A model generated the notes under the pieces. The model was not told the DNA's origin and ran no database searches. It worked only from the letters and a program-made list of their open reading frames with translations. Made by a program: the position numbers and the translations under genes. DNA of 64,000 nt from Kordia antarctica (GTDB taxonomy: Bacteria > Bacteroidota > Bacteroidia > Flavobacteriales > Flavobacteriaceae): positions 4,431,501 to 4,495,500 of the forward strand of contig NZ_CP019288.1 in NCBI RefSeq assembly GCF_009901525.1, written 5' to 3'. Positions 1 to 64,000 of the stretch are shown here, piece by piece. Position 1 is the first letter of the stretch. Every line of letters starts with the position of its first letter.

Positions 1-1
1 T

Positions 2-67
2 TTTCAATCACATGATGAAGGTTCATTTGCAAAAGTTCGGTATTACAATTTAGAAGTAACACATTAA
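2..67 (+). CDS. C-terminal end of an upstream gene (partial)
   Basis: An open frame enters from the left edge and ends with TAA at 65-67, leaving 21 codons that read ...GSFAKVRYYNLEVTH. This alternating pattern looks like the last strand of a beta-sandwich enzyme. Polysaccharide lyases of the alginate type often end in such a strand and would fit the uronate genes that follow, but 21 residues cannot prove a family. The lyase reading is inference from context only. Confidence 0.45.
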   Translation, partial: FQSHDEGSFAKVRYYNLEVTH

Positions 68-112
68 TATTTAATAAGTTAATTAATTTGAATAAATGCT
101 TTTTGTTGAGTT

Positions 113-137
113 TTACTGGTCTAATTTAGATCAGTAA
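113..137. promoter_or_regulatory. 25-bp imperfect palindrome, candidate operator
   Basis: TTACTGGTCTAA (113-124) faces TTAGATCAGTAA (126-137) across one base; the arms match at 11 of 12 positions. The spacer is too short for a stable RNA loop, which favours a protein-binding site over a terminator. It contains CTGGTC and GATCAG half-sites reminiscent of FadR/GntR operators and lies 99 bp before the FadR-type regulator gene. The ligand-binding protein is inferred. Confidence 0.45.
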
Positions 138-207
138 GGTTCAATAATTTTTTTTCGAGTTTTAAGAGTGCATTCATCTATAATACTATAAATTTGATAT
201 ACATAAT

Positions 208-219
208 TTGGTAAACCAA
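208..219. promoter_or_regulatory. GntR-type operator candidate before the FadR-like gene
   Basis: TTGGTAAACCAA is a palindrome with TTGGT arms around AA, 16 bp before the regulator start. GntR/FadR-family operators commonly have TGGT...ACCA arms. It overlaps a sequence close to the Bacteroidota -7 box (ATAATTTG), so a bound regulator could repress its own gene. Autoregulation is inference. Confidence 0.5.
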
Positions 220-235
220 TTAGAGAATTTAACGT

Positions 236-937
236 ATGAAATTAGATATCCTAACAAAGACAGAATCATTCGATGTTCAAAAAACGATTATTTCTAAAAT
301 AAGAGATTTAATCAATTTAAAAAACTTGGAACCTGGCGACAAACTTCCATCGGAACGTATGTTATCTGAAAAGTTTGAAGTCACGCGAAGTAATGTTAGA
401 GAAGCTATTCAAAAACTTGAATTTTATGGATTACTAAAATCAATTCCGCAAAGTGGAACATTTGTAGCAAACATTGGAGTAACCGCATTAAATGGTATGA
501 TTGAAGACATTCTTCGTTTAGAAGAACCAGACTTTAAATCGTTAGTAGAAACCAGAATTTTACTTGAACTCAAAACAGCTCGATTAGCAGCATTGCGAAG
601 AACAGATGAAGATCTTGTTAAAATGAAAGAAGCTTTAGATGCGTATTCTGAAAAAGTTAACAACGGCGAAGATGCCGTTCAAGAAGATTTACTATTTCAC
701 CTAGCCATCGCAAAAGCTTCTGGGAATAGCACGATGAACACATTCATGCTTATCATTACACCAGAAATCATTACAAACTTTGAAAAATATCATGTGTGTG
801 ATAAAAGTTTAGCGGAATTAGGAATTGTAGAACATCAAAGTATTTTTGATGCAATAAAAAAGCAAGATCCGCAATTAGCAAAACAAAAAATGAAAGAACA
901 TTTTAAAATATTATACCAATACTGTTATAATACTTAA
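236..937 (+). CDS. FadR-subfamily GntR transcriptional regulator
   Basis: A 233-residue DNA-binding regulator. Residues about 15-80 form the GntR winged helix (GDKLPSERMLSEKF, VTRSNVREAIQKLEFYGLL, then the wing QSGTFV). Residues about 95-230 are an all-helical FCD ligand domain typical of FadR-type members that sense organic acids or sugar acids. It stands directly upstream of an MFS uronate-type transporter and an SDR reductase, and a GntR-like palindrome precedes it. A role as sensor of a uronate or KDG-type intermediate is inferred from this setting. Length is normal for the family. Confidence 0.85.
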   Translation: MKLDILTKTESFDVQKTIISKIRDLINLKNLEPGDKLPSERMLSEKFEVTRSNVREAIQKLEFYGLLKSIPQSGTFVANIGVTALNGMIEDILRLEEPDFKSLVETRILLELKTARLAALRRTDEDLVKMKEALDAYSEKVNNGEDAVQEDLLFHLAIAKASGNSTMNTFMLIITPEIITNFEKYHVCDKSLAELGIVEHQSIFDAIKKQDPQLAKQKMKEHFKILYQYCYNT

Positions 938-1145
938 ATGAAAACAAAATATCCAATTTTGAAGATGCACGGCTTCAACATTGCAATACAAAATATACGA
1001 AGGGAAGTAATTTTATAGATAGAAACGTAACACACATTTCTTCAACATACAAATTACACACAAAATACACAGGAGCGAATTTGCTCAAAAATCATCGTAC
1101 AATGCTTGTTCTCACAAGGATTTGTATCACTGATGCATAAAAATT

Positions 1146-2447
1146 ATGAAATTAAAAGGATTAAGATGGTGGGTTATAGGGCTAATAGCTTTAGCAACTG
1201 TTATTAACTATATCGATAGGCAAGCTTTGGTAGTTTTATGGCCAAGTATTGCAGAAGATTTATATCCAGATAAATCTACAACGGAAAGAAAAGAAATTTA
1301 TGCGCTAATTTCGGTAGTCTTTATGTTTTCATATGCATTTGGACAATCTATTTTTGGAAAAATATTCGATAAGGTTGGAACAAGAATAGGTTTTGTTTTA
1401 TCCATTGGGTTTTGGTCAATATCTACCGCACTTCATGCCTTAGCTAATGGTGTATTAAGCTTTGCTTTCTTTAGATCAATACTAGGAATATCTGAGGCAG
1501 GAAACTGGCCAGGAGCAGCAAAAGGAAATGCAGAATGGTTTCCTTCAAACGAAAGAGCTTTTGCACAAGGATTGTTCAACTCTGGTGCCGCAATAGGAGG
1601 TATTATAGCGATACCAACCATTGCTTTTTTAACCGTTTATTTTAGTTGGCAAATGATATTTGTCATCGTAGGTCTCATTGGTTTACTCTGGTTAATTCCT
1701 TGGTTAATATTAGTAAAAGCACCGCCAAAAGAGCATCCTTGGTTAACAGCAGCTGAAAAAGCACATATTCTTGGTGGTCAAAAATTAAAAGAGAAAGAAG
1801 TAGCTATCGAAAAATTAGAAGAATACAATCCTTCTACAGGAGAATTACTTTCACGCAAACAAAGTTGGGGAGTTATTATTGCTTCTGCAGCAATAGATCC
1901 AATATGGTGGTTATTCGTATTTTGGATTCCAATATACTTATCAGAAGTATATGGTATGGACGTAAAAGCAATTGGTATTTACGGTTGGGTTCCTTATGTT
2001 GGCGCTATGTTAGGTGCTTGGTTTGGAGGTTTATATGCTCAAAACAGACTAAAAGCTGGATGGAATGTCAATAAAACTCGTAAAGTAGTGATAACGCTTG
2101 GGTGTATTATTATGCTTCCAGCTTTATTAGCCTTGTCAAGCCCAGGTTCACCTATTGCGGCAGTATTAATAATGGCTGTCGTTCTATTTGGTTTTCAAAC
2201 AGCCATTGGAAATGTACAAACATTACCAAGTGATTTATATGGAAAGAAAACAGTAGGTACGCTTTCTGGTTTTGCAGGTACAGCAGCAAAATTATCTGGT
2301 GCAGGTTTAGTAGCTTTAGTACCAATGTTAACAGTTGGCGGTAATTATGCACCTGCTTTTATAATTGGAGCAGTATTAGCATTTATAGTAATAGCGAGCG
2401 TTTGGATTTTGATTCCTAAAATTGAACCATTAAAATCAAAAAGTTAA
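1146..2447 (+). CDS. MFS transporter, hexuronate/anion:cation symporter type
   Basis: A 433-residue inner-membrane protein with about 12 hydrophobic segments. It opens with the anion:cation symporter signature (WWVIGLIALATVINYIDRQA) found in ExuT/GudP-like carriers. The loop between helices 2 and 3 reads GKIFDKVGTRIG, matching the MFS G-x-x-x-D-x-x-G-x-R motif. A longer soluble loop (about residues 195-235) splits the two halves. It lies between the FadR-type regulator and an SDR reductase that precede KDG kinase and aldolase, so import of an unsaturated uronate monomer (DEH) or hexuronate is the likely job. The exact substrate cannot be read from sequence. Confidence 0.85.
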   Translation: MKLKGLRWWVIGLIALATVINYIDRQALVVLWPSIAEDLYPDKSTTERKEIYALISVVFMFSYAFGQSIFGKIFDKVGTRIGFVLSIGFWSISTALHALANGVLSFAFFRSILGISEAGNWPGAAKGNAEWFPSNERAFAQGLFNSGAAIGGIIAIPTIAFLTVYFSWQMIFVIVGLIGLLWLIPWLILVKAPPKEHPWLTAAEKAHILGGQKLKEKEVAIEKLEEYNPSTGELLSRKQSWGVIIASAAIDPIWWLFVFWIPIYLSEVYGMDVKAIGIYGWVPYVGAMLGAWFGGLYAQNRLKAGWNVNKTRKVVITLGCIIMLPALLALSSPGSPIAAVLIMAVVLFGFQTAIGNVQTLPSDLYGKKTVGTLSGFAGTAAKLSGAGLVALVPMLTVGGNYAPAFIIGAVLAFIVIASVWILIPKIEPLKSKS

Positions 2448-2492
2448 CTAAAATATTTATTCAAAATAAAATAAAAATCAAAAAAAATTAAT

Positions 2493-3254
2493 ATGAGCAA
2501 TAAAGGAAAAATAGCTGTAGTTACAGGAGCTACAGGAGGAATTGGATTTGAAGTAGCAAAAAGATTAGGGAATGACGGATATACAGTAGTTTTAAACGGT
2601 ATTGACGACAAAGCAGGAGCAGAACGAGTTAAAGAACTTACTGACGCAGGAATCATTGCTGAATATCTAGGATTCGATGTTACAAAAGAAGATGCAGTAA
2701 CCACAAACATTAAGAAAATAGGTGACAAATACGGTAAAATAGATGTGCTAGTAAACAATGCTGGAGGTTTAGGTGGAAGATCTCGATTTGAAGAAATGAC
2801 AACTGAATTTTATAGATTTGTAATGGCACTCAACTTGGATTCTGTATTTTTTGCTTCAAGAGCAGCAATTCCATACCTTAAAAAAGGAGAACATCCTTCA
2901 ATCATAAACTATACATCAAATGCAGGATGGACTGCTGGTGGACCAGGAGCAGGAATTTACGGAACATCAAAAGCGGGTGTGCATGCAATAACGAGAGCCT
3001 TAGCAAAAGATTTAGCTGAATACGGTATTCGAGTAAATGCAGTATCTCCAGGAACAATTGATACGCCATTTCATGCACAAATTAAGGCAACGAAGCCAGA
3101 AGTTTTTGCTTCGTGGGCAAACAATATTATGTTAGGTAGATTAGGTCAGCCAGAAGATGTAGCCGGCGTTATCTCTTTCTTAGCAAGTAAAGATGCATCA
3201 TTTATCACGGCGGAAACTATCCAAATTGGTGGCGGACAAGCATTAGGAATATAA
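2493..3254 (+). CDS. SDR-family oxidoreductase, probable DEH/uronate reductase
   Basis: A 253-residue classical short-chain dehydrogenase. It has the nucleotide-binding TGATGGIG at residues 11-18, NNAGG at 88-92, catalytic Ser142, Tyr156 and Lys160 (Y-G-T-S-K), and a PG motif after the active site. It lies 45 bp after the transporter, and KDG kinase and KDPG aldolase follow nearby. In alginate-degrading marine bacteria an SDR reduces DEH to 2-keto-3-deoxygluconate, and this layout fits that step. The reaction is inferred from context; many SDRs share these motifs. A plus-strand terminator at 3414-3453 closes the unit. Confidence 0.75.
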   Translation: MSNKGKIAVVTGATGGIGFEVAKRLGNDGYTVVLNGIDDKAGAERVKELTDAGIIAEYLGFDVTKEDAVTTNIKKIGDKYGKIDVLVNNAGGLGGRSRFEEMTTEFYRFVMALNLDSVFFASRAAIPYLKKGEHPSIINYTSNAGWTAGGPGAGIYGTSKAGVHAITRALAKDLAEYGIRVNAVSPGTIDTPFHAQIKATKPEVFASWANNIMLGRLGQPEDVAGVISFLASKDASFITAETIQIGGGQALGI

Positions 3255-3265
3255 AAAATATTTCA

Positions 3266-3297
3266 TTTTTTGATAGTAATTTGTAACTATCAAAAAA
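3266..3297. terminator. Bidirectional hairpin terminator
   Basis: TGATAGT (3271-3277) pairs with ACTATCA (3286-3292) over an 8-nt loop. A T-run lies to the left and an A-run to the right, so it could stop transcripts from both converging genes (SDR on plus, LacI on minus). Confidence 0.6.
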
Positions 3298-3392
3298 GTC
3301 AAAATTTCGTCAAGCCGAACTTGATTCGGTTTCTCATCATTATTGAAAATCAGTATAATGAGATTCTGAATCAAGTTCAGAATGACGCCTTG
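3292..3392. repeat. Intergenic repeat, copy A (family shared with 17712-17863)
   Basis: This stretch contains CGTCAAGCCGAAC, TTGATTCGGTTTCTCATCAT, a TGAAAATCAGT segment and TGAATCAAGTTCAGAATGAC. The same blocks in the same order recur at 17721-17841, where an extra segment of about 25 bp is inserted. The copies contain internal inverted repeats, so both could fold. It lies between convergent genes and has no coding potential of its own. Confidence 0.75.
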
Positions 3393-3413
3393 TAAAGTTT
3401 TTTTGGTAGCAAG

Positions 3414-3453
3414 TAAGCGTTATTGTTTTTAAACAGTAACGCTTATTTTTTTT
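3414..3453 (+). terminator. Rho-independent terminator after the SDR gene
   Basis: TAAGCGTTATTG (3414-3425) pairs with CAGTAACGCTTA (3434-3445) with one mismatch and an 8-nt loop, followed by eight T residues. The T-run is on the plus side only. The right arm overlaps the stop codon of the minus-strand LacI gene. Confidence 0.8.
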
Positions 3454-4465
3454 GAGAAGAATCGCGTTCAATCAATTCTGCATCTAAAATAATTTTATTT
3501 AAGGTCTGTTTTACAGTATCCATCTTAACACGTTCCAAAAAAGTTTGAGCTGCCAATTGACCAATTTGGGCACTATGTTGATTAATACTTGTAAGCGTTG
3601 GAGTTACCAAAGATGTAAAAGGTTCGTTACCAAAACCAACCAAGCAAATATCATTTGGAACACTAATATTGTTTTCTTTCAACAATTGCAACGCTCCTAA
3701 AGCGGCATAATCACTAGCGATATAAACAGCATCTGGCGGATTTTTCAATGCTAATAATTCTTGCATTTTCAAGCGTCCATCTTCCAACGTTAAACTACTT
3801 TCAATTAGTAAATCATCTTCATGAGGTAAGTCATATTTATGAATTGCATCAATATAACCTCTAATTCTATTATTAAAAATTCGAGTATGTCTAAAACCGC
3901 CAATATGTGCGATACGTTTGCATCCTTTTGAGATTAAATGCTCTACAATCATAAAACTACTATCATAATCGTTTATTCCAATATAATCAACATTCAAGTC
4001 GTTTTCACCTCTATCAAATAATATCAATGGAATGCCTTTAGATTTTATTTTTTCATAATAGGAAAGATCAACAGTTTCATTCGCCATAGAAGCAATAATT
4101 CCATCAACTTGCGTAAAAAGTAACGTATCAATACTGCTACATTCTTTTTTAAAAGACTCGTTAGATTGTGTAATAATAATATTATAACCTTCTTTCGTAA
4201 GTACTTCTTCTATATTTTGAATGACCGAGGAAAAAAAATTGCTACTAGTTCTAGGCACAATTACACCCACTAAATTACTTTTTCCACTTCGCAATGCACT
4301 TGCCAAGTGATTTGGTTGATAATTCAATTCCTTAGCAACACGCTTAACAGCAGCCTTCGTTTTTGCACTTATTCTAGAATCATCATGAAGCGCTTTTGAA
4401 ACAGCCGCCGGAGAAATATTCAAAACATTTGCAATGTCTTTTATAGTAGTTCTTTTTTTATTCAC
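3443..4465 (-). CDS. LacI-family transcriptional repressor
   Basis: A full-length 340-residue LacI/GalR regulator. The N-terminus carries the helix-turn-helix TTIKDIANVLNISPAAVSKA and the hinge helix (NHLASALRSGKSNLVGVI), followed by a two-lobed periplasmic-binding-type sugar domain to the C-terminus. It is divergent from the KDG kinase gene, and two LacI-type palindromes lie in the 146-bp gap. It most likely represses the kinase/aldolase operon and itself until a pathway sugar acid binds. The effector (perhaps KDG or DEH) is inferred. Confidence 0.9.
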   Translation of the reverse strand: MNKKRTTIKDIANVLNISPAAVSKALHDDSRISAKTKAAVKRVAKELNYQPNHLASALRSGKSNLVGVIVPRTSSNFFSSVIQNIEEVLTKEGYNIIITQSNESFKKECSSIDTLLFTQVDGIIASMANETVDLSYYEKIKSKGIPLILFDRGENDLNVDYIGINDYDSSFMIVEHLISKGCKRIAHIGGFRHTRIFNNRIRGYIDAIHKYDLPHEDDLLIESSLTLEDGRLKMQELLALKNPPDAVYIASDYAALGALQLLKENNISVPNDICLVGFGNEPFTSLVTPTLTSINQHSAQIGQLAAQTFLERVKMDTVKQTLNKIILDAELIERDSSQKK

Positions 4466-4480
4466 TTAGTTTTTATATAT

Positions 4481-4500
4481 TTGCTTAATCGTTTAAGCAA
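4481..4500. promoter_or_regulatory. LacI operator O1
   Basis: TTGCTTAATCGTTTAAGCAA is an almost perfect palindrome with a central CG, the hallmark of LacI/GalR operators. It is 15 bp from the start codon of the divergent LacI gene, placed for autorepression. Confidence 0.75.
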
Positions 4501-4560
4501 AAATAGCATTTTACGCCACAAAATCAAAACATAGTTGTTTTGATTTATTTTTAACAATCT

Positions 4561-4576
4561 GCTTAAACGTTTAACC
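4561..4576. promoter_or_regulatory. LacI operator O2
   Basis: GCTTAAACGTTTAACC shares the GCTTAA..CGTTTAA core and central CG of the first operator. It lies 35 bp before the kinase start. The centre-to-centre distance to O1 is about 78 bp, compatible with looping by a tetramer or independent control of the two promoters. Confidence 0.7.
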
Positions 4577-4611
4577 AAAAAGATATTTAACCAATTTAAG
4601 ACCTATAAAAG

Positions 4612-5652
4612 ATGAGTAAAGTAGTCACTTTCGGAGAAATTATGCTTCGTTTAGCACCTCCAGGATTTTTAAGATTTTCGCAAACAAATAACTTCGATGT
4701 AGTATATGGTGGAGGAGAATCTAATGTAGCTGTTTCTTTAGCTAATTATGGAGTTTCAGTTGATTTTGTAACAAGATTGCCCAACAACGATATCGGACAA
4801 TGCGCGATGATGGAAATGCGGAAACGTGGTGTTGGCGTTGATAAAATTGTTTATGGTGGAGATCGTTTAGGAATCTATTTCTTAGAAACTGGTGCCGTAA
4901 GTAGAGGAAGTAAAGTTGTCTATGACAGAGCGCATTCAGCTATAGCTGAAGTTGAATCTGGAATGATTGATTGGGATTCAGTTTTTGAAGGCGTAGAATG
5001 GTTTCATTGGACAGGAATTACACCTGCAATATCGCAAGGAGCAGCAGACGTATGTTTAGAAGCAGTAAAAGCAGCAAGTGCAAAAGGAATTACAATTTCG
5101 ACAGATTTAAATTACAGAGCAAAACTTTGGAATTACGGCGGAGATCGTGAAGCAATTATGACGGAATTAACGTCGTATTGTGACATTATCTTAGGAAATG
5201 AAGAAGATGCAGAAAAGCATTTCGGAATTCATCCAGAAGGTTTAGATGTTCATAAACACGGACATGATGTAAAAGCAGAAGCTTTCTTATCAGTTTGTAA
5301 ACAAATGATGGAAAAATTCCCAAGAGCTAAAAAAGTAATTACAACGTTAAGAGGTTCTATTTCTGCTTCACACAATACGTGGGCAGGCGTTTTATATGAT
5401 GGTTCAAAAATGTATGAAACACGCCAATACCAAATTACAGATATTGTAGATAGAGTTGGTGGTGGAGATTCATTTATGGGCGGATTAATCTACGGATTGC
5501 TAAAATACCCAGAAGATGACCAAAATGCACTAGATTTTGCAGTTGCAGCATCTTGCCTGAAACATACAATAAAAGGAGACGCGAATTTAGCAACCATAGC
5601 TGAAGTAGAGAAATTAATGGGCGGAGACGCTTCTGGAAGAGTCGCGAGATAA
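4612..5652 (+). CDS. kdgK: 2-keto-3-deoxygluconate kinase (PfkB/ribokinase family)
   Basis: A 346-residue PfkB sugar kinase that would phosphorylate KDG to KDPG. The N-terminus has GGGESNVAVSLANYG (sugar binding), the middle has DLNYRAKLW typical of KDG kinases, and the C-terminal ATP/catalytic motif is DRVGGGDSF with Asp286 as the base. The second Gly of the usual GAGD is a variant GGGD, common in this branch. It is the first gene of an operon with the KDPG aldolase 62 bp downstream, driven from a region with LacI operators. Confidence 0.9.
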   Translation: MSKVVTFGEIMLRLAPPGFLRFSQTNNFDVVYGGGESNVAVSLANYGVSVDFVTRLPNNDIGQCAMMEMRKRGVGVDKIVYGGDRLGIYFLETGAVSRGSKVVYDRAHSAIAEVESGMIDWDSVFEGVEWFHWTGITPAISQGAADVCLEAVKAASAKGITISTDLNYRAKLWNYGGDREAIMTELTSYCDIILGNEEDAEKHFGIHPEGLDVHKHGHDVKAEAFLSVCKQMMEKFPRAKKVITTLRGSISASHNTWAGVLYDGSKMYETRQYQITDIVDRVGGGDSFMGGLIYGLLKYPEDDQNALDFAVAASCLKHTIKGDANLATIAEVEKLMGGDASGRVAR

Positions 5653-5657
5653 AACAT

Positions 5658-5692
5658 CGATTTATTTATTTAACGAATAAACAAATAAACGA
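5658..5692. repeat. Imperfect hairpin between kdgK and the aldolase
   Basis: A T-rich arm (TTTATTTATTT) pairs imperfectly with AATAAACAAATAAACGAT just after the kdgK stop. The 19-mer CGAATAAACAAATAAACGA (5674-5692) occurs again at 32964-32982 in front of another operon. It may slow read-through or be a processing site. Function is unknown. Confidence 0.4.
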
Positions 5693-5714
5693 TTCAACAA
5701 ACACACATTTATAA

Positions 5715-6383
5715 ATGGCACAATATTCAAGAATAGAAGTAGCACACGTAATGAAGGAAACAGGATTGGTTCCTCTATTTTTTCACAATGATTTAGAAGT
5801 AAGTAAAAAAGTGCTAAAAGCATGTTATAATGGTGGCGCGCGTTTACTAGAATTTACAGCGCGTGGCGATTTTGCACATGAAGTTTTTGGAGAATTAACT
5901 AAATATGCCGTTGCCGAATTACCGGGAATGATTATGGGCGTTGGTTCTGTAACTGATGCAGCGTCTGCTTCAAGATTCATGGCTTTAGGAGCTAATTTTA
6001 TTGTAACACCAGTATTACGAGAAGACATTGCAATTGTTTGTAACCGACGAAAAGTATTATGGTCACCAGGTTGCGGATCGTTAACAGAAATTGCAAGAGC
6101 GGAAGAATTAGGTTGCGAAATTGTTAAATTATTCCCTGGTGGAATTTATGGACCCAATTTTATCAAAGCCATCAAAGGGCCACAACCTTGGACAAGCATT
6201 ATGCCAACAGGCGGCGTTTCTCCAACGAAAGAAAATTTAGAAGCTTGGTTTAATGCTGGCGCAACATGTGTCGGAATGGGTTCAAAATTAATTCAGAAAA
6301 AGGAAAACGGCGACTTTGATTTAGAGAAAATTGAATCTTTAACTAGAGAAGCACTTCAGATTATAAAATCACTACGAATATGA
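5715..6383 (+). CDS. eda: KDPG aldolase (2-dehydro-3-deoxyphosphogluconate aldolase)
   Basis: A 222-residue class I aldolase that splits KDPG into pyruvate and glyceraldehyde 3-phosphate. The Schiff-base lysine is in EIVKLFPG (Lys138), the catalytic glutamate in LLEFTARG (Glu46), and the phosphate-binding loop is PTGGVSP. Its stop overlaps the start of the truncated LacI-like gene (ATGA), so the two are translationally coupled. Together with the kinase it finishes the DEH/KDG branch of uronate use. Length and motifs are normal. Confidence 0.92.
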   Translation: MAQYSRIEVAHVMKETGLVPLFFHNDLEVSKKVLKACYNGGARLLEFTARGDFAHEVFGELTKYAVAELPGMIMGVGSVTDAASASRFMALGANFIVTPVLREDIAIVCNRRKVLWSPGCGSLTEIARAEELGCEIVKLFPGGIYGPNFIKAIKGPQPWTSIMPTGGVSPTKENLEAWFNAGATCVGMGSKLIQKKENGDFDLEKIESLTREALQIIKSLRI

Positions 6384-6910
6384 ATCTTACGCAATCTGCC
6401 ATTACGTTAAAGGAATTATCGCAACTATCGGGTTTTTCAATTTCTACGGTTTCAAAAGCGTTGAATAACAAATTTGATATCAGTTTAAATACGCGAAAGG
6501 CAATTCAGAAAATTGCATTGAAACATGAATATGTTCCTAACAACTATGCGGTTGCATTGCGTAAAAAACAAACAAAAGCCATCGCGATTATTATTCCGCA
6601 AGTAAATACTACATTTTACAGTTGTTTTTTGCATAATATAGAAAAAGTCGCATCAAAATTTGGCTATCGCATTGTGTTGTTTCAATCCTTTGAAAAGCGC
6701 GAACGCGAGCAGGAATGTTTAAAAATGATCAATGATGGAAGTGTAGATGGCGCAATTGTTTTATCGTCTAATTGCTTAAAAAACGAAACTTCTGGCAGAA
6801 CAAATCAGTTACCAATTCAGTGCATTCAAATTTCAGACGAACTTCAAAATGAAGCACTTAAAAAAGAATGTGTTTTAAGTTTTAGTAAATTACTAAATCG
6901 TATTAAATAA
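6380..6910 (+). CDS. Truncated LacI-like regulator lacking most of the sugar domain
   Basis: A 176-residue protein with a good LacI helix-turn-helix (ITLKELSQLSGFSISTVSKA) and hinge region (NNYAVALRKKQTKAIAIIIPQ). It has only about the first half of the effector lobe and ends in LSFSKLLNRIK, against about 340 residues in the family. The 60 bp after the stop hold no in-frame remnant I could recognise. The start overlaps the aldolase stop by 4 nt. It could still bind DNA as a constitutive or heterodimer-forming repressor, or be a decaying gene. The intact frame and coupling argue for a functional short protein. Confidence 0.75.
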   Translation: MNLTQSAITLKELSQLSGFSISTVSKALNNKFDISLNTRKAIQKIALKHEYVPNNYAVALRKKQTKAIAIIIPQVNTTFYSCFLHNIEKVASKFGYRIVLFQSFEKREREQECLKMINDGSVDGAIVLSSNCLKNETSGRTNQLPIQCIQISDELQNEALKKECVLSFSKLLNRIK

Positions 6911-6973
6911 TTATAGAGAAAGTAGCTAATGTAGTAAACCAGTTGAGATACTAATTAGTAGCTATAAGTAATT

Positions 6974-7016
6974 AAAAACCAATAACTAAGATATTTTCTA
7001 GTTGTTGGTTTTTTTT
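6974..7016 (+). terminator. Rho-independent terminator closing the uronate operon
   Basis: AAAAACCAATAACTA (6974-6988) pairs with TAGTTGTTGGTTTTT (6999-7013) with one mismatch over a 10-nt loop, followed by more T. It lies 64 bp after the truncated LacI-like gene. Confidence 0.8.
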
Positions 7017-7141
7017 GTTCACTGATACTATTGATGAAAGAAAAAATCTTTTATCATATAAAAAAAATAGTAAACTTCATGAATACTTTAAGACAAACGG
7101 GAAGTAATTACCACAAAAAATTTCTGAATAATAGCTAAAAA

Positions 7142-7173
7142 TTGGTCAGAAAGTATAAAAATGACTAATTTTG
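7142..7173 (+). promoter_or_regulatory. Bacteroidota-type promoter for the cysteine dioxygenase operon
   Basis: TTG at 7142-7144 and TAATTTTG at 7166-7173 are 21 bp apart, matching the TTG-N17-23-TAnnTTTG consensus of Bacteroidota primary sigma factors. A start near 7180 would give a leader of about 95 nt that includes the hairpin at 7190-7246. Confidence 0.55.
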
Positions 7174-7189
7174 TACTAAGTAGGATTAC

Positions 7190-7246
7190 TTCACAAATGT
7201 CCTAAAATAATTTGTTAGATTTAGGGAATGACCTTGGATTTGTGAA
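7190..7246 (+). promoter_or_regulatory. Two-tier stem in the leader of the cysteine dioxygenase gene
   Basis: TTCACAAAT (7190-7198) is exactly complementary to ATTTGTGAA (7238-7246), and inside it CCTAAA (7201-7206) pairs with TTTAGG (7220-7225). The structure ends 15 nt before the ribosome site AAAAGG at 7261-7266. It could control translation of the dioxygenase. I do not recognise a named riboswitch. Confidence 0.45.
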
Positions 7247-7275
7247 CAATATCAACAGAAAAAAGGATTAATATT

Positions 7276-7815
7276 TTGAATTCTAAAGAACAAAACTCTG
7301 CAAATCTTCAATCATTAAATGATTTAATCACTGCTCTTTGCGAAGAGGAGAGGACAAATTATGATAATATTATACGTTCTGCGAATTTGCCAAATGGCGA
7401 TTTTACTGACTATAGCTCATGGTCTGATGAATGTTACGCCCGAAATTGTATTATTGAAAACGAAGAGTTTGAACTGATTCTATTATGTTGGGAAGCAGGA
7501 CAAAAAACAGCGATTCACGATCATGGTGGAGAAGAATGTTGGGTGAAAATTATTCAAGGTGAATTTAAAGAAACAAGATACGAAAAAGACGAAACTGGTG
7601 CGCTAATCAGTACTTCTTCACTAATTTCAAAAGCAAATAATGTTACCTATATGATAGATTTTATGGGCTATCATTGCTTAGAAAATATCTCCAAAAAAAG
7701 AAGCATGTCTCTTCATCTATATGCAAAACCAATACGTAATTGCAATGTATTTGATGAAAAATCAAGCCAATTCATAAGTAAGAATTTGTCTTATGATACG
7801 TTTCCTTGTGATTAG
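7276..7815 (+). CDS. cdo: Cysteine dioxygenase, Cys-Tyr cofactor type
   Basis: A 179-residue cupin that oxidises cysteine to cysteine sulfinate with Fe(II) and O2. The iron ligands are His81 and His83 (AIHDH) and His133 (GYHCLEN). Cys88 and Tyr149 occupy the positions of the mammalian thioether cofactor pair, and the SLHLY string (Ser145-His147-Tyr149) matches the mammalian catalytic triad. The start is TTG: no ATG occurs before residue 126, and AAAAGG sits 9 nt upstream. The next gene is a PLP decarboxylase, which points to hypotaurine formation. Confidence 0.88.
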   Translation: MNSKEQNSANLQSLNDLITALCEEERTNYDNIIRSANLPNGDFTDYSSWSDECYARNCIIENEEFELILLCWEAGQKTAIHDHGGEECWVKIIQGEFKETRYEKDETGALISTSSLISKANNVTYMIDFMGYHCLENISKKRSMSLHLYAKPIRNCNVFDEKSSQFISKNLSYDTFPCD

Positions 7816-7837
7816 CAAAAAACTTAAAAAAAAATGA

Positions 7838-9220
7838 ATGTCTGATATAAATAGTGATATTACTTTGTTTAATGAGCTTATTGAAATCTTATTAAAAGAA
7901 GAAGAAAATAACCCAGTTGCTGACCGAATTGAAGCAAATAAACTATACGATGCTGTTGATTTATCACTAAATGATTCAGCAATGATGGATGATGAGTTTA
8001 AGGTTGCGCTTCAAAACGTTCTGATAGCTACTCCAAAAACGGCAACAAATTTATTTTTTAATCAATTATTTGGTGGAAGACAAAGCAAAGCTGTTTTAGG
8101 TGATTTACTTGCCGTAATGCTAAATAACAGCATGTATACATACAAAGTTGCGGGTCCTCAAGTTGGTATTGAGCAGGAAATTATCAGAAAATCTTGCGAG
8201 TTAATTGGGTATGGAACGCAAAGTAATGGAACATTTCCAACAGGCGGATCTATGAGTAATTACATGGCGTTGGTTATGGCGCGAGATGCTAAAGATCCTG
8301 AGTGTAGATCAAAAGGAATGTCCAAGCCAATGGTCATATACACTTCCAAAGAATCACACTATTCGAATGCAAAAAATACAAGTTTTACAGGAATAGGAAG
8401 AAATAATATTCGCCACATAGAAGCCGATTCAAAAGGACGAATGATTCCAGAAAAATTAGAAGCGCAAATCATTGCCGATCTGAATGATGGATATGTGCCA
8501 ACATATGTGAATGCTACGGCAGGAACAACCGTTTTAGGTGCTTTTGATCCGATAGACAAAATTGCTACGATCACAGAAAAATATGATATTTGGCTACATG
8601 TTGATGGCGCATATTGTGGAAGTGTAATTTTTAGCGAACACTATAAACATCTTGTAAAAGGAATGGAAAAATCTAATTCATTCAGTTACAATGCACACAA
8701 AATGCTTGGAACGCCTTTAACGTGTTCTATTATATTAGTCAACGATAAAAAACATTTACACAATTCGTTTAGTATTGAAGCCGATTACTTGTATCAAACA
8801 GACGGAGATGATTTTAACCTAGGTAAAACTTCGTTTCAATGCGGAAGAAGAAATGATGCCTTGAAGTTTTGGACACTCTGGAAATCTGTTGGAACACTTG
8901 GTTTAAAGCAAATTGTTGATCATCAATTTGATTTGGCAGCTACTGCACGCGATTACATCAAAAATAATTCTGATTACACTTTATATAGTTTTGATGACTC
9001 AATTTCTATCTGTTTCAATTACAAAAACATTGATCCAACAATACTCTGCACTGCACTATATGAGCATCAAATTACTGTTGTAGGCTTCGGATCTTTCAAT
9101 GCCGACACTTTCGTGAGATTGGTCACTGTAAATGCAAACAATACCAAACAAGACATACTAAACTTCTTTAAAGTACTTGAAACATTCGTTGAGGAAAACC
9201 CAGCTCTTATTGCTAAGTAA
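7838..9220 (+). CDS. Group II PLP decarboxylase, probable cysteine sulfinate decarboxylase
   Basis: A 460-residue glutamate/aromatic amino acid decarboxylase-fold enzyme. The PLP lysine is Lys288 in SYNAHKML, the PLP-ring aspartate is Asp256 in HVDGAY, and a Gly/Ser cofactor loop (PTGGSMSNY) lies at about 134-142. It starts 22 bp after the cysteine dioxygenase gene; a preceding ATG at 7834 is closed at once by a stop. Side by side with the dioxygenase, decarboxylation of cysteine sulfinate to hypotaurine is the most economical reading. Glutamate or aspartate decarboxylation cannot be excluded from motifs alone. Confidence 0.78.
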   Translation: MSDINSDITLFNELIEILLKEEENNPVADRIEANKLYDAVDLSLNDSAMMDDEFKVALQNVLIATPKTATNLFFNQLFGGRQSKAVLGDLLAVMLNNSMYTYKVAGPQVGIEQEIIRKSCELIGYGTQSNGTFPTGGSMSNYMALVMARDAKDPECRSKGMSKPMVIYTSKESHYSNAKNTSFTGIGRNNIRHIEADSKGRMIPEKLEAQIIADLNDGYVPTYVNATAGTTVLGAFDPIDKIATITEKYDIWLHVDGAYCGSVIFSEHYKHLVKGMEKSNSFSYNAHKMLGTPLTCSIILVNDKKHLHNSFSIEADYLYQTDGDDFNLGKTSFQCGRRNDALKFWTLWKSVGTLGLKQIVDHQFDLAATARDYIKNNSDYTLYSFDDSISICFNYKNIDPTILCTALYEHQITVVGFGSFNADTFVRLVTVNANNTKQDILNFFKVLETFVEENPALIAK

Positions 9221-9469
9221 CTATTGAAAAACTTTAAATCAGTTCAATTATCTAATTACAATTGAAAGTACTAAATTCATCGAAAAATTTGACACTCAAA
9301 CATTCTCTGAAAATCTAATTTTCCCTTATAAAACAACCAACGTGCTTGTAATGAGTCAAATAAAAGTGTACGAATTGTGACGAATGTTTTACAAAAAATA
9401 ATCAAATTCATTAATTAATGTAAAATAATCAGTATATTCCTTGATAATTTAACCATAAAAACTAAAATC
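9221..9469. other. Upstream region of the small peptide gene
   Basis: AT-rich, with no open frame above about 25 codons and no clear TAnnTTTG box. It probably carries the promoter of the peptide gene at 9470, but I cannot point to it. Confidence 0.3.
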
Positions 9470-9646
9470 ATGAAAAAATCACTTTTAAATTTGAAAGGCG
9501 TTCAAGAATTATCTAAAAATGAGCAAAAAAATATTGCTGGAGGTTGGCATTTAATCCGTAGATGTGGCGGAGATGGTTCATTTATATTCGTTGATGGGAA
9601 AAAAGTTTGTTGTTATGTACCATGGAGTGGTTACTATCTTTGCTAA
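9470..9646 (+). CDS. Double-glycine-leader peptide, bacteriocin/RiPP-like precursor
   Basis: A 58-codon gene. The first 25 residues (MKKSLLNLKGVQELSKNE, then QKNIAGG) form the leader type widespread in Bacteroidota, with the ELS..E-I-GG pattern cleaved after GG by peptidase-containing ABC exporters. The 33-residue core is rich in Gly, Trp and Tyr and has four Cys (32, 47, 48, 58), enough for two disulfides or thioether rings. A strong terminator follows directly. No exporter or modifying enzyme is in the window, so processing must occur in trans. Antimicrobial or signalling function is inferred from the leader only. Confidence 0.75.
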   Translation: MKKSLLNLKGVQELSKNEQKNIAGGWHLIRRCGGDGSFIFVDGKKVCCYVPWSGYYLC

Positions 9647-9672
9647 CATTTTTTCAATTAAATTTTTATATC

Positions 9673-9706
9673 AAACCGCTTTAAAACTATTTTAAAGCGG
9701 TTTTTT
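9673..9706 (+). terminator. Terminator of the peptide gene
   Basis: AAACCGCTTTAAAA (9673-9686) and TTTTAAAGCGGTTT (9690-9703) are exactly complementary with a 3-nt loop and a T-run. Nearly the same hairpin recurs at 20491-20524. Confidence 0.85.
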
Positions 9707-10270
9707 ATATAGGATACATTCTCCGTTAATTTAACTTAACGTAAATCCTGTTATGTAAATAAGCGACTAATCAGTTCCTACATGATGTTTTATAGCTAAA
9801 ATACTTTACTAATTATCAATAAGATGAACAGCTTTTTTATTTTAAATCATATTGCACAACAGATAGATTATACATATATTTACATGAATAATAAGTAAAT
9901 AATTTTGCTTTCTATAAATTCTCTATATAGCTAAAATAATAATAAAACTGATTTACTTTCAGAAGATTCTATAGCTGCAATTTCTTAAATGACTGCATAT
10001 CAATATTTAGTAGCGGCTTCGTCATTTGTATGTTGTATGTAGTAAAACTGCAAACCCTTAAAAATTACTTCATTTAACAGTTCTAAACTACATGTTTTTT
10101 AATGAATTTTTTTTGTTCAAATTCTGAATCATCGCTAGTATTTATATTTTTTATTAATTCAAAATAATAATAAGTGACCTCATAATAATTTTTGTGTCTT
10201 AGTAGTTGTCGTTATAATCTATGAAAATGGACTATTTAGACTTTAACAATATCAAAATGGAATTTTTAAA
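9707..10270. other. Long AT-rich gap with no supported gene
   Basis: Over 560 bp I find only frames of about 25 codons or fewer and no RNA gene. It must contain the promoter of the aminotransferase operon, but no confident box is visible. Confidence 0.4.
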
Positions 10271-11587
10271 ATGATTAAAGAAATAACTAAATCTCAAGAA
10301 CTCTTCGAAAGAAGAAAAAACGCTGTGGCAAATGGCGTTGGTGTTTTTAATACAGCGACTGTAAAAGAGGCAAAAGGAGCTATCATTATAGATGCTGACG
10401 GACGCGAACTTATCGATTTTGCAGGAGGTATTGGAGTAGTGAATGCAGGTCACTGTCCAGAGTCAGTTGTAGCTGCCATACGTGAGCAAGCAGGGAAATA
10501 TCTACATACCAGTTTTAACGTAGTTACGTATGAACCTTACATAGCTTTATGTGAAGAACTTGCAGAAATTTTACCTCATGGTGAAAAAACAAAAGTCATG
10601 TTGGTTAGTACGGGTGCTGAAGCTGTAGAAAATGCTATAAAAATAGCGCGTCAAGCAACAAAAAGACCCGCAATACTTTGCTTTACAGGAGCGTATCATG
10701 GTCGTTCCTTAATGGCTATGACGTTAACTAGCAAAATTAGCTATAAGTATGATTGTGGACCATTTGCGCCTGAAGTATATCGTCTTCCTTTTCCGAATTT
10801 TTATAGATATCACGGAAAACGAACTATGGATGAATTTGTGGAAGACGAACTCAAACGACTTCATGAAAGTGCGCTGAATCTTGTAGATGTAAAAAGCGTA
10901 GCTGCCGTAATTTTAGAACCTATTCAAGGTGAAGGCGGATTTAATGCCATTCCTAAAAAGTACCTAGAAGGATTGCGAGATTTTTGCGACTTGCATGGTA
11001 TTGTCTTAATAATGGATGAAGTGCAAAGTGGATTCTGTCGTACAGGACATTGGGCAAGTTGGCAGCATTACGGTGTACAACCCGATATTAGTACGTACGC
11101 CAAATCTATGGGTTCTGGATTACCTATTGGCGCAGTCATTGGGAAAGCAGAAATAATGGATGCTGCAGCTATTGGTTCCATTGGTGGAACTTACATTGGA
11201 AGTCCTATATGCTGTGTTGCTGCATCTGCTACCATTAAATACATGAAAGAAATTGATTTGAATGAAAAAGCAGTCAAAGTTGGTCAAGTCATTATGGCTA
11301 GATTGCAAAAATTAATGAAACAACATTCGATAATCGGTGATGTAAGAGGTGTTGGAGCAATGATAGCCATTGAGTTTGTTAATAACGGAGATCCAACACA
11401 GCCCAATTCCGAAATATGCCCTCAAATAGTAAGAGGTTGTGCCGATAATGGTTTAGTAGTAATAAGTGCAGGAACTTATAAAAATGTACTACGAATTTTA
11501 TCACCTTTAGTAATTACAGACGAACAATTAGAAAAAGGGTTATTCATTTTGGAAACCGAAATTAAGAAAGCAATACACAATATATGA
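10271..11587 (+). CDS. gabT: Class III aminotransferase, GABA/5-aminovalerate type
   Basis: A 438-residue PLP enzyme that moves an omega-amino group to a keto acid, giving a semialdehyde. The PLP lysine is Lys278 in STYAKSMGSG, the PLP aspartate is Asp249 in LIMDEVQSGF, and STGAEAVENA and AYHGRS bind the cofactor phosphate and ring. The string ILEPIQGEGG is typical of GabT/ornithine aminotransferases. It overlaps the amidase gene by 4 nt (ATGA). An aldehyde dehydrogenase closes the cluster, so amino acid to semialdehyde to dicarboxylate is a natural pair of steps. GABA versus 5-aminovalerate or beta-alanine is not resolved. Confidence 0.85.
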   Translation: MIKEITKSQELFERRKNAVANGVGVFNTATVKEAKGAIIIDADGRELIDFAGGIGVVNAGHCPESVVAAIREQAGKYLHTSFNVVTYEPYIALCEELAEILPHGEKTKVMLVSTGAEAVENAIKIARQATKRPAILCFTGAYHGRSLMAMTLTSKISYKYDCGPFAPEVYRLPFPNFYRYHGKRTMDEFVEDELKRLHESALNLVDVKSVAAVILEPIQGEGGFNAIPKKYLEGLRDFCDLHGIVLIMDEVQSGFCRTGHWASWQHYGVQPDISTYAKSMGSGLPIGAVIGKAEIMDAAAIGSIGGTYIGSPICCVAASATIKYMKEIDLNEKAVKVGQVIMARLQKLMKQHSIIGDVRGVGAMIAIEFVNNGDPTQPNSEICPQIVRGCADNGLVVISAGTYKNVLRILSPLVITDEQLEKGLFILETEIKKAIHNI

Positions 11588-12525
11588 AACCATTCGCAAT
11601 AGCAGGAATACAAATGAAAGTATCAGCTGTCGTTTCTAACGTAGAAATGATGAAGTTGAAAATTGATATTACCATGAATCTTTATCCGTGGACACAAATG
11701 ATTGTGTTTAGTGAATTATGTGCTTTCGGACCGCTAACACATGCAGCACAAGCAATACCTAATAACTTTGAAGCAGAAATGCGAGCAAAAGCGAAAGAAT
11801 ATGGAATATGGTTACTACCTGGTTCTATATTTGAGAAAAGTGAAGGTAAAATTTATAATACCGCAACAGTTATCAATCCAAAAGGGAAGATTATAAAAAG
11901 ATATCGCAAAATGTTCCCATTCTATCCGTACGAAACAGGAATAACACCTGGGAATGAATATTGTGTATTTGATGTGCCAAAAGTAGGAAGATTTGGTATT
12001 TCTATTTGTTATGATATGTGGTTTCCAGAAACGATTCGTACCTTAACCACTATGGGAGCAGAAGTTATTTTGCATCCAACGATGACAGGAACTATTGATC
12101 GCGAGATTGAATTATCGATCGTTAGAGCAATGGCTTCTGTAAATCAATGTTATTTCTTTGATGTCAATGGATTGGATACAGGAGGTTGTGGTCGTTCTAT
12201 TGTTTGTGGACCAGATGGTCGTGTACTACATCAATCTGAAGGAACGGAAGAAATTATTCCATTAGAGTTAAATATTGATCGTGTAAAAAGAAGTCGCGAA
12301 CTAGGTATTTTACGCTTAGGACAACCGCTAAAAAGTTTCCGTGACCATATTAAGAGCGGTAAATTTGCAATTTATCAACCCAATATACCAACACCTTACT
12401 TAGATTCTTTAGGGCCGTTGATAAAGCCAACACGATTAGATAAACTAGCCGAATTAAAAATTAAGGAAACTACGTTAGAAAAGCAAACTGCTCCAATTCA
12501 CTATAAAGGAGATACAATTAAATAA
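11584..12525 (+). CDS. Nitrilase-superfamily amidase
   Basis: A 313-residue carbon-nitrogen hydrolase. The catalytic triad is visible: Glu44 (VFSELCAFGP), Lys109 (KRYRKMFPF) and Cys142 (GISICYDMWFPE). Family members in amino acid breakdown include omega-amidase, 5-aminovaleramidase and N-carbamoylputrescine amidase. It starts inside the aminotransferase stop, so an amide-to-acid step linked to the transaminase substrate or product is likely. True nitrilase activity is less likely given this setting, but motifs do not decide it. Confidence 0.82.
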   Translation: MKPFAIAGIQMKVSAVVSNVEMMKLKIDITMNLYPWTQMIVFSELCAFGPLTHAAQAIPNNFEAEMRAKAKEYGIWLLPGSIFEKSEGKIYNTATVINPKGKIIKRYRKMFPFYPYETGITPGNEYCVFDVPKVGRFGISICYDMWFPETIRTLTTMGAEVILHPTMTGTIDREIELSIVRAMASVNQCYFFDVNGLDTGGCGRSIVCGPDGRVLHQSEGTEEIIPLELNIDRVKRSRELGILRLGQPLKSFRDHIKSGKFAIYQPNIPTPYLDSLGPLIKPTRLDKLAELKIKETTLEKQTAPIHYKGDTIK

Positions 12526-12538
12526 AAAATAAAAACAA

Positions 12539-12940
12539 ATGGGTGATCTAAGATCAGGCAAAAAAGCAGAAAAAATAAAAAATTATATAAGTTGGTTTGA
12601 AATACCTGCAATAGACTTTAAGGAAGCAGTTAACTTCTATCAATATATTTTTGGAATTACCATGCAACAGAATATTACAGCTTCTAATGCAATGGCATAT
12701 TTCCCTACAACCACAGGTATTGGCGGTGCTGTTGTGGCTGGTTCAGGGTATGTGCCTAGTGATTCTGGTTCCTTGATTTATTTGAATGGTGGTGTGAATC
12801 TAAGTTTAGTTCTTGATAAAGTAGAGCCAGCTGGAGGACGTATCATTATGCCAAAAACATTAATATCTGAAGAAGCTGGATACTTCGCTGTCTTTATTGA
12901 TTCTCAAGGAAATAAACTAGCATTACATTCTAAAAATTAA
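12539..12940 (+). CDS. VOC/glyoxalase-fold protein
   Basis: A 133-residue single-domain vicinal oxygen chelate protein. The start ISWFEIPAIDFKEAVNFYQ and the end AVFIDSQGNKLALH match the paired beta-alpha-beta3 modules. It begins 13 bp after the amidase. VOC proteins include lyases, dioxygenases and metal-free binding proteins. Metal ligands are not obvious here: few His or Glu occupy the usual positions, so a non-catalytic or accessory role is possible. Confidence 0.75.
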   Translation: MGDLRSGKKAEKIKNYISWFEIPAIDFKEAVNFYQYIFGITMQQNITASNAMAYFPTTTGIGGAVVAGSGYVPSDSGSLIYLNGGVNLSLVLDKVEPAGGRIIMPKTLISEEAGYFAVFIDSQGNKLALHSKN

Positions 12941-13065
12941 AAACCATATCAAAAAAATAATGTTCAAGTTCATACTAGGTTTCCTTCTCTTTTTTCTTTT
13001 CCAAAAAGGAACGGGCACGTTTACCTTTGCTTATGAATTTTGTTGACTTCTGCTAGTTTAAAATT

Positions 13066-13117
13066 TATACCATTTATTGTTTTAACTTACTGTAAAAGAG
13101 AATAACTAATGGTATTA
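13066..13117. repeat. Short inverted repeat before the decarboxylase
   Basis: TATACCATTTATT (13066-13078) faces AATAACTAATGGTATTA (13101-13117); the reverse complement differs by a short insertion. The TA(A)TACCA end resembles the ends of the larger element at 57163-57320. A TACCTTTG box at 13022-13029 could be the -7 of a promoter for the downstream genes, although no TTG lies at the right distance. Confidence 0.4.
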
Positions 13118-13174
13118 CTTAATAAATTAATTTCATCCTCATTTTATTTAATAAGATGAACTATAAGAACATCA

Positions 13175-15928
13175 ATGACAAAAAACCAAGGAATATTAAA
13201 CACCAAATTAAAAAGCTCACCTTATTATAACATTGGTCAGTTACGAGTAGACTACTGGAATAAATTGAAAATTGAAAGTTCAGAGTTAGCGCGTTGTAAT
13301 AAAGGTTCAGCAAATGAAAAAGCACACAAGGAATCAGTAAAAAATTTGATCAAGGACTTAAAAGGAGTCGAATGTTATTTTGCTTCGCCAGGAATTGGGC
13401 GTATGCTAAAATTAGAAAATTCACTTTCTAATCATGAACATACTTCGTTATCAAATCTAATAGCTGAAACTACCAAAGATTTAGTAGGTGATAGTTACAG
13501 AAGCAATCCTGATTATATAGATTATGATGAGCATAGTATTGAATCTGTCGAAGAACATGAACAACAGAACAGTGTTCGGAAAAATCATTTTGAGGTATTA
13601 TTTATAGATGACATTTCTGAAAAAGAAGAAAGTAGTTTAAAACGTAGCCTTATGTCATTACGGGCAGCGAATGACAAATTTACGTATGGAGTCGTTGTAC
13701 AACGATCTTTTCAAGATGCGCTGATTGCCTTGCACTTTAATCACAATATCCAAGCAGTTGTAGTACGATATGCGCCGCCGTATCGTTCTAAAGAAATTTC
13801 ACCGCTCATAAAACCATACATTCAACCTGTTACAAACCTTAATTTTTCTTCAAAATCTGAAACTGATCTTGGGCCATTAATAGGAGAACTAATTGATCGA
13901 TTCAGACCAGAATTAGATGCCTATTATGTAACTGACACATCACTTGGACATTTAAAAGACAGTACGATCAAGCGTTTCAAGCGTATCTTTTATCAAACAG
14001 AAGACATACTAGAACTCCATCTAACAATTCTTCAAGGTATTGAGGAACGATTTGAAACTCCTTTCTTTTCTGCTTTAGTCGAATACAGCAAAAAGCCAAC
14101 TGGTGTTTTTCACGCGATGCCAATATCAAGAGGAAATTCGGTTTTCAAATCGAGATGGATTAACGACTTTGGCGATTTCTATGGTAGAAACATGTTTTTG
14201 GCAGAAACATCTGCAACAACTGGTGGTTTAGATTCTTTATTACAACCAACTGGGCCACTTAAAAAGGCGCAAGAAATGGCGAGAGATGCCTACGGTTCGC
14301 AATACACTTATTTTGTGACCAATGGAACTTCAACAGCAAACAAAATTGTGATGCAGGCACTTGTTGAGCCCGGAAACGTAGTGCTTATTGATAGAGATTG
14401 TCATAAATCGCACCATTACGGATTGGTTTTAGTAGGCGCTTATCCAGTATATTTAGATTCATATCCAATAGAAAAATATTCAATGTATGGAGCTGTGCCT
14501 TTAGGACAAATTAAAGGTAGATTATTACAATTAAAAGAAGCAGGCAGACTGGATAAAGTGAAAATGTTATTGCTTACCAACTGTACGTTTGACGGAATGG
14601 TGTATAATGTGGAGCGCGTTATGGAAGAAGTCTTAGCTATAAAACCAGACATGATATTTTTATGGGATGAAGCTTGGTTTGCCTTTGCAGGATTTGCAAA
14701 TAATTACAAACAACGTACGGGAATGTATGTTGCTAAAAAACTCTACGAAAAATACAATAGTAGTGGCTACAGAAAAAAATATGCTGAATACACAAAAGGG
14801 TTAAAAGAGGATGAAACTTCTTTACTACCAGATCCTGATAAAGTACGTATACGAGTATACGCCACACAAAGTACGCATAAAACACTGAGTAGTTTCAGAC
14901 AAGGTTCTATGATCCATATTTGGGATCAGGATTTTCGTAGAAAAAGTGAAACCACATTTTTAGAAGCGTACATGACACATACGTCTACATCGCCAAATTA
15001 TCAAATGTTAGCTTCATTAGATGTTGGAAGGCGTCAAGTTCAACTAGAAGGGTTTGAGTTGGTAGAAAAAAGTATTGAAATGGCAATGGTTTTTCGTGCA
15101 AAAGTGAATAACAATCCGCAATTGAGTAAGTACTTTGATATATTAACGGTACATGATTTTATTCCAAACAAATACCGACAAACTGGACTGAAAGAATATT
15201 ATACCAAACATGAAGGTTGGAATCTTATGGATGATGCTTGGGAACAAGACGAGTTTGTACTCGATCCAACAAAAATAACCTTACATATTGGTAAAACTGG
15301 TGTTGATGGTGATACGTTTAAGAACAAATACTTGATGGATAAATTCAATATCCAAATCAATAAAACATCTAGAAATACGGTATTATTCTTAACGAATATA
15401 GGAACCACCAAAGGAAGTATTACGTACTTAACCAACGCACTATTAAAAATTGCAGATGAACTGGATGAAGAGTTTAAGTCATTAAGTGCTAAGGAAATGG
15501 AAATTAGGCAAAACCGAATTCATTCCTTAACAAAAGAAGTGCCTCCACTACCAGATTTCAGCTACTTTCATCACTCATTTCAAGCGGTTCCTGGAGTTCC
15601 AGGAGGCGATTTGCGTGCCGCTTATTTCTTGGCATACAAAGAAGAAAACTATGAGTACATTCCATTAAACGATTGTTTAGATGCGATGCAAAATGATAAA
15701 GTTTTAGTAGCTTCTACTTTCGTAATTCCATATCCTCCAGGATTTCCAGTGCTAGTTCCTGGTCAAGTAGTAAGTGAAGAAATCATCAATTTCATGACTG
15801 CGTTAGATGTGAGTGAAATTCACGGATATCGTGCCGATTTAGGATTGAGAATCTTCAAAGAAAGCGTATTAAACAGGCATAAAACAGCAACGTCTTTTGG
15901 CGGAATGAATATCAAAAATAATAATTAA
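13175..15928 (+). CDS. Orn/Lys/Arg decarboxylase family protein, long form
   Basis: A 917-residue fold-III-type basic amino acid decarboxylase, about 150-200 residues longer than usual for the family. Residues about 1-310 hold a response-regulator-like wing domain with an extra N-terminal part. The PLP domain has SATTGGLDSLLQPTG, WDEAWF (Asp498) and the lysine in TQSTHKTLSSFRQGS (Lys569). The product would be putrescine, cadaverine or agmatine. It is followed 26 bp later by the ATP-grasp gene. Substrate is unresolved; some family members act differently, so decarboxylation itself is known from the family rather than shown. Confidence 0.85.
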   Translation: MTKNQGILNTKLKSSPYYNIGQLRVDYWNKLKIESSELARCNKGSANEKAHKESVKNLIKDLKGVECYFASPGIGRMLKLENSLSNHEHTSLSNLIAETTKDLVGDSYRSNPDYIDYDEHSIESVEEHEQQNSVRKNHFEVLFIDDISEKEESSLKRSLMSLRAANDKFTYGVVVQRSFQDALIALHFNHNIQAVVVRYAPPYRSKEISPLIKPYIQPVTNLNFSSKSETDLGPLIGELIDRFRPELDAYYVTDTSLGHLKDSTIKRFKRIFYQTEDILELHLTILQGIEERFETPFFSALVEYSKKPTGVFHAMPISRGNSVFKSRWINDFGDFYGRNMFLAETSATTGGLDSLLQPTGPLKKAQEMARDAYGSQYTYFVTNGTSTANKIVMQALVEPGNVVLIDRDCHKSHHYGLVLVGAYPVYLDSYPIEKYSMYGAVPLGQIKGRLLQLKEAGRLDKVKMLLLTNCTFDGMVYNVERVMEEVLAIKPDMIFLWDEAWFAFAGFANNYKQRTGMYVAKKLYEKYNSSGYRKKYAEYTKGLKEDETSLLPDPDKVRIRVYATQSTHKTLSSFRQGSMIHIWDQDFRRKSETTFLEAYMTHTSTSPNYQMLASLDVGRRQVQLEGFELVEKSIEMAMVFRAKVNNNPQLSKYFDILTVHDFIPNKYRQTGLKEYYTKHEGWNLMDDAWEQDEFVLDPTKITLHIGKTGVDGDTFKNKYLMDKFNIQINKTSRNTVLFLTNIGTTKGSITYLTNALLKIADELDEEFKSLSAKEMEIRQNRIHSLTKEVPPLPDFSYFHHSFQAVPGVPGGDLRAAYFLAYKEENYEYIPLNDCLDAMQNDKVLVASTFVIPYPPGFPVLVPGQVVSEEIINFMTALDVSEIHGYRADLGLRIFKESVLNRHKTATSFGGMNIKNNN

Positions 15929-15954
15929 CCATTAATTAAAACAAAATAAATAGT

Positions 15955-17505
15955 ATGGCTACTAAAAAAACAACACCAACTAAAAAAGCTGCGTCAGCTA
16001 AAAAGGCAGTACCAACTAAAAAAAGAACAACAGCAAAAAAAAGTAAAACTGTTGAGGTACTTGACGGCGTTCCAGATATAAGACGTTTCTTTTACAAAAA
16101 TGAAATTCCATTATACTTTATCAGTGCGACTAATTTTAATATGTTAGGAACAGATGAATGGATTAAAGGATTCAAATTTATCTGTAACATCGAATGTTTT
16201 GACGGACAACACCCAAATGTTTTTTCTCCAAAAGAAGAAATTCCTCATGACGATTTTACGTGTATCGAAGACATCAATAACTACTTATTACAACATCCAG
16301 AAGTACAGGATTACTTAAAAACAAGAAGTACTGGCAAAAAAGCAGGGAAAGCAATGTTTCTAATGTTCAATGAAGAAACCGAAAAGCTTGCTAAAAAATT
16401 GGGCTTAGAAATAATGTTCCCAAGTGCAAAAATGAGAACTTTTCTAGATAACAAGGTCAATACCAATCGTATTGCGGAAAGAGCAGGAGTTCCATGTGTG
16501 CCTTATGTGCTTTCTCGTGTAAAAGACTATGCTCATTTATGTGAAGTTTCAAAAGTATTAGGAAAAGATCTTGTGATACAAACACCTTTTGGAGATTCTG
16601 GTCACACCACGTTTTTCATCACGAATGAAGAAGAATTCAAAAAACATGAAGAAGAGATTATAAAAGAGAAGGAAGTAAAAATCATGAAACGGATCAACTG
16701 TAAAGGTTCTGCAATTGAAGCGTGCGTTACAAGACATGGAACTCTTGTGGCACCTTTAATGACAGAATTGGTTGGTTTTAAAGAAATGACACCATACAAA
16801 GGTGGTTGGTGTGGTAATGAAATCTATCCAGATGCATTTAGTCCACAATTAAGAAAGAAAGCAGCAAAGTACACGCAATTATTTGGAAATCAACTAAGAG
16901 AAGAAGGATACAAAGGATATTTTGAATTAGATTTTCTGATAGATCAAGACAATGGCGAAATCTATTTAGGTGAATTAAATCCACGAGTTACAGGCGCAAG
17001 TTCAATTACAAATCACGCCGTTTTCGCTTTGGCAGATGCACCACTTTCTATATTCCACATTATGGAATGGATGGATGTTGACTACAAACTAAATGTAAAC
17101 GCAATAAACAGACGTTGGGCAAAACAAGCAAACATTGATAGTTGGAGTCAACTAATCATAAAGCACACAGAAGATACTGTTGAATATATCTCTGAAGCTC
17201 CAAAATCAGGAATCTACAAAATGTTTGATAACGGACACATTCAATTTGACCGTTTAGATACGCACAGAAGAGCTGTGGAAACGGAACAAGAAGCGTTCTT
17301 TTTACACATTTCTAAAAAAGGAGATTACTTATATGAAGGTGCAGACATCGGAATTTTAGTATCAAGAGGTCGTATGATGACGGATGATTTCAAACTAAAC
17401 GATCGCGCTAAGCAATGGATAAAAGTTATCCGAAGTAAATACGTATCTCAAATGGTAGAAGACAAAAGAGTACCAGTTGGACTTACAGGTAGCTTAACAA
17501 AATAA
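15955..17505 (+). CDS. ATP-grasp ligase with a lysine-rich N-terminal tail
   Basis: A 516-residue protein. Residues 2-32 are almost only Lys, Thr, Ala and Pro (KKTTPTKKAASAKKAVPTKK) and resemble a histone H1 tail. An ATP-grasp fold follows, with a lysine/loop segment (DLVIQTPFGDSGHTTFFI) and the metal-binding end FELDFLIDQDNGEIYLGELN-PR (Glu, Asn). ATP-grasp enzymes join a carboxylate to an amine or thiol by acyl phosphate. There is no biotin-carboxylase partner here, and the neighbours make or break amines, so it may amidate a diamine or amino acid. Substrates are unknown. Confidence 0.75.
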   Translation: MATKKTTPTKKAASAKKAVPTKKRTTAKKSKTVEVLDGVPDIRRFFYKNEIPLYFISATNFNMLGTDEWIKGFKFICNIECFDGQHPNVFSPKEEIPHDDFTCIEDINNYLLQHPEVQDYLKTRSTGKKAGKAMFLMFNEETEKLAKKLGLEIMFPSAKMRTFLDNKVNTNRIAERAGVPCVPYVLSRVKDYAHLCEVSKVLGKDLVIQTPFGDSGHTTFFITNEEEFKKHEEEIIKEKEVKIMKRINCKGSAIEACVTRHGTLVAPLMTELVGFKEMTPYKGGWCGNEIYPDAFSPQLRKKAAKYTQLFGNQLREEGYKGYFELDFLIDQDNGEIYLGELNPRVTGASSITNHAVFALADAPLSIFHIMEWMDVDYKLNVNAINRRWAKQANIDSWSQLIIKHTEDTVEYISEAPKSGIYKMFDNGHIQFDRLDTHRRAVETEQEAFFLHISKKGDYLYEGADIGILVSRGRMMTDDFKLNDRAKQWIKVIRSKYVSQMVEDKRVPVGLTGSLTK

Positions 17506-17510
17506 AATAA

Positions 17511-17672
17511 TTGAGTTATACACTTAAGTAATTGTATAAAGTTATAATTATCAGACACTTAATTTTGCTTAATGCCATTTAAAGGATAATCTTTATAAGA
17601 GTTTAGCTTTTTAAGCATGGAATATGCAGTTAACCATTTGATTATCAATAAAGAACTAAGTGTATAACTCAA
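17511..17672. mobile_element. MITE-like element with perfect terminal inverted repeats
   Basis: TTGAGTTATACACTTA (17511-17526) is the exact reverse complement of TAAGTGTATAACTCAA (17657-17672). The 162-bp unit is flanked by direct repeats TAAAATAA (17503-17510 and 17673-17680), which look like an 8-bp target duplication. The left copy begins with the stop codon of the ATP-grasp gene. There is no coding frame inside, so it would need a transposase in trans. No second copy is in this window. Confidence 0.65.
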
Positions 17673-17711
17673 TAAAATAAATAGTATTTGCTCATAAATA
17701 GTATTCAAATT

Positions 17712-17863
17712 AGGCTGTCTAAAAAGTCAAAATTTCGTCAAACCGAACCTTTAGACTGTCGCTCAAGACAGGCTTGATTCGGTTTCTCATCATCATTGAA
17801 AATCAGTGTAATGAGATTCTGAATCAAGTTCAGAATGACGCTTTTAAAACTTTTAAGACAGCT
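17712..17863. repeat. Intergenic repeat, copy B, with terminal inverted repeats
   Basis: The ends AGGCTGTCTAAAAAG and CTTTTAAGACAGCT are near-perfect inverted repeats. The middle matches copy A at 3292-3392 block by block, plus an inserted segment of about 25 bp containing CTGTC...GACAG. It lies between the ATP-grasp and C45 genes and runs up to 19 bp before the C45 start codon. Confidence 0.75.
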
Positions 17864-17881
17864 TTAAAATTAAAAAAAACA

Positions 17882-19072
17882 ATGCAATTAAATTTTAAGA
17901 CGGTTTCAGAACCTACAATAGCAGGAGCCAAATGGAAAGGATTATTTGATACCTATTGGGCAGGATACAAAACGTGGTTTTTGTCAAAAGACACGGTAAA
18001 TACACCAGATTTAAAGACTTCACAAGATGCGCTAAAAAAATACATGCCTAAAATGTGGTCAACGTATGAGCATCTGTGTGCACTAACCAATGCTGATCCA
18101 GTTAAAGCTCGTTTTCTAACAGGATTTCAGCCGCCAGCATACATAAGTGCTTGTGCGCAAGCAATTATAAAAGCAGATGAAATTCAACTAGTTCGCAATT
18201 ATGATTATCATCCAGACTTACTCGAAGGCACAATACTGCTCAGTAAATGGAATGATCAGAAAGTTATGGGAACTTCCGATTGTCTCATTGGAATTGTAGA
18301 TGGTATGAACGATTCAGGACTTTGTGTTTCTCTAACTTTTGGTGGCAGAAAAGAAGTTGGTTACGGATTCGGGATTCCTTTCATTCTAAGATATGTGTTA
18401 GAATTTTGCAAAACCACAGCTCAGGCAGTAAAGGAATTAAAAAAAATTCCGTCGCATATGTCATATAACGTGACTGTGGTTGACAAAAAGGGAGCTTCCA
18501 AAACAGTAATGTTAGCTCCTGACAAAAAACCATTAGTTACAAATGATGCGTTCGCTACAAATCATCAAGGTGAAATAGATTGGCCTGAAAATGCGCAGTT
18601 CAATCAAACAATAAAGCGTTACAACTTCATTAAAAATTACTTAAAATCGAAAAATATCAGTGCTAATGAATTAGCGAAAGCTTTCTTACATTATCCTTTA
18701 TATAACACAAAATTTACAGAAGGGTTTGGAACGTTATATACCTCAGTGTATCAGCCAGAAAAGTTAATCATGAAAGTTCTTTGGCCCAATGTAGCCATAG
18801 AAAGAAGTTTTGATGATTTTGCTGAAGAAAATATCCTGATTAACTACAGCACTATTAGTCAGCCAGTGATTTCTGAGAATGCGTGGGAACCAGTTACAGC
18901 AGAAACCCCAGATTACAGATGGCAAGATGCAGTTGTAGATTCGCTAGTGAAGAGTATGGCCGAACAGAAGACAAAAAAGAAACAAAAAGAGCTTCGGGAT
19001 CGTTTAATGCCTGGAGGCGAAATAGCTTGGGAAGTATTAGTAGATTACTGGAACGAGCCTGTCAAATATTAA
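17882..19072 (+). CDS. C45/Ntn-type amidohydrolase (choloylglycine hydrolase fold)
   Basis: A 396-residue cysteine Ntn hydrolase. Cys91 in YISACAQ is the likely nucleophile exposed by self-cleavage, and Arg105 and Asp108 (VRNYDYH) stand where bile salt hydrolase has Arg18 and Asp21. The later GIVDGMNDSGLCVSLTFGG also fits C45 acyltransferases. The ATG at 17882 was chosen because a longer frame from 17774 adds 36 residues translated from a repeat element (it contains NQVQNDAF). The fold hydrolyses or transfers amide-linked acyl groups. It starts 25 bp before the aldehyde dehydrogenase, so unmasking an N-acylated amino acid is plausible. Confidence 0.75.
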   Translation: MQLNFKTVSEPTIAGAKWKGLFDTYWAGYKTWFLSKDTVNTPDLKTSQDALKKYMPKMWSTYEHLCALTNADPVKARFLTGFQPPAYISACAQAIIKADEIQLVRNYDYHPDLLEGTILLSKWNDQKVMGTSDCLIGIVDGMNDSGLCVSLTFGGRKEVGYGFGIPFILRYVLEFCKTTAQAVKELKKIPSHMSYNVTVVDKKGASKTVMLAPDKKPLVTNDAFATNHQGEIDWPENAQFNQTIKRYNFIKNYLKSKNISANELAKAFLHYPLYNTKFTEGFGTLYTSVYQPEKLIMKVLWPNVAIERSFDDFAEENILINYSTISQPVISENAWEPVTAETPDYRWQDAVVDSLVKSMAEQKTKKKQKELRDRLMPGGEIAWEVLVDYWNEPVKY

Positions 19073-19097
19073 TTTGGTGTATTTAATTGTATAAACT

Positions 19098-20456
19098 ATG
19101 GAATTCAAAAGTATCAATCCTTACAATGGTGAGGAAGTTGGGTCGTATACTGCGCTGTCTGAAGATGAATTAAATGAAAAGCTAAACAGAAGCCAAATTG
19201 CTTTTAAATCTTGGAAAAACGTTTCCATTACTGAACGTTGTCAGCTTATAAAAAAAGCAGGTCAAGTATTGCGTGATAATGTAGAAGAATATGCCAAAAT
19301 GATTACACTGGAAATGGGGAAACCTATTTCAGAATCTCGCGGGGAAGTGAATAAATGTGCTTTGGTTTGTGATTATTATGCCGATAACGCGAAATCTTTT
19401 TTAGCTGATGAAATCATCGAAACAGATGCATCACTTAGCTTTGTAAAACACGATCCAATAGGAACTGTTTTAGCAATAATGCCCTGGAATTTTCCTTTTT
19501 GGCAAGTATTTAGATACGCAGCGCCAACATTAATTGCGGGAAATACAGGTTTATTAAAACACGCACCTAATGTATTTGGTAGTGCCAAATTAATAGAAGA
19601 AGTATTTACAAAAGCTGGTGTACCAAAAGATGTTTTTCAAAACCTAATTGTTCACCACGACCAAACAGAGAACATAATTTCGCATGATGCTGTACGAGCA
19701 GTTACGCTAACAGGAAGTGAAAGAGCAGGTTCGGCTGTTGCCGAAATTGCAGGGAAACATATCAAAAAAACACTGTTGGAACTTGGTGGAAATAATGCTT
19801 TTATTGTTTGGGAAGATGCAGATATTGACAGTGCTGTAAAAACGGCTATCACTGCGCGCATGCTAAACTGTGGGCAAAGTTGTATTGCAGCCAAACGTTT
19901 TATCTTACTAGAAGCTATATATGATGAATTCGTCACAAAATTCACCAAAGCGGTACGTGATTTAACATCAGGAGATCCTTTAGATGAAACTACAAAAGTT
20001 GGTCCATTGGCACGTAAAGATTTAGCAGATGAACTCAACAAACAAGTTAAAAAATCTATAAAATTAGGTGCTGAATTACTCCTTGGCGGAAATCAAAAAG
20101 ACTGTTACCACGAACCTACAATTCTTGGGAATGTAACACCTGGAATGCCAGCTTTTGATGAAGAAACTTTTGGTCCGGTAGCGGCTATGATAAAAGCAAA
20201 AGATATTGAACACGCTTTTGCACTTTCAGAACAATCCAAATACGGACTTGGTGTTACGGTCTGCACAAAAAATATAGAAAAGGCTATTGAGTATGCTGAT
20301 AAAGTTAGTGATGGCGCTTATTTTATTAACGAATTGGTAAAATCGGATCCGAGATTGCCTTTCGGCGGAACAAAAAAATCAGGTTACGGACGTGAATTGT
20401 CAAAAGATGGTATTCTTGAATTTGTCAATAGAAAAACGGTCTACGTGAAAAAATAA
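19098..20456 (+). CDS. Aldehyde dehydrogenase, succinate-semialdehyde type
   Basis: A 452-residue NAD(P)-dependent ALDH close in layout to the Sad/YneI-type succinate-semialdehyde dehydrogenases. The catalytic Cys262 is in NCGQSCIAAKRF, the general base Glu228 in LLELGGNNAF, the oxyanion Asn131 in PWNFPFW, and Lys154 binds the cofactor. It is the last gene of the cluster and would oxidise the semialdehyde made by the aminotransferase. Succinate versus glutarate semialdehyde is not resolved. A strong terminator follows at 20491. Confidence 0.88.
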   Translation: MEFKSINPYNGEEVGSYTALSEDELNEKLNRSQIAFKSWKNVSITERCQLIKKAGQVLRDNVEEYAKMITLEMGKPISESRGEVNKCALVCDYYADNAKSFLADEIIETDASLSFVKHDPIGTVLAIMPWNFPFWQVFRYAAPTLIAGNTGLLKHAPNVFGSAKLIEEVFTKAGVPKDVFQNLIVHHDQTENIISHDAVRAVTLTGSERAGSAVAEIAGKHIKKTLLELGGNNAFIVWEDADIDSAVKTAITARMLNCGQSCIAAKRFILLEAIYDEFVTKFTKAVRDLTSGDPLDETTKVGPLARKDLADELNKQVKKSIKLGAELLLGGNQKDCYHEPTILGNVTPGMPAFDEETFGPVAAMIKAKDIEHAFALSEQSKYGLGVTVCTKNIEKAIEYADKVSDGAYFINELVKSDPRLPFGGTKKSGYGRELSKDGILEFVNRKTVYVKK

Positions 20457-20490
20457 ATAGAAGTGTTTTTCAATAACCAATGAAGACATA

Positions 20491-20528
20491 AAAACCGCTT
20501 TAAAAATAGTTTTAAAGCGGTTTTTTTA
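20491..20528. terminator. Bidirectional terminator between ALDH and MarC genes
   Basis: AAAACCGCTTTAAAA (20491-20505) and TTTTAAAGCGGTTTT (20510-20524) are perfect arms with a 4-nt loop, with T on the right and A on the left. The stem is the same as that at 9673-9703. Confidence 0.85.
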
Positions 20529-20557
20529 GTGTCACATTTGTAACAGTTATATAGACA

Positions 20558-21175
20558 TTAAATCAAACCAAAGGAAATTTTAACTCCTTGAATAATCATA
20601 CCTGTACCAATAATAGCTATAATAAGTCCCATTATTTTTCCTATTACAGAAATTACGTTATTACCAACTATTCTTACAATGAGATCACTCAATCTAAAAG
20701 TGAAATAAGTCAATAAACTCATAAATCCAAATATAAGAATTACTAAAATTATATGTATCGTTTCAACATTGGACACAAAATTCATTGCGGTAACAATAGT
20801 TCCTGGTCCTGCTAAAATTGGAATTGCCAATGGTGATACCGCAATATTTTCATCAACATTTACATTATCAATACTTTTTACACTAGATGTTTTTGACTGT
20901 AACATATCAAAACCGATGAAAAAGATTAAGATACCTCCTGTAATTTTAAATGCAGGAATACTGATATTAAATAATTCGAAAATATATTTACCTATAAGTA
21001 CAAAAATGGCAACAATGATAAAAGCTATTATGTTAGCTCGTTTGTTGATGTCTTCTTTTGTTTTTTTATCAGCACCTTGTGTTAAGGATACAAAAACGGT
21101 CATATTTGATATTGGATTGGTTATTGCAAAAAACGCCGTAAATACGGTAATTGAAAATGTAATTAAGTTATCCAT
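20558..21175 (-). CDS. MarC/NAAT-family integral membrane protein
   Basis: A 205-residue protein with about six membrane segments. The first half carries FFAITNPISNMTVFVSLTQG, and later SPLAIPILAGPGTI matches the MarC family signature P-L-A-x-P-x-x-A-G-P-G. The family was once linked to antibiotic resistance, but its substrate is unknown. It stands alone, convergent with the ALDH gene and downstream of the arginine operon terminator. Confidence 0.88.
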   Translation of the reverse strand: MDNLITFSITVFTAFFAITNPISNMTVFVSLTQGADKKTKEDINKRANIIAFIIVAIFVLIGKYIFELFNISIPAFKITGGILIFFIGFDMLQSKTSSVKSIDNVNVDENIAVSPLAIPILAGPGTIVTAMNFVSNVETIHIILVILIFGFMSLLTYFTFRLSDLIVRIVGNNVISVIGKIMGLIIAIIGTGMIIQGVKISFGLI

Positions 21176-21325
21176 TTGTATTAAAATTTAAATCTTGAAA
21201 AATCAGGCAAAATTACTTCTTTATTTCCAAAATAATTTTAATTTTTTGGAATATTTTATTAGATGATTTAATATAATAAATACGGAAACTAATTTTTACT
21301 AATCACAGCATTCAAAGTTAATAAA

Positions 21326-21360
21326 ACAAAAAACTCAAGATTAAGTTCAATCCTGAGTTT
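21326..21360 (-). terminator. Terminator of the arginine operon
   Basis: On the minus strand AAACTCAGGATT (21360-21349) pairs with AATCTTGAGTTT (21342-21331) over a 6-nt loop with one G-U, then TTTTTGTTTT. It is 51 nt past argH. Confidence 0.75.
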
Positions 21361-21411
21361 TAAAACTTACAAAGTTTATGAGGTAGTGCCGTAAATTCAA
21401 ATCAATAACAA

Positions 21412-22686
21412 TTACGTTGGAAACTTAGCTCTAATAGCATCCAAACACAAATTATGAATACTACCAACATGCGTATGTTTTTTAGACATATCTGGTTTAT
21501 AAGTTCCATCTTGGATTTCACCACCAATTTTTTGATACGCATCTCTAAAAGAAACGCCATCTACTACTAAATTATTAATGCTATCCACGGTAAAAAGGTA
21601 TTGATATTTTTCATTTGTTAGATCAATGTCTTTCACGCGAACTTGCTGAATGGAATGATTAAATATTGCCAAAATATCTTTTACGTCTTCAAATGCCGCG
21701 ATTATATTTTCTTTTAACAATTGAAAATCACGATGATAACCACTTGGTAAATTATTTGTAATCAAAATCATCTCAGTTTGCAAAGCTTGAATCTTATTAC
21801 ATTTACCTCGAATCAATTCAAAAACATCAGGATTCTTCTTATGTGGCATAATGCTACTTCCCGTAGTTAATTCATCGGGAAAAGTAATAAAATCAAAATT
21901 CTGACTCATATACAAGCAAATATCCATGGCAAATCGTGACAACGTATTACACAAACTTCCCAAAGCTGCGGAAATAGTTCGTTCACTTTTTCCACGACTC
22001 ATTTGTGCAGCAACTACATTATACTTTAGGGTGCTAAAGCCTAATTCTTGTGTTGTAAAATTTCTATCAATAGGAAATGAACTTCCATATCCAGCGGCTG
22101 AACCGAGCGGATTTTGATCTACAGTTTTCAATGCGGCATTCAATACATATACGTCATCAATTAGCAATTCGGCATACGCCGAAAACCACAATCCGAAAGA
22201 AGAAGGCATCGCGACTTGCAAGTGTGTATAACCAGGTAATAACGCTTCTTTATGCGTTTCTGCGAGTGCTAAAAGTGTGTCAAAAAAAGTTTTTGTATCA
22301 GCAATAATCAATTGTAAATTTTCTTTATAAAATAACTGTAATGCTACCAAAACTTGATCATTTCGAGAGCGCGCTGTATGAATCTTTTTTCCAACATCGC
22401 CGTACTTTTTAGTAAGTTCAAACTCAATTTTAGAATGTGAATCTTCAAATTGCGATTCTATCACAAAAGTTCCGTTGGTTACTTGCAATTGAAGTTCCTC
22501 TAAACCTTCTAACAATTGTTGGAGTTCTTCCGAAGAAATAATACGAATCTTTTCCAACATTTTTGCATGCGCTACTGAAGCTTGAATATCATATTTCGCA
22601 ATATGAATATCAATTTCCCGATCGTTTCCAACCGTAAATGCTTCTATTTTCTTATCAATACTAATTCCTTTATCCCAGAGTTTCAT
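21412..22686 (-). CDS. argH: Argininosuccinate lyase
   Basis: A 424-residue member of the fumarase/aspartase superfamily that splits argininosuccinate into arginine and fumarate. The signature loop GSSIMPHKKNPD carries the catalytic serine, and HTARSRNDQV and the TGSS region are intact. It is the last gene of the operon, 169 bp after the ArgE-like gene; that gap holds a hairpin and low-complexity repeats. Length is slightly under the usual 450-470 residues but no motif is missing. Confidence 0.93.
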   Translation of the reverse strand: MKLWDKGISIDKKIEAFTVGNDREIDIHIAKYDIQASVAHAKMLEKIRIISSEELQQLLEGLEELQLQVTNGTFVIESQFEDSHSKIEFELTKKYGDVGKKIHTARSRNDQVLVALQLFYKENLQLIIADTKTFFDTLLALAETHKEALLPGYTHLQVAMPSSFGLWFSAYAELLIDDVYVLNAALKTVDQNPLGSAAGYGSSFPIDRNFTTQELGFSTLKYNVVAAQMSRGKSERTISAALGSLCNTLSRFAMDICLYMSQNFDFITFPDELTTGSSIMPHKKNPDVFELIRGKCNKIQALQTEMILITNNLPSGYHRDFQLLKENIIAAFEDVKDILAIFNHSIQQVRVKDIDLTNEKYQYLFTVDSINNLVVDGVSFRDAYQKIGGEIQDGTYKPDMSKKHTHVGSIHNLCLDAIRAKFPT

Positions 22687-22704
22687 AAATTTTTCTTCTT
22701 TTTC

Positions 22705-22747
22705 ATTCCTGCGCGCTCACTGAGTTTATCGAAGTGAAGGCAGGAAT
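22705..22747. repeat. Hairpin repeat between the argE-like gene and argH
   Basis: ATTCCTGC (22705-22712) and GCAGGAAT (22740-22747) are complementary. Inside, TCACTGAGTTTATCGAAGTGA is nearly palindromic. Such stem-loops are common dispersed repeats in bacterial genomes. It lies within the transcribed operon, followed at 22750-22850 by AAAATC and TTTTCACTT low-complexity runs. Confidence 0.55.
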
Positions 22748-22855
22748 ATTTTTTATTTAAAATCAAAATCAAAATCAAAATCGCTTCGCTTTCAGAAACT
22801 AGACTTTTCACTTTCAACTTTTCACTTTTAGTTTTCACTTTTTACTCTCAACTTC

Positions 22856-23920
22856 TCACAATATTTCTCTCAACAACCTAACATACAAATCAATACCTTC
22901 CTCAATTTCCCGAACATAAATAAACTCATCGGCTGTGTGCGAACGCGTACTATCGCCAGGACCTAATTTCAAAGACGGACACGACAATACTGCCTGGTCC
23001 GATAAAGTTGGCGAACCATACGTTTCTCTACCCAAAGCAATTCCGGCTTGTACCAAAGCATGTTCCACAGGAATTGAAGATGAATTCAATTTAATGCTTC
23101 TCGGAATAATACTGTCGCAAGGCGATTCTTTCTGAAGAATTTCAACAATATCAGTGTTCGAATATGCATCATTCACACGAACATCTACGACCAATTCTAC
23201 ATTCGCAGGAACGGCATTATGTTGTTTTCCAGCATTAATTTGTGTAACGGTCATTTTCACATCGCCCAAAGCGGAAGATGTCTTTTCAAACGTATAATCT
23301 TGAAACCATTTCAACACATCAATCGTATTATAAATAGCATTATTCGTATTTGGATGTGCGGCGTGGCTCGGCGTTCCTTTCACAACAGCATCAAAAACCA
23401 CCAATCCTTTTTCGGCAACCGCCAATTGCATCAATGTTGGCTCTCCGACAATAGCGACATCAATTTTTGGAATGATGGAAAGCATACTATTCAGTCCATC
23501 TTTTCCGCTGCTTTCTTCTTCTGCGGAAGCGACGATAAGCAAATTATATTTTAAGTTTTGTTGATTATAAAAGTGTGTAAATGTAGCAATCAATGAAACC
23601 AAACAACCGCCAGCGTCATTGCTTCCCAAACCGTACAATTTCCCGTCTTCAACAATCGCTTCAAACGGATCTTTTGTATAGCCATTATTTGGTTTTACGG
23701 TATCGTGATGCGAGTTTAATAACAACGTTGGCTTACTTTCATCGAAATGTAAATTGGTTGCCCAAACGTTATTTTTAGTTCGTGTAAAAGGAATTTCATA
23801 CTGCTGAAACCAATTTTCTATCAATTTTGCAGTAGCGTCTTCTTCCGAAGAAAAAGAAGGCGTTTCAATAAGATGTTGCAGCAAAGCAATTGCATCACTT
23901 GTTAGTTGTTGAATGTTCAT
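22856..23920 (-). CDS. argE: M20 metallopeptidase, N-acylornithine deacylase (ArgE-like)
   Basis: A 354-residue zinc amidohydrolase. The metal site strings LLNSHHDTVKP and ASAEEESSGKDG are clear, with the dimerisation domain inserted in the middle (about residues 175-285). In this pathway it would act on the N-acylated intermediate; in Bacteroidota the acyl group may be succinyl rather than acetyl. It overlaps argB by 4 nt, indicating coupled translation. Confidence 0.88.
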   Translation of the reverse strand: MNIQQLTSDAIALLQHLIETPSFSSEEDATAKLIENWFQQYEIPFTRTKNNVWATNLHFDESKPTLLLNSHHDTVKPNNGYTKDPFEAIVEDGKLYGLGSNDAGGCLVSLIATFTHFYNQQNLKYNLLIVASAEEESSGKDGLNSMLSIIPKIDVAIVGEPTLMQLAVAEKGLVVFDAVVKGTPSHAAHPNTNNAIYNTIDVLKWFQDYTFEKTSSALGDVKMTVTQINAGKQHNAVPANVELVVDVRVNDAYSNTDIVEILQKESPCDSIIPRSIKLNSSSIPVEHALVQAGIALGRETYGSPTLSDQAVLSCPSLKLGPGDSTRSHTADEFIYVREIEEGIDLYVRLLREIL

Positions 23921-24693
23921 TTTTGAATAGTTGTGTGCGTTATATTTTCATTGAAAAGCATTGCTGGTTTTCCAATGCAAATTTTTTGTACTTGATGTTC
24001 TAGTGCGTAAAAACAATTTTTGAGTTTGGGCAACATTCCATCTGAAATAGTGCCATCTTTTAATAAAGTTTGATAGGTTTCTGTGTTGATGTTTTCAATT
24101 ACTGAATCATCGTCATTAATATCTTTTAATACACCATTTTTTTCGAAACAATAATACAATTCGGTGCGATACGCTTTCGCGAAAGCAATTGCTAATTCAG
24201 AAGCAATCGTATCTCCATTTGTGTTTAATAATTGCCCATTTTCATCATGTGTAATAGCCGAAAAAACAGGTGTAATTCCGTTATCTAGTAAAACTTGAAT
24301 AATTGGTGTATTTACTTTTTTTACATCGCCAACAAAACCGTAATCAACTTCTTGAATCGGGCGTTTTTCAGAAACAATACTATTTCCGTCAGCTCCAGAA
24401 AAACCAACGGAATTACAGTTGTTTGCTTGTAATTTAGCAACAATTGTTTTATTCACTTTTCCTGCATACACCATGGTGATAATGTCTAAAGTTTTCGCAT
24501 CCGTAATTCGTCTTCCTTCATTCATTACAACTTCAACGTTCATTTCTTGCGCTAATTTGGTTGCTAATTTTCCGCCACCATGAATCAATATTTTTGGAGA
24601 TTTTAGTTGCGCAAAATCTTCTAAAAAAGAATTCAATGCATCTTCATCATCAATAATATTCCCACCTATTTTTATGACTTTCAATGTTTGCAT
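23917..24693 (-). CDS. argB: N-acetylglutamate kinase (acylglutamate kinase)
   Basis: A 258-residue amino acid kinase. KIGGNIIDDE and LIHGGGKLATKLA near the N-terminus bind ATP phosphates, and NTNGDTIASELA is the typical C-terminal nucleotide loop. It phosphorylates the N-acylglutamate side chain. It lies 2 nt after the carbamoyltransferase and overlaps the ArgE-like gene. It is short compared with typical ArgB (about 280-300), as in other Bacteroidota. Confidence 0.92.
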   Translation of the reverse strand: MQTLKVIKIGGNIIDDEDALNSFLEDFAQLKSPKILIHGGGKLATKLAQEMNVEVVMNEGRRITDAKTLDIITMVYAGKVNKTIVAKLQANNCNSVGFSGADGNSIVSEKRPIQEVDYGFVGDVKKVNTPIIQVLLDNGITPVFSAITHDENGQLLNTNGDTIASELAIAFAKAYRTELYYCFEKNGVLKDINDDDSVIENINTETYQTLLKDGTISDGMLPKLKNCFYALEHQVQKICIGKPAMLFNENITHTTIQK

Positions 24694-24695
24694 AA

Positions 24696-25631
24696 CTATA
24701 AATTTTCTAAGATTTTCTTCAACACAATTTGTGCTGCATACGTTCTATTATTTGCTTGTTGAATAACTATAGAATTATTGGAATCTAACACTGCATCTTC
24801 CACAACAACATTTCTTCTCACTGGCAAGCAATGCATAAATTTTGCAGTTTTTATTTTTTCCTGCGTAAGCATCCAATTTGCATCTTGGCTTAAAATTTCC
24901 CCATAATTGGAATAACTACTCCAGTTTTTTGCATACACAAAATCGGCATCTTTCAACGCTTCCGCTTGATTGTAATTAATTTGTGTTTCCAACGTAATTT
25001 CAGGATTCAATTCGTATCCTTTTGGATGTGTAATGCAAAAATCAACGTCTATATTCTCCATCATTTCTACAAACGAATTTGCAACTGCTTGCGGCAATGC
25101 TTTCGGATGTGGCGCCCAAGTCAGCACTACTTTTGGTTTTTTAATAGTTTTTAATTCTTCAATAGTGATCGCATCTGCCAATGCTTGCAACGGATGCATT
25201 GTAGCACTTTCCATATTAATAATAGGAACCGTTGCGTGTTTTGTAAAACGATTCAAAATCCACTCGGAAGCATCTTTTTCTTTATTTGTCAAACTTGGAA
25301 AAGCTCTAATTGCAATAATATCTGCGTATTGCGAAATGACTTGTGCAGCTTCTTTCACATGTTCCGTCGTATTGAAATTCATCACAGTTCCATCTTCAAA
25401 TTCTAGATTCCAAGTATCATTCACATTCAAAATCATGACTTGCATTCCTAGGTTTTTTGCAGCTTTTTCGGTGCTCAATCGTGTGCGCAAACTGGCATTG
25501 AAAAATAACATGACTAAGGTTTTATGTTTCCCTAAATTTTCATGTGCAAAAGGATTTTTCTTTAAGTGAATTGCTTCCTGTATGATTTCAGGAATGTTAG
25601 AAATATCATATATGTTGGTGTATTTTTTCAT
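24696..25631 (-). CDS. argF': N-acylornithine carbamoyltransferase (AOTCase/SOTCase)
   Basis: A transcarbamylase acting on N-acetyl- or N-succinylornithine, not free ornithine. The carbamoyl-phosphate motif is FFNASLRTRLSTEKAA; HPLQALAD and HCLPVRRNVVVED complete the active site. The start MKKYTNIYD at 25631 gives 311 residues and matches the N-terminus remembered for the family; upstream ATGs at 25637 and 25658 add 2 or 9 residues. The residue before EHVKEA, which by my alignment from memory corresponds to Glu92 (acetyl) or Pro90 (succinyl), is Thr, so acyl preference is open and perhaps closer to succinyl. Confidence 0.88.
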   Translation of the reverse strand: MKKYTNIYDISNIPEIIQEAIHLKKNPFAHENLGKHKTLVMLFFNASLRTRLSTEKAAKNLGMQVMILNVNDTWNLEFEDGTVMNFNTTEHVKEAAQVISQYADIIAIRAFPSLTNKEKDASEWILNRFTKHATVPIINMESATMHPLQALADAITIEELKTIKKPKVVLTWAPHPKALPQAVANSFVEMMENIDVDFCITHPKGYELNPEITLETQINYNQAEALKDADFVYAKNWSSYSNYGEILSQDANWMLTQEKIKTAKFMHCLPVRRNVVVEDAVLDSNNSIVIQQANNRTYAAQIVLKKILENL

Positions 25632-25676
25632 AATCATTTCCCACGAAAGTGGAAACATTTTTAATTAGACTTTATG

Positions 25677-26804
25677 CTATTTTAATTCCTCTTTTAATGC
25701 TTCAAAAAAATGATCAATATGTTTTTTGGTAACTGTTAAAGGTGGAAGAATTCGTAATACATTTGGATTTTTGGCACTTCCTGTAAAAATGTGATGTGTG
25801 TGAATGAGCTTTTTTCGCAACTCAGCAATGGGAAAATCAAATTCCAATCCGAGCATTAAACCTCTTCCTTTTATATTTTTTATTTGAAAAATTTCAATTG
25901 ATTTCTCTTTGAAATACTCAGAAATCATTCGCGAATTTTGCATGAGTTTTTCTTCTACCAAAACTTCCAAAACTGCTAAAGAAGCAACACAAGCCAAATG
26001 ATTGCCGCCAAATGTAGTGCCGAGCAAACCAAAAGAAGCTTTAATTGTTGGGTGAATCAAAATTCCGCCAATAGGAAATCCGTTGCCCATTCCTTTTGCA
26101 ATTGAAATTATATCGGGCGTAATTTTATGTTTTTGAAACGAAAAGAAATCGCCGGTTCTTCCAAAACCTGCTTGTACTTCATCGGCAATTAATACTGTAT
26201 TGTACGTTTTGCATAATGTTGATAATCCTTGGTAAAATTCGGTGGTACTTTCGTCCAATCCGCCAACACCTTGAATACATTCTATAATAACGGCGCAGGT
26301 TTTGTCTTCTTTCAAAATAGTTTCAACTACTTCTAAATCGCCCAATGCTACAAAATCTACTTTTTGTTGTGCATTAATTGGCGCAACAATTTTTGGATTA
26401 TCTGTTGCGGCAACTGCGGCAGAAGTTCGTCCATGAAAAGAATTATGAAACGAAAGTATCTTTGATTTATTGGTGTGAAATGAAGCTAATTTTAAGGCGT
26501 TTTCATTAGCTTCTGCACCAGAATTGCACAAAAATAATTGATAGTCTTGGCAACCTGACAACCTAGTTAATTTATCTGCTAATTTTATCTGCAACGGATT
26601 CTGAACAGCATTGCTATAAAACCCTATTTTTTGAACCTGATTGGTAATTGCAGCCACATAAGTTGGATGCGAATGTCCGATAGAAATCACTGCGTGACCG
26701 CCATAAAGATCTAAATATTCAGTATTATTTTCATCGTACACATACACATCTTTTGCGGAAACTGGTGTAATATTGAATAGTGGATATACATTAAATAAAC
26801 TCAT
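25677..26804 (-). CDS. argD: N-acylornithine aminotransferase
   Basis: A 375-residue class III aminotransferase converting the N-acylglutamate semialdehyde to N-acylornithine. CNSGAEANENALK binds the PLP phosphate, ADEVQAGFGRTG holds the ring aspartate and SIAKGMGNGFPIGG the lysine. It lies 11 nt after argC. It is a paralogue of the aminotransferase at 10271 but shorter and clearly ArgD-like. Confidence 0.92.
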   Translation of the reverse strand: MSLFNVYPLFNITPVSAKDVYVYDENNTEYLDLYGGHAVISIGHSHPTYVAAITNQVQKIGFYSNAVQNPLQIKLADKLTRLSGCQDYQLFLCNSGAEANENALKLASFHTNKSKILSFHNSFHGRTSAAVAATDNPKIVAPINAQQKVDFVALGDLEVVETILKEDKTCAVIIECIQGVGGLDESTTEFYQGLSTLCKTYNTVLIADEVQAGFGRTGDFFSFQKHKITPDIISIAKGMGNGFPIGGILIHPTIKASFGLLGTTFGGNHLACVASLAVLEVLVEEKLMQNSRMISEYFKEKSIEIFQIKNIKGRGLMLGLEFDFPIAELRKKLIHTHHIFTGSAKNPNVLRILPPLTVTKKHIDHFFEALKEELK

Positions 26805-26815
26805 GATTTTCGGTG

Positions 26816-27793
26816 TTAAAAAAAGTTGGCTTTTAGTTGTAATCCTTCAGTTTCGTCAAAACCAAACAACAAATTCATATTCTGAACTGCCTGGCCAGAA
26901 GCACCTTTTAAAAGGTTATCAATAATACTTGTAATTAGTAATTTGTCTTCGTGTTTGTGCAAATGAAGCAAGCATTTATTAGTGTTTACTACTTGTTTTA
27001 AATGGATTTCTTCATCGCTCACGAAAGTGAATTTTGCATCTTTATAAAAATCTGAATACAGTTTTTTAGCTTCTTCCAAATTTCCTTCAAATTTTGTGTA
27101 TGCTGTTGCGAAAATTCCTCTACTAAAATTCCCTCTATTTGGCATAAAGTTGATTTCGGAATTAAAATCAGTTTGCAATTGTTGTACAGTTTGATGAATT
27201 TCTCCTAAATGTTGATGTGTAAAAGGTTTGTAATGCGAAAAATTAGTGTCTCTCCACGTAAAATGTGTCGTTTTCGATAACGAAGTTCCTGCGCCAGTTG
27301 CGCCAGTAACCGCATTTATATGAACATCATTTTTCAACAATTCATGATGTGCTAAAGGCAATAGTGCAAGTTGAATTGCGGAAGCAAAACAACCTGGATT
27401 TGCAATATAGTGTGCTTTTTTAATCGCTTCTTTTTGCAATTCTGGCAATCCGTACACAAAGATTTTGTCTTTAAAAATTGCATCTTTTTGCAATCTAAAA
27501 TCATTACTGAGATCGATGATTTTAGTAGTTTCTGAAAATGTATGTTTTGCTAAGAATGCTTTCGAATTTCCATGTCCTAAACATAGAAAAAGCACATCAA
27601 TAGTTGTGTCAATTGAATTGGAAAAAATCATTTCTGTATCTCCAACTAAATCTTGATGCACACTACTAATTTTGTTGCCAGCATTGGAAGTACTGAACAC
27701 AAAGTTGATGTTGACTTTTGAATGATGCAACAATAATCTAATCAATTCTCCAGCCGTATATCCTGCGCCGCCAATAATTCCTGCTTGTATCAT
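26816..27793 (-). CDS. argC: N-acyl-gamma-glutamyl-phosphate reductase
   Basis: A 325-residue NADP-dependent reductase. The N-terminus GIIGGAGYTAGELIRLLLHH is the Rossmann motif, and NPGCFASAIQLAL contains the catalytic cysteine. The later string H-x-GE-I-H matches the substrate-binding histidine region. It overlaps argG by 4 nt. Confidence 0.93.
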   Translation of the reverse strand: MIQAGIIGGAGYTAGELIRLLLHHSKVNINFVFSTSNAGNKISSVHQDLVGDTEMIFSNSIDTTIDVLFLCLGHGNSKAFLAKHTFSETTKIIDLSNDFRLQKDAIFKDKIFVYGLPELQKEAIKKAHYIANPGCFASAIQLALLPLAHHELLKNDVHINAVTGATGAGTSLSKTTHFTWRDTNFSHYKPFTHQHLGEIHQTVQQLQTDFNSEINFMPNRGNFSRGIFATAYTKFEGNLEEAKKLYSDFYKDAKFTFVSDEEIHLKQVVNTNKCLLHLHKHEDKLLITSIIDNLLKGASGQAVQNMNLLFGFDETEGLQLKANFF

Positions 27794-28986
27794 GATTCAG
27801 CGTTTACTTGTTGATAAATTTTATTTTGATTCCCAATAATCTTGATAAATCCTTTTGCTTCATCGGCGGTCCAGCCAGAATTTACTTCGCCATAACTTCC
27901 AAATTTGGCATTCATTAAATCGTGTTTTGATTCAATTCCGTCTAATGTAAAATGATACGGTTTGAGTGTTATAAAAACATCGCCAGAAACTTTTGCTTGA
28001 CTACTTTGTAAAAAAGCTTCCATATCTCGCATTACAGGATCTAAATAGTGTCCTTCGTGCAAATGCATTCCATAAAAATTAGCCAGATAATCCTTGTGTT
28101 GCAATTGCCATTTGGTCAACGTATGTTTTTCTAATAAATGATGCGCTTTTATGCTAATAATCGCTGCGGCAGCTTCAAATCCGACTCTTCCTTTTATGCC
28201 AACAATTGTGTCACCAACATGAATATCTCTTCCTATAGCAAAACCTGAAGCAATTGTATTCAAGGTTTCGATGTTGATTTCAGGCGCATTTTTTTGATTA
28301 TTTACAGCAACCAATTCTCCTTGTAAAAAGGTAAGTTTTACTTTTTCTTCTCCTTGTTTTTCCAATTGCGAAGGATACGCTTCTTCTGGCAAAGACTTTT
28401 CAGAAGTTAAGGTTTCTTCGCCGCCAACACTTGTTCCCCAAAGTCCTTTGTTAACGGAATATTTTGATTTTTCCCAAGATGCGTCAACTCCATTTTCTTT
28501 CAAGTAATTGATTTCTTCTTGACGTGTTAATTTTTGATCTCTTATTGGTGTAATAATTTCAATTTCTGGTGCCAACGTTTGAAAAATCATATCAAAACGC
28601 ACCTGATCGTTTCCTGCGCCAGTACTTCCGTGTGCAATGTATTTTGCATTAATACTTTTTGCATATTCTATAATTTCAATGGCTTGAATAATACGTTCGG
28701 CACTTACCGATAAAGGATAGGTGTTATTTTTTAAAACATTTCCAAAAATTAAATACTTTACTACTTTTTGATAGAAAGTGGAAATCGCATCAATATTTTT
28801 AGAGGTTGAAACGCCCATTTTATAAGCGTTCGCTTCAATAGTTTTGATTTCTTTTTGAGTAAAACCTCCAGTGTTTACACTGACTGCGTGTACATCAAAG
28901 TTTTTGTCTTTGGTTAAATGTACCGTGCAATACGAAGTATCTAAACCGCCACTATACGCAAGCACTAATTTTTTTGAAGTCTTCAT
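27790..28986 (-). CDS. argG: Argininosuccinate synthase
   Basis: A 398-residue ATP-dependent ligase joining citrulline and aspartate. The P-loop-like AYSGGLDTSYC is at the N-terminus and AHGSTGAGNDQVRF in the first third. It sits second in the operon, overlapping both neighbours by 4 nt. Because deacylation by the ArgE-like enzyme makes citrulline from N-acylcitrulline, this order of steps is coherent. Confidence 0.93.
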   Translation of the reverse strand: MKTSKKLVLAYSGGLDTSYCTVHLTKDKNFDVHAVSVNTGGFTQKEIKTIEANAYKMGVSTSKNIDAISTFYQKVVKYLIFGNVLKNNTYPLSVSAERIIQAIEIIEYAKSINAKYIAHGSTGAGNDQVRFDMIFQTLAPEIEIITPIRDQKLTRQEEINYLKENGVDASWEKSKYSVNKGLWGTSVGGEETLTSEKSLPEEAYPSQLEKQGEEKVKLTFLQGELVAVNNQKNAPEINIETLNTIASGFAIGRDIHVGDTIVGIKGRVGFEAAAAIISIKAHHLLEKHTLTKWQLQHKDYLANFYGMHLHEGHYLDPVMRDMEAFLQSSQAKVSGDVFITLKPYHFTLDGIESKHDLMNAKFGSYGEVNSGWTADEAKGFIKIIGNQNKIYQQVNAES

Positions 28987-29600
28987 TTTTTATCTTTTTT
29001 TAGAAATAAGTTTTGTTTGATGCTTTTCAATCTGTTAAAAACCTTCTCTTTTATTTTTACCTCTTTTTTTGAATCTTTTGAATTTGGATCGAACAACATT
29101 CCAGTACACAAGCACATTTTTTGTTGTGTACGTTTTAACACATCAAAGTTTTTACAAGTTTGACAACCATTCCAAAATGATTGATCTTCAGTTAATTCTG
29201 AAAATGTGACAGGTTTGTAGCCTAAATCACTATTGAGTTTCATAACGGCTAATCCGGTAGTAATACTAAATACTTTTGCCGTTGGAAATTTGACTCTGGA
29301 ATGTTCAAATACTTTTTGCTTAATTTTTTTGGCAATTCCTTGTCCTCTATAATCAGGATGAACTATGAGTCCAGAATTTGCGACAAATTTTCCGTGACTC
29401 CACGCTTCTATATAGCAAAAACCGACAAATTTTTCTCCGTCTAAAGCGATGACAGCGTTGCCTTGTTCCATTTTTGAAATAATGTATGCAGGTTGCCGTT
29501 TGGCAATTCCTGTGCCTCTAACTTGAGCGGCTTCTAAGATCGTTTCGCAAATAGTATCTGCATATGTACGGTGCGAATTGTTAGCAATAACAATATCCAT
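28983..29600 (-). CDS. GNAT acyltransferase, first gene of the arginine operon
   Basis: A 205-residue GNAT protein. SGLIVHPDYRGQGIAKKIKQ is the acyl-CoA pyrophosphate loop. It has an extra C-terminal part with four or five cysteines (QTCKNFDVLKRTQQKMCLCT) that could bind metal. Being first in the arginine operon, where no argA or argJ is present, it is the best candidate for N-acylglutamate synthase. This assignment rests on position and family, not on direct evidence. Confidence 0.8.
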   Translation of the reverse strand: MDIVIANNSHRTYADTICETILEAAQVRGTGIAKRQPAYIISKMEQGNAVIALDGEKFVGFCYIEAWSHGKFVANSGLIVHPDYRGQGIAKKIKQKVFEHSRVKFPTAKVFSITTGLAVMKLNSDLGYKPVTFSELTEDQSFWNGCQTCKNFDVLKRTQQKMCLCTGMLFDPNSKDSKKEVKIKEKVFNRLKSIKQNLFLKKDKK

Positions 29601-29682
29601 TGAGCTAATTTAAAATGATTAAAATTCTAGTAGTAAGTATGTTGGAAATGAAGAACTGGACTCACCTAAGTTCCTAAATGAA

Positions 29683-29786
29683 ATGTACCCTTACGGGCGA
29701 CGAGGAAAAAAGCGGCGCACAGGAATGCTGTTATTTAAAAAAATAACTAGATTTTGAAAAGATGCTATGTGAATTAAATGATTCAA
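29683..29786 (-). promoter_or_regulatory. GC-richer leader element upstream of the arginine operon
   Basis: In an AT-rich gap, 29690-29735 is notably GC-rich. On the minus strand (the operon strand) a 31-codon frame opens at a TTG (29786) and ends at 29691 with Val-Arg-Arg-Phe-Phe-Pro-Arg-Arg-Pro, so four of the last eight codons are Arg. Its stop is about 90 nt before the GNAT start. An arginine-sensing leader peptide is possible. On the plus strand the same DNA has a 24-codon frame (29683-29757) with GRRGKKRRTGMLLF. Either strand or a structured RNA could be the real feature. Confidence 0.35.
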
Positions 29787-29850
29787 GAAAAATAAAATAA
29801 AATTACAGAATAGAGTAGATGCTTGCTAAATGTAGAATTAGCGGCGGCGA

Positions 29851-29955
29851 TTGCGCAAGCGCAAACTGGGTTTTCTATTGTGTATGTTATTTTGAAAAAT
29901 CATTGGGTAAACCTACAAATTTTAGTTTTAGGTTGTGTTGTAAAAAATGATTTTC
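29851..29955. other. Palindrome and long hairpin in the 820-bp intergenic region
   Basis: TTGCGCAAGCGCAA (29851-29864) is a GC-rich palindrome. Further on, GAAAAATCATT (29894-29904) pairs with AATGATTTTC (29946-29955), with AACCTA/GGTT pairing inside. The remainder of 29956-30420 is AT-rich with no supported gene. A small structured RNA is possible but unproved. Confidence 0.35.
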
Positions 29956-30420
29956 TGTAAAATTTTATGAATATCTTAAAAAATGGCTTTCAAATTATTA
30001 ATATGTCATTTTAGTAATGTGCTTAATCAAAAAGAACTCATAATTAAGAAAGAAATAAACTTAGGTTTTTTTTCTCCTTTATTCATTCTTAACAATTAAA
30101 AACAATTATTTCTGTTTGATTTACGGATTCCCGTAAAAACTATGGAAATTAAAATGTTATCATTCGGAAAACAGATAAAATATAATATCGTAAATACGTT
30201 ATGGCATTAGCGTAAAAAAAAACAAGTGAGCGTAAAATAATTAAAATTAATGTGTAATTTCCCAAAGCGTTGATTGATTTAAATCTTTTGCAATAAAAAG
30301 TAGCACAGGATAGAAAAGAAATTGATAACTGTCTGAAAGATGTAGTAAAAGATAATATTGTTATCAACTTGTCCAATATTAATTTTATAGTATAATATTC
30401 ATTAGATAAAAATTTGATTT

Positions 30421-31062
30421 ATGATTAAAATTACATTAAAAGAGATATACGAATTACTTAATAAAACTTATGAAGAATTCGATAATATAACTTCTTATGA
30501 TAAATATGAATATTTCAAACAAAAGAGTGAAGAAGATAATATCAATATATTTAACTTTAAAAAACGGTATAAAGAGATAGTTATTTATGAAAAAAGAAAA
30601 ATAGAAGATATTTGGGTTCTTGATACTTATGAAAAAGAAAAAATTGACACTTCTAATTTGAATGATTTTGATTTAATTTACATAAAATTTTATACAACTG
30701 AGGCTTTTAAATATTGGTTTGAGTTTAGTGAATTGAGTAATAATAAGATTGACTATATAAATAAAGTAAGTATTCATTCTGATAAAATGATAGTCCGTTA
30801 TTTTTACAAAGATTTTAAAGATTTTAAATCATACAAGAAAGGAGATTATTTGAATATCAATGCGACATTTCCAGATCCTAATATAAAACATATCAGTTAT
30901 AAAGGGTTTCCTCTCCTTAACGATGAAAATTATTTGAACACTAAAAATTCTAGACTGAAAGCAATTGAAGAAGAAGATAGGAAAAATAAAAAAAGAGAGC
31001 GCCTTGTACTTTTTTTATTATTTTTAATAATTATAATTATTATATACAGATGGATTTTTTGA
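30421..31062 (+). CDS. Unrecognised tail-anchored protein
   Basis: A 213-residue protein of very AT-rich codon use (Lys, Asn, Ile, Asp, Tyr dominate). Residues 1-185 are charged and soluble. Residues about 192-213 are a single hydrophobic helix preceded by KKRER, so it probably sits in the inner membrane with its N-terminus in the cytoplasm. I do not recognise a family. It lies next to another unrecognised membrane protein in an AT-rich accessory segment, and the pair may have arrived together. Confidence 0.6.
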   Translation: MIKITLKEIYELLNKTYEEFDNITSYDKYEYFKQKSEEDNINIFNFKKRYKEIVIYEKRKIEDIWVLDTYEKEKIDTSNLNDFDLIYIKFYTTEAFKYWFEFSELSNNKIDYINKVSIHSDKMIVRYFYKDFKDFKSYKKGDYLNINATFPDPNIKHISYKGFPLLNDENYLNTKNSRLKAIEEEDRKNKKRERLVLFLLFLIIIIIIYRWIF

Positions 31063-31095
31063 AAAGCCTACTACTAACAACATCTACAATTAACT

Positions 31096-31107
31096 GTTTG
31101 TACAAAC
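31096..31107. promoter_or_regulatory. Perfect 12-bp palindrome before the coiled-coil gene
   Basis: GTTTGTACAAAC lies 44 bp before the start at 31152. It may be an operator for this gene, though short AT-rich palindromes occur by chance. Confidence 0.25.
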
Positions 31108-31151
31108 CAAATAGAAAATCAATCATCTTTTTACATTAACTATAATTATAC

Positions 31152-32114
31152 ATGGAAGTAATAAATTCATTCTTCAGTAATATAAAAAACAAGCTTACCA
31201 ACCCATTTTTTGGAACATTAACACTAATCCTTCTTTTTCATCATTGGGAATTAATTTACTCAATTTTTATTTTTGATGAAGATTGTAATATGGATGATAA
31301 ATTACTTATAATTCAAAATTATTTATCTGCAAACGTTACAGTTAAGTCTTTCCTGTTAGATGTTATATATGCCGTAGTTATAATGTTTGTAGGTTATTTA
31401 ATAATTGTTTTTACCAGAATTATGGTAATTTGGATAGAGCATAATGTAATGCCTTATTTTACAGGTAAAATTGTAAGTAAAAATGTAGTATTAAAAACTA
31501 TTAATGAAGAAGTTGTAAAAGAAAGAGATGAAAATTTTATAAAATACGAAGAACAACGAGATAAAGTTAGAGAGTATTCTAAACTAATTGATGAGCAACA
31601 AGATCAGATTAAGGAAAAAGATGAAAATATTTCAAATTTAAACGAAAAGATAATAAAAAAAGATAATCAGTTTTCCGAAAAAATAGATATTCATCAACTA
31701 GATTTAAAGAAACTTAAAGAAGATCATTTATTAGAAGTTGATAAAGTTAAAAATAATCTAATTGTAGATTATGATTTACAGATACAGGGTCTTGAGAATA
31801 TTAAAAACGAATACGAGAATATTTTTTTAACTGTAGAAACTAGGCAATTTTATAGTGATTCAAAAGAAAAAATTCCACCAGTAATATCTAATGCTGTGAA
31901 TATTTTAATCGATGATAATTTGTTTACCACATTTATACAGTTTGTAGAACTTTCAAAAAGAGTTAAATTAGAAAAATTAAGCGCATCATATAATAAAGAA
32001 ATGTTAGAAAAATTTTATGAACTGGGTTTATTTTATAAAAATATTTTGGATATTGATTTAGAATTGACAGTTTTAGGTAATATTATATATGAATACAGAA
32101 ATATTTTTATGTAA
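31152..32114 (+). CDS. Unrecognised two-helix membrane protein with coiled coil
   Basis: A 320-residue protein. Residues about 17-38 (PFFGTLTLILLFHHWELIYS) and 62-93 are membrane helices. Residues about 115-225 form a charged coiled coil rich in Glu, Lys and Asp. The C-terminal third is a soluble helical domain. The N-terminal pattern (KNKLTNPFFGT...WELIYSIF) looks like a conserved module of membrane-anchored bacterial proteins, but I cannot name it with certainty. Base use is as AT-rich as the preceding gene. Confidence 0.65.
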   Translation: MEVINSFFSNIKNKLTNPFFGTLTLILLFHHWELIYSIFIFDEDCNMDDKLLIIQNYLSANVTVKSFLLDVIYAVVIMFVGYLIIVFTRIMVIWIEHNVMPYFTGKIVSKNVVLKTINEEVVKERDENFIKYEEQRDKVREYSKLIDEQQDQIKEKDENISNLNEKIIKKDNQFSEKIDIHQLDLKKLKEDHLLEVDKVKNNLIVDYDLQIQGLENIKNEYENIFLTVETRQFYSDSKEKIPPVISNAVNILIDDNLFTTFIQFVELSKRVKLEKLSASYNKEMLEKFYELGLFYKNILDIDLELTVLGNIIYEYRNIFM

Positions 32115-32311
32115 GCTTGTAATATTTGCTTTTCCCCACCAGCATTATAACTAGGCTTAATCCCATTTTCATCCAGAACCTTTTACACCTATGTGAGCGA
32201 GATTTTGAATAAACAAGTCAAAACCTTTATCATTTTCTATAAACAACTTTTCATTGTCCATTATTGCCGAACTCACACTTGAAAGCTTACATAAATGACC
32301 GTCACTCTTAT
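32115..32311 (-). pseudogene. Decayed minus-strand gene fragment
   Basis: On the minus strand about 45 codons (ending at 32169) read like real protein (DNEKLFIENDKGFDLFIQN). After the stop, another frame continues with VLDENGIKPSYNAGGEKQ. Protein-like text in two frames with an upstream stop and no good start suggests a frameshifted remnant. The family is not recognised. Confidence 0.35.
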
Positions 32312-32374
32312 ATGTTTATTATTATACTAATGTATATCTAATTTTATTTTTAGTTGCATTCTCATTCGAGTTTA

Positions 32375-32869
32375 TTAACGTTTTTTATATAACTCAATTA
32401 CGATATTCAAATCAGTTGTTTTGTTTATTTCATAAAAATAATTCAGTTGCCATTTTTGAGTTCGCGCTGCTTGTTTACTTTTTGTTTCATCCCAATTTGG
32501 ATACACTCTAAACGCTCTTTTTCCTTCTTTTTTATCTGTCGAAATGATTCCTTTTTCAATCAATACAGCTATCGGAAAAACAAACTGTCCAAACTTATGT
32601 TCCGTTTGAACGTTTACAATAAAAAAATCAATTGCATCTTGTTCGTGAAATGGTTCAATAGGTTGATGCTCGTTTCTTTTCCAAAATGTTGCAAATTGCC
32701 CAACTTTCTTAGGCGTTATTTTTGCGTTTCTACATACAATATACAATCCGTTCAGATTAAATTGGCATGCATCATATTCTTTACTTTCAGTTTCTATTCT
32801 AAAATTAGAAACTTTCAGCCCGCATATATCGTAGATTTCTGTTTTAATTCTTTTTAATAGATTATTCAT
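32375..32869 (-). CDS. MepB-family protein
   Basis: A 164-residue protein. GKFGQFVFPIAVLIEKGIIST-type text, FATFWKRNEHQPIEPF and FRVYPNWDETKSKQAARTQKWQ are typical of the MepB family, named from the Staphylococcus mepRAB locus. Biochemical function is unknown. It stands alone, divergent from the acetate symporter operon. It has no signal peptide, so it is cytoplasmic. Confidence 0.82.
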   Translation of the reverse strand: MNNLLKRIKTEIYDICGLKVSNFRIETESKEYDACQFNLNGLYIVCRNAKITPKKVGQFATFWKRNEHQPIEPFHEQDAIDFFIVNVQTEHKFGQFVFPIAVLIEKGIISTDKKEGKRAFRVYPNWDETKSKQAARTQKWQLNYFYEINKTTDLNIVIELYKKR

Positions 32870-32963
32870 TTCGTGACACTTCTATAAATTACACAACATT
32901 TTAAAATCAAAATCAATACGTATATTAGTAGGCACAATTCAGAATTATAAACAAACAAATTAT

Positions 32964-32982
32964 CGAATAAACAAATAAACGA
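32964..32982. repeat. 19-bp repeat CGAATAAACAAATAAACGA, second copy
   Basis: Identical to 5674-5692. Here it lies 11 bp before the start of the symporter small subunit. Related T-rich text (TTTGTTTATT with TTCGTTAAT) occurs near 42985-43010 on the other strand. Role unknown. Confidence 0.5.
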
Positions 32983-32993
32983 ACCAACCAACC

Positions 32994-33254
32994 ATGAGCG
33001 AAAAACAAAAACACGCATCCGCATATTGGAAACAAAATATAAAATACTTAATCATTTTACTATCAATATGGTTTATTGTTTCCTATGGTTGCGGAATTTT
33101 ATTTAGAGAAGAACTCAATCAGTTCAGGCTTGGCGGCTTCAAACTAGGCTTTTGGTTTGCACAACAAGGTTCTATATATGTATTTGTAATCTTAATTTTC
33201 GTATACGTCCGATTAATGAATAAATTGGATAAAAAATACGGTTTCGACGAGTAA
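32994..33254 (+). CDS. DUF4212 small subunit of a sodium/substrate symporter
   Basis: An 86-residue protein with two membrane helices (IKYLIILLSIWFIVSYGCGI and WFAQQGSIYVFVILIFVYV) and the conserved YWKQN and FGFWFAQQGS-type segments of DUF4212. It lies 34 bp before the large symporter gene, the usual arrangement. It is thought to be a partner of the VC_2705-type transporter. Function beyond this pairing is unknown. Confidence 0.9.
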   Translation: MSEKQKHASAYWKQNIKYLIILLSIWFIVSYGCGILFREELNQFRLGGFKLGFWFAQQGSIYVFVILIFVYVRLMNKLDKKYGFDE

Positions 33255-33288
33255 TACCAAATAAAATTTGAAATAACAAAAAAAAACT

Positions 33289-35064
33289 ATGAGTGTACAC
33301 ACGTGGACTTGGATCTTAGTAGGAATTACTTTTACGCTATATTTCGGAATTGCAATTTGGGCGCGAGCAGGTTCAACAAAAGAATTCTATGTGGCTGGCG
33401 GAGACGTTTCTCCCTTAGCAAATGGTATGGCAACTGCCGCCGATTGGATGAGCGCAGCATCATTTATAAGCATGGCAGGACTCATCTCTTTTATGGGATA
33501 TGATGGCTCTGTATTCCTAATGGGTTGGACAGGCGGATATGTGTTACTAGCGTTACTATTAGCGCCATATTTACGGAAATTTGGAAAATTTACAGTTCCC
33601 GATTTTATCGGAGATCGATACTACTCAAACACCGCAAGAACCGTAGCCGTAATTTGCGCCTTAATTGTATCATTTACCTATGTTGCCGGACAAATGCGCG
33701 GTGTCGGAATTGTATTTTCTCAGTTTTTACAAGTAGATATAAATATTGGCGTTATCATCGGAATGACGGTAGTTTTAATTTTTGCCTTTTTAGGCGGAAT
33801 GAAAGGAATTACCTATACGCAAGTTGCACAATACTGTGTGTTAATCTTCGCGTTTATGGTGCCAGCATTTTTCATTTCCATGCAAATGACAGGAAACATT
33901 ATTCCACAAATAGGAATGGGAGGAAAGGTTGAAGGCGGCGCTTTTCTGCTCGATAAACTCGATACTTTACATACAGAACTCGGTTTCACTGAATATACTA
34001 GTGGAACCAAATCAACTTGGGATGTATTTGCAATTACACTTGCCTTAATGGTTGGTACGGCAGGATTGCCACATGTTATTGTGCGTTTCTTCACAGTTCC
34101 GAAAGTGAAAGATGCACGTAAATCTGCTGGATTGGCATTGCTTTTCATTGCAATTTTATACACAACTGCGCCAGCAATTGCAGTATTTTCTCGAACAAAT
34201 TTAATAGAAACGGTTAGCGAACAAGAATATAAAGAAATTCCTAGTTGGTTCAAAAATTGGGAAAACACAGGTTTAATTGCTTGGGCAGATAAAAATGGAG
34301 ACGGAAAAATTCAATATGTTGCAGGAGACGCTTTAAGCGGAAAAAAACCTGTTTATACAGACGCTAGAGGAATAAACGGAGAACGCTTAATCTCCAACGC
34401 AAGTACCGAAAAAAACGAATTATATGTAGATAGAGATATCATGGTTTTGGCAAATCCTGAAATTGCGAAACTTCCAAACTGGGTAATTGCCTTAGTTGCC
34501 GCTGGCGGATTAGCCGCAGCATTATCAACAGCAGCAGGTTTGTTATTAGTAATCTCAACATCAATCTCTCACGATTTAATCAAAAAGCAATTAAAGCCAA
34601 CTATCTCAGACAAAGGAGAATTATTAGCTGCGCGAATTTCCATTTTAGTAGCAATCATTATCGCGGGATTATTCGGAATTTATCCGCCAGGATTTGTCGC
34701 CGCCGTGGTCGCCTTAGCATTTGGTTTGGCGGCTGCATCATTTTTTCCAGCAATTATTTTAGGAATCTTTGACAAGCGAATGAACAAAGAAGGCGCCATT
34801 GCAGGAATGATTGTCGGAATCGTATTAATGCTTTTCTACATGATTCGATACAAAACAGGACTCATTGGCGTAATGGAAGCAAGACCAGCAAGCGAATGGT
34901 GGTTTGGAACATCGCCAGAAGGTTTCGGAACCATTGCCATGATTGTAAATGTGGTTGTTTCCGTAGTTGTTTCAAGATTAACGCCTGCGCCTCCAAAAGA
35001 TGTGCAAGAAATGGTAGAAAACATCAGAATACCTTCTGGAGCAGGAGAAGCTTCAAGTCATTAA
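33289..35064 (+). CDS. Sodium:solute symporter, VC_2705/ActP-like (acetate uptake)
   Basis: A 591-residue inner-membrane symporter with about 13 membrane segments. FYVAGGDVSPLANGMATAADWMSAASFISMAG and GGMKGITYTQVAQY match the SSS family. Between helices about residues 310-390 lies an extra hydrophilic insert containing DKNGDGKIQY, which resembles an EF-hand calcium loop. It is preceded by DUF4212 and followed two genes later by acetyl-CoA synthetase, so acetate or a related short acid is the likely substrate. Confidence 0.88.
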   Translation: MSVHTWTWILVGITFTLYFGIAIWARAGSTKEFYVAGGDVSPLANGMATAADWMSAASFISMAGLISFMGYDGSVFLMGWTGGYVLLALLLAPYLRKFGKFTVPDFIGDRYYSNTARTVAVICALIVSFTYVAGQMRGVGIVFSQFLQVDINIGVIIGMTVVLIFAFLGGMKGITYTQVAQYCVLIFAFMVPAFFISMQMTGNIIPQIGMGGKVEGGAFLLDKLDTLHTELGFTEYTSGTKSTWDVFAITLALMVGTAGLPHVIVRFFTVPKVKDARKSAGLALLFIAILYTTAPAIAVFSRTNLIETVSEQEYKEIPSWFKNWENTGLIAWADKNGDGKIQYVAGDALSGKKPVYTDARGINGERLISNASTEKNELYVDRDIMVLANPEIAKLPNWVIALVAAGGLAAALSTAAGLLLVISTSISHDLIKKQLKPTISDKGELLAARISILVAIIIAGLFGIYPPGFVAAVVALAFGLAAASFFPAIILGIFDKRMNKEGAIAGMIVGIVLMLFYMIRYKTGLIGVMEARPASEWWFGTSPEGFGTIAMIVNVVVSVVVSRLTPAPPKDVQEMVENIRIPSGAGEASSH

Positions 35065-35101
35065 TTAGTATTAATTTGAAGCATATCATACAAGAATAAA
35101 T

Positions 35102-35608
35102 ATGAAAAGACTAAATTTAATCCTATTATTATTTCTAATTTCAAAATTAAGTTTTGCCCAATCTGTTGACTTTGATTTAGTCAAATATAAAGGACTAAAT
35201 TTTCATGCTACTAAATCTGAAATAATCAAAAAACTTGGAGAACCAGAAAAGACTTATGACCCAAATTATGAATGTGGATTTTTATCAACTGAGTCTCAAA
35301 ATGGTACGTATTTGACTCTTGATTATGGAAAAATAAAATTCACTGGAAATGAAAAAGAATTATATGTTTTAGAACAAGTCAATCTCGAAAATGATAGTTC
35401 AATTAATATAGAATATGGTAGTCGAAATTTGACTTGCGAAACGAATTTATCCGAATTGACTGAAATATTTGGAGATGAATTGGCTAAACATTTTGGAAAC
35501 GAATTAGAAGGGGCAATCGTTCTCTTTCGCAAAAATGCTGAAGACGGAATACGGATTAGCATAAAAAACGGAAAATTAATCCGATTTGAATATTGGTCTC
35601 CTTGTTAA
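35102..35608 (+). CDS. Secreted protein of unknown function
   Basis: A 168-residue protein. The first 19 or so residues (MKRLNLILLLFLISKLSFAQ) are a signal peptide ending in A-Q, so it is exported. The mature part begins with GLNFHATKSEIIKKLGEPEKTYDP, a pattern seen in small BamE/SmpA-like periplasmic folds (x-G-x-s-x-x-E-v-x-x-x-l-G-x-P), but the match is loose. It is inserted between the symporter and acs. I do not recognise the family. Confidence 0.6.
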   Translation: MKRLNLILLLFLISKLSFAQSVDFDLVKYKGLNFHATKSEIIKKLGEPEKTYDPNYECGFLSTESQNGTYLTLDYGKIKFTGNEKELYVLEQVNLENDSSINIEYGSRNLTCETNLSELTEIFGDELAKHFGNELEGAIVLFRKNAEDGIRISIKNGKLIRFEYWSPC

Positions 35609-35726
35609 AAATAATACTGAAAGGCTTAATTGCTGTTTAAATTGATACTGAAAAAAATATTTGTAAATTATCCAATAATTAAAAAACCATTTTTTAACGG
35701 GCAAAAAGTGAAAACAAAGACCAATC

Positions 35727-37634
35727 ATGAGTAATTATCATATAAAACACTTAGAAGAATACTATCAAGTATATCGAAAATCTGTTCGAAATCCTGAAAT
35801 ATTTTGGGAAGAAATTGCGGAAGAACACTTCATGTGGCGAAAAAAGTGGGACAATGTGTTAAGTTGGGATTTTACAAAACCCGAAGTCAAATGGTTTGAA
35901 GGTGCACAACTCAACATTACCGAAAACTGCATTGATCGTCATTTATATACGCGTGGCGATAAAACTGCAATTATTTTCGAACCAAACAATCCAGAAGAAG
36001 AAGCACAACATATTTCATACCGACAATTGCACGAAAAAGTATGTCGTTTTGCCAATGTATTAAAAGAAAAAGGCATTCAAAAAGGTGATCGTGTGTGTAT
36101 TTATTTACCAATGATTCCTGAATTGGCAATTTCCGTTTTAGCGTGCGCGCGAATTGGAGCAATTCATTCTGTTGTCTTCGCAGGATTCTCTTCCATAGCT
36201 TTATCAACACGAATAAATGATTCCAACTGTAAAATGGTGATTACGAGTGATGGTTCTTTTCGTGGCGCAAAAACCATCGATCTCAAAGGAATTGTAGATG
36301 ATGCTTTAGAAGATTGTGATGGTATAGAATCGGTGTTGGTTGCCAAAAGAATCAACTCAGAAATACACATGAAAGAAGGTCGCGATCATTGGTTGCAACC
36401 ATTATTAGACGAAGCATATCACGATTGTGTTCCAGAAATTATGGACGCAGAAGATCCGTTATTTATTCTTTATACTTCTGGCTCGACAGGAAAACCAAAA
36501 GGAATGGTGCATACAACGGCAGGTTATATGGTTTTTACCGCATATACGTTTAAAAATGTGTTCCAATACCGCGAAAAAGATGTGTATTGGTGTACGGCAG
36601 ATATCGGTTGGATTACAGGACATAGTTATATTTTATACGGTCCGTTATGTAATGGCGCAACAACTGTAATGTTTGAAGGCGTTCCAAGTTATCCCGATTT
36701 TGGACGTTTTTGGGAAATTATAGAAAAACACAAAGTCAATCAATTTTATACAGCGCCAACTGCCATTCGCGCGTTAGCGAAAGAAGGTGTAAAACATGTA
36801 GAAAAACACGATTTATCATCGATAAAAGTTCTGGGAACTGTTGGCGAACCTATTAATGAAGAAGCGTGGCATTGGTATGATGATAACATAGGAAAACGAA
36901 AAGCACCAATTGTAGATACGTGGTGGCAAACGGAAACTGGCGGAATTATGATTACGCCAATCGCTTTTTGTACACCAACAAAACCGACCTATGCAACGTT
37001 GCCATTTATAGGAATTCAACCAGCGTTAATGGACGAAAACGGTAAAGAAATCAAAGGAAATCAAGTAGATGGACGTTTATGTATTAAATTTCCGTGGCCA
37101 AGTATGGCGCGAACTATTTGGGGAAATCACCAGCGATATAAAGACACCTATTTTTCTGCGTATGAAAATAAATATTTTACTGGTGATGGTGCTTTGCGCG
37201 ATGAAGTTGGGTATTACCGAATTACAGGTAGAGTAGATGATGTCATTATTGTTTCGGGTCATAATCTAGGAACTGCGCCAATTGAAGATGCAATCAACGA
37301 ACATCCAGCAGTTGCAGAATCGGCAATTGTAGGTTTTCCACACGATATTAAAGGAAATGCATTGTACGGATTTGTAACGCTTAAAGAATCTGGCGAAAGC
37401 CGAAATCATGATAATGTACGTAAAGAAATTAATCAGATTATTACGGAACAAATTGGACCAATTGCCAAACTAGATAAAGTACAATTTACCAATGGCTTGC
37501 CGAAAACACGTTCGGGAAAAATTATGCGACGTATTTTGAGAAAAATTGCTGGAAAAGAAACGAGTAATTTGGGTGATACAAGTACATTACTGAATCCAGA
37601 AGTTGTGCAGGATATTATGGATAATGTTTTGTAG
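35727..37634 (+). CDS. acs: Acetyl-CoA synthetase (acetate-CoA ligase)
   Basis: A 635-residue AMP-forming enzyme that activates acetate to acetyl-CoA. The P-loop-like YTSGSTGKPKGMVHT, the WWQTETGG adenine-site motif and the C-terminal KTRSGKIMRRILR with the lysine subject to acetylation are intact. Length is typical. Together with the upstream symporter it forms an acetate scavenging module. A terminator follows at 37658-37689. Confidence 0.95.
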   Translation: MSNYHIKHLEEYYQVYRKSVRNPEIFWEEIAEEHFMWRKKWDNVLSWDFTKPEVKWFEGAQLNITENCIDRHLYTRGDKTAIIFEPNNPEEEAQHISYRQLHEKVCRFANVLKEKGIQKGDRVCIYLPMIPELAISVLACARIGAIHSVVFAGFSSIALSTRINDSNCKMVITSDGSFRGAKTIDLKGIVDDALEDCDGIESVLVAKRINSEIHMKEGRDHWLQPLLDEAYHDCVPEIMDAEDPLFILYTSGSTGKPKGMVHTTAGYMVFTAYTFKNVFQYREKDVYWCTADIGWITGHSYILYGPLCNGATTVMFEGVPSYPDFGRFWEIIEKHKVNQFYTAPTAIRALAKEGVKHVEKHDLSSIKVLGTVGEPINEEAWHWYDDNIGKRKAPIVDTWWQTETGGIMITPIAFCTPTKPTYATLPFIGIQPALMDENGKEIKGNQVDGRLCIKFPWPSMARTIWGNHQRYKDTYFSAYENKYFTGDGALRDEVGYYRITGRVDDVIIVSGHNLGTAPIEDAINEHPAVAESAIVGFPHDIKGNALYGFVTLKESGESRNHDNVRKEINQIITEQIGPIAKLDKVQFTNGLPKTRSGKIMRRILRKIAGKETSNLGDTSTLLNPEVVQDIMDNVL

Positions 37635-37657
37635 AAAATATATAATTTAAAATTATG

Positions 37658-37689
37658 AAACTCCTTGAAAGTAATTTTGAGGAGTTTTT
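37658..37689. terminator. Terminator between acs and the next minus-strand gene
   Basis: AAACTCCTTGAAA (37658-37670) and TTTTGAGGAGTTT (37675-37687) pair with a 4-nt loop and two mismatches, followed by T. It may serve both converging genes. Confidence 0.65.
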
Positions 37690-37690
37690 A

Positions 37691-38131
37691 TCAATCTAGA
37701 TCATTCGGATCAATACTTGTTCCAATAGAGTCGCATCGTTTTTTCAAATCTTCACTTGTCAAAAGTCCAATTCTATAGCAACGTGCAAGAAAAAAATAGG
37801 CTGCATCAACAAGTTCTCTTCTCGAATCAATCTTCTCACTTTTATATTTTAGTTTGGGCAATGTTGGTTTTCCATCACTAAATTCGCATCTACCATTACA
37901 AATCTGGCAGTATCCATGTACAATAGTTCCATGTTCTTCCGTCCAATATTTTTGAGTATTATATATATTGTCAAATCTTTTTTTATGTTCATCAATAGCT
38001 TTTAACGCTTCGATAACTTCATGAATCCAAAAGTCAATATTAGCAAAATGTCCAACTACGTGATGTGTGTATCCAGTTGTGAATTTTCTTAATTGTTCAG
38101 TTATCAAGTATGCTTTTTCAATTGTATACAT
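37691..38131 (-). CDS. Unrecognised small protein with a Cys pair motif
   Basis: A 146-residue cytoplasmic protein. HHVVGHFANIDFWIHEVIEAL is an amphipathic helical stretch and CQICNGRCEFSDGKP holds three closely spaced Cys that could bind metal. I do not recognise the family. It is the last of several accessory genes on the minus strand and abuts the acs terminator. Confidence 0.6.
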   Translation of the reverse strand: MYTIEKAYLITEQLRKFTTGYTHHVVGHFANIDFWIHEVIEALKAIDEHKKRFDNIYNTQKYWTEEHGTIVHGYCQICNGRCEFSDGKPTLPKLKYKSEKIDSRRELVDAAYFFLARCYRIGLLTSEDLKKRCDSIGTSIDPNDLD

Positions 38132-38174
38132 TAGTATCGGTTTAGTCCTTCAAATTTTATTTATATCAATTTTA

Positions 38175-38624
38175 TCATATTCTAAGTTCAAAGCGAATTT
38201 TACGAATTCCGTGATCCGTATTCCATTGTTTTACTTCTTTGAAGCCAAATTTCTTGTATAATTTAGTTGCAGGTTCATTTTCAACGCCAGTTTCAACTAT
38301 AAACAGCTTTGAATCAAATATATTAAAGACGAATTCTATTAGACTTTTTCCAATACCTTGTCGGAAGAATTTTGGAGCTACCACCAAACTTTGAATATGT
38401 GTAAAATTCGTAGTGTGATTAATTTCAATAACGCCTGCGAGTGCTGTGTTTTTAAAATATCCGAAAAATGTGGTGTTACTGTTTATATAGTTTTCTAGTG
38501 GTCTTTTTAAAGGAGGAAAATCAGTTGCGTTTAATAACTTGGCTTCAACTGCGTATGAAACTTGAAACACATCACGAATATCAGTAGCTGTTTTTATGTT
38601 TGTGTGTTGGAGTTTTTTGATCAT
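38175..38624 (-). CDS. GNAT-family N-acetyltransferase
   Basis: A 149-residue single-domain acetyltransferase. HIQSLVVAPKFFRQGIGKSLIEFV is the acetyl-CoA loop (R/Q-x-x-G-x-G/A), and ETGVENEPATKLYKKFGFKEV is the usual C-terminal strand-helix. The substrate is unknown. It is followed 43 bp later by an unrelated unknown gene and preceded by the HigA antitoxin gene. Confidence 0.85.
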   Translation of the reverse strand: MIKKLQHTNIKTATDIRDVFQVSYAVEAKLLNATDFPPLKRPLENYINSNTTFFGYFKNTALAGVIEINHTTNFTHIQSLVVAPKFFRQGIGKSLIEFVFNIFDSKLFIVETGVENEPATKLYKKFGFKEVKQWNTDHGIRKIRFELRI

Positions 38625-38671
38625 TGTATGGTTGTAATCTATTTAAATTGAGTAAAATAGATGATATTTTT

Positions 38672-39028
38672 TTAATAATCTTGAACTAAAACGTCCGTTG
38701 GAATATGAAGCGTGGTATTTAACTTTCTAATCATATCTAAGGTTAGTTTGCGTTTTTTACTTAAAATTTCACTTACTCTGCTATTAAACCCAATAACTGT
38801 TGCCAAGTCTTTCTGCTTCATTCCCATCTGTTCCATTCGAAATTTTATTGCTTCAATTGGGTCAGGCATTCCAATAGGAAAGTTTTCGTTTTCGTATTGA
38901 TCAATTAAGATGGAAAGAATCTCAAGTTCGTCTCCTTGTTCAGTTCCTTTTTTTGCATCAAAAATCAGCTCAAGTCGGTTAAGTGCATTTTGATAGTCTT
39001 TTTCGTTTCTAATCGGAGTTATATTCAT
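38672..39028 (-). CDS. higA: HigA-type antitoxin (XRE domain)
   Basis: A 118-residue protein. Residues about 60-115 are an XRE helix-turn-helix (GMKQKDLATVIGFNSRVSEILSKKRKLTLDMI). The acidic N-terminal half would wrap the toxin. It starts 2 nt after the toxin gene, the order (toxin first) that is standard for higBA. It likely represses its own operon. Confidence 0.88.
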   Translation of the reverse strand: MNITPIRNEKDYQNALNRLELIFDAKKGTEQGDELEILSILIDQYENENFPIGMPDPIEAIKFRMEQMGMKQKDLATVIGFNSRVSEILSKKRKLTLDMIRKLNTTLHIPTDVLVQDY

Positions 39029-39030
39029 AA

Positions 39031-39324
39031 TCAGATGGTATTTGCGTCAATTTTGTCATATTCCGCGTGCGTTCCTATAAATCGTATCCAACATATTTGG
39101 TATTCAAAGTTGAACTTTACAATCAAACGATAATTATTTCCTTTGATGTTGTAAACAATTCTATTGTCTTTTAAGATACTTGCGCTAGGATATTCACTTT
39201 TCAATTCATTAATAGTACTCCATTCGGATTTTTCGGTTTCTCTGTACCAAGCTTTTAGCTGTTCAGAGCAGTCAGCATGTTTTTCCCAAAAATCTCGTAA
39301 AGTTCGTTTTGCAATGACTCTCAC
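39031..39324 (-). CDS. higB: HigB-family toxin
   Basis: A 97-residue RelE-fold mRNA interferase-like toxin. The start RVIAKRTLRDFWEKHADCSEQLKAWY and the end CWIRFIGTHAEYDKIDANTI with YRLIVKFNF match the HigB family that usually pairs with HigA. The start codon is GTG (39322-39324); no better ATG lies near. It is the first gene of the two-gene operon. Confidence 0.88.
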   Translation of the reverse strand: MRVIAKRTLRDFWEKHADCSEQLKAWYRETEKSEWSTINELKSEYPSASILKDNRIVYNIKGNNYRLIVKFNFEYQICWIRFIGTHAEYDKIDANTI

Positions 39325-39422
39325 ATTATTGTTGTTTTATACAAATGTACTAAAAAGTTACCAAATTGGTAATTAATTTTATTGCTCAGTTCTTTTTTAA
39401 GTAATTAGTCGTCTTAATGTTT

Positions 39423-40457
39423 TTACGTAGTATTTAATTCTAATGCCATTTTTATAAAATTGGATATACTTTTTCCTAGAATTGCCATTCCTGCATCGTG
39501 CGGGTTTTCTAGTTTATAGCGTCCTTTCGCTGAACCATTCAAAGCATAGTCAAATCCGTCTATTGTTACAATACACCAATGACTTTGTCTGCACTCAATA
39601 ATAACTTTGTCTGCATAAAAAGGCCAGTCGCCATTATATTCCGATTTCAAGATCTTCTTTGATTTGAATTCAGGATTTATATTTCGCTGAATGTCGTCAA
39701 GTATTGTTCTTTTGTGGACTTTTTTTGGCGTTTCTTTATATTTCGTAGTTTGACTTCGGTAATCCTTTTTACCAAAATCCTTTTCACATAACATTCCAAA
39801 ATCGAAAAATGTTGATGCTGATAATTGTATGCCTTTTTGTCCCAAACACTTAAAAATAAATTGTCTTGAAATTGCTGAAATAAACTTTTCAAATACTACA
39901 ATTATGTAAGTGGATATTTTATTATAAACTTCATGACTTAAATTAAAATCCATCAGTTTTTCATAATCTTTTGAGTTAAGAACTTTGTTTTCAAACGCTT
40001 CCCACAATTGTGTTGTATTAACTCCAATTTTTGCATTATCCGTGATTAAATCAAAATTGTGATATCTAGCTAATTTTCCGAATTCTGAAAGTATAAAAAG
40101 AAGTTCTTTTAAATCCGAATCTGTTTGGATAAATTCATTATCTAAATTAAATTGAGACCTATTAAAATCTCGGTAATAATTCTCGATTATTTCCTTCAAT
40201 AATTTCTCTAAATCGTGTCCTAAATTTTTAATATATTTAGAGTTTGGAAGTTTTTCGTGTTTATGAAGGTGACCTAAACAGATATAGGCTTTCATAAATC
40301 TCTCAAATCCTTGCGATAAAAGTTGAAAAGGAAGAAAGTAAAAACCATTGCTGAGATTGATATTTTGTAACTCACCAAAACCTAACTTAATCAACTTATG
40401 AGAGGTTTCAAATTCCTCTAAAAGCGCAAAATATTTTATGTTCTCAATTTCTGGCAT
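39423..40457 (-). CDS. Unrecognised 344-residue protein
   Basis: A cytoplasmic, mostly helical protein without signal peptide or membrane segment. The first 200 residues (QLLSQGFERFMKAYICLGHL and GHDLEKLLKEIIENYY) have the look of a HEPN-like helical domain: an RFMKAYI helix and later a GH-x-L motif as in HEPN nucleotide- or RNase-linked folds. The C-terminal 140 residues are mixed. HEPN is a guess from pattern. It lies between the HigBA operon and the nuclease operon, in accessory territory. Confidence 0.5.
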   Translation of the reverse strand: MPEIENIKYFALLEEFETSHKLIKLGFGELQNINLSNGFYFLPFQLLSQGFERFMKAYICLGHLHKHEKLPNSKYIKNLGHDLEKLLKEIIENYYRDFNRSQFNLDNEFIQTDSDLKELLFILSEFGKLARYHNFDLITDNAKIGVNTTQLWEAFENKVLNSKDYEKLMDFNLSHEVYNKISTYIIVVFEKFISAISRQFIFKCLGQKGIQLSASTFFDFGMLCEKDFGKKDYRSQTTKYKETPKKVHKRTILDDIQRNINPEFKSKKILKSEYNGDWPFYADKVIIECRQSHWCIVTIDGFDYALNGSAKGRYKLENPHDAGMAILGKSISNFIKMALELNTT

Positions 40458-40549
40458 TTTTTTTCGCTAATGTTAAAACTAAACTTTCGTTCCAAATTCC
40501 TATTGTTTGAATTAATACTTATTTTATGTATTAGATATAGTTGAATTTC

Positions 40550-41932
40550 TCAACCAACCCCAAAAACCAAATCCTTCCCAACCTTAGTCTCCAACAACAC
40601 CTTCCGCAAAATACGTTGCACATCTACATTGTCTTTTTGTTTGATGAGATGATGTTCCAATTCGTCGGTGTGATTTATTTGTACATCCAAATCCACAAAT
40701 CCGTAGCCTAAATACAAACCGTTTTTGACTAACACAAACGCTTCTTCGTTGGCGTTTCGTCCTTTTTGTTTAATGACCACATTTTGAGAAGCTTCTAGCG
40801 AATGCGAAATTGCCAAATCAACACGTTCATTGTAGACTTCGACAGCTTCTTCTTTTTTGCAAACTCCTTTACAGGATTGAATCAAAAAGTGCGAACATTC
40901 CCGAACATTTTCTTGCAAATGACAATACTTCGGACACAATTCAAATTGCATACATAAACGTTCCAAATACGTTCTACAATCGCGAATATTGTAAAAAGTA
41001 ATCAACGGATTCTGAATGATTTTGGCATCATTAAACGCCAAATGTTTCACGCCGCCACGATCGGAATACTCAAAAATCGCATAACTTTTTGTCTTTCGTT
41101 TAGAAGCACTATTATATATTGGATAATGATGTTTTATTGCTGAATCTTCCATCAATAAAGCAACCAATTCACTTCCTGATAATTCAAAATCAATATCTGC
41201 GGTTTCTCTACACAAATCAAGTTCTTTTTTAGATTTATTATAAAAATGACTCAACACACGTTTTTGTATATTTTTTGCTTTTCCAACATAAATAATCTTA
41301 CCTTTTTTATTCTTAAAATAATACACGCCTGCTTGTATTGGCAAGGCTTCAAAAATTTTACTTGGTAAATGTGGTGGAAGTGTCGCTTCCTTAGAACTCG
41401 GTTTTAAAAACTTCTGAAAAGTTGCTTCTGCGGCTTCTTGTTCTAACAATAATTCAAACAAAAGTACGGTTGCTGCTGCGTCGCCTCTAGCTCGGTGTCT
41501 GTCCGAAAGTGGAATTTCCAACGACTTGCATAATTTCCCTAAACTATAAGATTTATGTCCAGGAAGTAACGCGCGCGATAACCGAACTGTACACAGTTTT
41601 TTGCTTCTAAAATCAATTTCGATTGCTTTAAATTCATTGCGAATTACGTTGTAATCAAAATTGACATTATGCGCTACAAAAATCGTGTCTTTCGTAATGC
41701 TTAACACTTCTTCTGCGATTTCTGCAAACGTTGGCGCATTGGCAACGAGCGCATTGTCAATTCCTGTCAACGTTGTAATATACGGAGGAATGAGCGCGTT
41801 CGGATTCACCAAAGAAGTAAACTCGTCCACAACTTTAGTTCCATCAAACTTAAAAATAGAAATCTCCGTGATTTGATTGCTACGTCCTGTAGTTTCAACA
41901 TCAATTATGGTATACATTTGGGTTTTAGACAT
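40550..41932 (-). CDS. DnaQ-like exonuclease fused to a GIY-YIG nuclease domain
   Basis: A 460-residue two-nuclease protein. The N-terminal 3'-5' exonuclease has all DEDDh residues: Asp11 and Glu13 (IIDVETTG), Asp93 (HNVNFD), His146 and Asp151 (DRHRARGD). The GIY-YIG domain starts near residue 195 (AGVYYFKNKKGKIIYVGKAK). A Cys-rich segment (CMQFELCPKYC and later four Cys) follows as in UvrC/Cho relatives. Such fusions act in DNA repair or replication. It starts 4 nt after the S24 repressor gene and is almost surely co-transcribed with it, suggesting damage-linked control. Confidence 0.88.
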   Translation of the reverse strand: MSKTQMYTIIDVETTGRSNQITEISIFKFDGTKVVDEFTSLVNPNALIPPYITTLTGIDNALVANAPTFAEIAEEVLSITKDTIFVAHNVNFDYNVIRNEFKAIEIDFRSKKLCTVRLSRALLPGHKSYSLGKLCKSLEIPLSDRHRARGDAAATVLLFELLLEQEAAEATFQKFLKPSSKEATLPPHLPSKIFEALPIQAGVYYFKNKKGKIIYVGKAKNIQKRVLSHFYNKSKKELDLCRETADIDFELSGSELVALLMEDSAIKHHYPIYNSASKRKTKSYAIFEYSDRGGVKHLAFNDAKIIQNPLITFYNIRDCRTYLERLCMQFELCPKYCHLQENVRECSHFLIQSCKGVCKKEEAVEVYNERVDLAISHSLEASQNVVIKQKGRNANEEAFVLVKNGLYLGYGFVDLDVQINHTDELEHHLIKQKDNVDVQRILRKVLLETKVGKDLVFGVG

Positions 41933-41936
41933 ACAA

Positions 41937-42704
41937 TTACGACATTTTGCTAACAGCTTCTAGTTCCACTTGCAATTCTCTAAACATGGACATAATACTG
42001 CTTAGTTTCAATTCTTTTTCATCATATTCTTGCGTATTAATGCAACACGTAAACGCCCAAATTTCCAAAATTTCTTCCATCGGAACATGATATTCCTTAT
42101 ATGCTTTATTGTCACTGCTTAATAACAATGCAAGTCCTGTAAAGTGCTTATACACACGTTTGTACACTAATCCATCATTTTTCGTCAAGACAATATACGT
42201 ACGTCCATCTTTTACATCAGTAAAATCATCTACAAACTTTGCAACAATGTACGAGCCATCTTTTACAGGCAACATAGAATCTCCTTTTATGGGAAATGCA
42301 CGATGTGTTCCTGTTGGTAAAAACGGTAATTTTATTTTCTGTAATTGTTCAATATATTCAGGATCTGCATACCCTGCCAAATATCCAGCGGAAGCTTTTG
42401 TTGGAATAATCTCTATGAGTTCTTCATCATTTTCATCTACCGTAATCGGAAATAACAAGCGTTGATTTCCTAGTTGCATAAACGAACTATCTTTGGCTTG
42501 TGTGAGATCGTTTTTGACGAGAATATCAATCGGTAAATTGAAATAGTTTGAAACATCAATCAAGCGATCAATTGGCGGTTCGGAACGACCTTCTTCATAC
42601 GAGCCAACCATTGAACGCGACCAACCTAATTCTTCTGCAAAGCGTTCCTGAGAGAAACCTTTGAGCGCTCGCAAATGTTTAATGTTTCCTTGAATATTTT
42701 TCAT
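41937..42704 (-). CDS. XRE-S24 repressor, LexA/CI-like, self-cleaving type
   Basis: A 255-residue regulator. Residues about 7-60 form an XRE helix-turn-helix (GFSQERFAEELGWSRSMVGSYE). The C-terminal half is an S24 peptidase: Ser143 in GDSML, Lys182 in VYKRV, and an Ala-Gly bond at 106-107 (KASAGYL), with spacings close to LexA (Ala84-Gly85, Ser119, Lys156). It should undergo RecA-type or stress-induced self-cleavage. It is in operon with the exonuclease/GIY-YIG gene and could be the local substitute for a LexA-type SOS switch. That role is inference. Confidence 0.85.
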   Translation of the reverse strand: MKNIQGNIKHLRALKGFSQERFAEELGWSRSMVGSYEEGRSEPPIDRLIDVSNYFNLPIDILVKNDLTQAKDSSFMQLGNQRLLFPITVDENDEELIEIIPTKASAGYLAGYADPEYIEQLQKIKLPFLPTGTHRAFPIKGDSMLPVKDGSYIVAKFVDDFTDVKDGRTYIVLTKNDGLVYKRVYKHFTGLALLLSSDNKAYKEYHVPMEEILEIWAFTCCINTQEYDEKELKLSSIMSMFRELQVELEAVSKMS

Positions 42705-42816
42705 GTGTTAGCATATATTGTTTTTCAACGGTCACATGCAGTTCGCTATTAATCATTACTTTAAATGATAATATTTAGACATGCTCGTTTCATAACGATT
42801 GGGTTTATAATCCTAC

Positions 42817-42850
42817 GTTACTACAAATATAAGGAATTGTTGCTACAAAT
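42817..42850 (-). promoter_or_regulatory. Direct-repeat operator and -7 box of the S24 repressor operon
   Basis: GTTACTACAAAT (42817-42828) and GTTGCTACAAAT (42839-42850) differ by one base and start 22 bp apart, two helical turns. On the minus strand a TATATTTG box (42831-42824) overlaps the first copy and fits the TAnnTTTG consensus. A bound repressor would cover the promoter of its own operon. The binding protein is inferred. Confidence 0.5.
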
Positions 42851-42866
42851 GGAAGTTTTTTATTTT

Positions 42867-42918
42867 GTTGCTAGTTGCTAGTTGCTAGTTGCTAGTTGCT
42901 AGTTGCTAGTTGCTAGTT
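42867..42918. repeat. Tandem repeat of GTTGCTA, seven copies
   Basis: Seven exact head-to-tail copies of the 7-mer GTTGCTA plus a partial GTT. The unit shares GTTGCTA with the adjacent operator copy GTTGCTACAAAT, so it may have grown from it by slippage. Low-complexity TTTTCACTT text follows to about 42960. Confidence 0.9.
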
Positions 42919-43053
42919 ATTTTAACTTTTTAACTTTTAGTTTTTCACTTTTCACTTTTTGATTTTTTGTTGATTTGTTTGTTCGTGTATTCGTTAATTT
43001 GTTTATTCAACTCATAATTCATAACTCATAACTGAAAAACCGACAACTGAAAC

Positions 43054-44400
43054 CTACTTCTTTTTATTCCGCATGTTATAATTCTTATCGCCTCGAGTTT
43101 TCGGCTTTTTATATTTCCTTTCGATTTCTTTTCGGTACGAACCACCTTGATTGGTTTTCTTATTCTTGTCTTTCTTTTCGTGAAAACCTGGTGCCAATCC
43201 TGAAGTTTTTGAAGGATTGTTATTTTCGTGAATCTTCGTTTGCTCTTCTGGCGCTAAAACTGTCGAAATCGCAACTTCTTCGGGAAACTCCAATTCAGGA
43301 ATTTCGTAATTCATTAACGTTTCAATCGTTTCTTTATCTTCTCTTTCTTTTTCTGTGTAGAATAAAATCGAATTTCCTTTCGCTTCCGCTCGTCCCGATC
43401 GACCAATTCGGTGCATGTAATTTTCAGGATAGTTTGGCGTGTTAAAGTTGATAACGTGCGTAATCATATCTAAATCCAATCCACGTGCCATTACGTCTGT
43501 TGCGACTAAAATTCGGTTCTGACCTTCGTTGAATTGACTGATAGAACGTAAACGGTAATTTTGAGTTTTGTTGGAATGAATCACGCAAGCTTCTTCTCCG
43601 AAATCAGGTTTCAAACAATCAAACAATCTATCTGCGATTCTTTTATTCGAGATAAAAACCAGCACTTTACTATAGGTTTCTTTATCTTTTAAAAGATGAA
43701 TTAGTAAGTTCACTTTCGTGTAAAAGTTCTCAACAGGATAACATGTTTGCGAAATATTTTCTAATGGTGTTCCGCTTACTGCGATAGAAATTTTGTGTGG
43801 CGCAGAAAAGAAATCATCAATCAAATCACTTACATCATCTGTCATTGTTGCCGAAAACATAATGTTTTGACGTTGTTCAGGAAGTAATTCGAGAATGTTT
43901 GTAATCTGGTATCGGAAACCTAAATCCAACATCACATCTACTTCATCAATCACTAATTTTTTGATAGATTTTAATTGCAAAGCTCTACCCAAAACCAAAT
44001 CGTATAATCGTCCTGGAGTTGCTACGACAATATCTACGCCTTGTGCTAAAATTTGCATTTGCGCATTCATATTAACGCCTCCATAAACGCCAAGAGTTCG
44101 GATATTGATATATTTTGCAAACAATTGAATTTGATCTACCACTTGAACCACCAATTCTCTCGTTGGAACGATGACTAAAACTCGCGGATTTACTTGTTTC
44201 GAGAATTTCAAATCGCGCAATATTGGCAACATGTAAGCAAATGTTTTTCCTGTTCCTGTTTGCGCAATTCCCACAACATCTTTTCCACCACGAATTACTG
44301 AGAACGATTGTTCTTGAATTGGCGTTGGCGTTGTAAAACCTAAGTCTTCAATGGCAAATTGCAATTGATTTGATAAGTCAAATTCCTGAAAAGTAGACAT
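43054..44400 (-). CDS. DEAD-box RNA helicase
   Basis: A 448-residue helicase. Motifs in order: Q-motif (GFTTPTPIQEQS), I (AQTGTGKTFAYMLP), Ib (TPGR), II as DEVD rather than DEAD (VIDEVDVMLD), III (SAT), V (ATDVMARGLD), VI (HRIGRSGR). The C-terminal 60 residues are Lys-rich, typical of RhlE-like enzymes that bind RNA. The ATG at 44400 (MSTFQEFDLS) was preferred to a TTG at 44421 because a promoter -7 box covers that TTG. Role: RNA unwinding in decay or ribosome assembly. Confidence 0.93.
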   Translation of the reverse strand: MSTFQEFDLSNQLQFAIEDLGFTTPTPIQEQSFSVIRGGKDVVGIAQTGTGKTFAYMLPILRDLKFSKQVNPRVLVIVPTRELVVQVVDQIQLFAKYINIRTLGVYGGVNMNAQMQILAQGVDIVVATPGRLYDLVLGRALQLKSIKKLVIDEVDVMLDLGFRYQITNILELLPEQRQNIMFSATMTDDVSDLIDDFFSAPHKISIAVSGTPLENISQTCYPVENFYTKVNLLIHLLKDKETYSKVLVFISNKRIADRLFDCLKPDFGEEACVIHSNKTQNYRLRSISQFNEGQNRILVATDVMARGLDLDMITHVINFNTPNYPENYMHRIGRSGRAEAKGNSILFYTEKEREDKETIETLMNYEIPELEFPEEVAISTVLAPEEQTKIHENNNPSKTSGLAPGFHEKKDKNKKTNQGGSYRKEIERKYKKPKTRGDKNYNMRNKKK

Positions 44401-44418
44401 AACTGTGTAAATTTTGCG

Positions 44419-44426
44419 CAAAGGTA
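44419..44426 (-). promoter_or_regulatory. -7 box of the helicase promoter
   Basis: On the minus strand TACCTTTG matches TAnnTTTG exactly. Transcription would start near 44412, giving a short leader before the ATG at 44400 and ruling out the upstream TTG as the start. Confidence 0.55.
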
Positions 44427-44464
44427 GTGTATTTCATCGCTTTAGCGTGATGAATGTTGATTTT

Positions 44465-44953
44465 TTAGCGTTTTATGACGATTCCATCTTTCAGTTCTTC
44501 ATCAGTTGGAATTTCAAACCAAGTTTCCATAAAATCAAAATTTTCGCGGGTAACTTCAAATTCAAATGTGTTGCCTTTTTCCTCGTTTCTAGTTGAGATA
44601 CGTTTCCAGCGCGTTTCCGCAGAAAGATCTAAAAAGTGAAGTTTGATGTTTAAATTATTTGCTTGTGCGAATGTTCTAAACTTTTCTCGATGTTCGTATT
44701 TTGACAAACCTAAATCTAAAATTGAATCTGTGTTTGAAGCTTCAAGTTGCGCCACCAAATTTTGAATGATTGATTCTACACGTTCAATACGTTCTAAAAA
44801 CCAATCGAGTCCATCAGTTGGTTTCTTATCAGGTATAAAAAGTGTATGATTCCAAGTATCAATAGAAAAAATAATAGCTTTTGTTTCTTCTTTTAATTGA
44901 TTGGAATACGTTGTTTTTCCTGCGCCAGTATTTCCGACGATTAAATGTATCAT
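44465..44953 (-). CDS. P-loop kinase/ATPase (zeta-toxin/nucleotide-kinase-like)
   Basis: A 162-residue AAA_33-type P-loop protein. GNTGAGKTTYSNQL is the Walker A motif, FSIDTWNH follows the second strand with a DxW substrate aspartate, and RWKRISTRN is a lid arginine motif. The family phosphorylates small molecules such as nucleosides, sugars or drugs. The substrate is unknown. It is 41 bp after a hypothetical gene on the same strand. Confidence 0.8.
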   Translation of the reverse strand: MIHLIVGNTGAGKTTYSNQLKEETKAIIFSIDTWNHTLFIPDKKPTDGLDWFLERIERVESIIQNLVAQLEASNTDSILDLGLSKYEHREKFRTFAQANNLNIKLHFLDLSAETRWKRISTRNEEKGNTFEFEVTRENFDFMETWFEIPTDEELKDGIVIKR

Positions 44954-44994
44954 GTGTGTTTTATTCTTTGTAATTCAACTCGTAAACAAAATAG

Positions 44995-45660
44995 TTATCC
45001 AAACAATCGTTTCCAAAAAGACTTTTTTTCTTTTCTTTGGTTTGATGGCTTTTCGGAAACATTGGTCGTTTTCGGTATTTCTGCTTCTTCGGTTGTTGAA
45101 GCGTTTGACATTTTCTCGCCACTTGTTTTATCGGCGGAAGCCAAGAAAAAATCTCCAGCATCAGACATTCCAATAGGAAATTGTGTGCGTTGTTTCCATT
45201 CATCTTCATTTAAAAAAACGTTCGGTTTCATTTGTAGTTTCTTGTCAAAACTTTCACGCCCTTTTTTGATAACATTTTCTTCAATATTTGATTTGGTTCC
45301 GCTAAAAACAGGTGTAAATTTTTCATCAAAATGAAGCAATAGAATTTGAGTTTGCGCGCCAATTTTGTAAATATCCAACACTTTATAATGAGATGATGAC
45401 TGAATAATGCAAAAACCATATTTTTTGACATTTGGATTTATTTGTGTCAAATCTCTAGCTTTGTTGGAAGCAATTGCATAACGTAAATTTGTGCTAAGTC
45501 CTTCCGCAAAAGTGGAAACATCTGTAAATCCTCTTTCCTGCAAAATTTGATTCTTTGTGTATTTTGAAATGAAATAAGGATTCAGTTCGCAATCTCTGTA
45601 AAACATGGTAAGTCCACCAAAAGTTTCATTATACGCTTCTTCTATTTTTGAATGTTCCAT
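44995..45660 (-). CDS. Unrecognised cytoplasmic protein with basic C-terminal tail
   Basis: A 221-residue protein. Residues 1-165 look like a folded alpha/beta domain. Residues about 170-215 are low complexity (Ser, Thr, Glu, Lys), ending in EKKSFWKRLFG, an amphipathic basic tail of a type that can touch membranes or a partner. No family recognised. It lies between a GNAT gene and the small kinase on the same strand; gaps of 18 and 41 bp suggest one transcript. Confidence 0.6.
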   Translation of the reverse strand: MEHSKIEEAYNETFGGLTMFYRDCELNPYFISKYTKNQILQERGFTDVSTFAEGLSTNLRYAIASNKARDLTQINPNVKKYGFCIIQSSSHYKVLDIYKIGAQTQILLLHFDEKFTPVFSGTKSNIEENVIKKGRESFDKKLQMKPNVFLNEDEWKQRTQFPIGMSDAGDFFLASADKTSGEKMSNASTTEEAEIPKTTNVSEKPSNQRKEKKSFWKRLFG

Positions 45661-45678
45661 TGTTTTATTTGTATTGTT

Positions 45679-46539
45679 TTAACCAAGTTCAAAAGTAGTA
45701 ATTCCAAAAATTTTGTTGACATCAACTTTTGGCGGATTTCCTAAATACATACGCGCACATTCAAAAATATACGTTGCTTCATGCTTTTTTACAAGTGCTT
45801 TTGCATCTTCATTAATCATCGGAATATCAATATAAAGCAATTCTCCAGAAACAGCATTTAAACACGCTTTATAAAGTTCGTCAGCGGTTTTTAGATTATC
45901 AGCAAATAGCGGACAAATTTTATAGCCAATCGTCGCTTTCCGAACAATTGCAAATCCTTTTAACTCGCCATTTTCAACATATTTGAATGTTTTATTCAGC
46001 GGAAGCTGTAACCAAGGTTTTAAAAATTGTGGACGCGAAAATCCAAAACATTGTTTGTCATATGCCAAGATATTTTCAAAATCGGTAGCTTCAATAGAAG
46101 AAATATTTGAGTCAATAGTAAAAGCAGTTCCTTTTTTCTCGTACCGAACATCTCTAAAAGCAATTTCAAAACCACCTTTTTGATAAAACGATTGCATTGC
46201 GACAACTCCATCCATTCCGATTGCGGCATTTTTGTTTAATCGCGAAAGCAACATGTCACGCCTTTGATACCATAATTTTCTGCCAATTCCGTGCGCTCTG
46301 TAGTTGGGTTTTACAATGAAAAATCCCATAAAGCCAAATTCGCCATTATAGGAAACAATAGATCCGCCAGCAATAAGTTCGCTGTTGTAATGAAAACCAT
46401 AAAAACCATCAGGATCAGTGGTAAAATAGACTTCTACATCGTGCGCACCAACATTCCAACCTTCTTGTTGCGCCCAATTTGCTAAGGTTTTTACATCAGA
46501 AAAATCTAATTTTTCAAATTTTAATTCGTCTATATTCAT
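45679..46539 (-). CDS. GNAT acetyltransferase, two-domain YitH-like
   Basis: A 286-residue protein with an N-terminal GNAT domain (GFFIVKPNYRAHGIGRKLWYQRRDM) and a second half resembling the GNAT C-terminal DUF in YitH/HolE-type proteins (SRPQFLKPWLQLP; KGFAIVRKATIGYKICPLFAD). The ATG at 46539 (MNIDELKFEKLDF) was chosen; the longer frame would need a TTG at 46548. Substrate unknown. Confidence 0.82.
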   Translation of the reverse strand: MNIDELKFEKLDFSDVKTLANWAQQEGWNVGAHDVEVYFTTDPDGFYGFHYNSELIAGGSIVSYNGEFGFMGFFIVKPNYRAHGIGRKLWYQRRDMLLSRLNKNAAIGMDGVVAMQSFYQKGGFEIAFRDVRYEKKGTAFTIDSNISSIEATDFENILAYDKQCFGFSRPQFLKPWLQLPLNKTFKYVENGELKGFAIVRKATIGYKICPLFADNLKTADELYKACLNAVSGELLYIDIPMINEDAKALVKKHEATYIFECARMYLGNPPKVDVNKIFGITTFELG

Positions 46540-46569
46540 GTGTTTCAAAGATGAAAATGCTAGACTATT

Positions 46570-47799
46570 TTAGCAACCACAAACGCCAAACGTGTTGATA
46601 TCTATATGTACAGTTCCGTCTTTTGAGGTAAGTTGCATCGTGCCAGCATATTCTTGACTTTCAGTTTCGGGTTCTCCATTTCTAAAGGCAATAATTTTTA
46701 AATCGTACGTATCATTGTAATAATGTGCATGATAATCACCGCGTTTATAATCGGGATTTTTTACTTTTTTACTTTTTAAAAGGATGTTTTTTCCATCAAT
46801 TCTAATTGCGGCAAACGCTTTTGGAGCTTCTTCAATTGTACTAAAAAAGATGACTGTTTCATAGTCTTTCGGATGCGTTCTAAACGTACAACTACAACCA
46901 CTATCAATATCAACTTCTTTTGGTAAAGACACAAAATCACTAATAATTTGTAAAGGTTTTGCAAATGCTATTTTGCTCTCATCTATCAAGGCAGTTTCTT
47001 CCCAATTGCCGTTTACCATTTCTGGTCTGGCGTTTAATTGCATAAAATGTTTGGTAAGCATTTGTTTGCGCGCATATTGTTTTTTATTGGTAAAATTTTT
47101 CACGACTTCAGTCAATTCCATCATAGTTCCTGTGTCTCCCATACCAGCTTCAAAACTAAATTTTCGTTCTTTTTGAAGCGTATTTTTTGCATCCATCAAT
47201 CTGTAGGTATAATAATAGCCATATTCGCCAACATCCGTTTTTTCAATTTCCAGAATTTGATTGTCTTTCATATATCGATATGTAGAAGTTTCTGCGTCGC
47301 CACCTTGTGTTTTTGTAACGCCTAAATCTGTCCAAGAATTGAGATCAAAACTCCCAAAGTGTGGAAAGTCAAATTTCTCATTTGTAATAATTCCATTTCC
47401 TTTTATTTCGTCTTCATGTTTTACAGCGCCACCAAAAACCCAACCTTCTTTGTTGTCTTTTGTAGTGATTTTTAGCCAATTATCATTATACGCAACACCT
47501 CTAAGTGTAATAATATCTTTATGATCAGATTTGACTCCTGTAAATTCTAATGCATCTTCAGCGCTATACGTTCCAACAACTTTTCCTTTCGTATTTGAAG
47601 CATCTCTAACGTTAATATTATCAACCCAAGAATAATAAGTAGTGTCTTCTTTTGGAGTTTCCGCAGTTGTATCGGAAGCTTCTGAAGTGGTTTCAGTTGT
47701 TGTCTCAGGGTTTTCTTGCTTTGTTTTATCTCCACAAGAAATTAGAAAAATAACAGCGAAAAACATACTGAATTTTGAAGTAAGGGAATTGATTTTCAT
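46570..47799 (-). CDS. Lipoprotein with a bacterial SH3 domain
   Basis: A 409-residue protein. The signal MKINSLTSKFSMFFAVIFLISCGDK ends in a lipobox with Cys22, so it is a lipoprotein. Residues 28-55 are a Thr/Glu-rich linker. The SH3b domain follows (WVDNINVRDASNTKGKVVGT ... GWVFGGAV). The remaining 270 residues form an unnamed domain ending in GVCGC. SH3b domains often bind cell-wall peptides, which suggests envelope attachment. It may be co-transcribed with the GNAT gene 30 bp downstream. Confidence 0.75.
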   Translation of the reverse strand: MKINSLTSKFSMFFAVIFLISCGDKTKQENPETTTETTSEASDTTAETPKEDTTYYSWVDNINVRDASNTKGKVVGTYSAEDALEFTGVKSDHKDIITLRGVAYNDNWLKITTKDNKEGWVFGGAVKHEDEIKGNGIITNEKFDFPHFGSFDLNSWTDLGVTKTQGGDAETSTYRYMKDNQILEIEKTDVGEYGYYYTYRLMDAKNTLQKERKFSFEAGMGDTGTMMELTEVVKNFTNKKQYARKQMLTKHFMQLNARPEMVNGNWEETALIDESKIAFAKPLQIISDFVSLPKEVDIDSGCSCTFRTHPKDYETVIFFSTIEEAPKAFAAIRIDGKNILLKSKKVKNPDYKRGDYHAHYYNDTYDLKIIAFRNGEPETESQEYAGTMQLTSKDGTVHIDINTFGVCGC

Positions 47800-47883
47800 T
47801 TGATTGTTAGTTGGTTAGAATTGTTTTCAATTTAAGAAATATTATTGCTTCATCTCCAAAAAAGATTGAATATACTTCATAAA

Positions 47884-47917
47884 AAAACGTTCGCGAGAAA
47901 ATTCAAGCGAACGTTTT
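47884..47917 (-). terminator. Terminator after the secreted protein gene
   Basis: AAAACGTTCGC (47884-47894) and GCGAACGTTTT (47907-47917) are perfect 11-bp arms with a 12-nt loop. On the minus strand a U-run follows (A-run at 47881-47887). It ends the 47935-48555 gene. Confidence 0.8.
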
Positions 47918-47934
47918 ATATATATTGGTAAATT

Positions 47935-48555
47935 TTACTTTTTATACGAAATCGTTTTATCAATCAATTCAATAGTATCTTTTCCTTCATCGGTTGGATT
48001 TCCATAATCGTCATTAGAATCTTGAAACGCGATAATTCGAGTTTGTCCGTCTTTCATTTTGATTTCCAATAAATCTAAAGTCAATTTTTCGCCCATCAAA
48101 TTTACATTGATTCTTTTTCCGTCTAACATTCTTTTACCAAGTTGCAACGATTTCTGTTCTATTTTGCAATTCGATTTTCCAAAACGTCCTGAAATTTCAT
48201 CAACAAAGCTATCCAACGTATTTTCTTCTGAGATTTCAAAGTACATAATCACAAAATTATTCCCGTCAAAAGTCCAGTTTTTGTATCCAATAGATTCTTC
48301 ATATTCGAAAGCAAAACTTGTTGGATACTCAAAAGAAATCGTTCCGTTGTTAAAGGTTTTCGATGCTGAAAGTGTTACAGAAACCGTAGTTCCATCTTGC
48401 TTTATTTCATCGCCTTCAGAAACTGTATGTTCTTTTCCATTAATCGTTACAATAATTGCCGCTTTTGGTTCTTGAGTCGGATCTGATTTTTGTGCTTGCG
48501 CGAAATATATATTTCCAACAAGAAACAATGATAATAGTGTAAAAGTAAATCTCAT
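47935..48555 (-). CDS. Secreted protein of unknown function
   Basis: A 206-residue exported protein. MRFTFTLLSLFLVGNIYFAQAQ is a signal peptide. The mature part is beta-rich (VTINGKEHTVSEGDEIKQDG, then FEYPTSFAFEYEESIGYKNW) without recognised motif. It is followed by a strong terminator and stands as a single gene. Confidence 0.65.
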   Translation of the reverse strand: MRFTFTLLSLFLVGNIYFAQAQKSDPTQEPKAAIIVTINGKEHTVSEGDEIKQDGTTVSVTLSASKTFNNGTISFEYPTSFAFEYEESIGYKNWTFDGNNFVIMYFEISEENTLDSFVDEISGRFGKSNCKIEQKSLQLGKRMLDGKRINVNLMGEKLTLDLLEIKMKDGQTRIIAFQDSNDDYGNPTDEGKDTIELIDKTISYKK

Positions 48556-48609
48556 AAGTGTTTAAAATAATGTGTAATTAAACGTAAAACTACAATTTTC
48601 ATTTCAATT

Positions 48610-49848
48610 TTAAGAAGTTAAAACCATTCGTTTCCTCTGTAAATATTCTTTTTCAAGAGAATTTGTAACCGTTTTTAACGCCAAATCAAGATGTATGATA
48701 GCTTTTTCTATGTTTTCTGTAGAATGATAATAATCTGAAAGTGTTCCATAATACAAATAACTTCGTTGTTCAAAATCGGAAGCTTCAAGTTGATCTAAAT
48801 AGTTTTTTGCTTTAGCGAATTTTGAATCCTGCAAACACACAACCGCCATTGTCAATACGTGAATCGGAATTGGTTGCATTTCGTACAAAAACTCATACCA
48901 ATACAAAATTTTTTCCCAATCGGTTTCTTCAAAATTTGAAGCGCGTAAATGTTCGGCGGCAATAGCGGCTTCGTAATGATAACAAGAATATTCAGTATTT
49001 TGAACCGCTTTATTCATTATTGTATTTCCGAGTTGAATTAATGGTAAATGCCACAAACTGCGATCTTGATGTTTTAAATCGAGAATTTCATTTGACGAAT
49101 TTATTTTCGCTTCCAAACGTGCTGAATGAAAACACATCAATGCAAACAAAGCGTACGCAGCGGAAGTTCGTGTATGTTCGTTTTTGAGCAACATTTTGCA
49201 CAATCGCATGGCTTCACCGCACAATTCTTTCCGAATCAAGGTTTCTTTTGCATTGGAATGAAAACCTTCATTAAAAATCAAATACAAAACTTCCATGACG
49301 CTTTCCAAACGTTCGGGCAATGCTTTTCCTTGCGGAATGTGAAATTTAATAGTTCCTTTTTGAATCGTTTTTCGTGCGCGAGACAATCGTTTTTTTACGG
49401 TTTCTTCTTTGGTTAACAATGCAGAAGAAATCTCTTTAATGCTAAAACCTGAAACTGTTTTCAGTGCAAACGAAATTCGATCACGCGGATCTAAATTTGG
49501 ATGACACGCCGTAAAAATCATACGCAATTGTGCATCTTCAATTTCAGGATCTAAAAAAAGTTCGTTTACAGCAATAAAATCGCGACTTTGCTGCAAATTG
49601 GGAAGTAGTTTTCTGTCCGCTTTCAGTTTCCTGAAAATATCCAAAACTCTGTTTTTAGCCGCTTTCGTTAACCAAGCTTCTGGATTCTCAGGTTGTTGTT
49701 TTCGCCACGAAATGCTGGCTTTTACAAACGTATCTTGTACGGCATCTTCAATAATTTCAAGATTGGAAAGTCCAAAAATTCGAGTTAACACAGAGACCAT
49801 TTTTCCACTGTGATGTCGGAATAAATGGTCTATGAGTTTTGATTCCAT
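48610..49848 (-). CDS. ECF sigma factor of the ECF42 type with C-terminal extension
   Basis: A 412-residue sigma-70 family protein. Region 2 is DLEIIEDAVQDTF-like text (NLEIIEDAVQDTFVKA), and region 4 is SGFSIKEISSALLTKEETVKKRLSRARK. The last 220 residues are a helical TPR-like extension (DUF6596) that in ECF42 replaces a separate anti-sigma factor. The YciI/DGPF protein just upstream in the same operon is the classic partner of this group. It would switch on a small regulon under an unknown signal. Confidence 0.9.
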   Translation of the reverse strand: MESKLIDHLFRHHSGKMVSVLTRIFGLSNLEIIEDAVQDTFVKASISWRKQQPENPEAWLTKAAKNRVLDIFRKLKADRKLLPNLQQSRDFIAVNELFLDPEIEDAQLRMIFTACHPNLDPRDRISFALKTVSGFSIKEISSALLTKEETVKKRLSRARKTIQKGTIKFHIPQGKALPERLESVMEVLYLIFNEGFHSNAKETLIRKELCGEAMRLCKMLLKNEHTRTSAAYALFALMCFHSARLEAKINSSNEILDLKHQDRSLWHLPLIQLGNTIMNKAVQNTEYSCYHYEAAIAAEHLRASNFEETDWEKILYWYEFLYEMQPIPIHVLTMAVVCLQDSKFAKAKNYLDQLEASDFEQRSYLYYGTLSDYYHSTENIEKAIIHLDLALKTVTNSLEKEYLQRKRMVLTS

Positions 49849-49851
49849 TTC

Positions 49852-50202
49852 TTAATGATGTTCAAAAACGGTTACTTCTCTGATGTCAACAGTTCCGTCT
49901 AAATCGTAATCGGGAAAATCTTGTGCAATTTCTTGTACAGCGTCAAAATCTTTGGCAACAACGATGTAATAACCGCCAATTATTTCTTTCACTTCCGCAG
50001 AAGTAATATCAGTTACGGTTCTATTTTTACCAACAATTCTACGAATTTGAGGATTCAACGCGTTTCCTCCACGAAGAATTCCTGCTTCTTCCATTTTATT
50101 TCCCCAAGCAAACCATTTTCCCATTCGGTTTTGTAATTCCTCTGGCGAAAGCCCTAAATCAGCGTAATCTGCTCCAGTGAAAATCATCATAAATTCTTTC
50201 AT
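49852..50202 (-). CDS. YciI/DGPF-domain protein
   Basis: A 116-residue ferredoxin-like alpha/beta protein. MKEFMMIFTGADYADLGLSPEE, WFAWGNKMEEAGIL and GGYYIVVAKDFDAVQEIAQD fit YCII-related proteins. It is the first gene of a two-gene operon, 3 nt before the ECF sigma gene. The DGPF protein is a frequent ECF42 companion and target; its reaction is unknown. Confidence 0.9.
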   Translation of the reverse strand: MKEFMMIFTGADYADLGLSPEELQNRMGKWFAWGNKMEEAGILRGGNALNPQIRRIVGKNRTVTDITSAEVKEIIGGYYIVVAKDFDAVQEIAQDFPDYDLDGTVDIREVTVFEHH

Positions 50203-50294
50203 AATTTTGTGTTTTTATAGATTTATATCTCTAAGACGTTTCCCAAAAGATAAAAGAGGACATATTTTTTAACTATTTTTCTAAAATGATTTAT

Positions 50295-51071
50295 TCAAGT
50301 TAAAATCTTTTCTTCCAACATATAATTCGCCACATCTTTTGCCCAAATTTGATATGCAAATTCTGACGGATGTATGCCATCGCTGAAAAAATCGGCAGTT
50401 GTTGCGTCTAAATTCATACTTTCAATATACTCATTAAATACAATGGGTTTTGAATAGTAATGCACATTGTCAAAATCGTTCACAACTTTTTTGAGTTCTT
50501 TGCTAAAGTGTAACACTAAATTTCCCATCACAAATTTAATCGTATTTGTAAATGCAGGAAACTCTTTAATTGGCGGCATATTGATGAAAAAAATGGGCGT
50601 TTCGGGATATTTTTCACGAAGTGTAGCAATCAATTCTCGAATAGCTCTATTCCATTTTTTAGGAGAATTTAATTTAAAACTATCATTTCCGCCAAGTCCA
50701 ATGACAATGATATCCGCAAACTTTTCATGAATGTTTTGAATGATTTTTTCTTTGACACGTTTTGCTGTATATCCGCTTTTTGCATACACTTTCCATGAAA
50801 TATTTTTGACTAATTTTTCGGATAATGCTTTCGCGAGCGTTCCCGTAAATCCATTTTCATGTGTAGTTGCGCCAACGCCAGCAATCGTGCTTTCGCCAAT
50901 AGTAATTAATTGAAAAGTTTGATTGCTTGAAACGGTGCAAATTCCTTCAATTCCTGTTGCTTCAGGTAATTGCGGAATCGTTTTTTGAATTTTCTTTCCT
51001 TGAAAATATAAAATCGGCAACAACGGAATGGAAACAATCGCGCCAAGCGTATACTTAATATTCATAATCAT
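50295..51071 (-). CDS. SGNH/GDSL hydrolase
   Basis: A 258-residue membrane-anchored esterase-like protein. An N-terminal helix (residues about 5-24) may anchor it. Block I is ITIGESTIAGVGA with catalytic Ser61, block III is IGLGGNDSF, and block V is DGIHPSEFAY with the Asp-His pair. The family cleaves esters of lipids or modified sugars; the substrate is not predictable. Divergent from the photolyase operon. Confidence 0.88.
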   Translation of the reverse strand: MIMNIKYTLGAIVSIPLLPILYFQGKKIQKTIPQLPEATGIEGICTVSSNQTFQLITIGESTIAGVGATTHENGFTGTLAKALSEKLVKNISWKVYAKSGYTAKRVKEKIIQNIHEKFADIIVIGLGGNDSFKLNSPKKWNRAIRELIATLREKYPETPIFFINMPPIKEFPAFTNTIKFVMGNLVLHFSKELKKVVNDFDNVHYYSKPIVFNEYIESMNLDATTADFFSDGIHPSEFAYQIWAKDVANYMLEEKILT

Positions 51072-51134
51072 TTCAAATTAGCGTTCTAAATATACAAATT
51101 TCAACTTTGAAAAACATTTTGTTTAATTATTTAG

Positions 51135-51142
51135 TATATTTG
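51135..51142 (+). promoter_or_regulatory. -7 box of the photolyase operon
   Basis: TATATTTG matches TAnnTTTG and lies 16 bp before the DUF2256 ATG. TTG triplets occur 13 and 25 bp upstream, both outside the ideal 17-23, so the -33 element is uncertain. Confidence 0.4.
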
Positions 51143-51158
51143 TTAAACAAAATAAAAT

Positions 51159-51302
51159 ATGAAGAAAACGCACTTGCCATCAAAATTATGTAAAGTTTGC
51201 CAATTACCTTTTAATTGGCGAAAAAAGTGGGAACGCGTTTGGGACGAAGTTCAATATTGTAGCGAACGCTGTCGCAGAAATAAAAATAAAAAAGATGACT
51301 AA
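51159..51302 (+). CDS. DUF2256 small zinc-ribbon-like protein
   Basis: A 47-residue protein with four Cys in two pairs (CKVC ... YCSERC) and the [15 protein letters not shown] core of DUF2256. It is the first gene of the photolyase operon; its stop (51300-51302) overlaps the cryptochrome start (51295) by 8 nt, so they are coupled. DUF2256 genes frequently accompany photolyases in bacteria. A zinc-binding accessory role is inferred. Confidence 0.85.
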
Positions 51303-52593
51303 AACAGGTTTGGTTTGGTTCAGAAATGATTTGCGGATTCACGATCAAATTTCGTTGGTAAAAGCTGCCAAAGAAAATGATTTTGTGATGGCAATTTATT
51401 GTTTTGATCCGCGTCATTTTGAAAAAGATCGGTTTGGATTTGTGAAAACAGAGAAATACCGAGCGCAATTTTTGATTGAATCTGTTGAAAGTTTACAAGT
51501 AGCATTGAACGATTTGAATATTTCGCTTTTTATTCATGTTGGAAAGCCTGAAAATTTAATTCCTGAATTTATAAAATTGCATAAAATTACGTCTGTGTAT
51601 TTACAAAAAGAATGGACTTCGGAAGAAGTTGAAGTTTTTGAAAATGTAAAGTCAAACGTTGAAACGGAAATAAATTTCATTGAAAGTTACGATCAGTTTT
51701 TGTATCATCCAGCAGATATTCCGTATGAAATTGAGAAGATTCCGCAAGTTTTCACAGGATTTCGAAAGAAGTGTGAGAAATACGCAAACATTCGTCCGAT
51801 AGAAACAGTTGCAAAAATGGTAGCAACAAACCGTGTGGCGCATCTCACGAAAGTGCCAACATTGAAAGTATTAGGATTAACCGAATTTGAACAAGACGCA
51901 CGAACCGCTTTTCCCTTTAATGGTGGCGAAAAAGCAAGTTTGCAACGTTTGAAAAATTATACTTGGGAAACCAAAAAGTTATCTTATTATAAGCAAACAC
52001 GAAACGGATTGGTTGGAAAAGATTATAGTTCTAAATTCTCCGCTTGGTTAGCAAATGGAAGTTTATCGCCACGAATGATTTACCACGAAATTCAAAAATA
52101 CGAATCAGAAATTGTAAAGAATCAATCGACCTATTGGATGATTTTTGAATTGATTTGGCGCGACTTTTTTAAATATATTTCTCTAAAACACGAAAATAAT
52201 ATTTTTAAGTTGGAAGGAATTTTGCATAAAACCTACGATTGGAATCGAGATCAAAAATTAATTCAACAATGGATTGATGGCGAAACTGCTGAACCTTTTG
52301 TAAACGCAAATATGTTAGAATTGAAACACACAGGTTGGATGAGCAATCGCGGACGCCAAAATGTAGCTTCGTATTTTGCCAAAACTTTGCAACTAGATTG
52401 GCGAATTGGCGCAGCATATTTTGAATCTTTATTACTCGATTATGACGTTCACAGCAATTACGGAAATTGGTTGTATGTTGCTGGCGTTGGAAACGATCCG
52501 AGGAATAGAACGTTTAATGTGAAGCTTCAGGCAGAACGATATGACGCGAATAAGAAGTTTCAAAACCTTTGGTTACAAACAAGTTTATTTTAG
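51295..52593 (+). CDS. Cryptochrome-DASH/photolyase family protein
   Basis: A 432-residue flavoprotein of the CPD photolyase/cryptochrome family. The N-terminal alpha/beta domain starts [19 protein letters not shown]. The FAD domain contains [17 protein letters not shown]-like [14 protein letters not shown] and [22 protein letters not shown], all characteristic of the DASH branch. It repairs cyclobutane dimers in single-stranded DNA or senses blue light. It follows DUF2256 and precedes the FeS photolyase by 9 bp. Confidence 0.92.
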
Positions 52594-52602
52594 AAAAAAC
52601 AT

Positions 52603-54138
52603 ATGAAAACACTTCGATTTATACTTGGCGATCAACTGAATCATGAACATTCTTGGTATCAAAATACCGATGCGGAAGTTGTGTATTTTATGGCTGAAAT
52701 GAAACAAGAAACGAATTATGTAAAACATCATATTCAAAAAGTGGTGGCGTTTTTTAAAAGTATGCGTTCGTTTTCAGATTGGTTGCAACGTGAAAACCAC
52801 AACGTTGTATATTTTACGTTGGATTCTGAAAAAAATCAACACGATTTGGTAGCCAATTTGAAACTTCTCATTAAAGAACACAACATAGAAAAGTTTGAAT
52901 ATCAGTTGCCTGACGAATATCGTTTGGATGTGCAATTGAAGTCATTTTGTCAAGAAGTTTCTATTGAAACAGAAGTTTATGACACGGAACATTTTTTAAC
53001 GTCACGAACCGATTTTGCAGAATTCTTTGAAGGAAAGAAACAATTTGTAATGGAATATTTTTATCGCGATATGCGAAAGAAATACGATATTATGATGCTT
53101 ACGGAGAAAAATCCGGAAGGAGGAAAGTGGAATTTTGACCAAAGTAATCGTAAGAAGTGGAAAGGATTGCCCGAAATTCCGCCAGAAAAACAACTTAAAA
53201 ATTCGGTTTCAGCTATTTATGAAATGATTCAGAAAGCCGAAATTGAAACGATTGGAAGTATTGATGTTGCTAATTTTCCTTGGACGACAAATAGAGAAGA
53301 TTCTTTAGATTTGTTGGATTATTTTTGTGATGAATTGTTGGTTCATTTTGGCGATTATCAAGATGCAATGCACACAGAAGAACGTTTTTTATTTCACAGT
53401 CGATTGTCATTTGCGATGAATTCAAAAATGTTACATCCGAAAGAAGTAATAGAAACTGTAATTTCCTATTGGCGAGCAAATAAAGAAACAATTGATATTT
53501 CGCAAGTAGAAGGTTTTGTTCGACAAATTTTGGGTTGGCGAGAATATATGCGCGGAATGTATTGGAAACAAATGCCAAATTATAGAACTTTGAATGCCTT
53601 AAATAATACAAATTCGCTTCCAGATTTTTATTGGACAGGAAATACGAAGATGAATTGTTTGAAACACGCAATTACGCAAAGTTTGGAAAACGCGTATGCG
53701 CATCATATTCAACGTTTGATGATTACAGGAAATTTTGCGTTGCTGACACAAATGCATCCTGACGCGGTTGACGAATGGTATTTAGGTATTTATATTGACG
53801 CGATAGAATGGGTTGAAATTACCAATACACGCGGCATGAGTCAGTTTGCAGATGGCGGATTGGTTGCGACAAAACCGTATGTTTCTAGCGGAAGCTATAT
53901 TAATAAAATGAGCAATTACTGCAAAGGTTGCGCCTATAAAGTGTCTAAAAAAACGGAGGAAAATGCATGTCCATTCAATTCGTTATATTGGAATTTTTTA
54001 GACGAGAAAAGAGAATATTTGAAAGATAATCAACGCATGACAATGATGTTTAGTTTGTTAGATAAAATGGACAAAACAAAGTTAGAAGCGTTAAAAAATA
54101 GAGCACAAGCAATCATCGCGAATCCTGATGATTATTAA
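52603..54138 (+). CDS. FeS-type photolyase-related protein, (6-4) photolyase-like (PhrB)
   Basis: A 511-residue deoxyribodipyrimidine photolyase-related protein. The start MKTLRFILGDQLNHEHSWY is typical of the group. GFVRQILGWREYMRGMYW lies in the FAD domain. Four cysteines that would hold the 4Fe-4S cluster are present: one in MNCLKH and three in YCKGC...ACPFNSLYW. The family repairs (6-4) photoproducts. It overlaps neither neighbour but sits 9-12 bp from each. Confidence 0.9.
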   Translation: MKTLRFILGDQLNHEHSWYQNTDAEVVYFMAEMKQETNYVKHHIQKVVAFFKSMRSFSDWLQRENHNVVYFTLDSEKNQHDLVANLKLLIKEHNIEKFEYQLPDEYRLDVQLKSFCQEVSIETEVYDTEHFLTSRTDFAEFFEGKKQFVMEYFYRDMRKKYDIMMLTEKNPEGGKWNFDQSNRKKWKGLPEIPPEKQLKNSVSAIYEMIQKAEIETIGSIDVANFPWTTNREDSLDLLDYFCDELLVHFGDYQDAMHTEERFLFHSRLSFAMNSKMLHPKEVIETVISYWRANKETIDISQVEGFVRQILGWREYMRGMYWKQMPNYRTLNALNNTNSLPDFYWTGNTKMNCLKHAITQSLENAYAHHIQRLMITGNFALLTQMHPDAVDEWYLGIYIDAIEWVEITNTRGMSQFADGGLVATKPYVSSGSYINKMSNYCKGCAYKVSKKTEENACPFNSLYWNFLDEKREYLKDNQRMTMMFSLLDKMDKTKLEALKNRAQAIIANPDDY

Positions 54139-54150
54139 AAGAAAAAGAAC

Positions 54151-54561
54151 ATGCAAGAAGAAGATAAAAAGCCAGATAATGTAGTTTTTGACGAAGAAAC
54201 GCAAAAATATGATGCGGCGTTAAAACCATATGCAACAGGCGTTGGTGCGCCTGTAATTACCACACCAGATACAGTCACGTGGAAAAATGTCAATATTGAT
54301 AAAGTAAATAAGCAAGTAAAGGCGAAGTACGAGGAACTCAAAGCTGAGTACGATGCGTTGATGGAAAAGTTTGAGTATAATAACTTGATTTACAGCGCGA
54401 AGTTTAATTTTGAGCCAATTGTTGGTGAGATTTATCATTTGTATCGTGATAAAAAGCAACAATCATTTTTGTCTATTATTGCACCAAATCAATGTCGTTT
54501 TGATTATGTACAAAGCTTTCGCTTGAATGCGGATAAGATGTGGGAAGTTATAGGTGATTAA
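54151..54561 (+). CDS. DUF2452 protein
   Basis: A 136-residue protein with WKNVNIDKVNKQVKAKYEELKAEYDAL (helical) and IYSAKFNFEPIVGEIYHLYRD followed by LSIIAPNQC, the conserved parts of DUF2452. It ends the photolyase operon. Function is unknown; co-location with photolyases is common in Bacteroidota. Confidence 0.85.
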   Translation: MQEEDKKPDNVVFDEETQKYDAALKPYATGVGAPVITTPDTVTWKNVNIDKVNKQVKAKYEELKAEYDALMEKFEYNNLIYSAKFNFEPIVGEIYHLYRDKKQQSFLSIIAPNQCRFDYVQSFRLNADKMWEVIGD

Positions 54562-54581
54562 ATAATTAAATGATTTAAAAA

Positions 54582-55631
54582 TTAAAGTATTGAAAGATTG
54601 GCTTTTGTTTCTTTTTGAAGATTCAAAGCGGTATCAACATACGTTTTAAAAGCTACATCTTTGTCAACATGAAGTGCCAATTTTGTGAACTGTTTTTTAA
54701 TACCGAATAGTCCGTGAAGTGTTTGTTCGTTGTGAATTTCTATTAGAATATTGTGACTTTCCATTTCGCCCAATAAGGAAAACCGCATACTATTATCTTC
54801 TTCTGTGAATGATTTTTTATAAAGTTTTATTTCTTTGATTTCACTTAGCGGAATTTCGGCTTCATGCATAATTCCGTAACGTAAAAGCAAGGTGTCTTTT
54901 GTAACTTCAATTGGTCGTTTTGTCATCGATCTTACAAATCCAAATATTTGAAAACCTGAATAGATACTTAAAATTGTCAAAATCCACGCAACGATAGGAT
55001 TCCACATTGCCAGCAAAAAGTGAATTGGTACAGTTTCAATCGCGATAAGCATAATGAACATATAAAACAATGTGATTGAGCCACTTTCTTTGTGATAGCT
55101 AAATTCGTTTTCGGCTAATTTTCTACGTTTCCAATTGAAAAATCCATAGTAAAAAACCGCAATTTCAGTAGCAAAAGGAATTACAATTGGTTTCGGAAGT
55201 ATTTCTGCACATGTTTTTTTTAAGGTAGTGAAAAAATCCAGCGTACTGTTTTCTTGTGATTTATGAAAAAGGATTGCTTTTCGCATTTTTACAATGACAA
55301 AAGTGACAACACTAATTTCTATGATTGGAAGAAACCACGTTTTAAAAAAGTTGAGGTATTGATGATTTGTTTCTGGCAATACAAAGATTCCAATGAGCAA
55401 ACCAACAATCATCATTGGGACAATTGTTGTTTTGGGAATGGTAGTTTTTCGAATTAATAAGAAGTAAATAATCGGAATTGTGACTAATAAATCGAGCGAA
55501 ATCCCTAAAGTTAAAATATCGGTATTTGCTTGAAAGTACGGTGATTTTACATAAATAATAAGAATGGAAAATAATAAGGCAGGAATTCCAAATCGTACGA
55601 AGTTTCGGTTGAATAGCTGTGTAATGTTCAT
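54582..55631 (-). CDS. Integral membrane protein of unknown function
   Basis: A 349-residue protein with about seven hydrophobic segments in residues 10-240. The C-terminal 100 residues form a soluble beta-rich domain (VTKDTLLLRYGIMHEAEIPLSEIKEIKLYKKSF) that resembles bacterial PH domains. I do not recognise the family. It is convergent with the photolyase operon, with only 20 bp between the stops. Confidence 0.65.
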   Translation of the reverse strand: MNITQLFNRNFVRFGIPALLFSILIIYVKSPYFQANTDILTLGISLDLLVTIPIIYFLLIRKTTIPKTTIVPMMIVGLLIGIFVLPETNHQYLNFFKTWFLPIIEISVVTFVIVKMRKAILFHKSQENSTLDFFTTLKKTCAEILPKPIVIPFATEIAVFYYGFFNWKRRKLAENEFSYHKESGSITLFYMFIMLIAIETVPIHFLLAMWNPIVAWILTILSIYSGFQIFGFVRSMTKRPIEVTKDTLLLRYGIMHEAEIPLSEIKEIKLYKKSFTEEDNSMRFSLLGEMESHNILIEIHNEQTLHGLFGIKKQFTKLALHVDKDVAFKTYVDTALNLQKETKANLSIL

Positions 55632-55760
55632 ACGTTTCTTTTTTGCTTTGGTACTAAAAGTTAGTGCATAAAATTATGCATACGTTACAAAAAAAAGCTA
55701 GTATTATTTTTATGTGATACTCATATTTGCAATTAACTCGTCTGAGCGAAATTTTATGTA

Positions 55761-57074
55761 TTAAAATCCAAAATTTGCCAATCTAGGATCGTCTACTTCA
55801 AAATCGTACGCTCTCCAAAAACCTGCGCCATCGCCGCCATTGTATTTCCAAACAATTTCTTTTTCAGGAGTGATTTCCCAAAAACCAAAATCACCTTCAC
55901 AGATTAATGTGTTTCCATTGGATAAACGTTCAGCACCAGATATTTTATTAGAGAATATATCTGTGTTTTCATACGACCAAACTAAATTTGGTTCATTGTC
56001 AACATCTGGCGTAAGCGTAAAAGTTGCGGGCATTTCAAGTTCTAATACTTTGGAAAAACCTGCGCTTAATCCGTTTACGTACAATAGAATGTTTCCTTCT
56101 CCTGGAACGCCATTTTCTAATAAATTTGGATAGTGATTGCGATCACTTCGCACTTCTCCAACGGTATTGTCATATGCTAATGGATTTCCAAATCGGTATA
56201 ATAAATCGCCACCTTTTCCGTAATTTCCGCCAGTACTTGTGGTAGCTTCTGCGGTAGTTGTGCTGTGATCTATAACCCAAACTTCACTAAAAAAGTTGAC
56301 ACTTAAATAAATGACATCTTTGGTTTCATCATAATCAAAACCATTTGCGTGCATGATATCGCCGTTACTTGCTGGATTGTAATTGATGTGTATTTTGTGT
56401 GGATTTTGACTTACAACACCATAATTTAAAAGTGCTGGATCTTCATCTTGAACGATGTGTTCCCAACTTCTCCATTCCCAAACAATTGAGTTTGTGGTAG
56501 GATTGATTTCCATGATTTTTTCTGTATAAATATTGCCACTATTTATAGAACCATGTGGTTCTTGGATGGTTTCGCTAATACGTTCCCAAACTAATAATAA
56601 TACATTTCCATTTGGCAACATTTCTACATCATGATGCAAAACAAAATCATCAGAACTTAAAAAATACTCCCAATCTACCGAACCATCTGAGTTTAAGATT
56701 TTCACTTTTCCGCCATGACCACCAAATATAATTGTAGCAGCAGGATCTTTAAAAATTCCTAGCATTTTTCCGTTGGGCAAAATCTCTAAGTCATTCCCTA
56801 AACGATCATCAAATGTAAATTCATGTACTTTCTGACCAGTTTTGTCAAGTAAAAAAGCCGAATCAGAACCGTTTACAACAGCAAGTGTGAGATTGTTATG
56901 AATTTTGTCCGCTACGTATATTTCTACTTCATTAGTCAGTGAAACTGGATTAGGATCAGGAGTTGGATTTGGATCGGAAGCAACTGGCGTTATCGTATTG
57001 TCATCGTCAGAACAGCTAACAAATGCAAACAGAAGTGCGAATGCAATATATTTTATGGTTGGTGTAATTTTCAT
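55761..57074 (-). CDS. Arylsulfotransferase-like lipoprotein
   Basis: A 437-residue lipoprotein (lipobox FVSCSDDD, Cys21) with a Pro/Asp/Asn-rich linker (residues about 30-45). The rest is a beta-propeller of the ASST type: LPNGKMLGIF, HHDVEMLPNGNVLLLVWER, WEWRSWEHI, ANGFDYDETKDVIYLSVN and SGAERLSNGNTLICEG mark successive blades. Known relatives transfer sulfate between phenols. Whether this one is active or only a binding propeller is open. It stands alone. Confidence 0.82.
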   Translation of the reverse strand: MKITPTIKYIAFALLFAFVSCSDDDNTITPVASDPNPTPDPNPVSLTNEVEIYVADKIHNNLTLAVVNGSDSAFLLDKTGQKVHEFTFDDRLGNDLEILPNGKMLGIFKDPAATIIFGGHGGKVKILNSDGSVDWEYFLSSDDFVLHHDVEMLPNGNVLLLVWERISETIQEPHGSINSGNIYTEKIMEINPTTNSIVWEWRSWEHIVQDEDPALLNYGVVSQNPHKIHINYNPASNGDIMHANGFDYDETKDVIYLSVNFFSEVWVIDHSTTTAEATTSTGGNYGKGGDLLYRFGNPLAYDNTVGEVRSDRNHYPNLLENGVPGEGNILLYVNGLSAGFSKVLELEMPATFTLTPDVDNEPNLVWSYENTDIFSNKISGAERLSNGNTLICEGDFGFWEITPEKEIVWKYNGGDGAGFWRAYDFEVDDPRLANFGF

Positions 57075-57162
57075 TATCAGTCTTAATTAGATTTTATAAA
57101 AGTATGGAATTATACAATAAATTACATAGTAAACTAATGTGGTTTTTATTTTTTAACTAATT

Positions 57163-57320
57163 TATACCAAGTAAACTTTAAAATGACAGTTTAAAATCGT
57201 TTCTATTTCCTTTATGTTTCAACATAAAACAGAACCGTAGCTATGGCTATGCTTTCTATATCACATAAAGCAACTATAATTCAATTTTTTATCAATCATT
57301 TTAAAATCCATTTGGTATTA
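57163..57320. mobile_element. MITE-like hairpin element of about 158 bp
   Basis: The left end TATACCAAGTAAACTTTA plus AAATGA (57163-57186) and the right end (57296-57320) are imperfect inverted repeats; both read TACCAA then TTTAAAATGA. Inside, CTTTATGT faces ACATAAAG and TAGC/GCTA arms surround TATG, so the element can fold from end to end. No frame. No copy of full length elsewhere in the window, but a short unit with similar ends lies at 13066-13117. Confidence 0.55.
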
Positions 57321-57564
57321 CTTTTTAAATACGCCTATTTTTCAATTGATTACTATTTTTTATTGTCCAAAGTGGCTTGCGAATACTTTATATAGAACTC
57401 TGATTAATTTTCATAACTATTGTACATTTTATAACGTAGAATAATTATTTTAGCTATCTAATTTTAGTATTAACCAATACCGAGTACTGTTACTGCGTGT
57501 ATTTTTTAAATTTTCACTATTGCTTCTACACCTTATTAAAGGATTTTTTTATAGATCAACAAAT

Positions 57565-58266
57565 ATGCATCGTTTTGTGTTGTTTGCGGATGCGTTTACT
57601 GAAAAGCAGCGCGCTATTATTGTAAAAGAAATATCATTTTATAGTAAATTGACGCCAAAAGAGCAACGTGTTTTTGAACATAGAGTTTTACGATTTATTC
57701 GCTATCATACATTTGTTGGGCGTGAAAATTTGTTTGTTACAGAACGAATGCAATTGTTGATTTCTGCAACAGCAATTATGCTTACGTTTGGTTTTAGCAG
57801 GTATTTATTGTCGAAGTTTGAAACGATTTTGGTATATCCGGAGCATTATTTTTCTAATGTTACAAAGCAATTTCATAAAGGAGAAGCAAATCCAACCTAT
57901 AAAACTATTGTATTTTCTTGGGAAGATTTTGAAGAAGGAATTAAAATTGAAGATGATAATCTAAATTTAGGAATTCATGAACTTACACATGCATTGCACT
58001 TTAGTTTTTTGACAGAAGATAGTTATCATGCATCACATTTTTTAAAACATTATAAACTACTATTACTTTCATTGCGAAAAAAAGAGGCGCAAAAACGTTT
58101 GATTGAAATGAAATATTTGCGTGAGTATGCGTTTGAAAATCAGTACGAGTTTTTATCAGTTTTGATTGAACATTTCTTTGAAACACCAGATGAATTCAGA
58201 TCAAAATTACCTAACATTTATAATCGTGTGAAACTCATGCTAAACATGAAGGTTGAAGGTTTTTAA
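57565..58266 (+). CDS. Zinc-dependent peptidase, MtfA-like
   Basis: A 233-residue cytoplasmic metallopeptidase-like protein. The active site GIHELTHALHF (His138, Glu139, His142) is the HExxH motif, and QYEFLSVLIEHFFETPDEF gives the third metal ligand region of the MtfA family. The ATG at 57565 was chosen; an open frame reaches a TTG at 57520. MtfA in Escherichia coli acts on Mlc; that partner is not expected here. It is convergent with the LytS-like kinase, overlapping by 4 nt at the stops. Confidence 0.8.
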   Translation: MHRFVLFADAFTEKQRAIIVKEISFYSKLTPKEQRVFEHRVLRFIRYHTFVGRENLFVTERMQLLISATAIMLTFGFSRYLLSKFETILVYPEHYFSNVTKQFHKGEANPTYKTIVFSWEDFEEGIKIEDDNLNLGIHELTHALHFSFLTEDSYHASHFLKHYKLLLLSLRKKEAQKRLIEMKYLREYAFENQYEFLSVLIEHFFETPDEFRSKLPNIYNRVKLMLNMKVEGF

Positions 58267-58919
58267 ATTTGAATAAGCGGAACTCTAAGACAACTTCGTG
58301 TACCTAAAGCCATTCCTGTGTCATTTCGTAGCGTTCGCACGTGCAGAAGCTTCTTTTCGCATTGATTGCCATTGATAATTTTTAAGCGTTCATTTATATT
58401 TTCTAGTGAGATTCCAGAAGATTCATTCAATTCACTTTTTGTTTTTGTAATTCCGTCGCCATTGTCAGTTATACAAACATAAAGCATCTCCTTTTCTAAC
58501 GTAATTGAAATCGTTAATTCGCCTTTTCCTGTTCGTTTTTTACCTTTCAAACCATGTAAAATTGCATTTTCAATTAATGGTTGAAAAATTAATGGAGGCA
58601 CTTTCGTGTACTGCAAATCGTCTTTTAGTGCTTCATCAATCTTGATAGTATATTTGAAACCTTTATCAAAAAGGTCTTTTTGCAATTCGATATATAATCG
58701 TGAAATTTCAATTTCATCTAGCAAATCAATCATTTTACATTTGGTAGATTTTTGAACTAATCCGTACAAACGTGAAAGTCTATTGAGCCAGTTTATAGAC
58801 TGATTCACATTTCCCTTGGTAATAGAGTTACAAATACTTTGAATCGCATTATTTATAAAATGCGGATTCATTTGAGAATTTAAAAGATCATATCTTAACG
58901 ATAATTCATTTGATGACAT
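58263..58919 (-). CDS. LytS/YehU-type sensor histidine kinase without membrane domain
   Basis: A 218-residue kinase. The phospho-acceptor is His20 in LLNSQMNPHFINN, and the ATPase domain has PLIFQPLIENAILHG, ITDNGDG and GISLENINERL. The ATG at 58919 was chosen; a longer frame needs a TTG at 59018. Relatives carry several membrane helices before the kinase core; here they are missing, and no LytTR response regulator is adjacent. It may sense a cytoplasmic signal or be a truncated copy. Confidence 0.7.
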   Translation of the reverse strand: MSSNELSLRYDLLNSQMNPHFINNAIQSICNSITKGNVNQSINWLNRLSRLYGLVQKSTKCKMIDLLDEIEISRLYIELQKDLFDKGFKYTIKIDEALKDDLQYTKVPPLIFQPLIENAILHGLKGKKRTGKGELTISITLEKEMLYVCITDNGDGITKTKSELNESSGISLENINERLKIINGNQCEKKLLHVRTLRNDTGMALGTRSCLRVPLIQI

Positions 58920-59033
58920 GTGCAATACATTTTTTAGTTTATAATTTGTTGTGCGGATTATTAGGGACGACCACAAATTGGTATAGGTAAATGTAACATC
59001 GTTACAGAAGATAATCAAACAGTTGTAGTGCGT

Positions 59034-59066
59034 TTTCCGTGAATTGGTATTCTACATTCACGGAAA
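59034..59066. promoter_or_regulatory. Perfect 11-bp inverted repeat upstream of the kinase
   Basis: TTTCCGTGAAT (59034-59044) and ATTCACGGAAA (59056-59066) are exact reverse complements with an 11-bp gap, 16 bp beyond the upstream TTG of the kinase frame. It could be an operator for two half-sites one turn apart, or an mRNA hairpin. Confidence 0.5.
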
Positions 59067-59161
59067 GTAGAAATATAGTTTTGAGTGTAAGTGGTTGTTT
59101 TTTAACGATTTAATGTCATTTTTGTGATTTTTATGAAAAAACTAAAAAGTAGCTAAACTTG

Positions 59162-59208
59162 TAGTGTAAATTCATGAATTCGTACTTGAAATTCATGAAT
59201 TTACACTA
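59162..59208. repeat. Perfect 19-bp inverted repeat in the 59.0-59.5 kb gap
   Basis: TAGTGTAAATTCATGAATT (59162-59180) and its exact reverse complement (59190-59208) flank a 9-nt loop; each arm contains the palindrome ATTCATGAAT. Between it and 59243 lie two direct copies of AAAAAGGTAGT. The rest of 59067-59467 holds no supported gene. Confidence 0.7.
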
Positions 59209-59467
59209 TAATTTTTGCTGAAAAAGGTAGTAAAAAGGTAGTAAAAAGCGTAATAAATGACGTTGAAGACAGATTCTTTTGAAAAAACAGCAGTAAATTA
59301 TATATTCGTTTGACTAAGTATTTTAAAGGATTTAAGCTTTTAATTACAATTTCCGGATCACTTTTTTGAGATAAATAAGGAGTTTTCTCCTTAAAATTCT
59401 TAACATTTTTTGTTTTTTTATGTAGATGAAAAATTGTAGTTTTAAGCTATTGAAATAAAGATTTTTT

Positions 59468-60250
59468 ATGATAAGAAAAATACACGTTGGATTGCTACTA
59501 TTTTTTGTAGTGCAATCGTATGGTCAAAGTCTAATAAATGATGGAGCTACAATCATGCTTCAAGAAGGTGCAATTGTTTATAGTACTGAGAGTTTTACTA
59601 ATAGAAACGGCGGACAAATTAAAGGCGATGGAACCATGGATTTTGCTTCTGCAATGAATTTAGCAGTTATTAATCCGGGAGTTGTCATTGGCGATTTAAG
59701 TTTTAGTTCTTCTTTAACAAATACTTCAGATGCAGGTTTTATGATGGATATTCAAGGAACTGCAGGAATCGGAGTCGATAACGGAAACGATCATGTTTTT
59801 GTAGATGGCGATTTAGTCATAAACGGAATCCTTGATATTGCTGCGATTGATGGTTTTATGCCAGTAATAAACGATTCATTTACGATCATATCATATACAG
59901 GAGACTTATCAGGATCTTTTACAACGGTAAATTTAGGCGCAAACCTTACTGATTTTGCTGTCGATTATTCCATGTTAGGACAAATACGTTTGGTGCATCA
60001 AAGTCTATTAAGTAGGGAAGAATTCATTTTAGAATCTTTGCGTGTATTTCCAAATCCTACCAATGATTATATTTATATCAAAGCTTTGCAAAAAATAGAT
60101 AAAGTAGAAGTCTATGATTTGCTAGGAAAACAAGTGTTATTGACCAATCAAACAGAAAAAGTAAACTTAGTTTCTTTAGCTAAGGGTTTGTACTTGGTAA
60201 AAGTATACAGCGGAAACGCTTCCCAAGTCAAAAAAATACAAGTAAAGTAA
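59468..60250 (+). CDS. Secreted protein with T9SS type A sorting domain
   Basis: A 260-residue protein. MIRKIHVGLLLFFVVQSYGQS is a signal peptide. The middle (residues about 25-175) is a beta-helix-like region with GDLVINGILDIAAI, as in autotransporter-type passenger proteins. The last 75 residues are a type A sorting tail: LRVFPNPTNDYIYI, KVEVYDLLGKQV and LAKGLYLVKV. Type IX secretion would move it through the outer membrane and the tail would be removed. Surface or released role unknown. Confidence 0.85.
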   Translation: MIRKIHVGLLLFFVVQSYGQSLINDGATIMLQEGAIVYSTESFTNRNGGQIKGDGTMDFASAMNLAVINPGVVIGDLSFSSSLTNTSDAGFMMDIQGTAGIGVDNGNDHVFVDGDLVINGILDIAAIDGFMPVINDSFTIISYTGDLSGSFTTVNLGANLTDFAVDYSMLGQIRLVHQSLLSREEFILESLRVFPNPTNDYIYIKALQKIDKVEVYDLLGKQVLLTNQTEKVNLVSLAKGLYLVKVYSGNASQVKKIQVK

Positions 60251-60299
60251 TTCGCTTTACGATTCAACTAAAAATATAAATCGTTTATATCATTTCCCT

Positions 60300-62513
60300 A
60301 TGAAAAAATATTATGTTCTAATTATTTGCATATTAATAAGTTACGTGAGTCAAGCACAAAATTGCGGACAATACAGTGTAGATTTATCGAGCCAGACAGA
60401 AGTTGATAATTTTGTGGCTACGTATACAGGCACTTGTAACACAATGCCTTATGATTTAACCATTTCAGGAAGCACTACTGTTGATATTTCTGGATTGTCA
60501 TTTCTTACGCAAGTAAATAAAAAGCTAACAATTGCAGGTACTTCATTAACTAATTTAAATGGACTTCAAAACTTAACTTCCATTGGTTCTGTTGTATTGA
60601 CAATTTCTAGTAATCCAAATTTAACTTCAATTAGTGAATTACAAGGCGTAAGTACTTCTAGTGGTACTATTAATTGGATAACGATTCTTAATAATCCTGT
60701 ATTAGATAACTTAGATGGTTTGGGAAACTTAGAATTAGGACAACGATTAATTATTCGTAACTCAGGACTTACAAGTTTGGGAGGCGTAAATATCCCTAAT
60801 GGATTTGAATTAATACTAGAAGATAATCCGAATATTGTAGATTTATCTGGAGGAAATATTACAGCATCAGGAGCTACGATTACTATAAAAAATAATGCTT
60901 CCTTAAATTCTCTTGCTGGTTTGGAATCGATAACATCCGTTGGAAATTTTGTTATAGAAAATAATGGACTAACAACATTGAATGGTTTGAATAATTTGGG
61001 TACAGTATATTCGATGATAATCAAAGAAAACAATAGTCTAAACTCATTAGATGGATTAAATAGCTTAAATTCTGTTGGAACTAATCTCCTAATTAACTTA
61101 AATTCAAGCCTAACTAGTATTTCTGCACTCAGTAATTTGACATCTGTAGGAAATTATATTTACGTCATAAATCATCCAAATTTAGCGTCATTAGTAGGGT
61201 TGGAAGGGGTAAATACAGTAGATGAAGTGTTGATAACAAATAATCAAGCTATTACCACTGCAGATTTTACAGCACTTACTAGTGTGACTGACTTTATCAT
61301 ATATAATAATAGTCAGTTGCAAAACCTAAGTATTCCAAATTTGACTACAGTCAGTAATCAACTATCTATTTACGGACATAGTTCATTACAAACAATTTCA
61401 TTAAATTCAACAACAGCAACTTCAATTGGTGTGCTTAGAATCTTTACAAACCCTTCATTAACTCAGATAAATGGAATGCTAGCTAATCATGTTACTGCTT
61501 CAAATTCTGGAGGAGTTTTAATTGAAAATAACCTTGTACTTACTTCTATAGATATTTTTACAGCTCTAACAAACTATAAAAAAGTAATTACGATCAAGAA
61601 TAATTCAAGTTTAGCAAATCTTGATAATCTTCAAAACTTACAAGAATCAGGTGAAATACGTATAGATGGTAATTCGGGATTGGTAAATATTGATGGCTTG
61701 CAAAGCTTGCAACTAGCAAATGATATAACGCTAAACAATAATGCTTCATTAACAACTATTGATGGTCTGCAAGGTTTACAACAATCAGGTAGTATAACGC
61801 TAAATAATAATGCTTCCTTAGCAACTATTGATGGTTTTCAAAACTTAATCAAAACAGATAATTTGACGATTAGTAATAATCAAAGTATAACGACATTAAA
61901 TAATTTAGGGCAACGAATAGAAATTTTTGGAGATCTTACAGTTACAGGAAATCAAAATTTAACTGATATCGATTACCTGGAAGATCTTATAAAAATTTAT
62001 GGAGACCTATCTATTACTAACAATGTAAATTTAGATGAATGTTGTGTGCTTTCTCGTTTTTATACTGATGGAGCAATCAATGGATCACTTGTTATTAGTG
62101 GAAACAATACAAATTGTGATAGTAACCGCGATGTTTTAGATAATTGTGGTGAAGATGGCGTTATTGCAAATGATAACTGTCAAGACACAAGCAACCCAGA
62201 CCAAACAGATACAGACAATGATGGCGTTGGTGATGTGTGTGATAATTGTCCTTCTGTAGCCAACAACAATCAATTAGACTCAGATAATGACGGAATTGGT
62301 GATGTTTGCCAAACACTAGCAGGCGTAAATACAGGTTTTGTTGGAATCAGTACCAATACACCAATGAGTAAATTTCATGTTGAAGATGGCGACGTATTTA
62401 TAAGTAACATCAATCGTGGAATTATCATGAAAACAGCAGACGGAAAATGTTTCCGTTACCAACCAGATACAAATGGTATTTTGGTTGGAAAACTAATTGC
62501 CTGTCCACAATAA
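60300..62513 (+). CDS. Secreted leucine-rich repeat-like surface protein with TSP3 repeats
   Basis: A 737-residue exported protein (signal MKKYYVLIICILISYVSQAQ). Residues about 55-590 are irregular leucine-rich units of about 23 residues (DGLQNL..SG-I-x-I-x-N-N-x-x-L), like receptor L domains. Two neighbouring units at 61725 and 61794 are near copies 69 nt apart. Residues about 620-675 are calcium-binding thrombospondin type 3 repeats (DTDNDGVGDVCDNCP). The end (VGISTNTPMSKFHVEDGDVFI) resembles a Bacteroidota C-terminal adhesin/tail-fibre-like module. A close paralogue follows. Confidence 0.82.
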   Translation: MKKYYVLIICILISYVSQAQNCGQYSVDLSSQTEVDNFVATYTGTCNTMPYDLTISGSTTVDISGLSFLTQVNKKLTIAGTSLTNLNGLQNLTSIGSVVLTISSNPNLTSISELQGVSTSSGTINWITILNNPVLDNLDGLGNLELGQRLIIRNSGLTSLGGVNIPNGFELILEDNPNIVDLSGGNITASGATITIKNNASLNSLAGLESITSVGNFVIENNGLTTLNGLNNLGTVYSMIIKENNSLNSLDGLNSLNSVGTNLLINLNSSLTSISALSNLTSVGNYIYVINHPNLASLVGLEGVNTVDEVLITNNQAITTADFTALTSVTDFIIYNNSQLQNLSIPNLTTVSNQLSIYGHSSLQTISLNSTTATSIGVLRIFTNPSLTQINGMLANHVTASNSGGVLIENNLVLTSIDIFTALTNYKKVITIKNNSSLANLDNLQNLQESGEIRIDGNSGLVNIDGLQSLQLANDITLNNNASLTTIDGLQGLQQSGSITLNNNASLATIDGFQNLIKTDNLTISNNQSITTLNNLGQRIEIFGDLTVTGNQNLTDIDYLEDLIKIYGDLSITNNVNLDECCVLSRFYTDGAINGSLVISGNNTNCDSNRDVLDNCGEDGVIANDNCQDTSNPDQTDTDNDGVGDVCDNCPSVANNNQLDSDNDGIGDVCQTLAGVNTGFVGISTNTPMSKFHVEDGDVFISNINRGIIMKTADGKCFRYQPDTNGILVGKLIACPQ

Positions 62514-62528
62514 AAATATAACATTGAA

Positions 62529-64000
62529 ATGAATATGAAAAAATATTTTTTAACAACTATATTGATGCTTTTATGTATTATGATGAATTCACAAAATTAT
62601 TGTGGATTTTCTAATTCATTTAGATCTCAAGGTTTTACCACACAAGCACAGATTGATTCTTTCGTTGCAAACCATGGATCATGTAATGCAATTGGTAATA
62701 GTAATTTAACTATTGGAAGTACTTCTGGTCCAAGCGATATTGTAGATATTTCTGGTTTATCTTTTCTTGTAGAGATATTACAAGGAGGACTTACTATTGC
62801 TAATACACAATTAACAACATTAGATGGACTTCAAAATTTGACCACATTGGGTAGTTATAACCATAGCATAATTATTACTGGAAATCCAAATTTGACATCT
62901 ATTAGTGCTCTACAAGGTGCAACCAACAGTCCAGGAGGACTGCTAAATACTATTGTTATTAGAGACAACCCATTATTACAAAATTTGAATGGTTTAGAAC
63001 TATTTTCGGTAAAAACTACATTTAACTTGGTTAACACTGGTGTAGCTTCATTGTCAGGGCTAAATCTTAGTCAAAGTTCATTATATTTTATAGCAACTGA
63101 TAATCCTAATCTTGGAGATTTTTCAGGAATGACAATGGCTTCAGGAACTAATTTCGATCTAATTTCTATAAAAAATAATGCTTCTTTAAGTTCTCTTGCA
63201 GGTTTAGAATCAATAACGACCGCTGGAGAAATTATTGTAGAGAATAATGGACTTGTAACATTGAATGGTTTGAATAATTTGACTACAGTGTCTACTACAC
63301 TTACAATCAAAGAGAACAATAGCCTAAACTCATTAGACGGATTAAATAGCTTGAGTTCTGTTGGAACTAATCTCCTAATAAACTTAAACTCAAACCTAAC
63401 AAGTATTTCTGCACTAAGTAATTTGACATCCGTAGGAAATGATATTTACGTCATAAATCACCCAAATTTAGCGTCATTAGTAGGGTTGGAAGGGTTAAAT
63501 ACAGTAGATGAAGTGCAGATAACAAATAATCAAGCTATTACTGCTGCGGATTTTACAGGGCTTACTGATGTAACTAACTTTACTATATATAACAATGGTC
63601 AGTTGCAAACCCTAAGTATGCCTAATTTGACGAATGTAAGTAATCAACTATCTATTTACGGACATAGTTCATTGCAAACAATTTCACTAAACTCAACAAC
63701 AGCAACTTCAATTAATAAACTTAGAGTTTTTACAAATCCTTCATTAACTCAGATAAACGGAATGCTAGCTAATCATGTGACAGCTACAAATATAGAAGGT
63801 GTTTTAATTGAAAACAATCTTACACTTACTTCCTTAGATATTCTTACAGATATAACAAACTATAAAAAAGGAATTACAATCAAGAATAATTCAAGTTTAG
63901 CAAATCTTGGTGATCTTCAAAACTTACAAGAATCTGGCGATATACGTATAGATGGTAATTCAGGATTAGTAAATATTGATGCGCTGCAAGGTTTACAAGA
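62529..64000 (+). CDS. Second leucine-rich surface protein, paralogue, cut by the window edge
   Basis: An open frame of 490 codons with no stop before 64000. It starts ATG at 62529 or 62535 with a signal peptide (KKYFLTTILMLLCIMMNSQN). The repeats align with the preceding gene throughout, and 63301-63520 is close to 90 percent identical by eye to 61021-61240 at an offset of about 2280 bp. Only 15 bp separate the two genes. Its C-terminal part, where TSP3 repeats would be expected, lies outside the window. Confidence 0.85.
   Translation, partial: MNMKKYFLTTILMLLCIMMNSQNYCGFSNSFRSQGFTTQAQIDSFVANHGSCNAIGNSNLTIGSTSGPSDIVDISGLSFLVEILQGGLTIANTQLTTLDGLQNLTTLGSYNHSIIITGNPNLTSISALQGATNSPGGLLNTIVIRDNPLLQNLNGLELFSVKTTFNLVNTGVASLSGLNLSQSSLYFIATDNPNLGDFSGMTMASGTNFDLISIKNNASLSSLAGLESITTAGEIIVENNGLVTLNGLNNLTTVSTTLTIKENNSLNSLDGLNSLSSVGTNLLINLNSNLTSISALSNLTSVGNDIYVINHPNLASLVGLEGLNTVDEVQITNNQAITAADFTGLTDVTNFTIYNNGQLQTLSMPNLTNVSNQLSIYGHSSLQTISLNSTTATSINKLRVFTNPSLTQINGMLANHVTATNIEGVLIENNLTLTSLDILTDITNYKKGITIKNNSSLANLGDLQNLQESGDIRIDGNSGLVNIDALQGLQ

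Follow-up and report, generated by a model that had tools for sequence, protein, structure and literature searches.

Two described pathways are among the systems closest to the gene cassette reported here. The Puu pathway of Escherichia coli (PuuA, PuuB, PuuC, PuuD and PuuE, together with Sad) resembles it in a putative amide ligase and amide hydrolase, a GABA-transaminase-like enzyme (40.7% identity to PuuE) and a Sad-like aldehyde dehydrogenase (46%). However, the cassette ligase is of the ATP-grasp type, whereas the Puu ligase is glutamine-synthetase-like, and the cassette hydrolases are of the nitrilase and C45 types and not of the PuuD type. Also unlike Puu, the cassette includes a decarboxylase, lacks a PuuB-type oxidase, and has an aldehyde dehydrogenase that is not PuuC-like. 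For the GABA shunt (GadB, GabT, and GabD or Sad), the counterparts in the cassette are a decarboxylase gene and genes resembling those for GABA transaminase and succinate-semialdehyde dehydrogenase, all in a single run, but the cassette decarboxylase has the OKR fold and does not belong to PF00282, and a ligase and amidases are added.

In butirosin synthesis, an antibiotic pathway that runs on a carrier protein, BtrJ, BtrK and BtrG supply glutamyl ligation by an ATP-grasp enzyme, formation of a GABA unit by a PLP decarboxylase, and removal of the glutamyl cap. The likeness to the cassette lies in this enzyme logic, and the carrier protein sets butirosin apart. The C45 protein of the cassette shares its fold with isopenicillin N acyltransferase (2x1c) and further members of the C45 family.

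No description of the cassette was found in the titles and abstract openings returned by the open-access searches made here. The main text of PMC7268258 contains neither "biotin carboxylase" nor "glutamyl", and the consulted passages of PMC4431377 hold nothing bearing on the cassette genes. The cassette is tight and widespread but apparently uncharacterised, and its central ligase (GRASP) and decarboxylase (OKR) have no known function. Three database names for its products, biotin carboxylase, Orn/Lys/Arg decarboxylase and C45 peptidase, look misleading.

Layout and conservation of the cassette

The cassette lies at positions 10271..20456 of the window, by which we mean the whole analysed stretch of 64,000 nucleotides from Kordia antarctica (NZ_CP019288.1, assembly GCF_009901525.1, positions 4,431,501-4,495,500). 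Its seven co-directional open reading frames (Table 1), recognized as a cluster in an earlier sequence-only reading, form a real unit across genomes. The C45 reading frame opens at TTG 17774, in apparently intergenic DNA; we placed its start at ATG 17882, because aligned relatives begin there or nearby.

Table 1. Genes of the K. antarctica cassette, in window coordinates.
Gene product	Position	Strand	Family match
Class III aminotransferase, GABA-transaminase-like (AT3)	10271..11587	+	PF00202 Aminotran_3, 394 bits
Nitrilase-superfamily amidase (NIT)	11584..12525	+	PF00795 CN_hydrolase, 101 bits
Small 133-aa protein	12539..12940	+	no Pfam/NCBIfam match
Large PLP decarboxylase, OKR fold (OKR)	13175..15928	+	PF01276 OKR_DC_1, 263 bits
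ATP-grasp ligase (GRASP)	15955..17505	+	NCBIfam NF005096/PRK06524 "biotin carboxylase", 786 bits (cut-off 684)
C45 family Ntn amidohydrolase/acyltransferase (C45)	17882..19072	+	NF040521 C45 proenzyme, 162 bits (cut-off 85)
Aldehyde dehydrogenase, succinate-semialdehyde type, Sad-like (ALDH)	19098..20456	+	PF00171 Aldedh, 451 bits

The window contains no Rfam element, and its promoter-like sites (36 versus a shuffle mean of 45.1) and terminator-like sites (7 versus 5.8) are at about shuffle level. A scan of IMG/VR with the window GRASP found no viral relative at that sensitivity.

From a scan of public genomes based on GRASP, 80 loci were kept, 54 of them with full flanks. Among these 54, which were chosen by GRASP, OKR was present in all, AT3 and NIT in 53 each, the small gene in 47, ALDH in 46 (none detected in the other 8) and C45 in 38 (not found in 16). 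Wherever a fully flanked locus contained the complete core of five genes (AT3, NIT, OKR, GRASP, ALDH), order and strand were kept (46/46). The same order, with an ALDH, was seen in 8/8 loci from related genomes, a set that overlaps with the 46. This conserved block order excludes a chance grouping. In other genomes, where the sequence-only reading had suggested a search, GRASP and C45 recurred as neighbors well beyond chance. Two further genomes of 396 searched carry a rearranged and diverged AT3-ALDH-NIT-OKR-GRASP set (41-53% identity), in which neither C45 nor the small gene was detected.

The distribution is patchy and covers several phyla (according to record titles), with both marine and soil bacteria. 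The cassette travels as a unit between many bacteria and may be a self-contained catabolic module. Clustering of the open reading frames of the 80 loci revealed no other gene family in more than 10 of them. Scanned representatives of 19 other gene clusters, each present in at least 5 loci, included no amine-oxidase-type family and no second class III aminotransferase family; one of the 19 is a truncated OKR. An upstream cysteine dioxygenase/decarboxylase pair was ruled out as part of the cassette, since it accompanied none of the 54 fully flanked loci.

Signatures of the individual enzymes

The features of AT3 point to a GABA transaminase and away from a diamine aminotransferase. Identity to E. 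coli proteins is 43.5% for GabT, lower for PuuE (see above), and 32.8% for PatA; the nearest solved chains are GabT and PuuE, and the next-best match of AT3 within its own genome is 34% identical. Residues I50, R141, E211, K268, Y298 and R398 (GabT numbering) are found in the window and in each of the 62 cassette relatives that exceed 400 aa. Ile50, Arg141, Glu211, Lys268 and Arg398, which we take to be the functional residues of GABA transaminase, also occur in three distant relatives. Position 141 is Arg in AT3 and Lys in PatA. The GABA-transaminase residues are missing from the aminotransferase found close to the Pseudorhodobacter cluster. In the sequence-only reading, AT3 or an outside enzyme was to stand in for the missing amine oxidase; a GABA-transaminase-like enzyme is a poor candidate for that step. 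ALDH is of the succinate-semialdehyde type and closer to E. coli Sad than to GabD (32%) and PuuC (29%). A paralog elsewhere in the K. antarctica genome is 53% identical, and the ALDHs of three loci (L100, L101, L104) belong to another branch (29-31%).

OKR keeps the fold (by PF01276) and the catalytic Lys (72/72 cassette and 13/13 plasmid members). The motif PGHxGG, found in AdiA, CadA and SpeF only, is absent from the window OKR, from the 72 cassette and 13 plasmid members, and from two diverged relatives. Where AdiA, CadA and SpeF have Gly and Ser, OKR has Arg and Arg (72/72 and 13/13), and their Glu is replaced by Gln (72/72 and 12/13, the remaining one being a split frame). Both diverged members show the same changes. 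For the compared AdiA residues, we assume functional roles. Identity to AdiA, CadA and SpeF is 23-28%, with a very long separating branch.

An antiporter of AspT type (acidic-amino-acid type) adjoins a related OKR clade in 15/15 plasmid records, many of them near-copies that amount to about four lineages (10 Ensifer, 3 near-identical Rhizobium, Phyllobacterium and Rhodobacter). A branch of 1.13 changes per column separates this clade from the cassette OKR, and none of 23 other OKR records was among the 60 of 64 antiporter records listed. OKR relatives without GRASP are found on the AspT-type plasmids, at another place in Roseateles XES5, and in S. meliloti ml66. The altered motifs, the low identity, the long branch and the AspT neighbors of the related clade all argue against the earlier view of OKR as an Orn/Lys/Arg enzyme; its substrate is probably not a basic amino acid. 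Among solved chains, 9n0n is nearest (E 3.5e-240); it is probably an amino acid decarboxylase. Rv2531c of Mycobacterium tuberculosis (9N0O, also 9n0n and 9n0p) aligns to OKR residues 19-905 of 917 (803 bits) and has the same altered motifs in the alignment; according to PMC12910592, PDB 9N0O is Rv2531c, and the protein has no known reaction.

GRASP residues Lys167, Asp326, Glu340, Asn342 and Arg344, which include ATP/Mg positions, are present in 38/38 sequences. In a distant alignment, the position of AccC Lys238 is Thr (38/38), that of Glu296 is Ala (36) or Leu (2), and that of Arg338 is Ile, Val or Leu (38/38). Biotin-dependent carboxylation was set aside because these AccC residues, presumably functional in biotin carboxylase (base, arginine), are absent. 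Gln replaces AccC Lys159 in 38/38, which means either a different ATP site or a local error in the alignment. A structure search with a model of fair quality (pLDDT 72.8) returned the ATP-grasp fold, with carboxylases, PurK, carbamoyl-phosphate synthase and L-amino-acid ligase scoring alike.

NIT, not C45, is the constant hydrolase of the cassette. Its Glu-Lys-Cys triad (Glu44, Lys109, Cys142) is found at each position in 74/75 aligned sequences, the remaining one being a gap. C45 has a Cys91 that is invariant in 35/35 sequences and in 8/8 aligned plasmid homologs; it stands where we would expect the nucleophile and presumably acts as such. In a structure comparison, the C45 model matched isopenicillin N acyltransferase 2x1c best (Foldseek E 2.5e-13, TM 0.60, 14% identity in the structural alignment). 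Because C45 is dispensable while NIT is nearly constant, C45 is not a strict counterpart of PuuD, which the sequence-only reading suggested it could replace. C45 relatives also exist without GRASP (107 plasmid records versus 32 for GRASP); one such Sulfitobacter locus that we inspected lies among unrelated genes. A 233-aa protein occupies the C45 slot in five loci without C45, and was dropped as a PuuD-like replacement, as the two members scanned had no Pfam match. The VOC label once given to the small 133-aa protein is unverified, with no family match in Pfam and NCBIfam at E 1e-3.

Plasmid and rhizobial variants

GRASP occurs in 32 proteobacterial plasmid records, and 12 contexts were inspected. 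GRASP and C45 were neighbors in 11 of them, and GRASP and OKR occurred together in 8. The plasmids of Shinella, Roseateles XES5 and Sinorhizobium RAC02 carry near-copies of one cluster with NIT, GRASP and C45, but without OKR. It also encodes a racemase-arginase fusion and homologs of D-amino acid dehydrogenase, 2-keto acid decarboxylase, ALDH and agmatinase, a set that looks as if it would yield GABA by an arginine/ornithine-to-GABA-like route. NIT without OKR is found in this Shinella type and in Cupriavidus N-1. Plasmids without OKR have arginine/ornithine genes and a permease with an AA_permease_C domain, a domain usually seen in carriers for cationic amino acids.

In Roseobacter ponti, a stretch of 11 kb holds gabT, NIT, OKR, GRASP and C45. 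Rhizobial plasmids carry a short version, OKR-GRASP-C45, without NIT in the stretches seen. It stands beside nifHDKEN in R. leguminosarum Vaf10 and is also found beside an ABC-transporter/amidase/serine-hydrolase block.

Candidate routes

Judging from their families, GRASP would make an amide, and NIT and C45 would cut one. The cassette thus likely makes and breaks an amide in connection with GABA, given the GRASP-C45 pairing, the structural match of C45 and the Shinella-type clusters. We tentatively favor a horizontally spread catabolic module that uses an amide intermediate and leads through GABA, or a close omega-amino acid, as a hub to succinate. The sequences themselves show the gene content of the unit, the catalytic residues, the GABA-transaminase signature, the divergence of OKR from enzymes for basic amino acids and the pairing of ligase and hydrolase; the hub, the direction of flow and the OKR substrate are what we infer here. 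GABA as a hub is backed by the Shinella-type clusters and by the R. ponti locus. GRASP would spend ATP on joining an amine to a carboxylate, the latter probably belonging to an amino acid (for example glutamate). OKR would decarboxylate an amino acid with an acidic or amide distal end, either free glutamate or an amide conjugate. NIT would then hydrolyze the amide to the free omega-amino acid, with C45 helping or backing up where present. AT3 would transaminate this product to succinic semialdehyde, and the Sad-like ALDH would oxidize it to succinate. Under such a scheme, no amine oxidase would be missing. Direct decarboxylation of glutamate, it should be said, needs neither ligase nor amidase, and we can name no partner that repays the ATP cost. 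The AA_permease_C permease and the arginine/ornithine genes of plasmids without OKR fit ornithine masking better. Further points against the scheme are the separateness and few lineages of the AspT-linked clade, the Gln of GRASP at the AccC Lys159 position, the aminotransferase of the Pseudorhodobacter surroundings, and the loci whose ALDH is undetected or of another branch.

Somewhat unlikely, in our view, is the Puu-like order of events put forward by the sequence-only reading. GRASP would use glutamate or another acid to mask ornithine, lysine, arginine or a diamine. The free end would become an aldehyde through AT3 or an enzyme from outside the cassette and then an acid through ALDH, and NIT or C45 would unmask the product to GABA or 5-aminovalerate. 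A mask on the amine stops 4-aminobutanal from cyclizing, and masking in the cassette would have this advantage. Both the GRASP-C45 pairing and the arginine/ornithine-to-GABA-like company of NIT, GRASP and C45 in the Shinella-type cluster agree with the proposal. If GRASP acted on ornithine first, the substrate reaching OKR would already be masked, and this would account for the non-basic pocket of OKR. The AruI homolog IlvB1 of S. meliloti also fits, with a sevenfold higher activity with 5-amino-oxopentanoate (PMC7268258). However, the OKR motif changes weaken any basic-amino-acid or diamine reading, as do the AspT neighbors of the related clade. Moreover, AT3 keeps the Arg at GabT position 141 that is Lys in PatA, ALDH is Sad-like and not PuuC-like, and the families recurring in at least 5 loci supply neither an amine oxidase type nor a second class III aminotransferase. 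The idea of masking thus stands in part: the GRASP-C45 pairing (38/54 loci, 11/12 plasmids), the C45 fold and the GABA-linked context speak for it, but not for a basic amino acid or diamine as the substrate.

About as unlikely is a new GABA route that works through an amide. GRASP would join glutamate, or the side chain of ornithine, to a partner, and an OKR of new specificity would act on the conjugate, perhaps oxidatively. NIT and C45 would free GABA, which the shunt would carry on to succinate, C45 perhaps passing the acyl group directly to a new acceptor and so sparing ATP.

It is improbable that the cassette is biosynthetic, turning what OKR produces into an amide metabolite that resembles an opine, a rhizopine or a signal and recycling this metabolite, with AT3 and ALDH merely salvaging an omega-amino acid. 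The rhizobial short version and its neighbors, the patchy distribution and the plasmid carriage would suit such a module, but AT3, NIT and ALDH, which are typical catabolic enzymes, accompany GRASP in most fully flanked loci (53, 53 and 46 of 54), and the 80 loci contain no exporter or tailoring gene that recurs in over 10 of them. Similarly improbable is a Dav-like scheme in which an oxidative decarboxylation by OKR turns an amino acid into an amide or aldehyde and not into an amine, NIT is a DavA-like omega-amino-amide amidase, AT3 is DavT, ALDH is DavD, and GRASP and C45 are accessory: it needs no oxidase, NIT-AT3-ALDH matches the family make-up of DavA-DavT-DavD (nitrilase-type amidase, class III aminotransferase, aldehyde dehydrogenase), and OKR would be the functional equivalent of the racemase, dehydrogenase and keto-acid decarboxylase of the Shinella-type cluster, but we know of no OKR-fold enzyme with such an oxidative reaction, NIT also occurs without OKR, and GRASP is left without a role despite its company with OKR (54/54 loci, 8/12 plasmids).

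OKR has a close mycobacterial relative whose structure is solved and for which no reaction is known. If the new GABA route were true, the Rv2531c family would consist of conjugate or acidic-amino-acid decarboxylases. Assigning the cassette enzymes could name several protein families at once, and a route other than the Puu pathway or the GABA shunt could come to light.

Conservation of the cassette

The sequence-only reading had described a run of seven genes, and seven ORFs, all in the same direction, were indeed recovered from the 5.5-Mb, single-contig genome. They are listed below with neighboring features.

Features in and around the cassette
Feature	Position	Strand	Description
Cysteine dioxygenase and decarboxylase	7276-9220	+	PF05995, then PF00282; possibly a cysteine-sulfinate-to-hypotaurine pair
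58-aa ORF	9470-9646	+	MKKSLLNLKGVQELSKNEQKNIAGGWHL...; looks like a double-glycine-leader (bacteriocin-like) peptide
Hairpin	9673-9703		Terminator-like, after the 58-aa ORF
AT3	within 10271-20456	+	Class III aminotransferase
NIT	within 10271-20456	+	Nitrilase-type amidase
Small gene	within 10271-20456	+	133 aa, without family match
OKR	within 10271-20456	+	OKR-fold PLP decarboxylase, 917 aa
GRASP	within 10271-20456	+	ATP-grasp protein; database name 'biotin carboxylase' NF005096
Gap before C45	17506-17881		376 bases; contains TTCTGAATCAAGTTCAGAATGACG, which is palindrome-like and resembles a dispersed repeat
C45	within 10271-20456	+	C45 Ntn hydrolase; frame open from TTG 17774, relatives' starts at or near ATG 17882 (C45 alignment A3)
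ALDH	within 10271-20456	+	Aldehyde dehydrogenase
Arginine-biosynthesis-like genes	21412-28986	-	Lyase_1 protein, class III aminotransferase and argininosuccinate synthase, directly adjoining the cassette
Low-G+C stretch	30001-32114		About 23% G+C; two ORFs of 213 and 320 aa, neither matching Pfam; may be recently acquired foreign DNA

The cassette is a real unit that moves as a discrete piece. Strong matches to the GRASP ligase (E < 1e-200) were found in 3 of 40 related genomes, own included; the 10 other genomes of this genus had none, and five further genomes among the 40 gave only weak, carboxylase-like matches. Across the phylum, 7 of 395 genomes (own included) carried GRASP. All eight loci fetched from these hits contain AT3, NIT, OKR, GRASP and ALDH in this order (the ALDH of one being only 29% identical), with C45 in seven and the small gene in four.

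A scan with one genome per species gave at least 505 stretches encoding a GRASP relative (tblastn, E-value cut-off 1e-3). The best 80, among them some of the eight loci, were kept. By record title they include Bacteroidota, Ignavibacteriota, Calditrichota, Balneolaceae-type bacteria, Planctomycetota and Acidobacteria; many are MAGs, whose titles may be wrong. Among the 54 fully flanked loci (6.5 kb or more upstream and 5 kb or more downstream of GRASP), OKR was present in 54, AT3 and NIT in 53 each, the small gene in 47, ALDH in 46 and C45 in 38 (37 on the same strand); as the loci were chosen by GRASP, these counts tell how often the others accompany GRASP and not the reverse. Order and strand were kept in all 46 fully flanked loci with the five core genes. 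No ORF cluster beyond the seven genes occurred in more than 10 of the best 80 loci, which argues for a discrete mobile block. Nineteen other clusters occurred in five or more, one being a truncated OKR and the rest, judged by scanned representatives, encoding products such as regulators, channels, redox enzymes and a permease. An Lrp/AsnC gene immediately precedes AT3 in 10 loci (e.g., L050, L059 and L071, from Salegentibacter, Gillisia and relatives).

Two further genomes, from a set of 396 chosen around the genome titled as Acidobacteria, carry the order AT3-ALDH-NIT-OKR-GRASP at 41-53% identity; neither C45 nor the small gene was detected in their stretches. This diverged, rearranged set delimits the core as these five genes.

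Several variations were seen at individual loci. A family of 233-aa proteins occupies the C45 slot between GRASP and ALDH in L033, L038, L042, L057 and L092, all without C45, and lies just downstream in L036 and L037; the two members scanned had no Pfam match. Two Brumimicrobium loci (L029, L031) have two tandem C45 genes inside the cassette. An amino acid permease lies between OKR and GRASP, or after the cassette, in L103 (8393-9835) and in Algoriphagus L067, L078, L084 and L091, which hints at transport of a cassette substrate or product. The cysteine dioxygenase/PF00282 pair of the window was found in none of the 54 fully flanked loci, and the arginine-biosynthesis-like neighborhood was not seen to recur in other cassette loci.

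Residues of the cassette enzymes

The GabT residues Ile50, Arg141, Glu211, Lys268 and Arg398, which we take to be functional GABA-transaminase positions, are kept in 62 of 62 AT3 relatives and in three distant AT3 proteins. Position 141 is Arg in AT3, whereas the putrescine transaminase PatA has Lys; an aminotransferase near the Pseudorhodobacter cluster lacks these residues. ALDH is closer to Sad (46% identity) than to GabD (32%) or PuuC (29%). NIT keeps its Glu-Lys-Cys triad. C45 has the Cys at the expected place, and its model, predicted with confidence (pLDDT 86.4), best matched isopenicillin N acyltransferase. Several ATP/magnesium positions of the biotin carboxylase AccC are kept in GRASP (equivalents of Lys116, Glu288, Asn290 and Arg292, with Glu276 replaced by Asp). 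Lys159, however, is replaced by Gln, and none of the carboxylase residues Lys238, Glu296 and Arg338 is present. The predicted fold of GRASP matched several ATP-grasp families, no single one standing out.

By its motifs, OKR stands apart from ordinary basic-amino-acid decarboxylases. The catalytic lysine is kept, and the family lacks PGHxGG, with Arg in that stretch in 72/72 cassette and 13/13 plasmid members. Beyond the lysine, all 72/72 and 13/13 have Arg at a position that is Ser in AdiA, CadA and SpeF, and the YPPG...PGE motif has Gln (72/72 cassette, 12/13 plasmid members, one frame being split) where these references have Glu. Two diverged OKR members show the same changes. In the tree, a long, fully supported branch separates the family from AdiA, CadA and SpeF, with a warning of long branches from the tool; the closest solved relative, Rv2531c, is itself without known activity.

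On plasmids of Ensifer, Rhizobium, Phyllobacterium and Rhodobacter, members of a related OKR clade immediately adjoin an aspartate-alanine-antiporter-type gene in 15 of 15 records, representing about four lineages; of the 23 other OKR records, none appeared among the antiporter records listed (60 of 64). Together, the motif changes, the tree and these neighbors indirectly favor an acidic or amide-bearing substrate, and the clade linked to antiporters may use another substrate than that of the cassettes. The OKR-family decarboxylase beside aspT-type antiporters in L143, L144 and L145 is perhaps half of a decarboxylation/antiport pair.

Plasmid-borne relatives in Proteobacteria

GRASP relatives were found on 32 of 72,556 plasmid records, 23 covering at least 80% of the query. 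In the 12 inspected, GRASP was accompanied by C45 in 11, OKR in 8 (two split or truncated) and NIT in 7. Roseobacter ponti has gabT, NIT, OKR, GRASP and C45 with an oligopeptide-type ABC transporter. In Cupriavidus necator N-1, NIT-GRASP-C45 occurs with an ALDH and a dipeptide-type transporter, OKR being absent from the inspected stretch. The rhizobial form is OKR-GRASP-C45, with no NIT in the stretches inspected, and in one case it directly adjoins nifHDKEN.

One gene set is shared by Shinella, Sinorhizobium RAC02 and Roseateles XES5, the last being a record whose organism is flagged as unverified. It comprises NIT, GRASP, C45, ALDH, an Lrp regulator (its gene beside NIT) and an amino acid permease, together with RidA, an agmatinase-family protein, a 5-guanidino-2-oxopentanoate decarboxylase homologue, a D-amino acid dehydrogenase and an ornithine-racemase/arginase fusion. 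Given 90-97% identity between the Shinella and RAC02 copies, and a gene order common to all three plasmids, they count as one context, not three. The gene content looks like that of an arginine/ornithine-to-GABA route. According to PMC7268258, the S. meliloti homologue of the keto-acid decarboxylase in this set is sevenfold more active with 5-amino-oxopentanoate.

A candidate route through GABA

The core enzymes can be interpreted as a ligase, a decarboxylase, an amidase, a GABA transaminase and a succinate-semialdehyde dehydrogenase, with GABA or a close homologue (5-aminovalerate, for example) as the probable hub. AT3 and ALDH would drain this hub compound to succinate. In full cassettes OKR would supply it, and in the Shinella type the arginine/ornithine genes would. 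The making and breaking of an amide around the hub would fall to GRASP together with NIT and/or C45. The amide might be an obligatory intermediate, with the conjugate decarboxylated before it is cleaved, or it might mask a chain derived from ornithine. If OKR directly makes GABA or a GABA amide, no oxidase is missing from full cassettes. From the earlier analogy with the Puu route, in which the ligase and C45 would mask and unmask amines, the ligase-hydrolase pair is retained, but not the identity proposed for the decarboxylase, the part given to the aminotransferase or the view of C45 as essential.

No description of the cassette was found in the open-access literature searched, which does not show that none exists. 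On present sequence comparisons we rate the cassette not as categorically new, but as kin to the GABA shunt and the Puu pathway, with two poorly understood families at its center.
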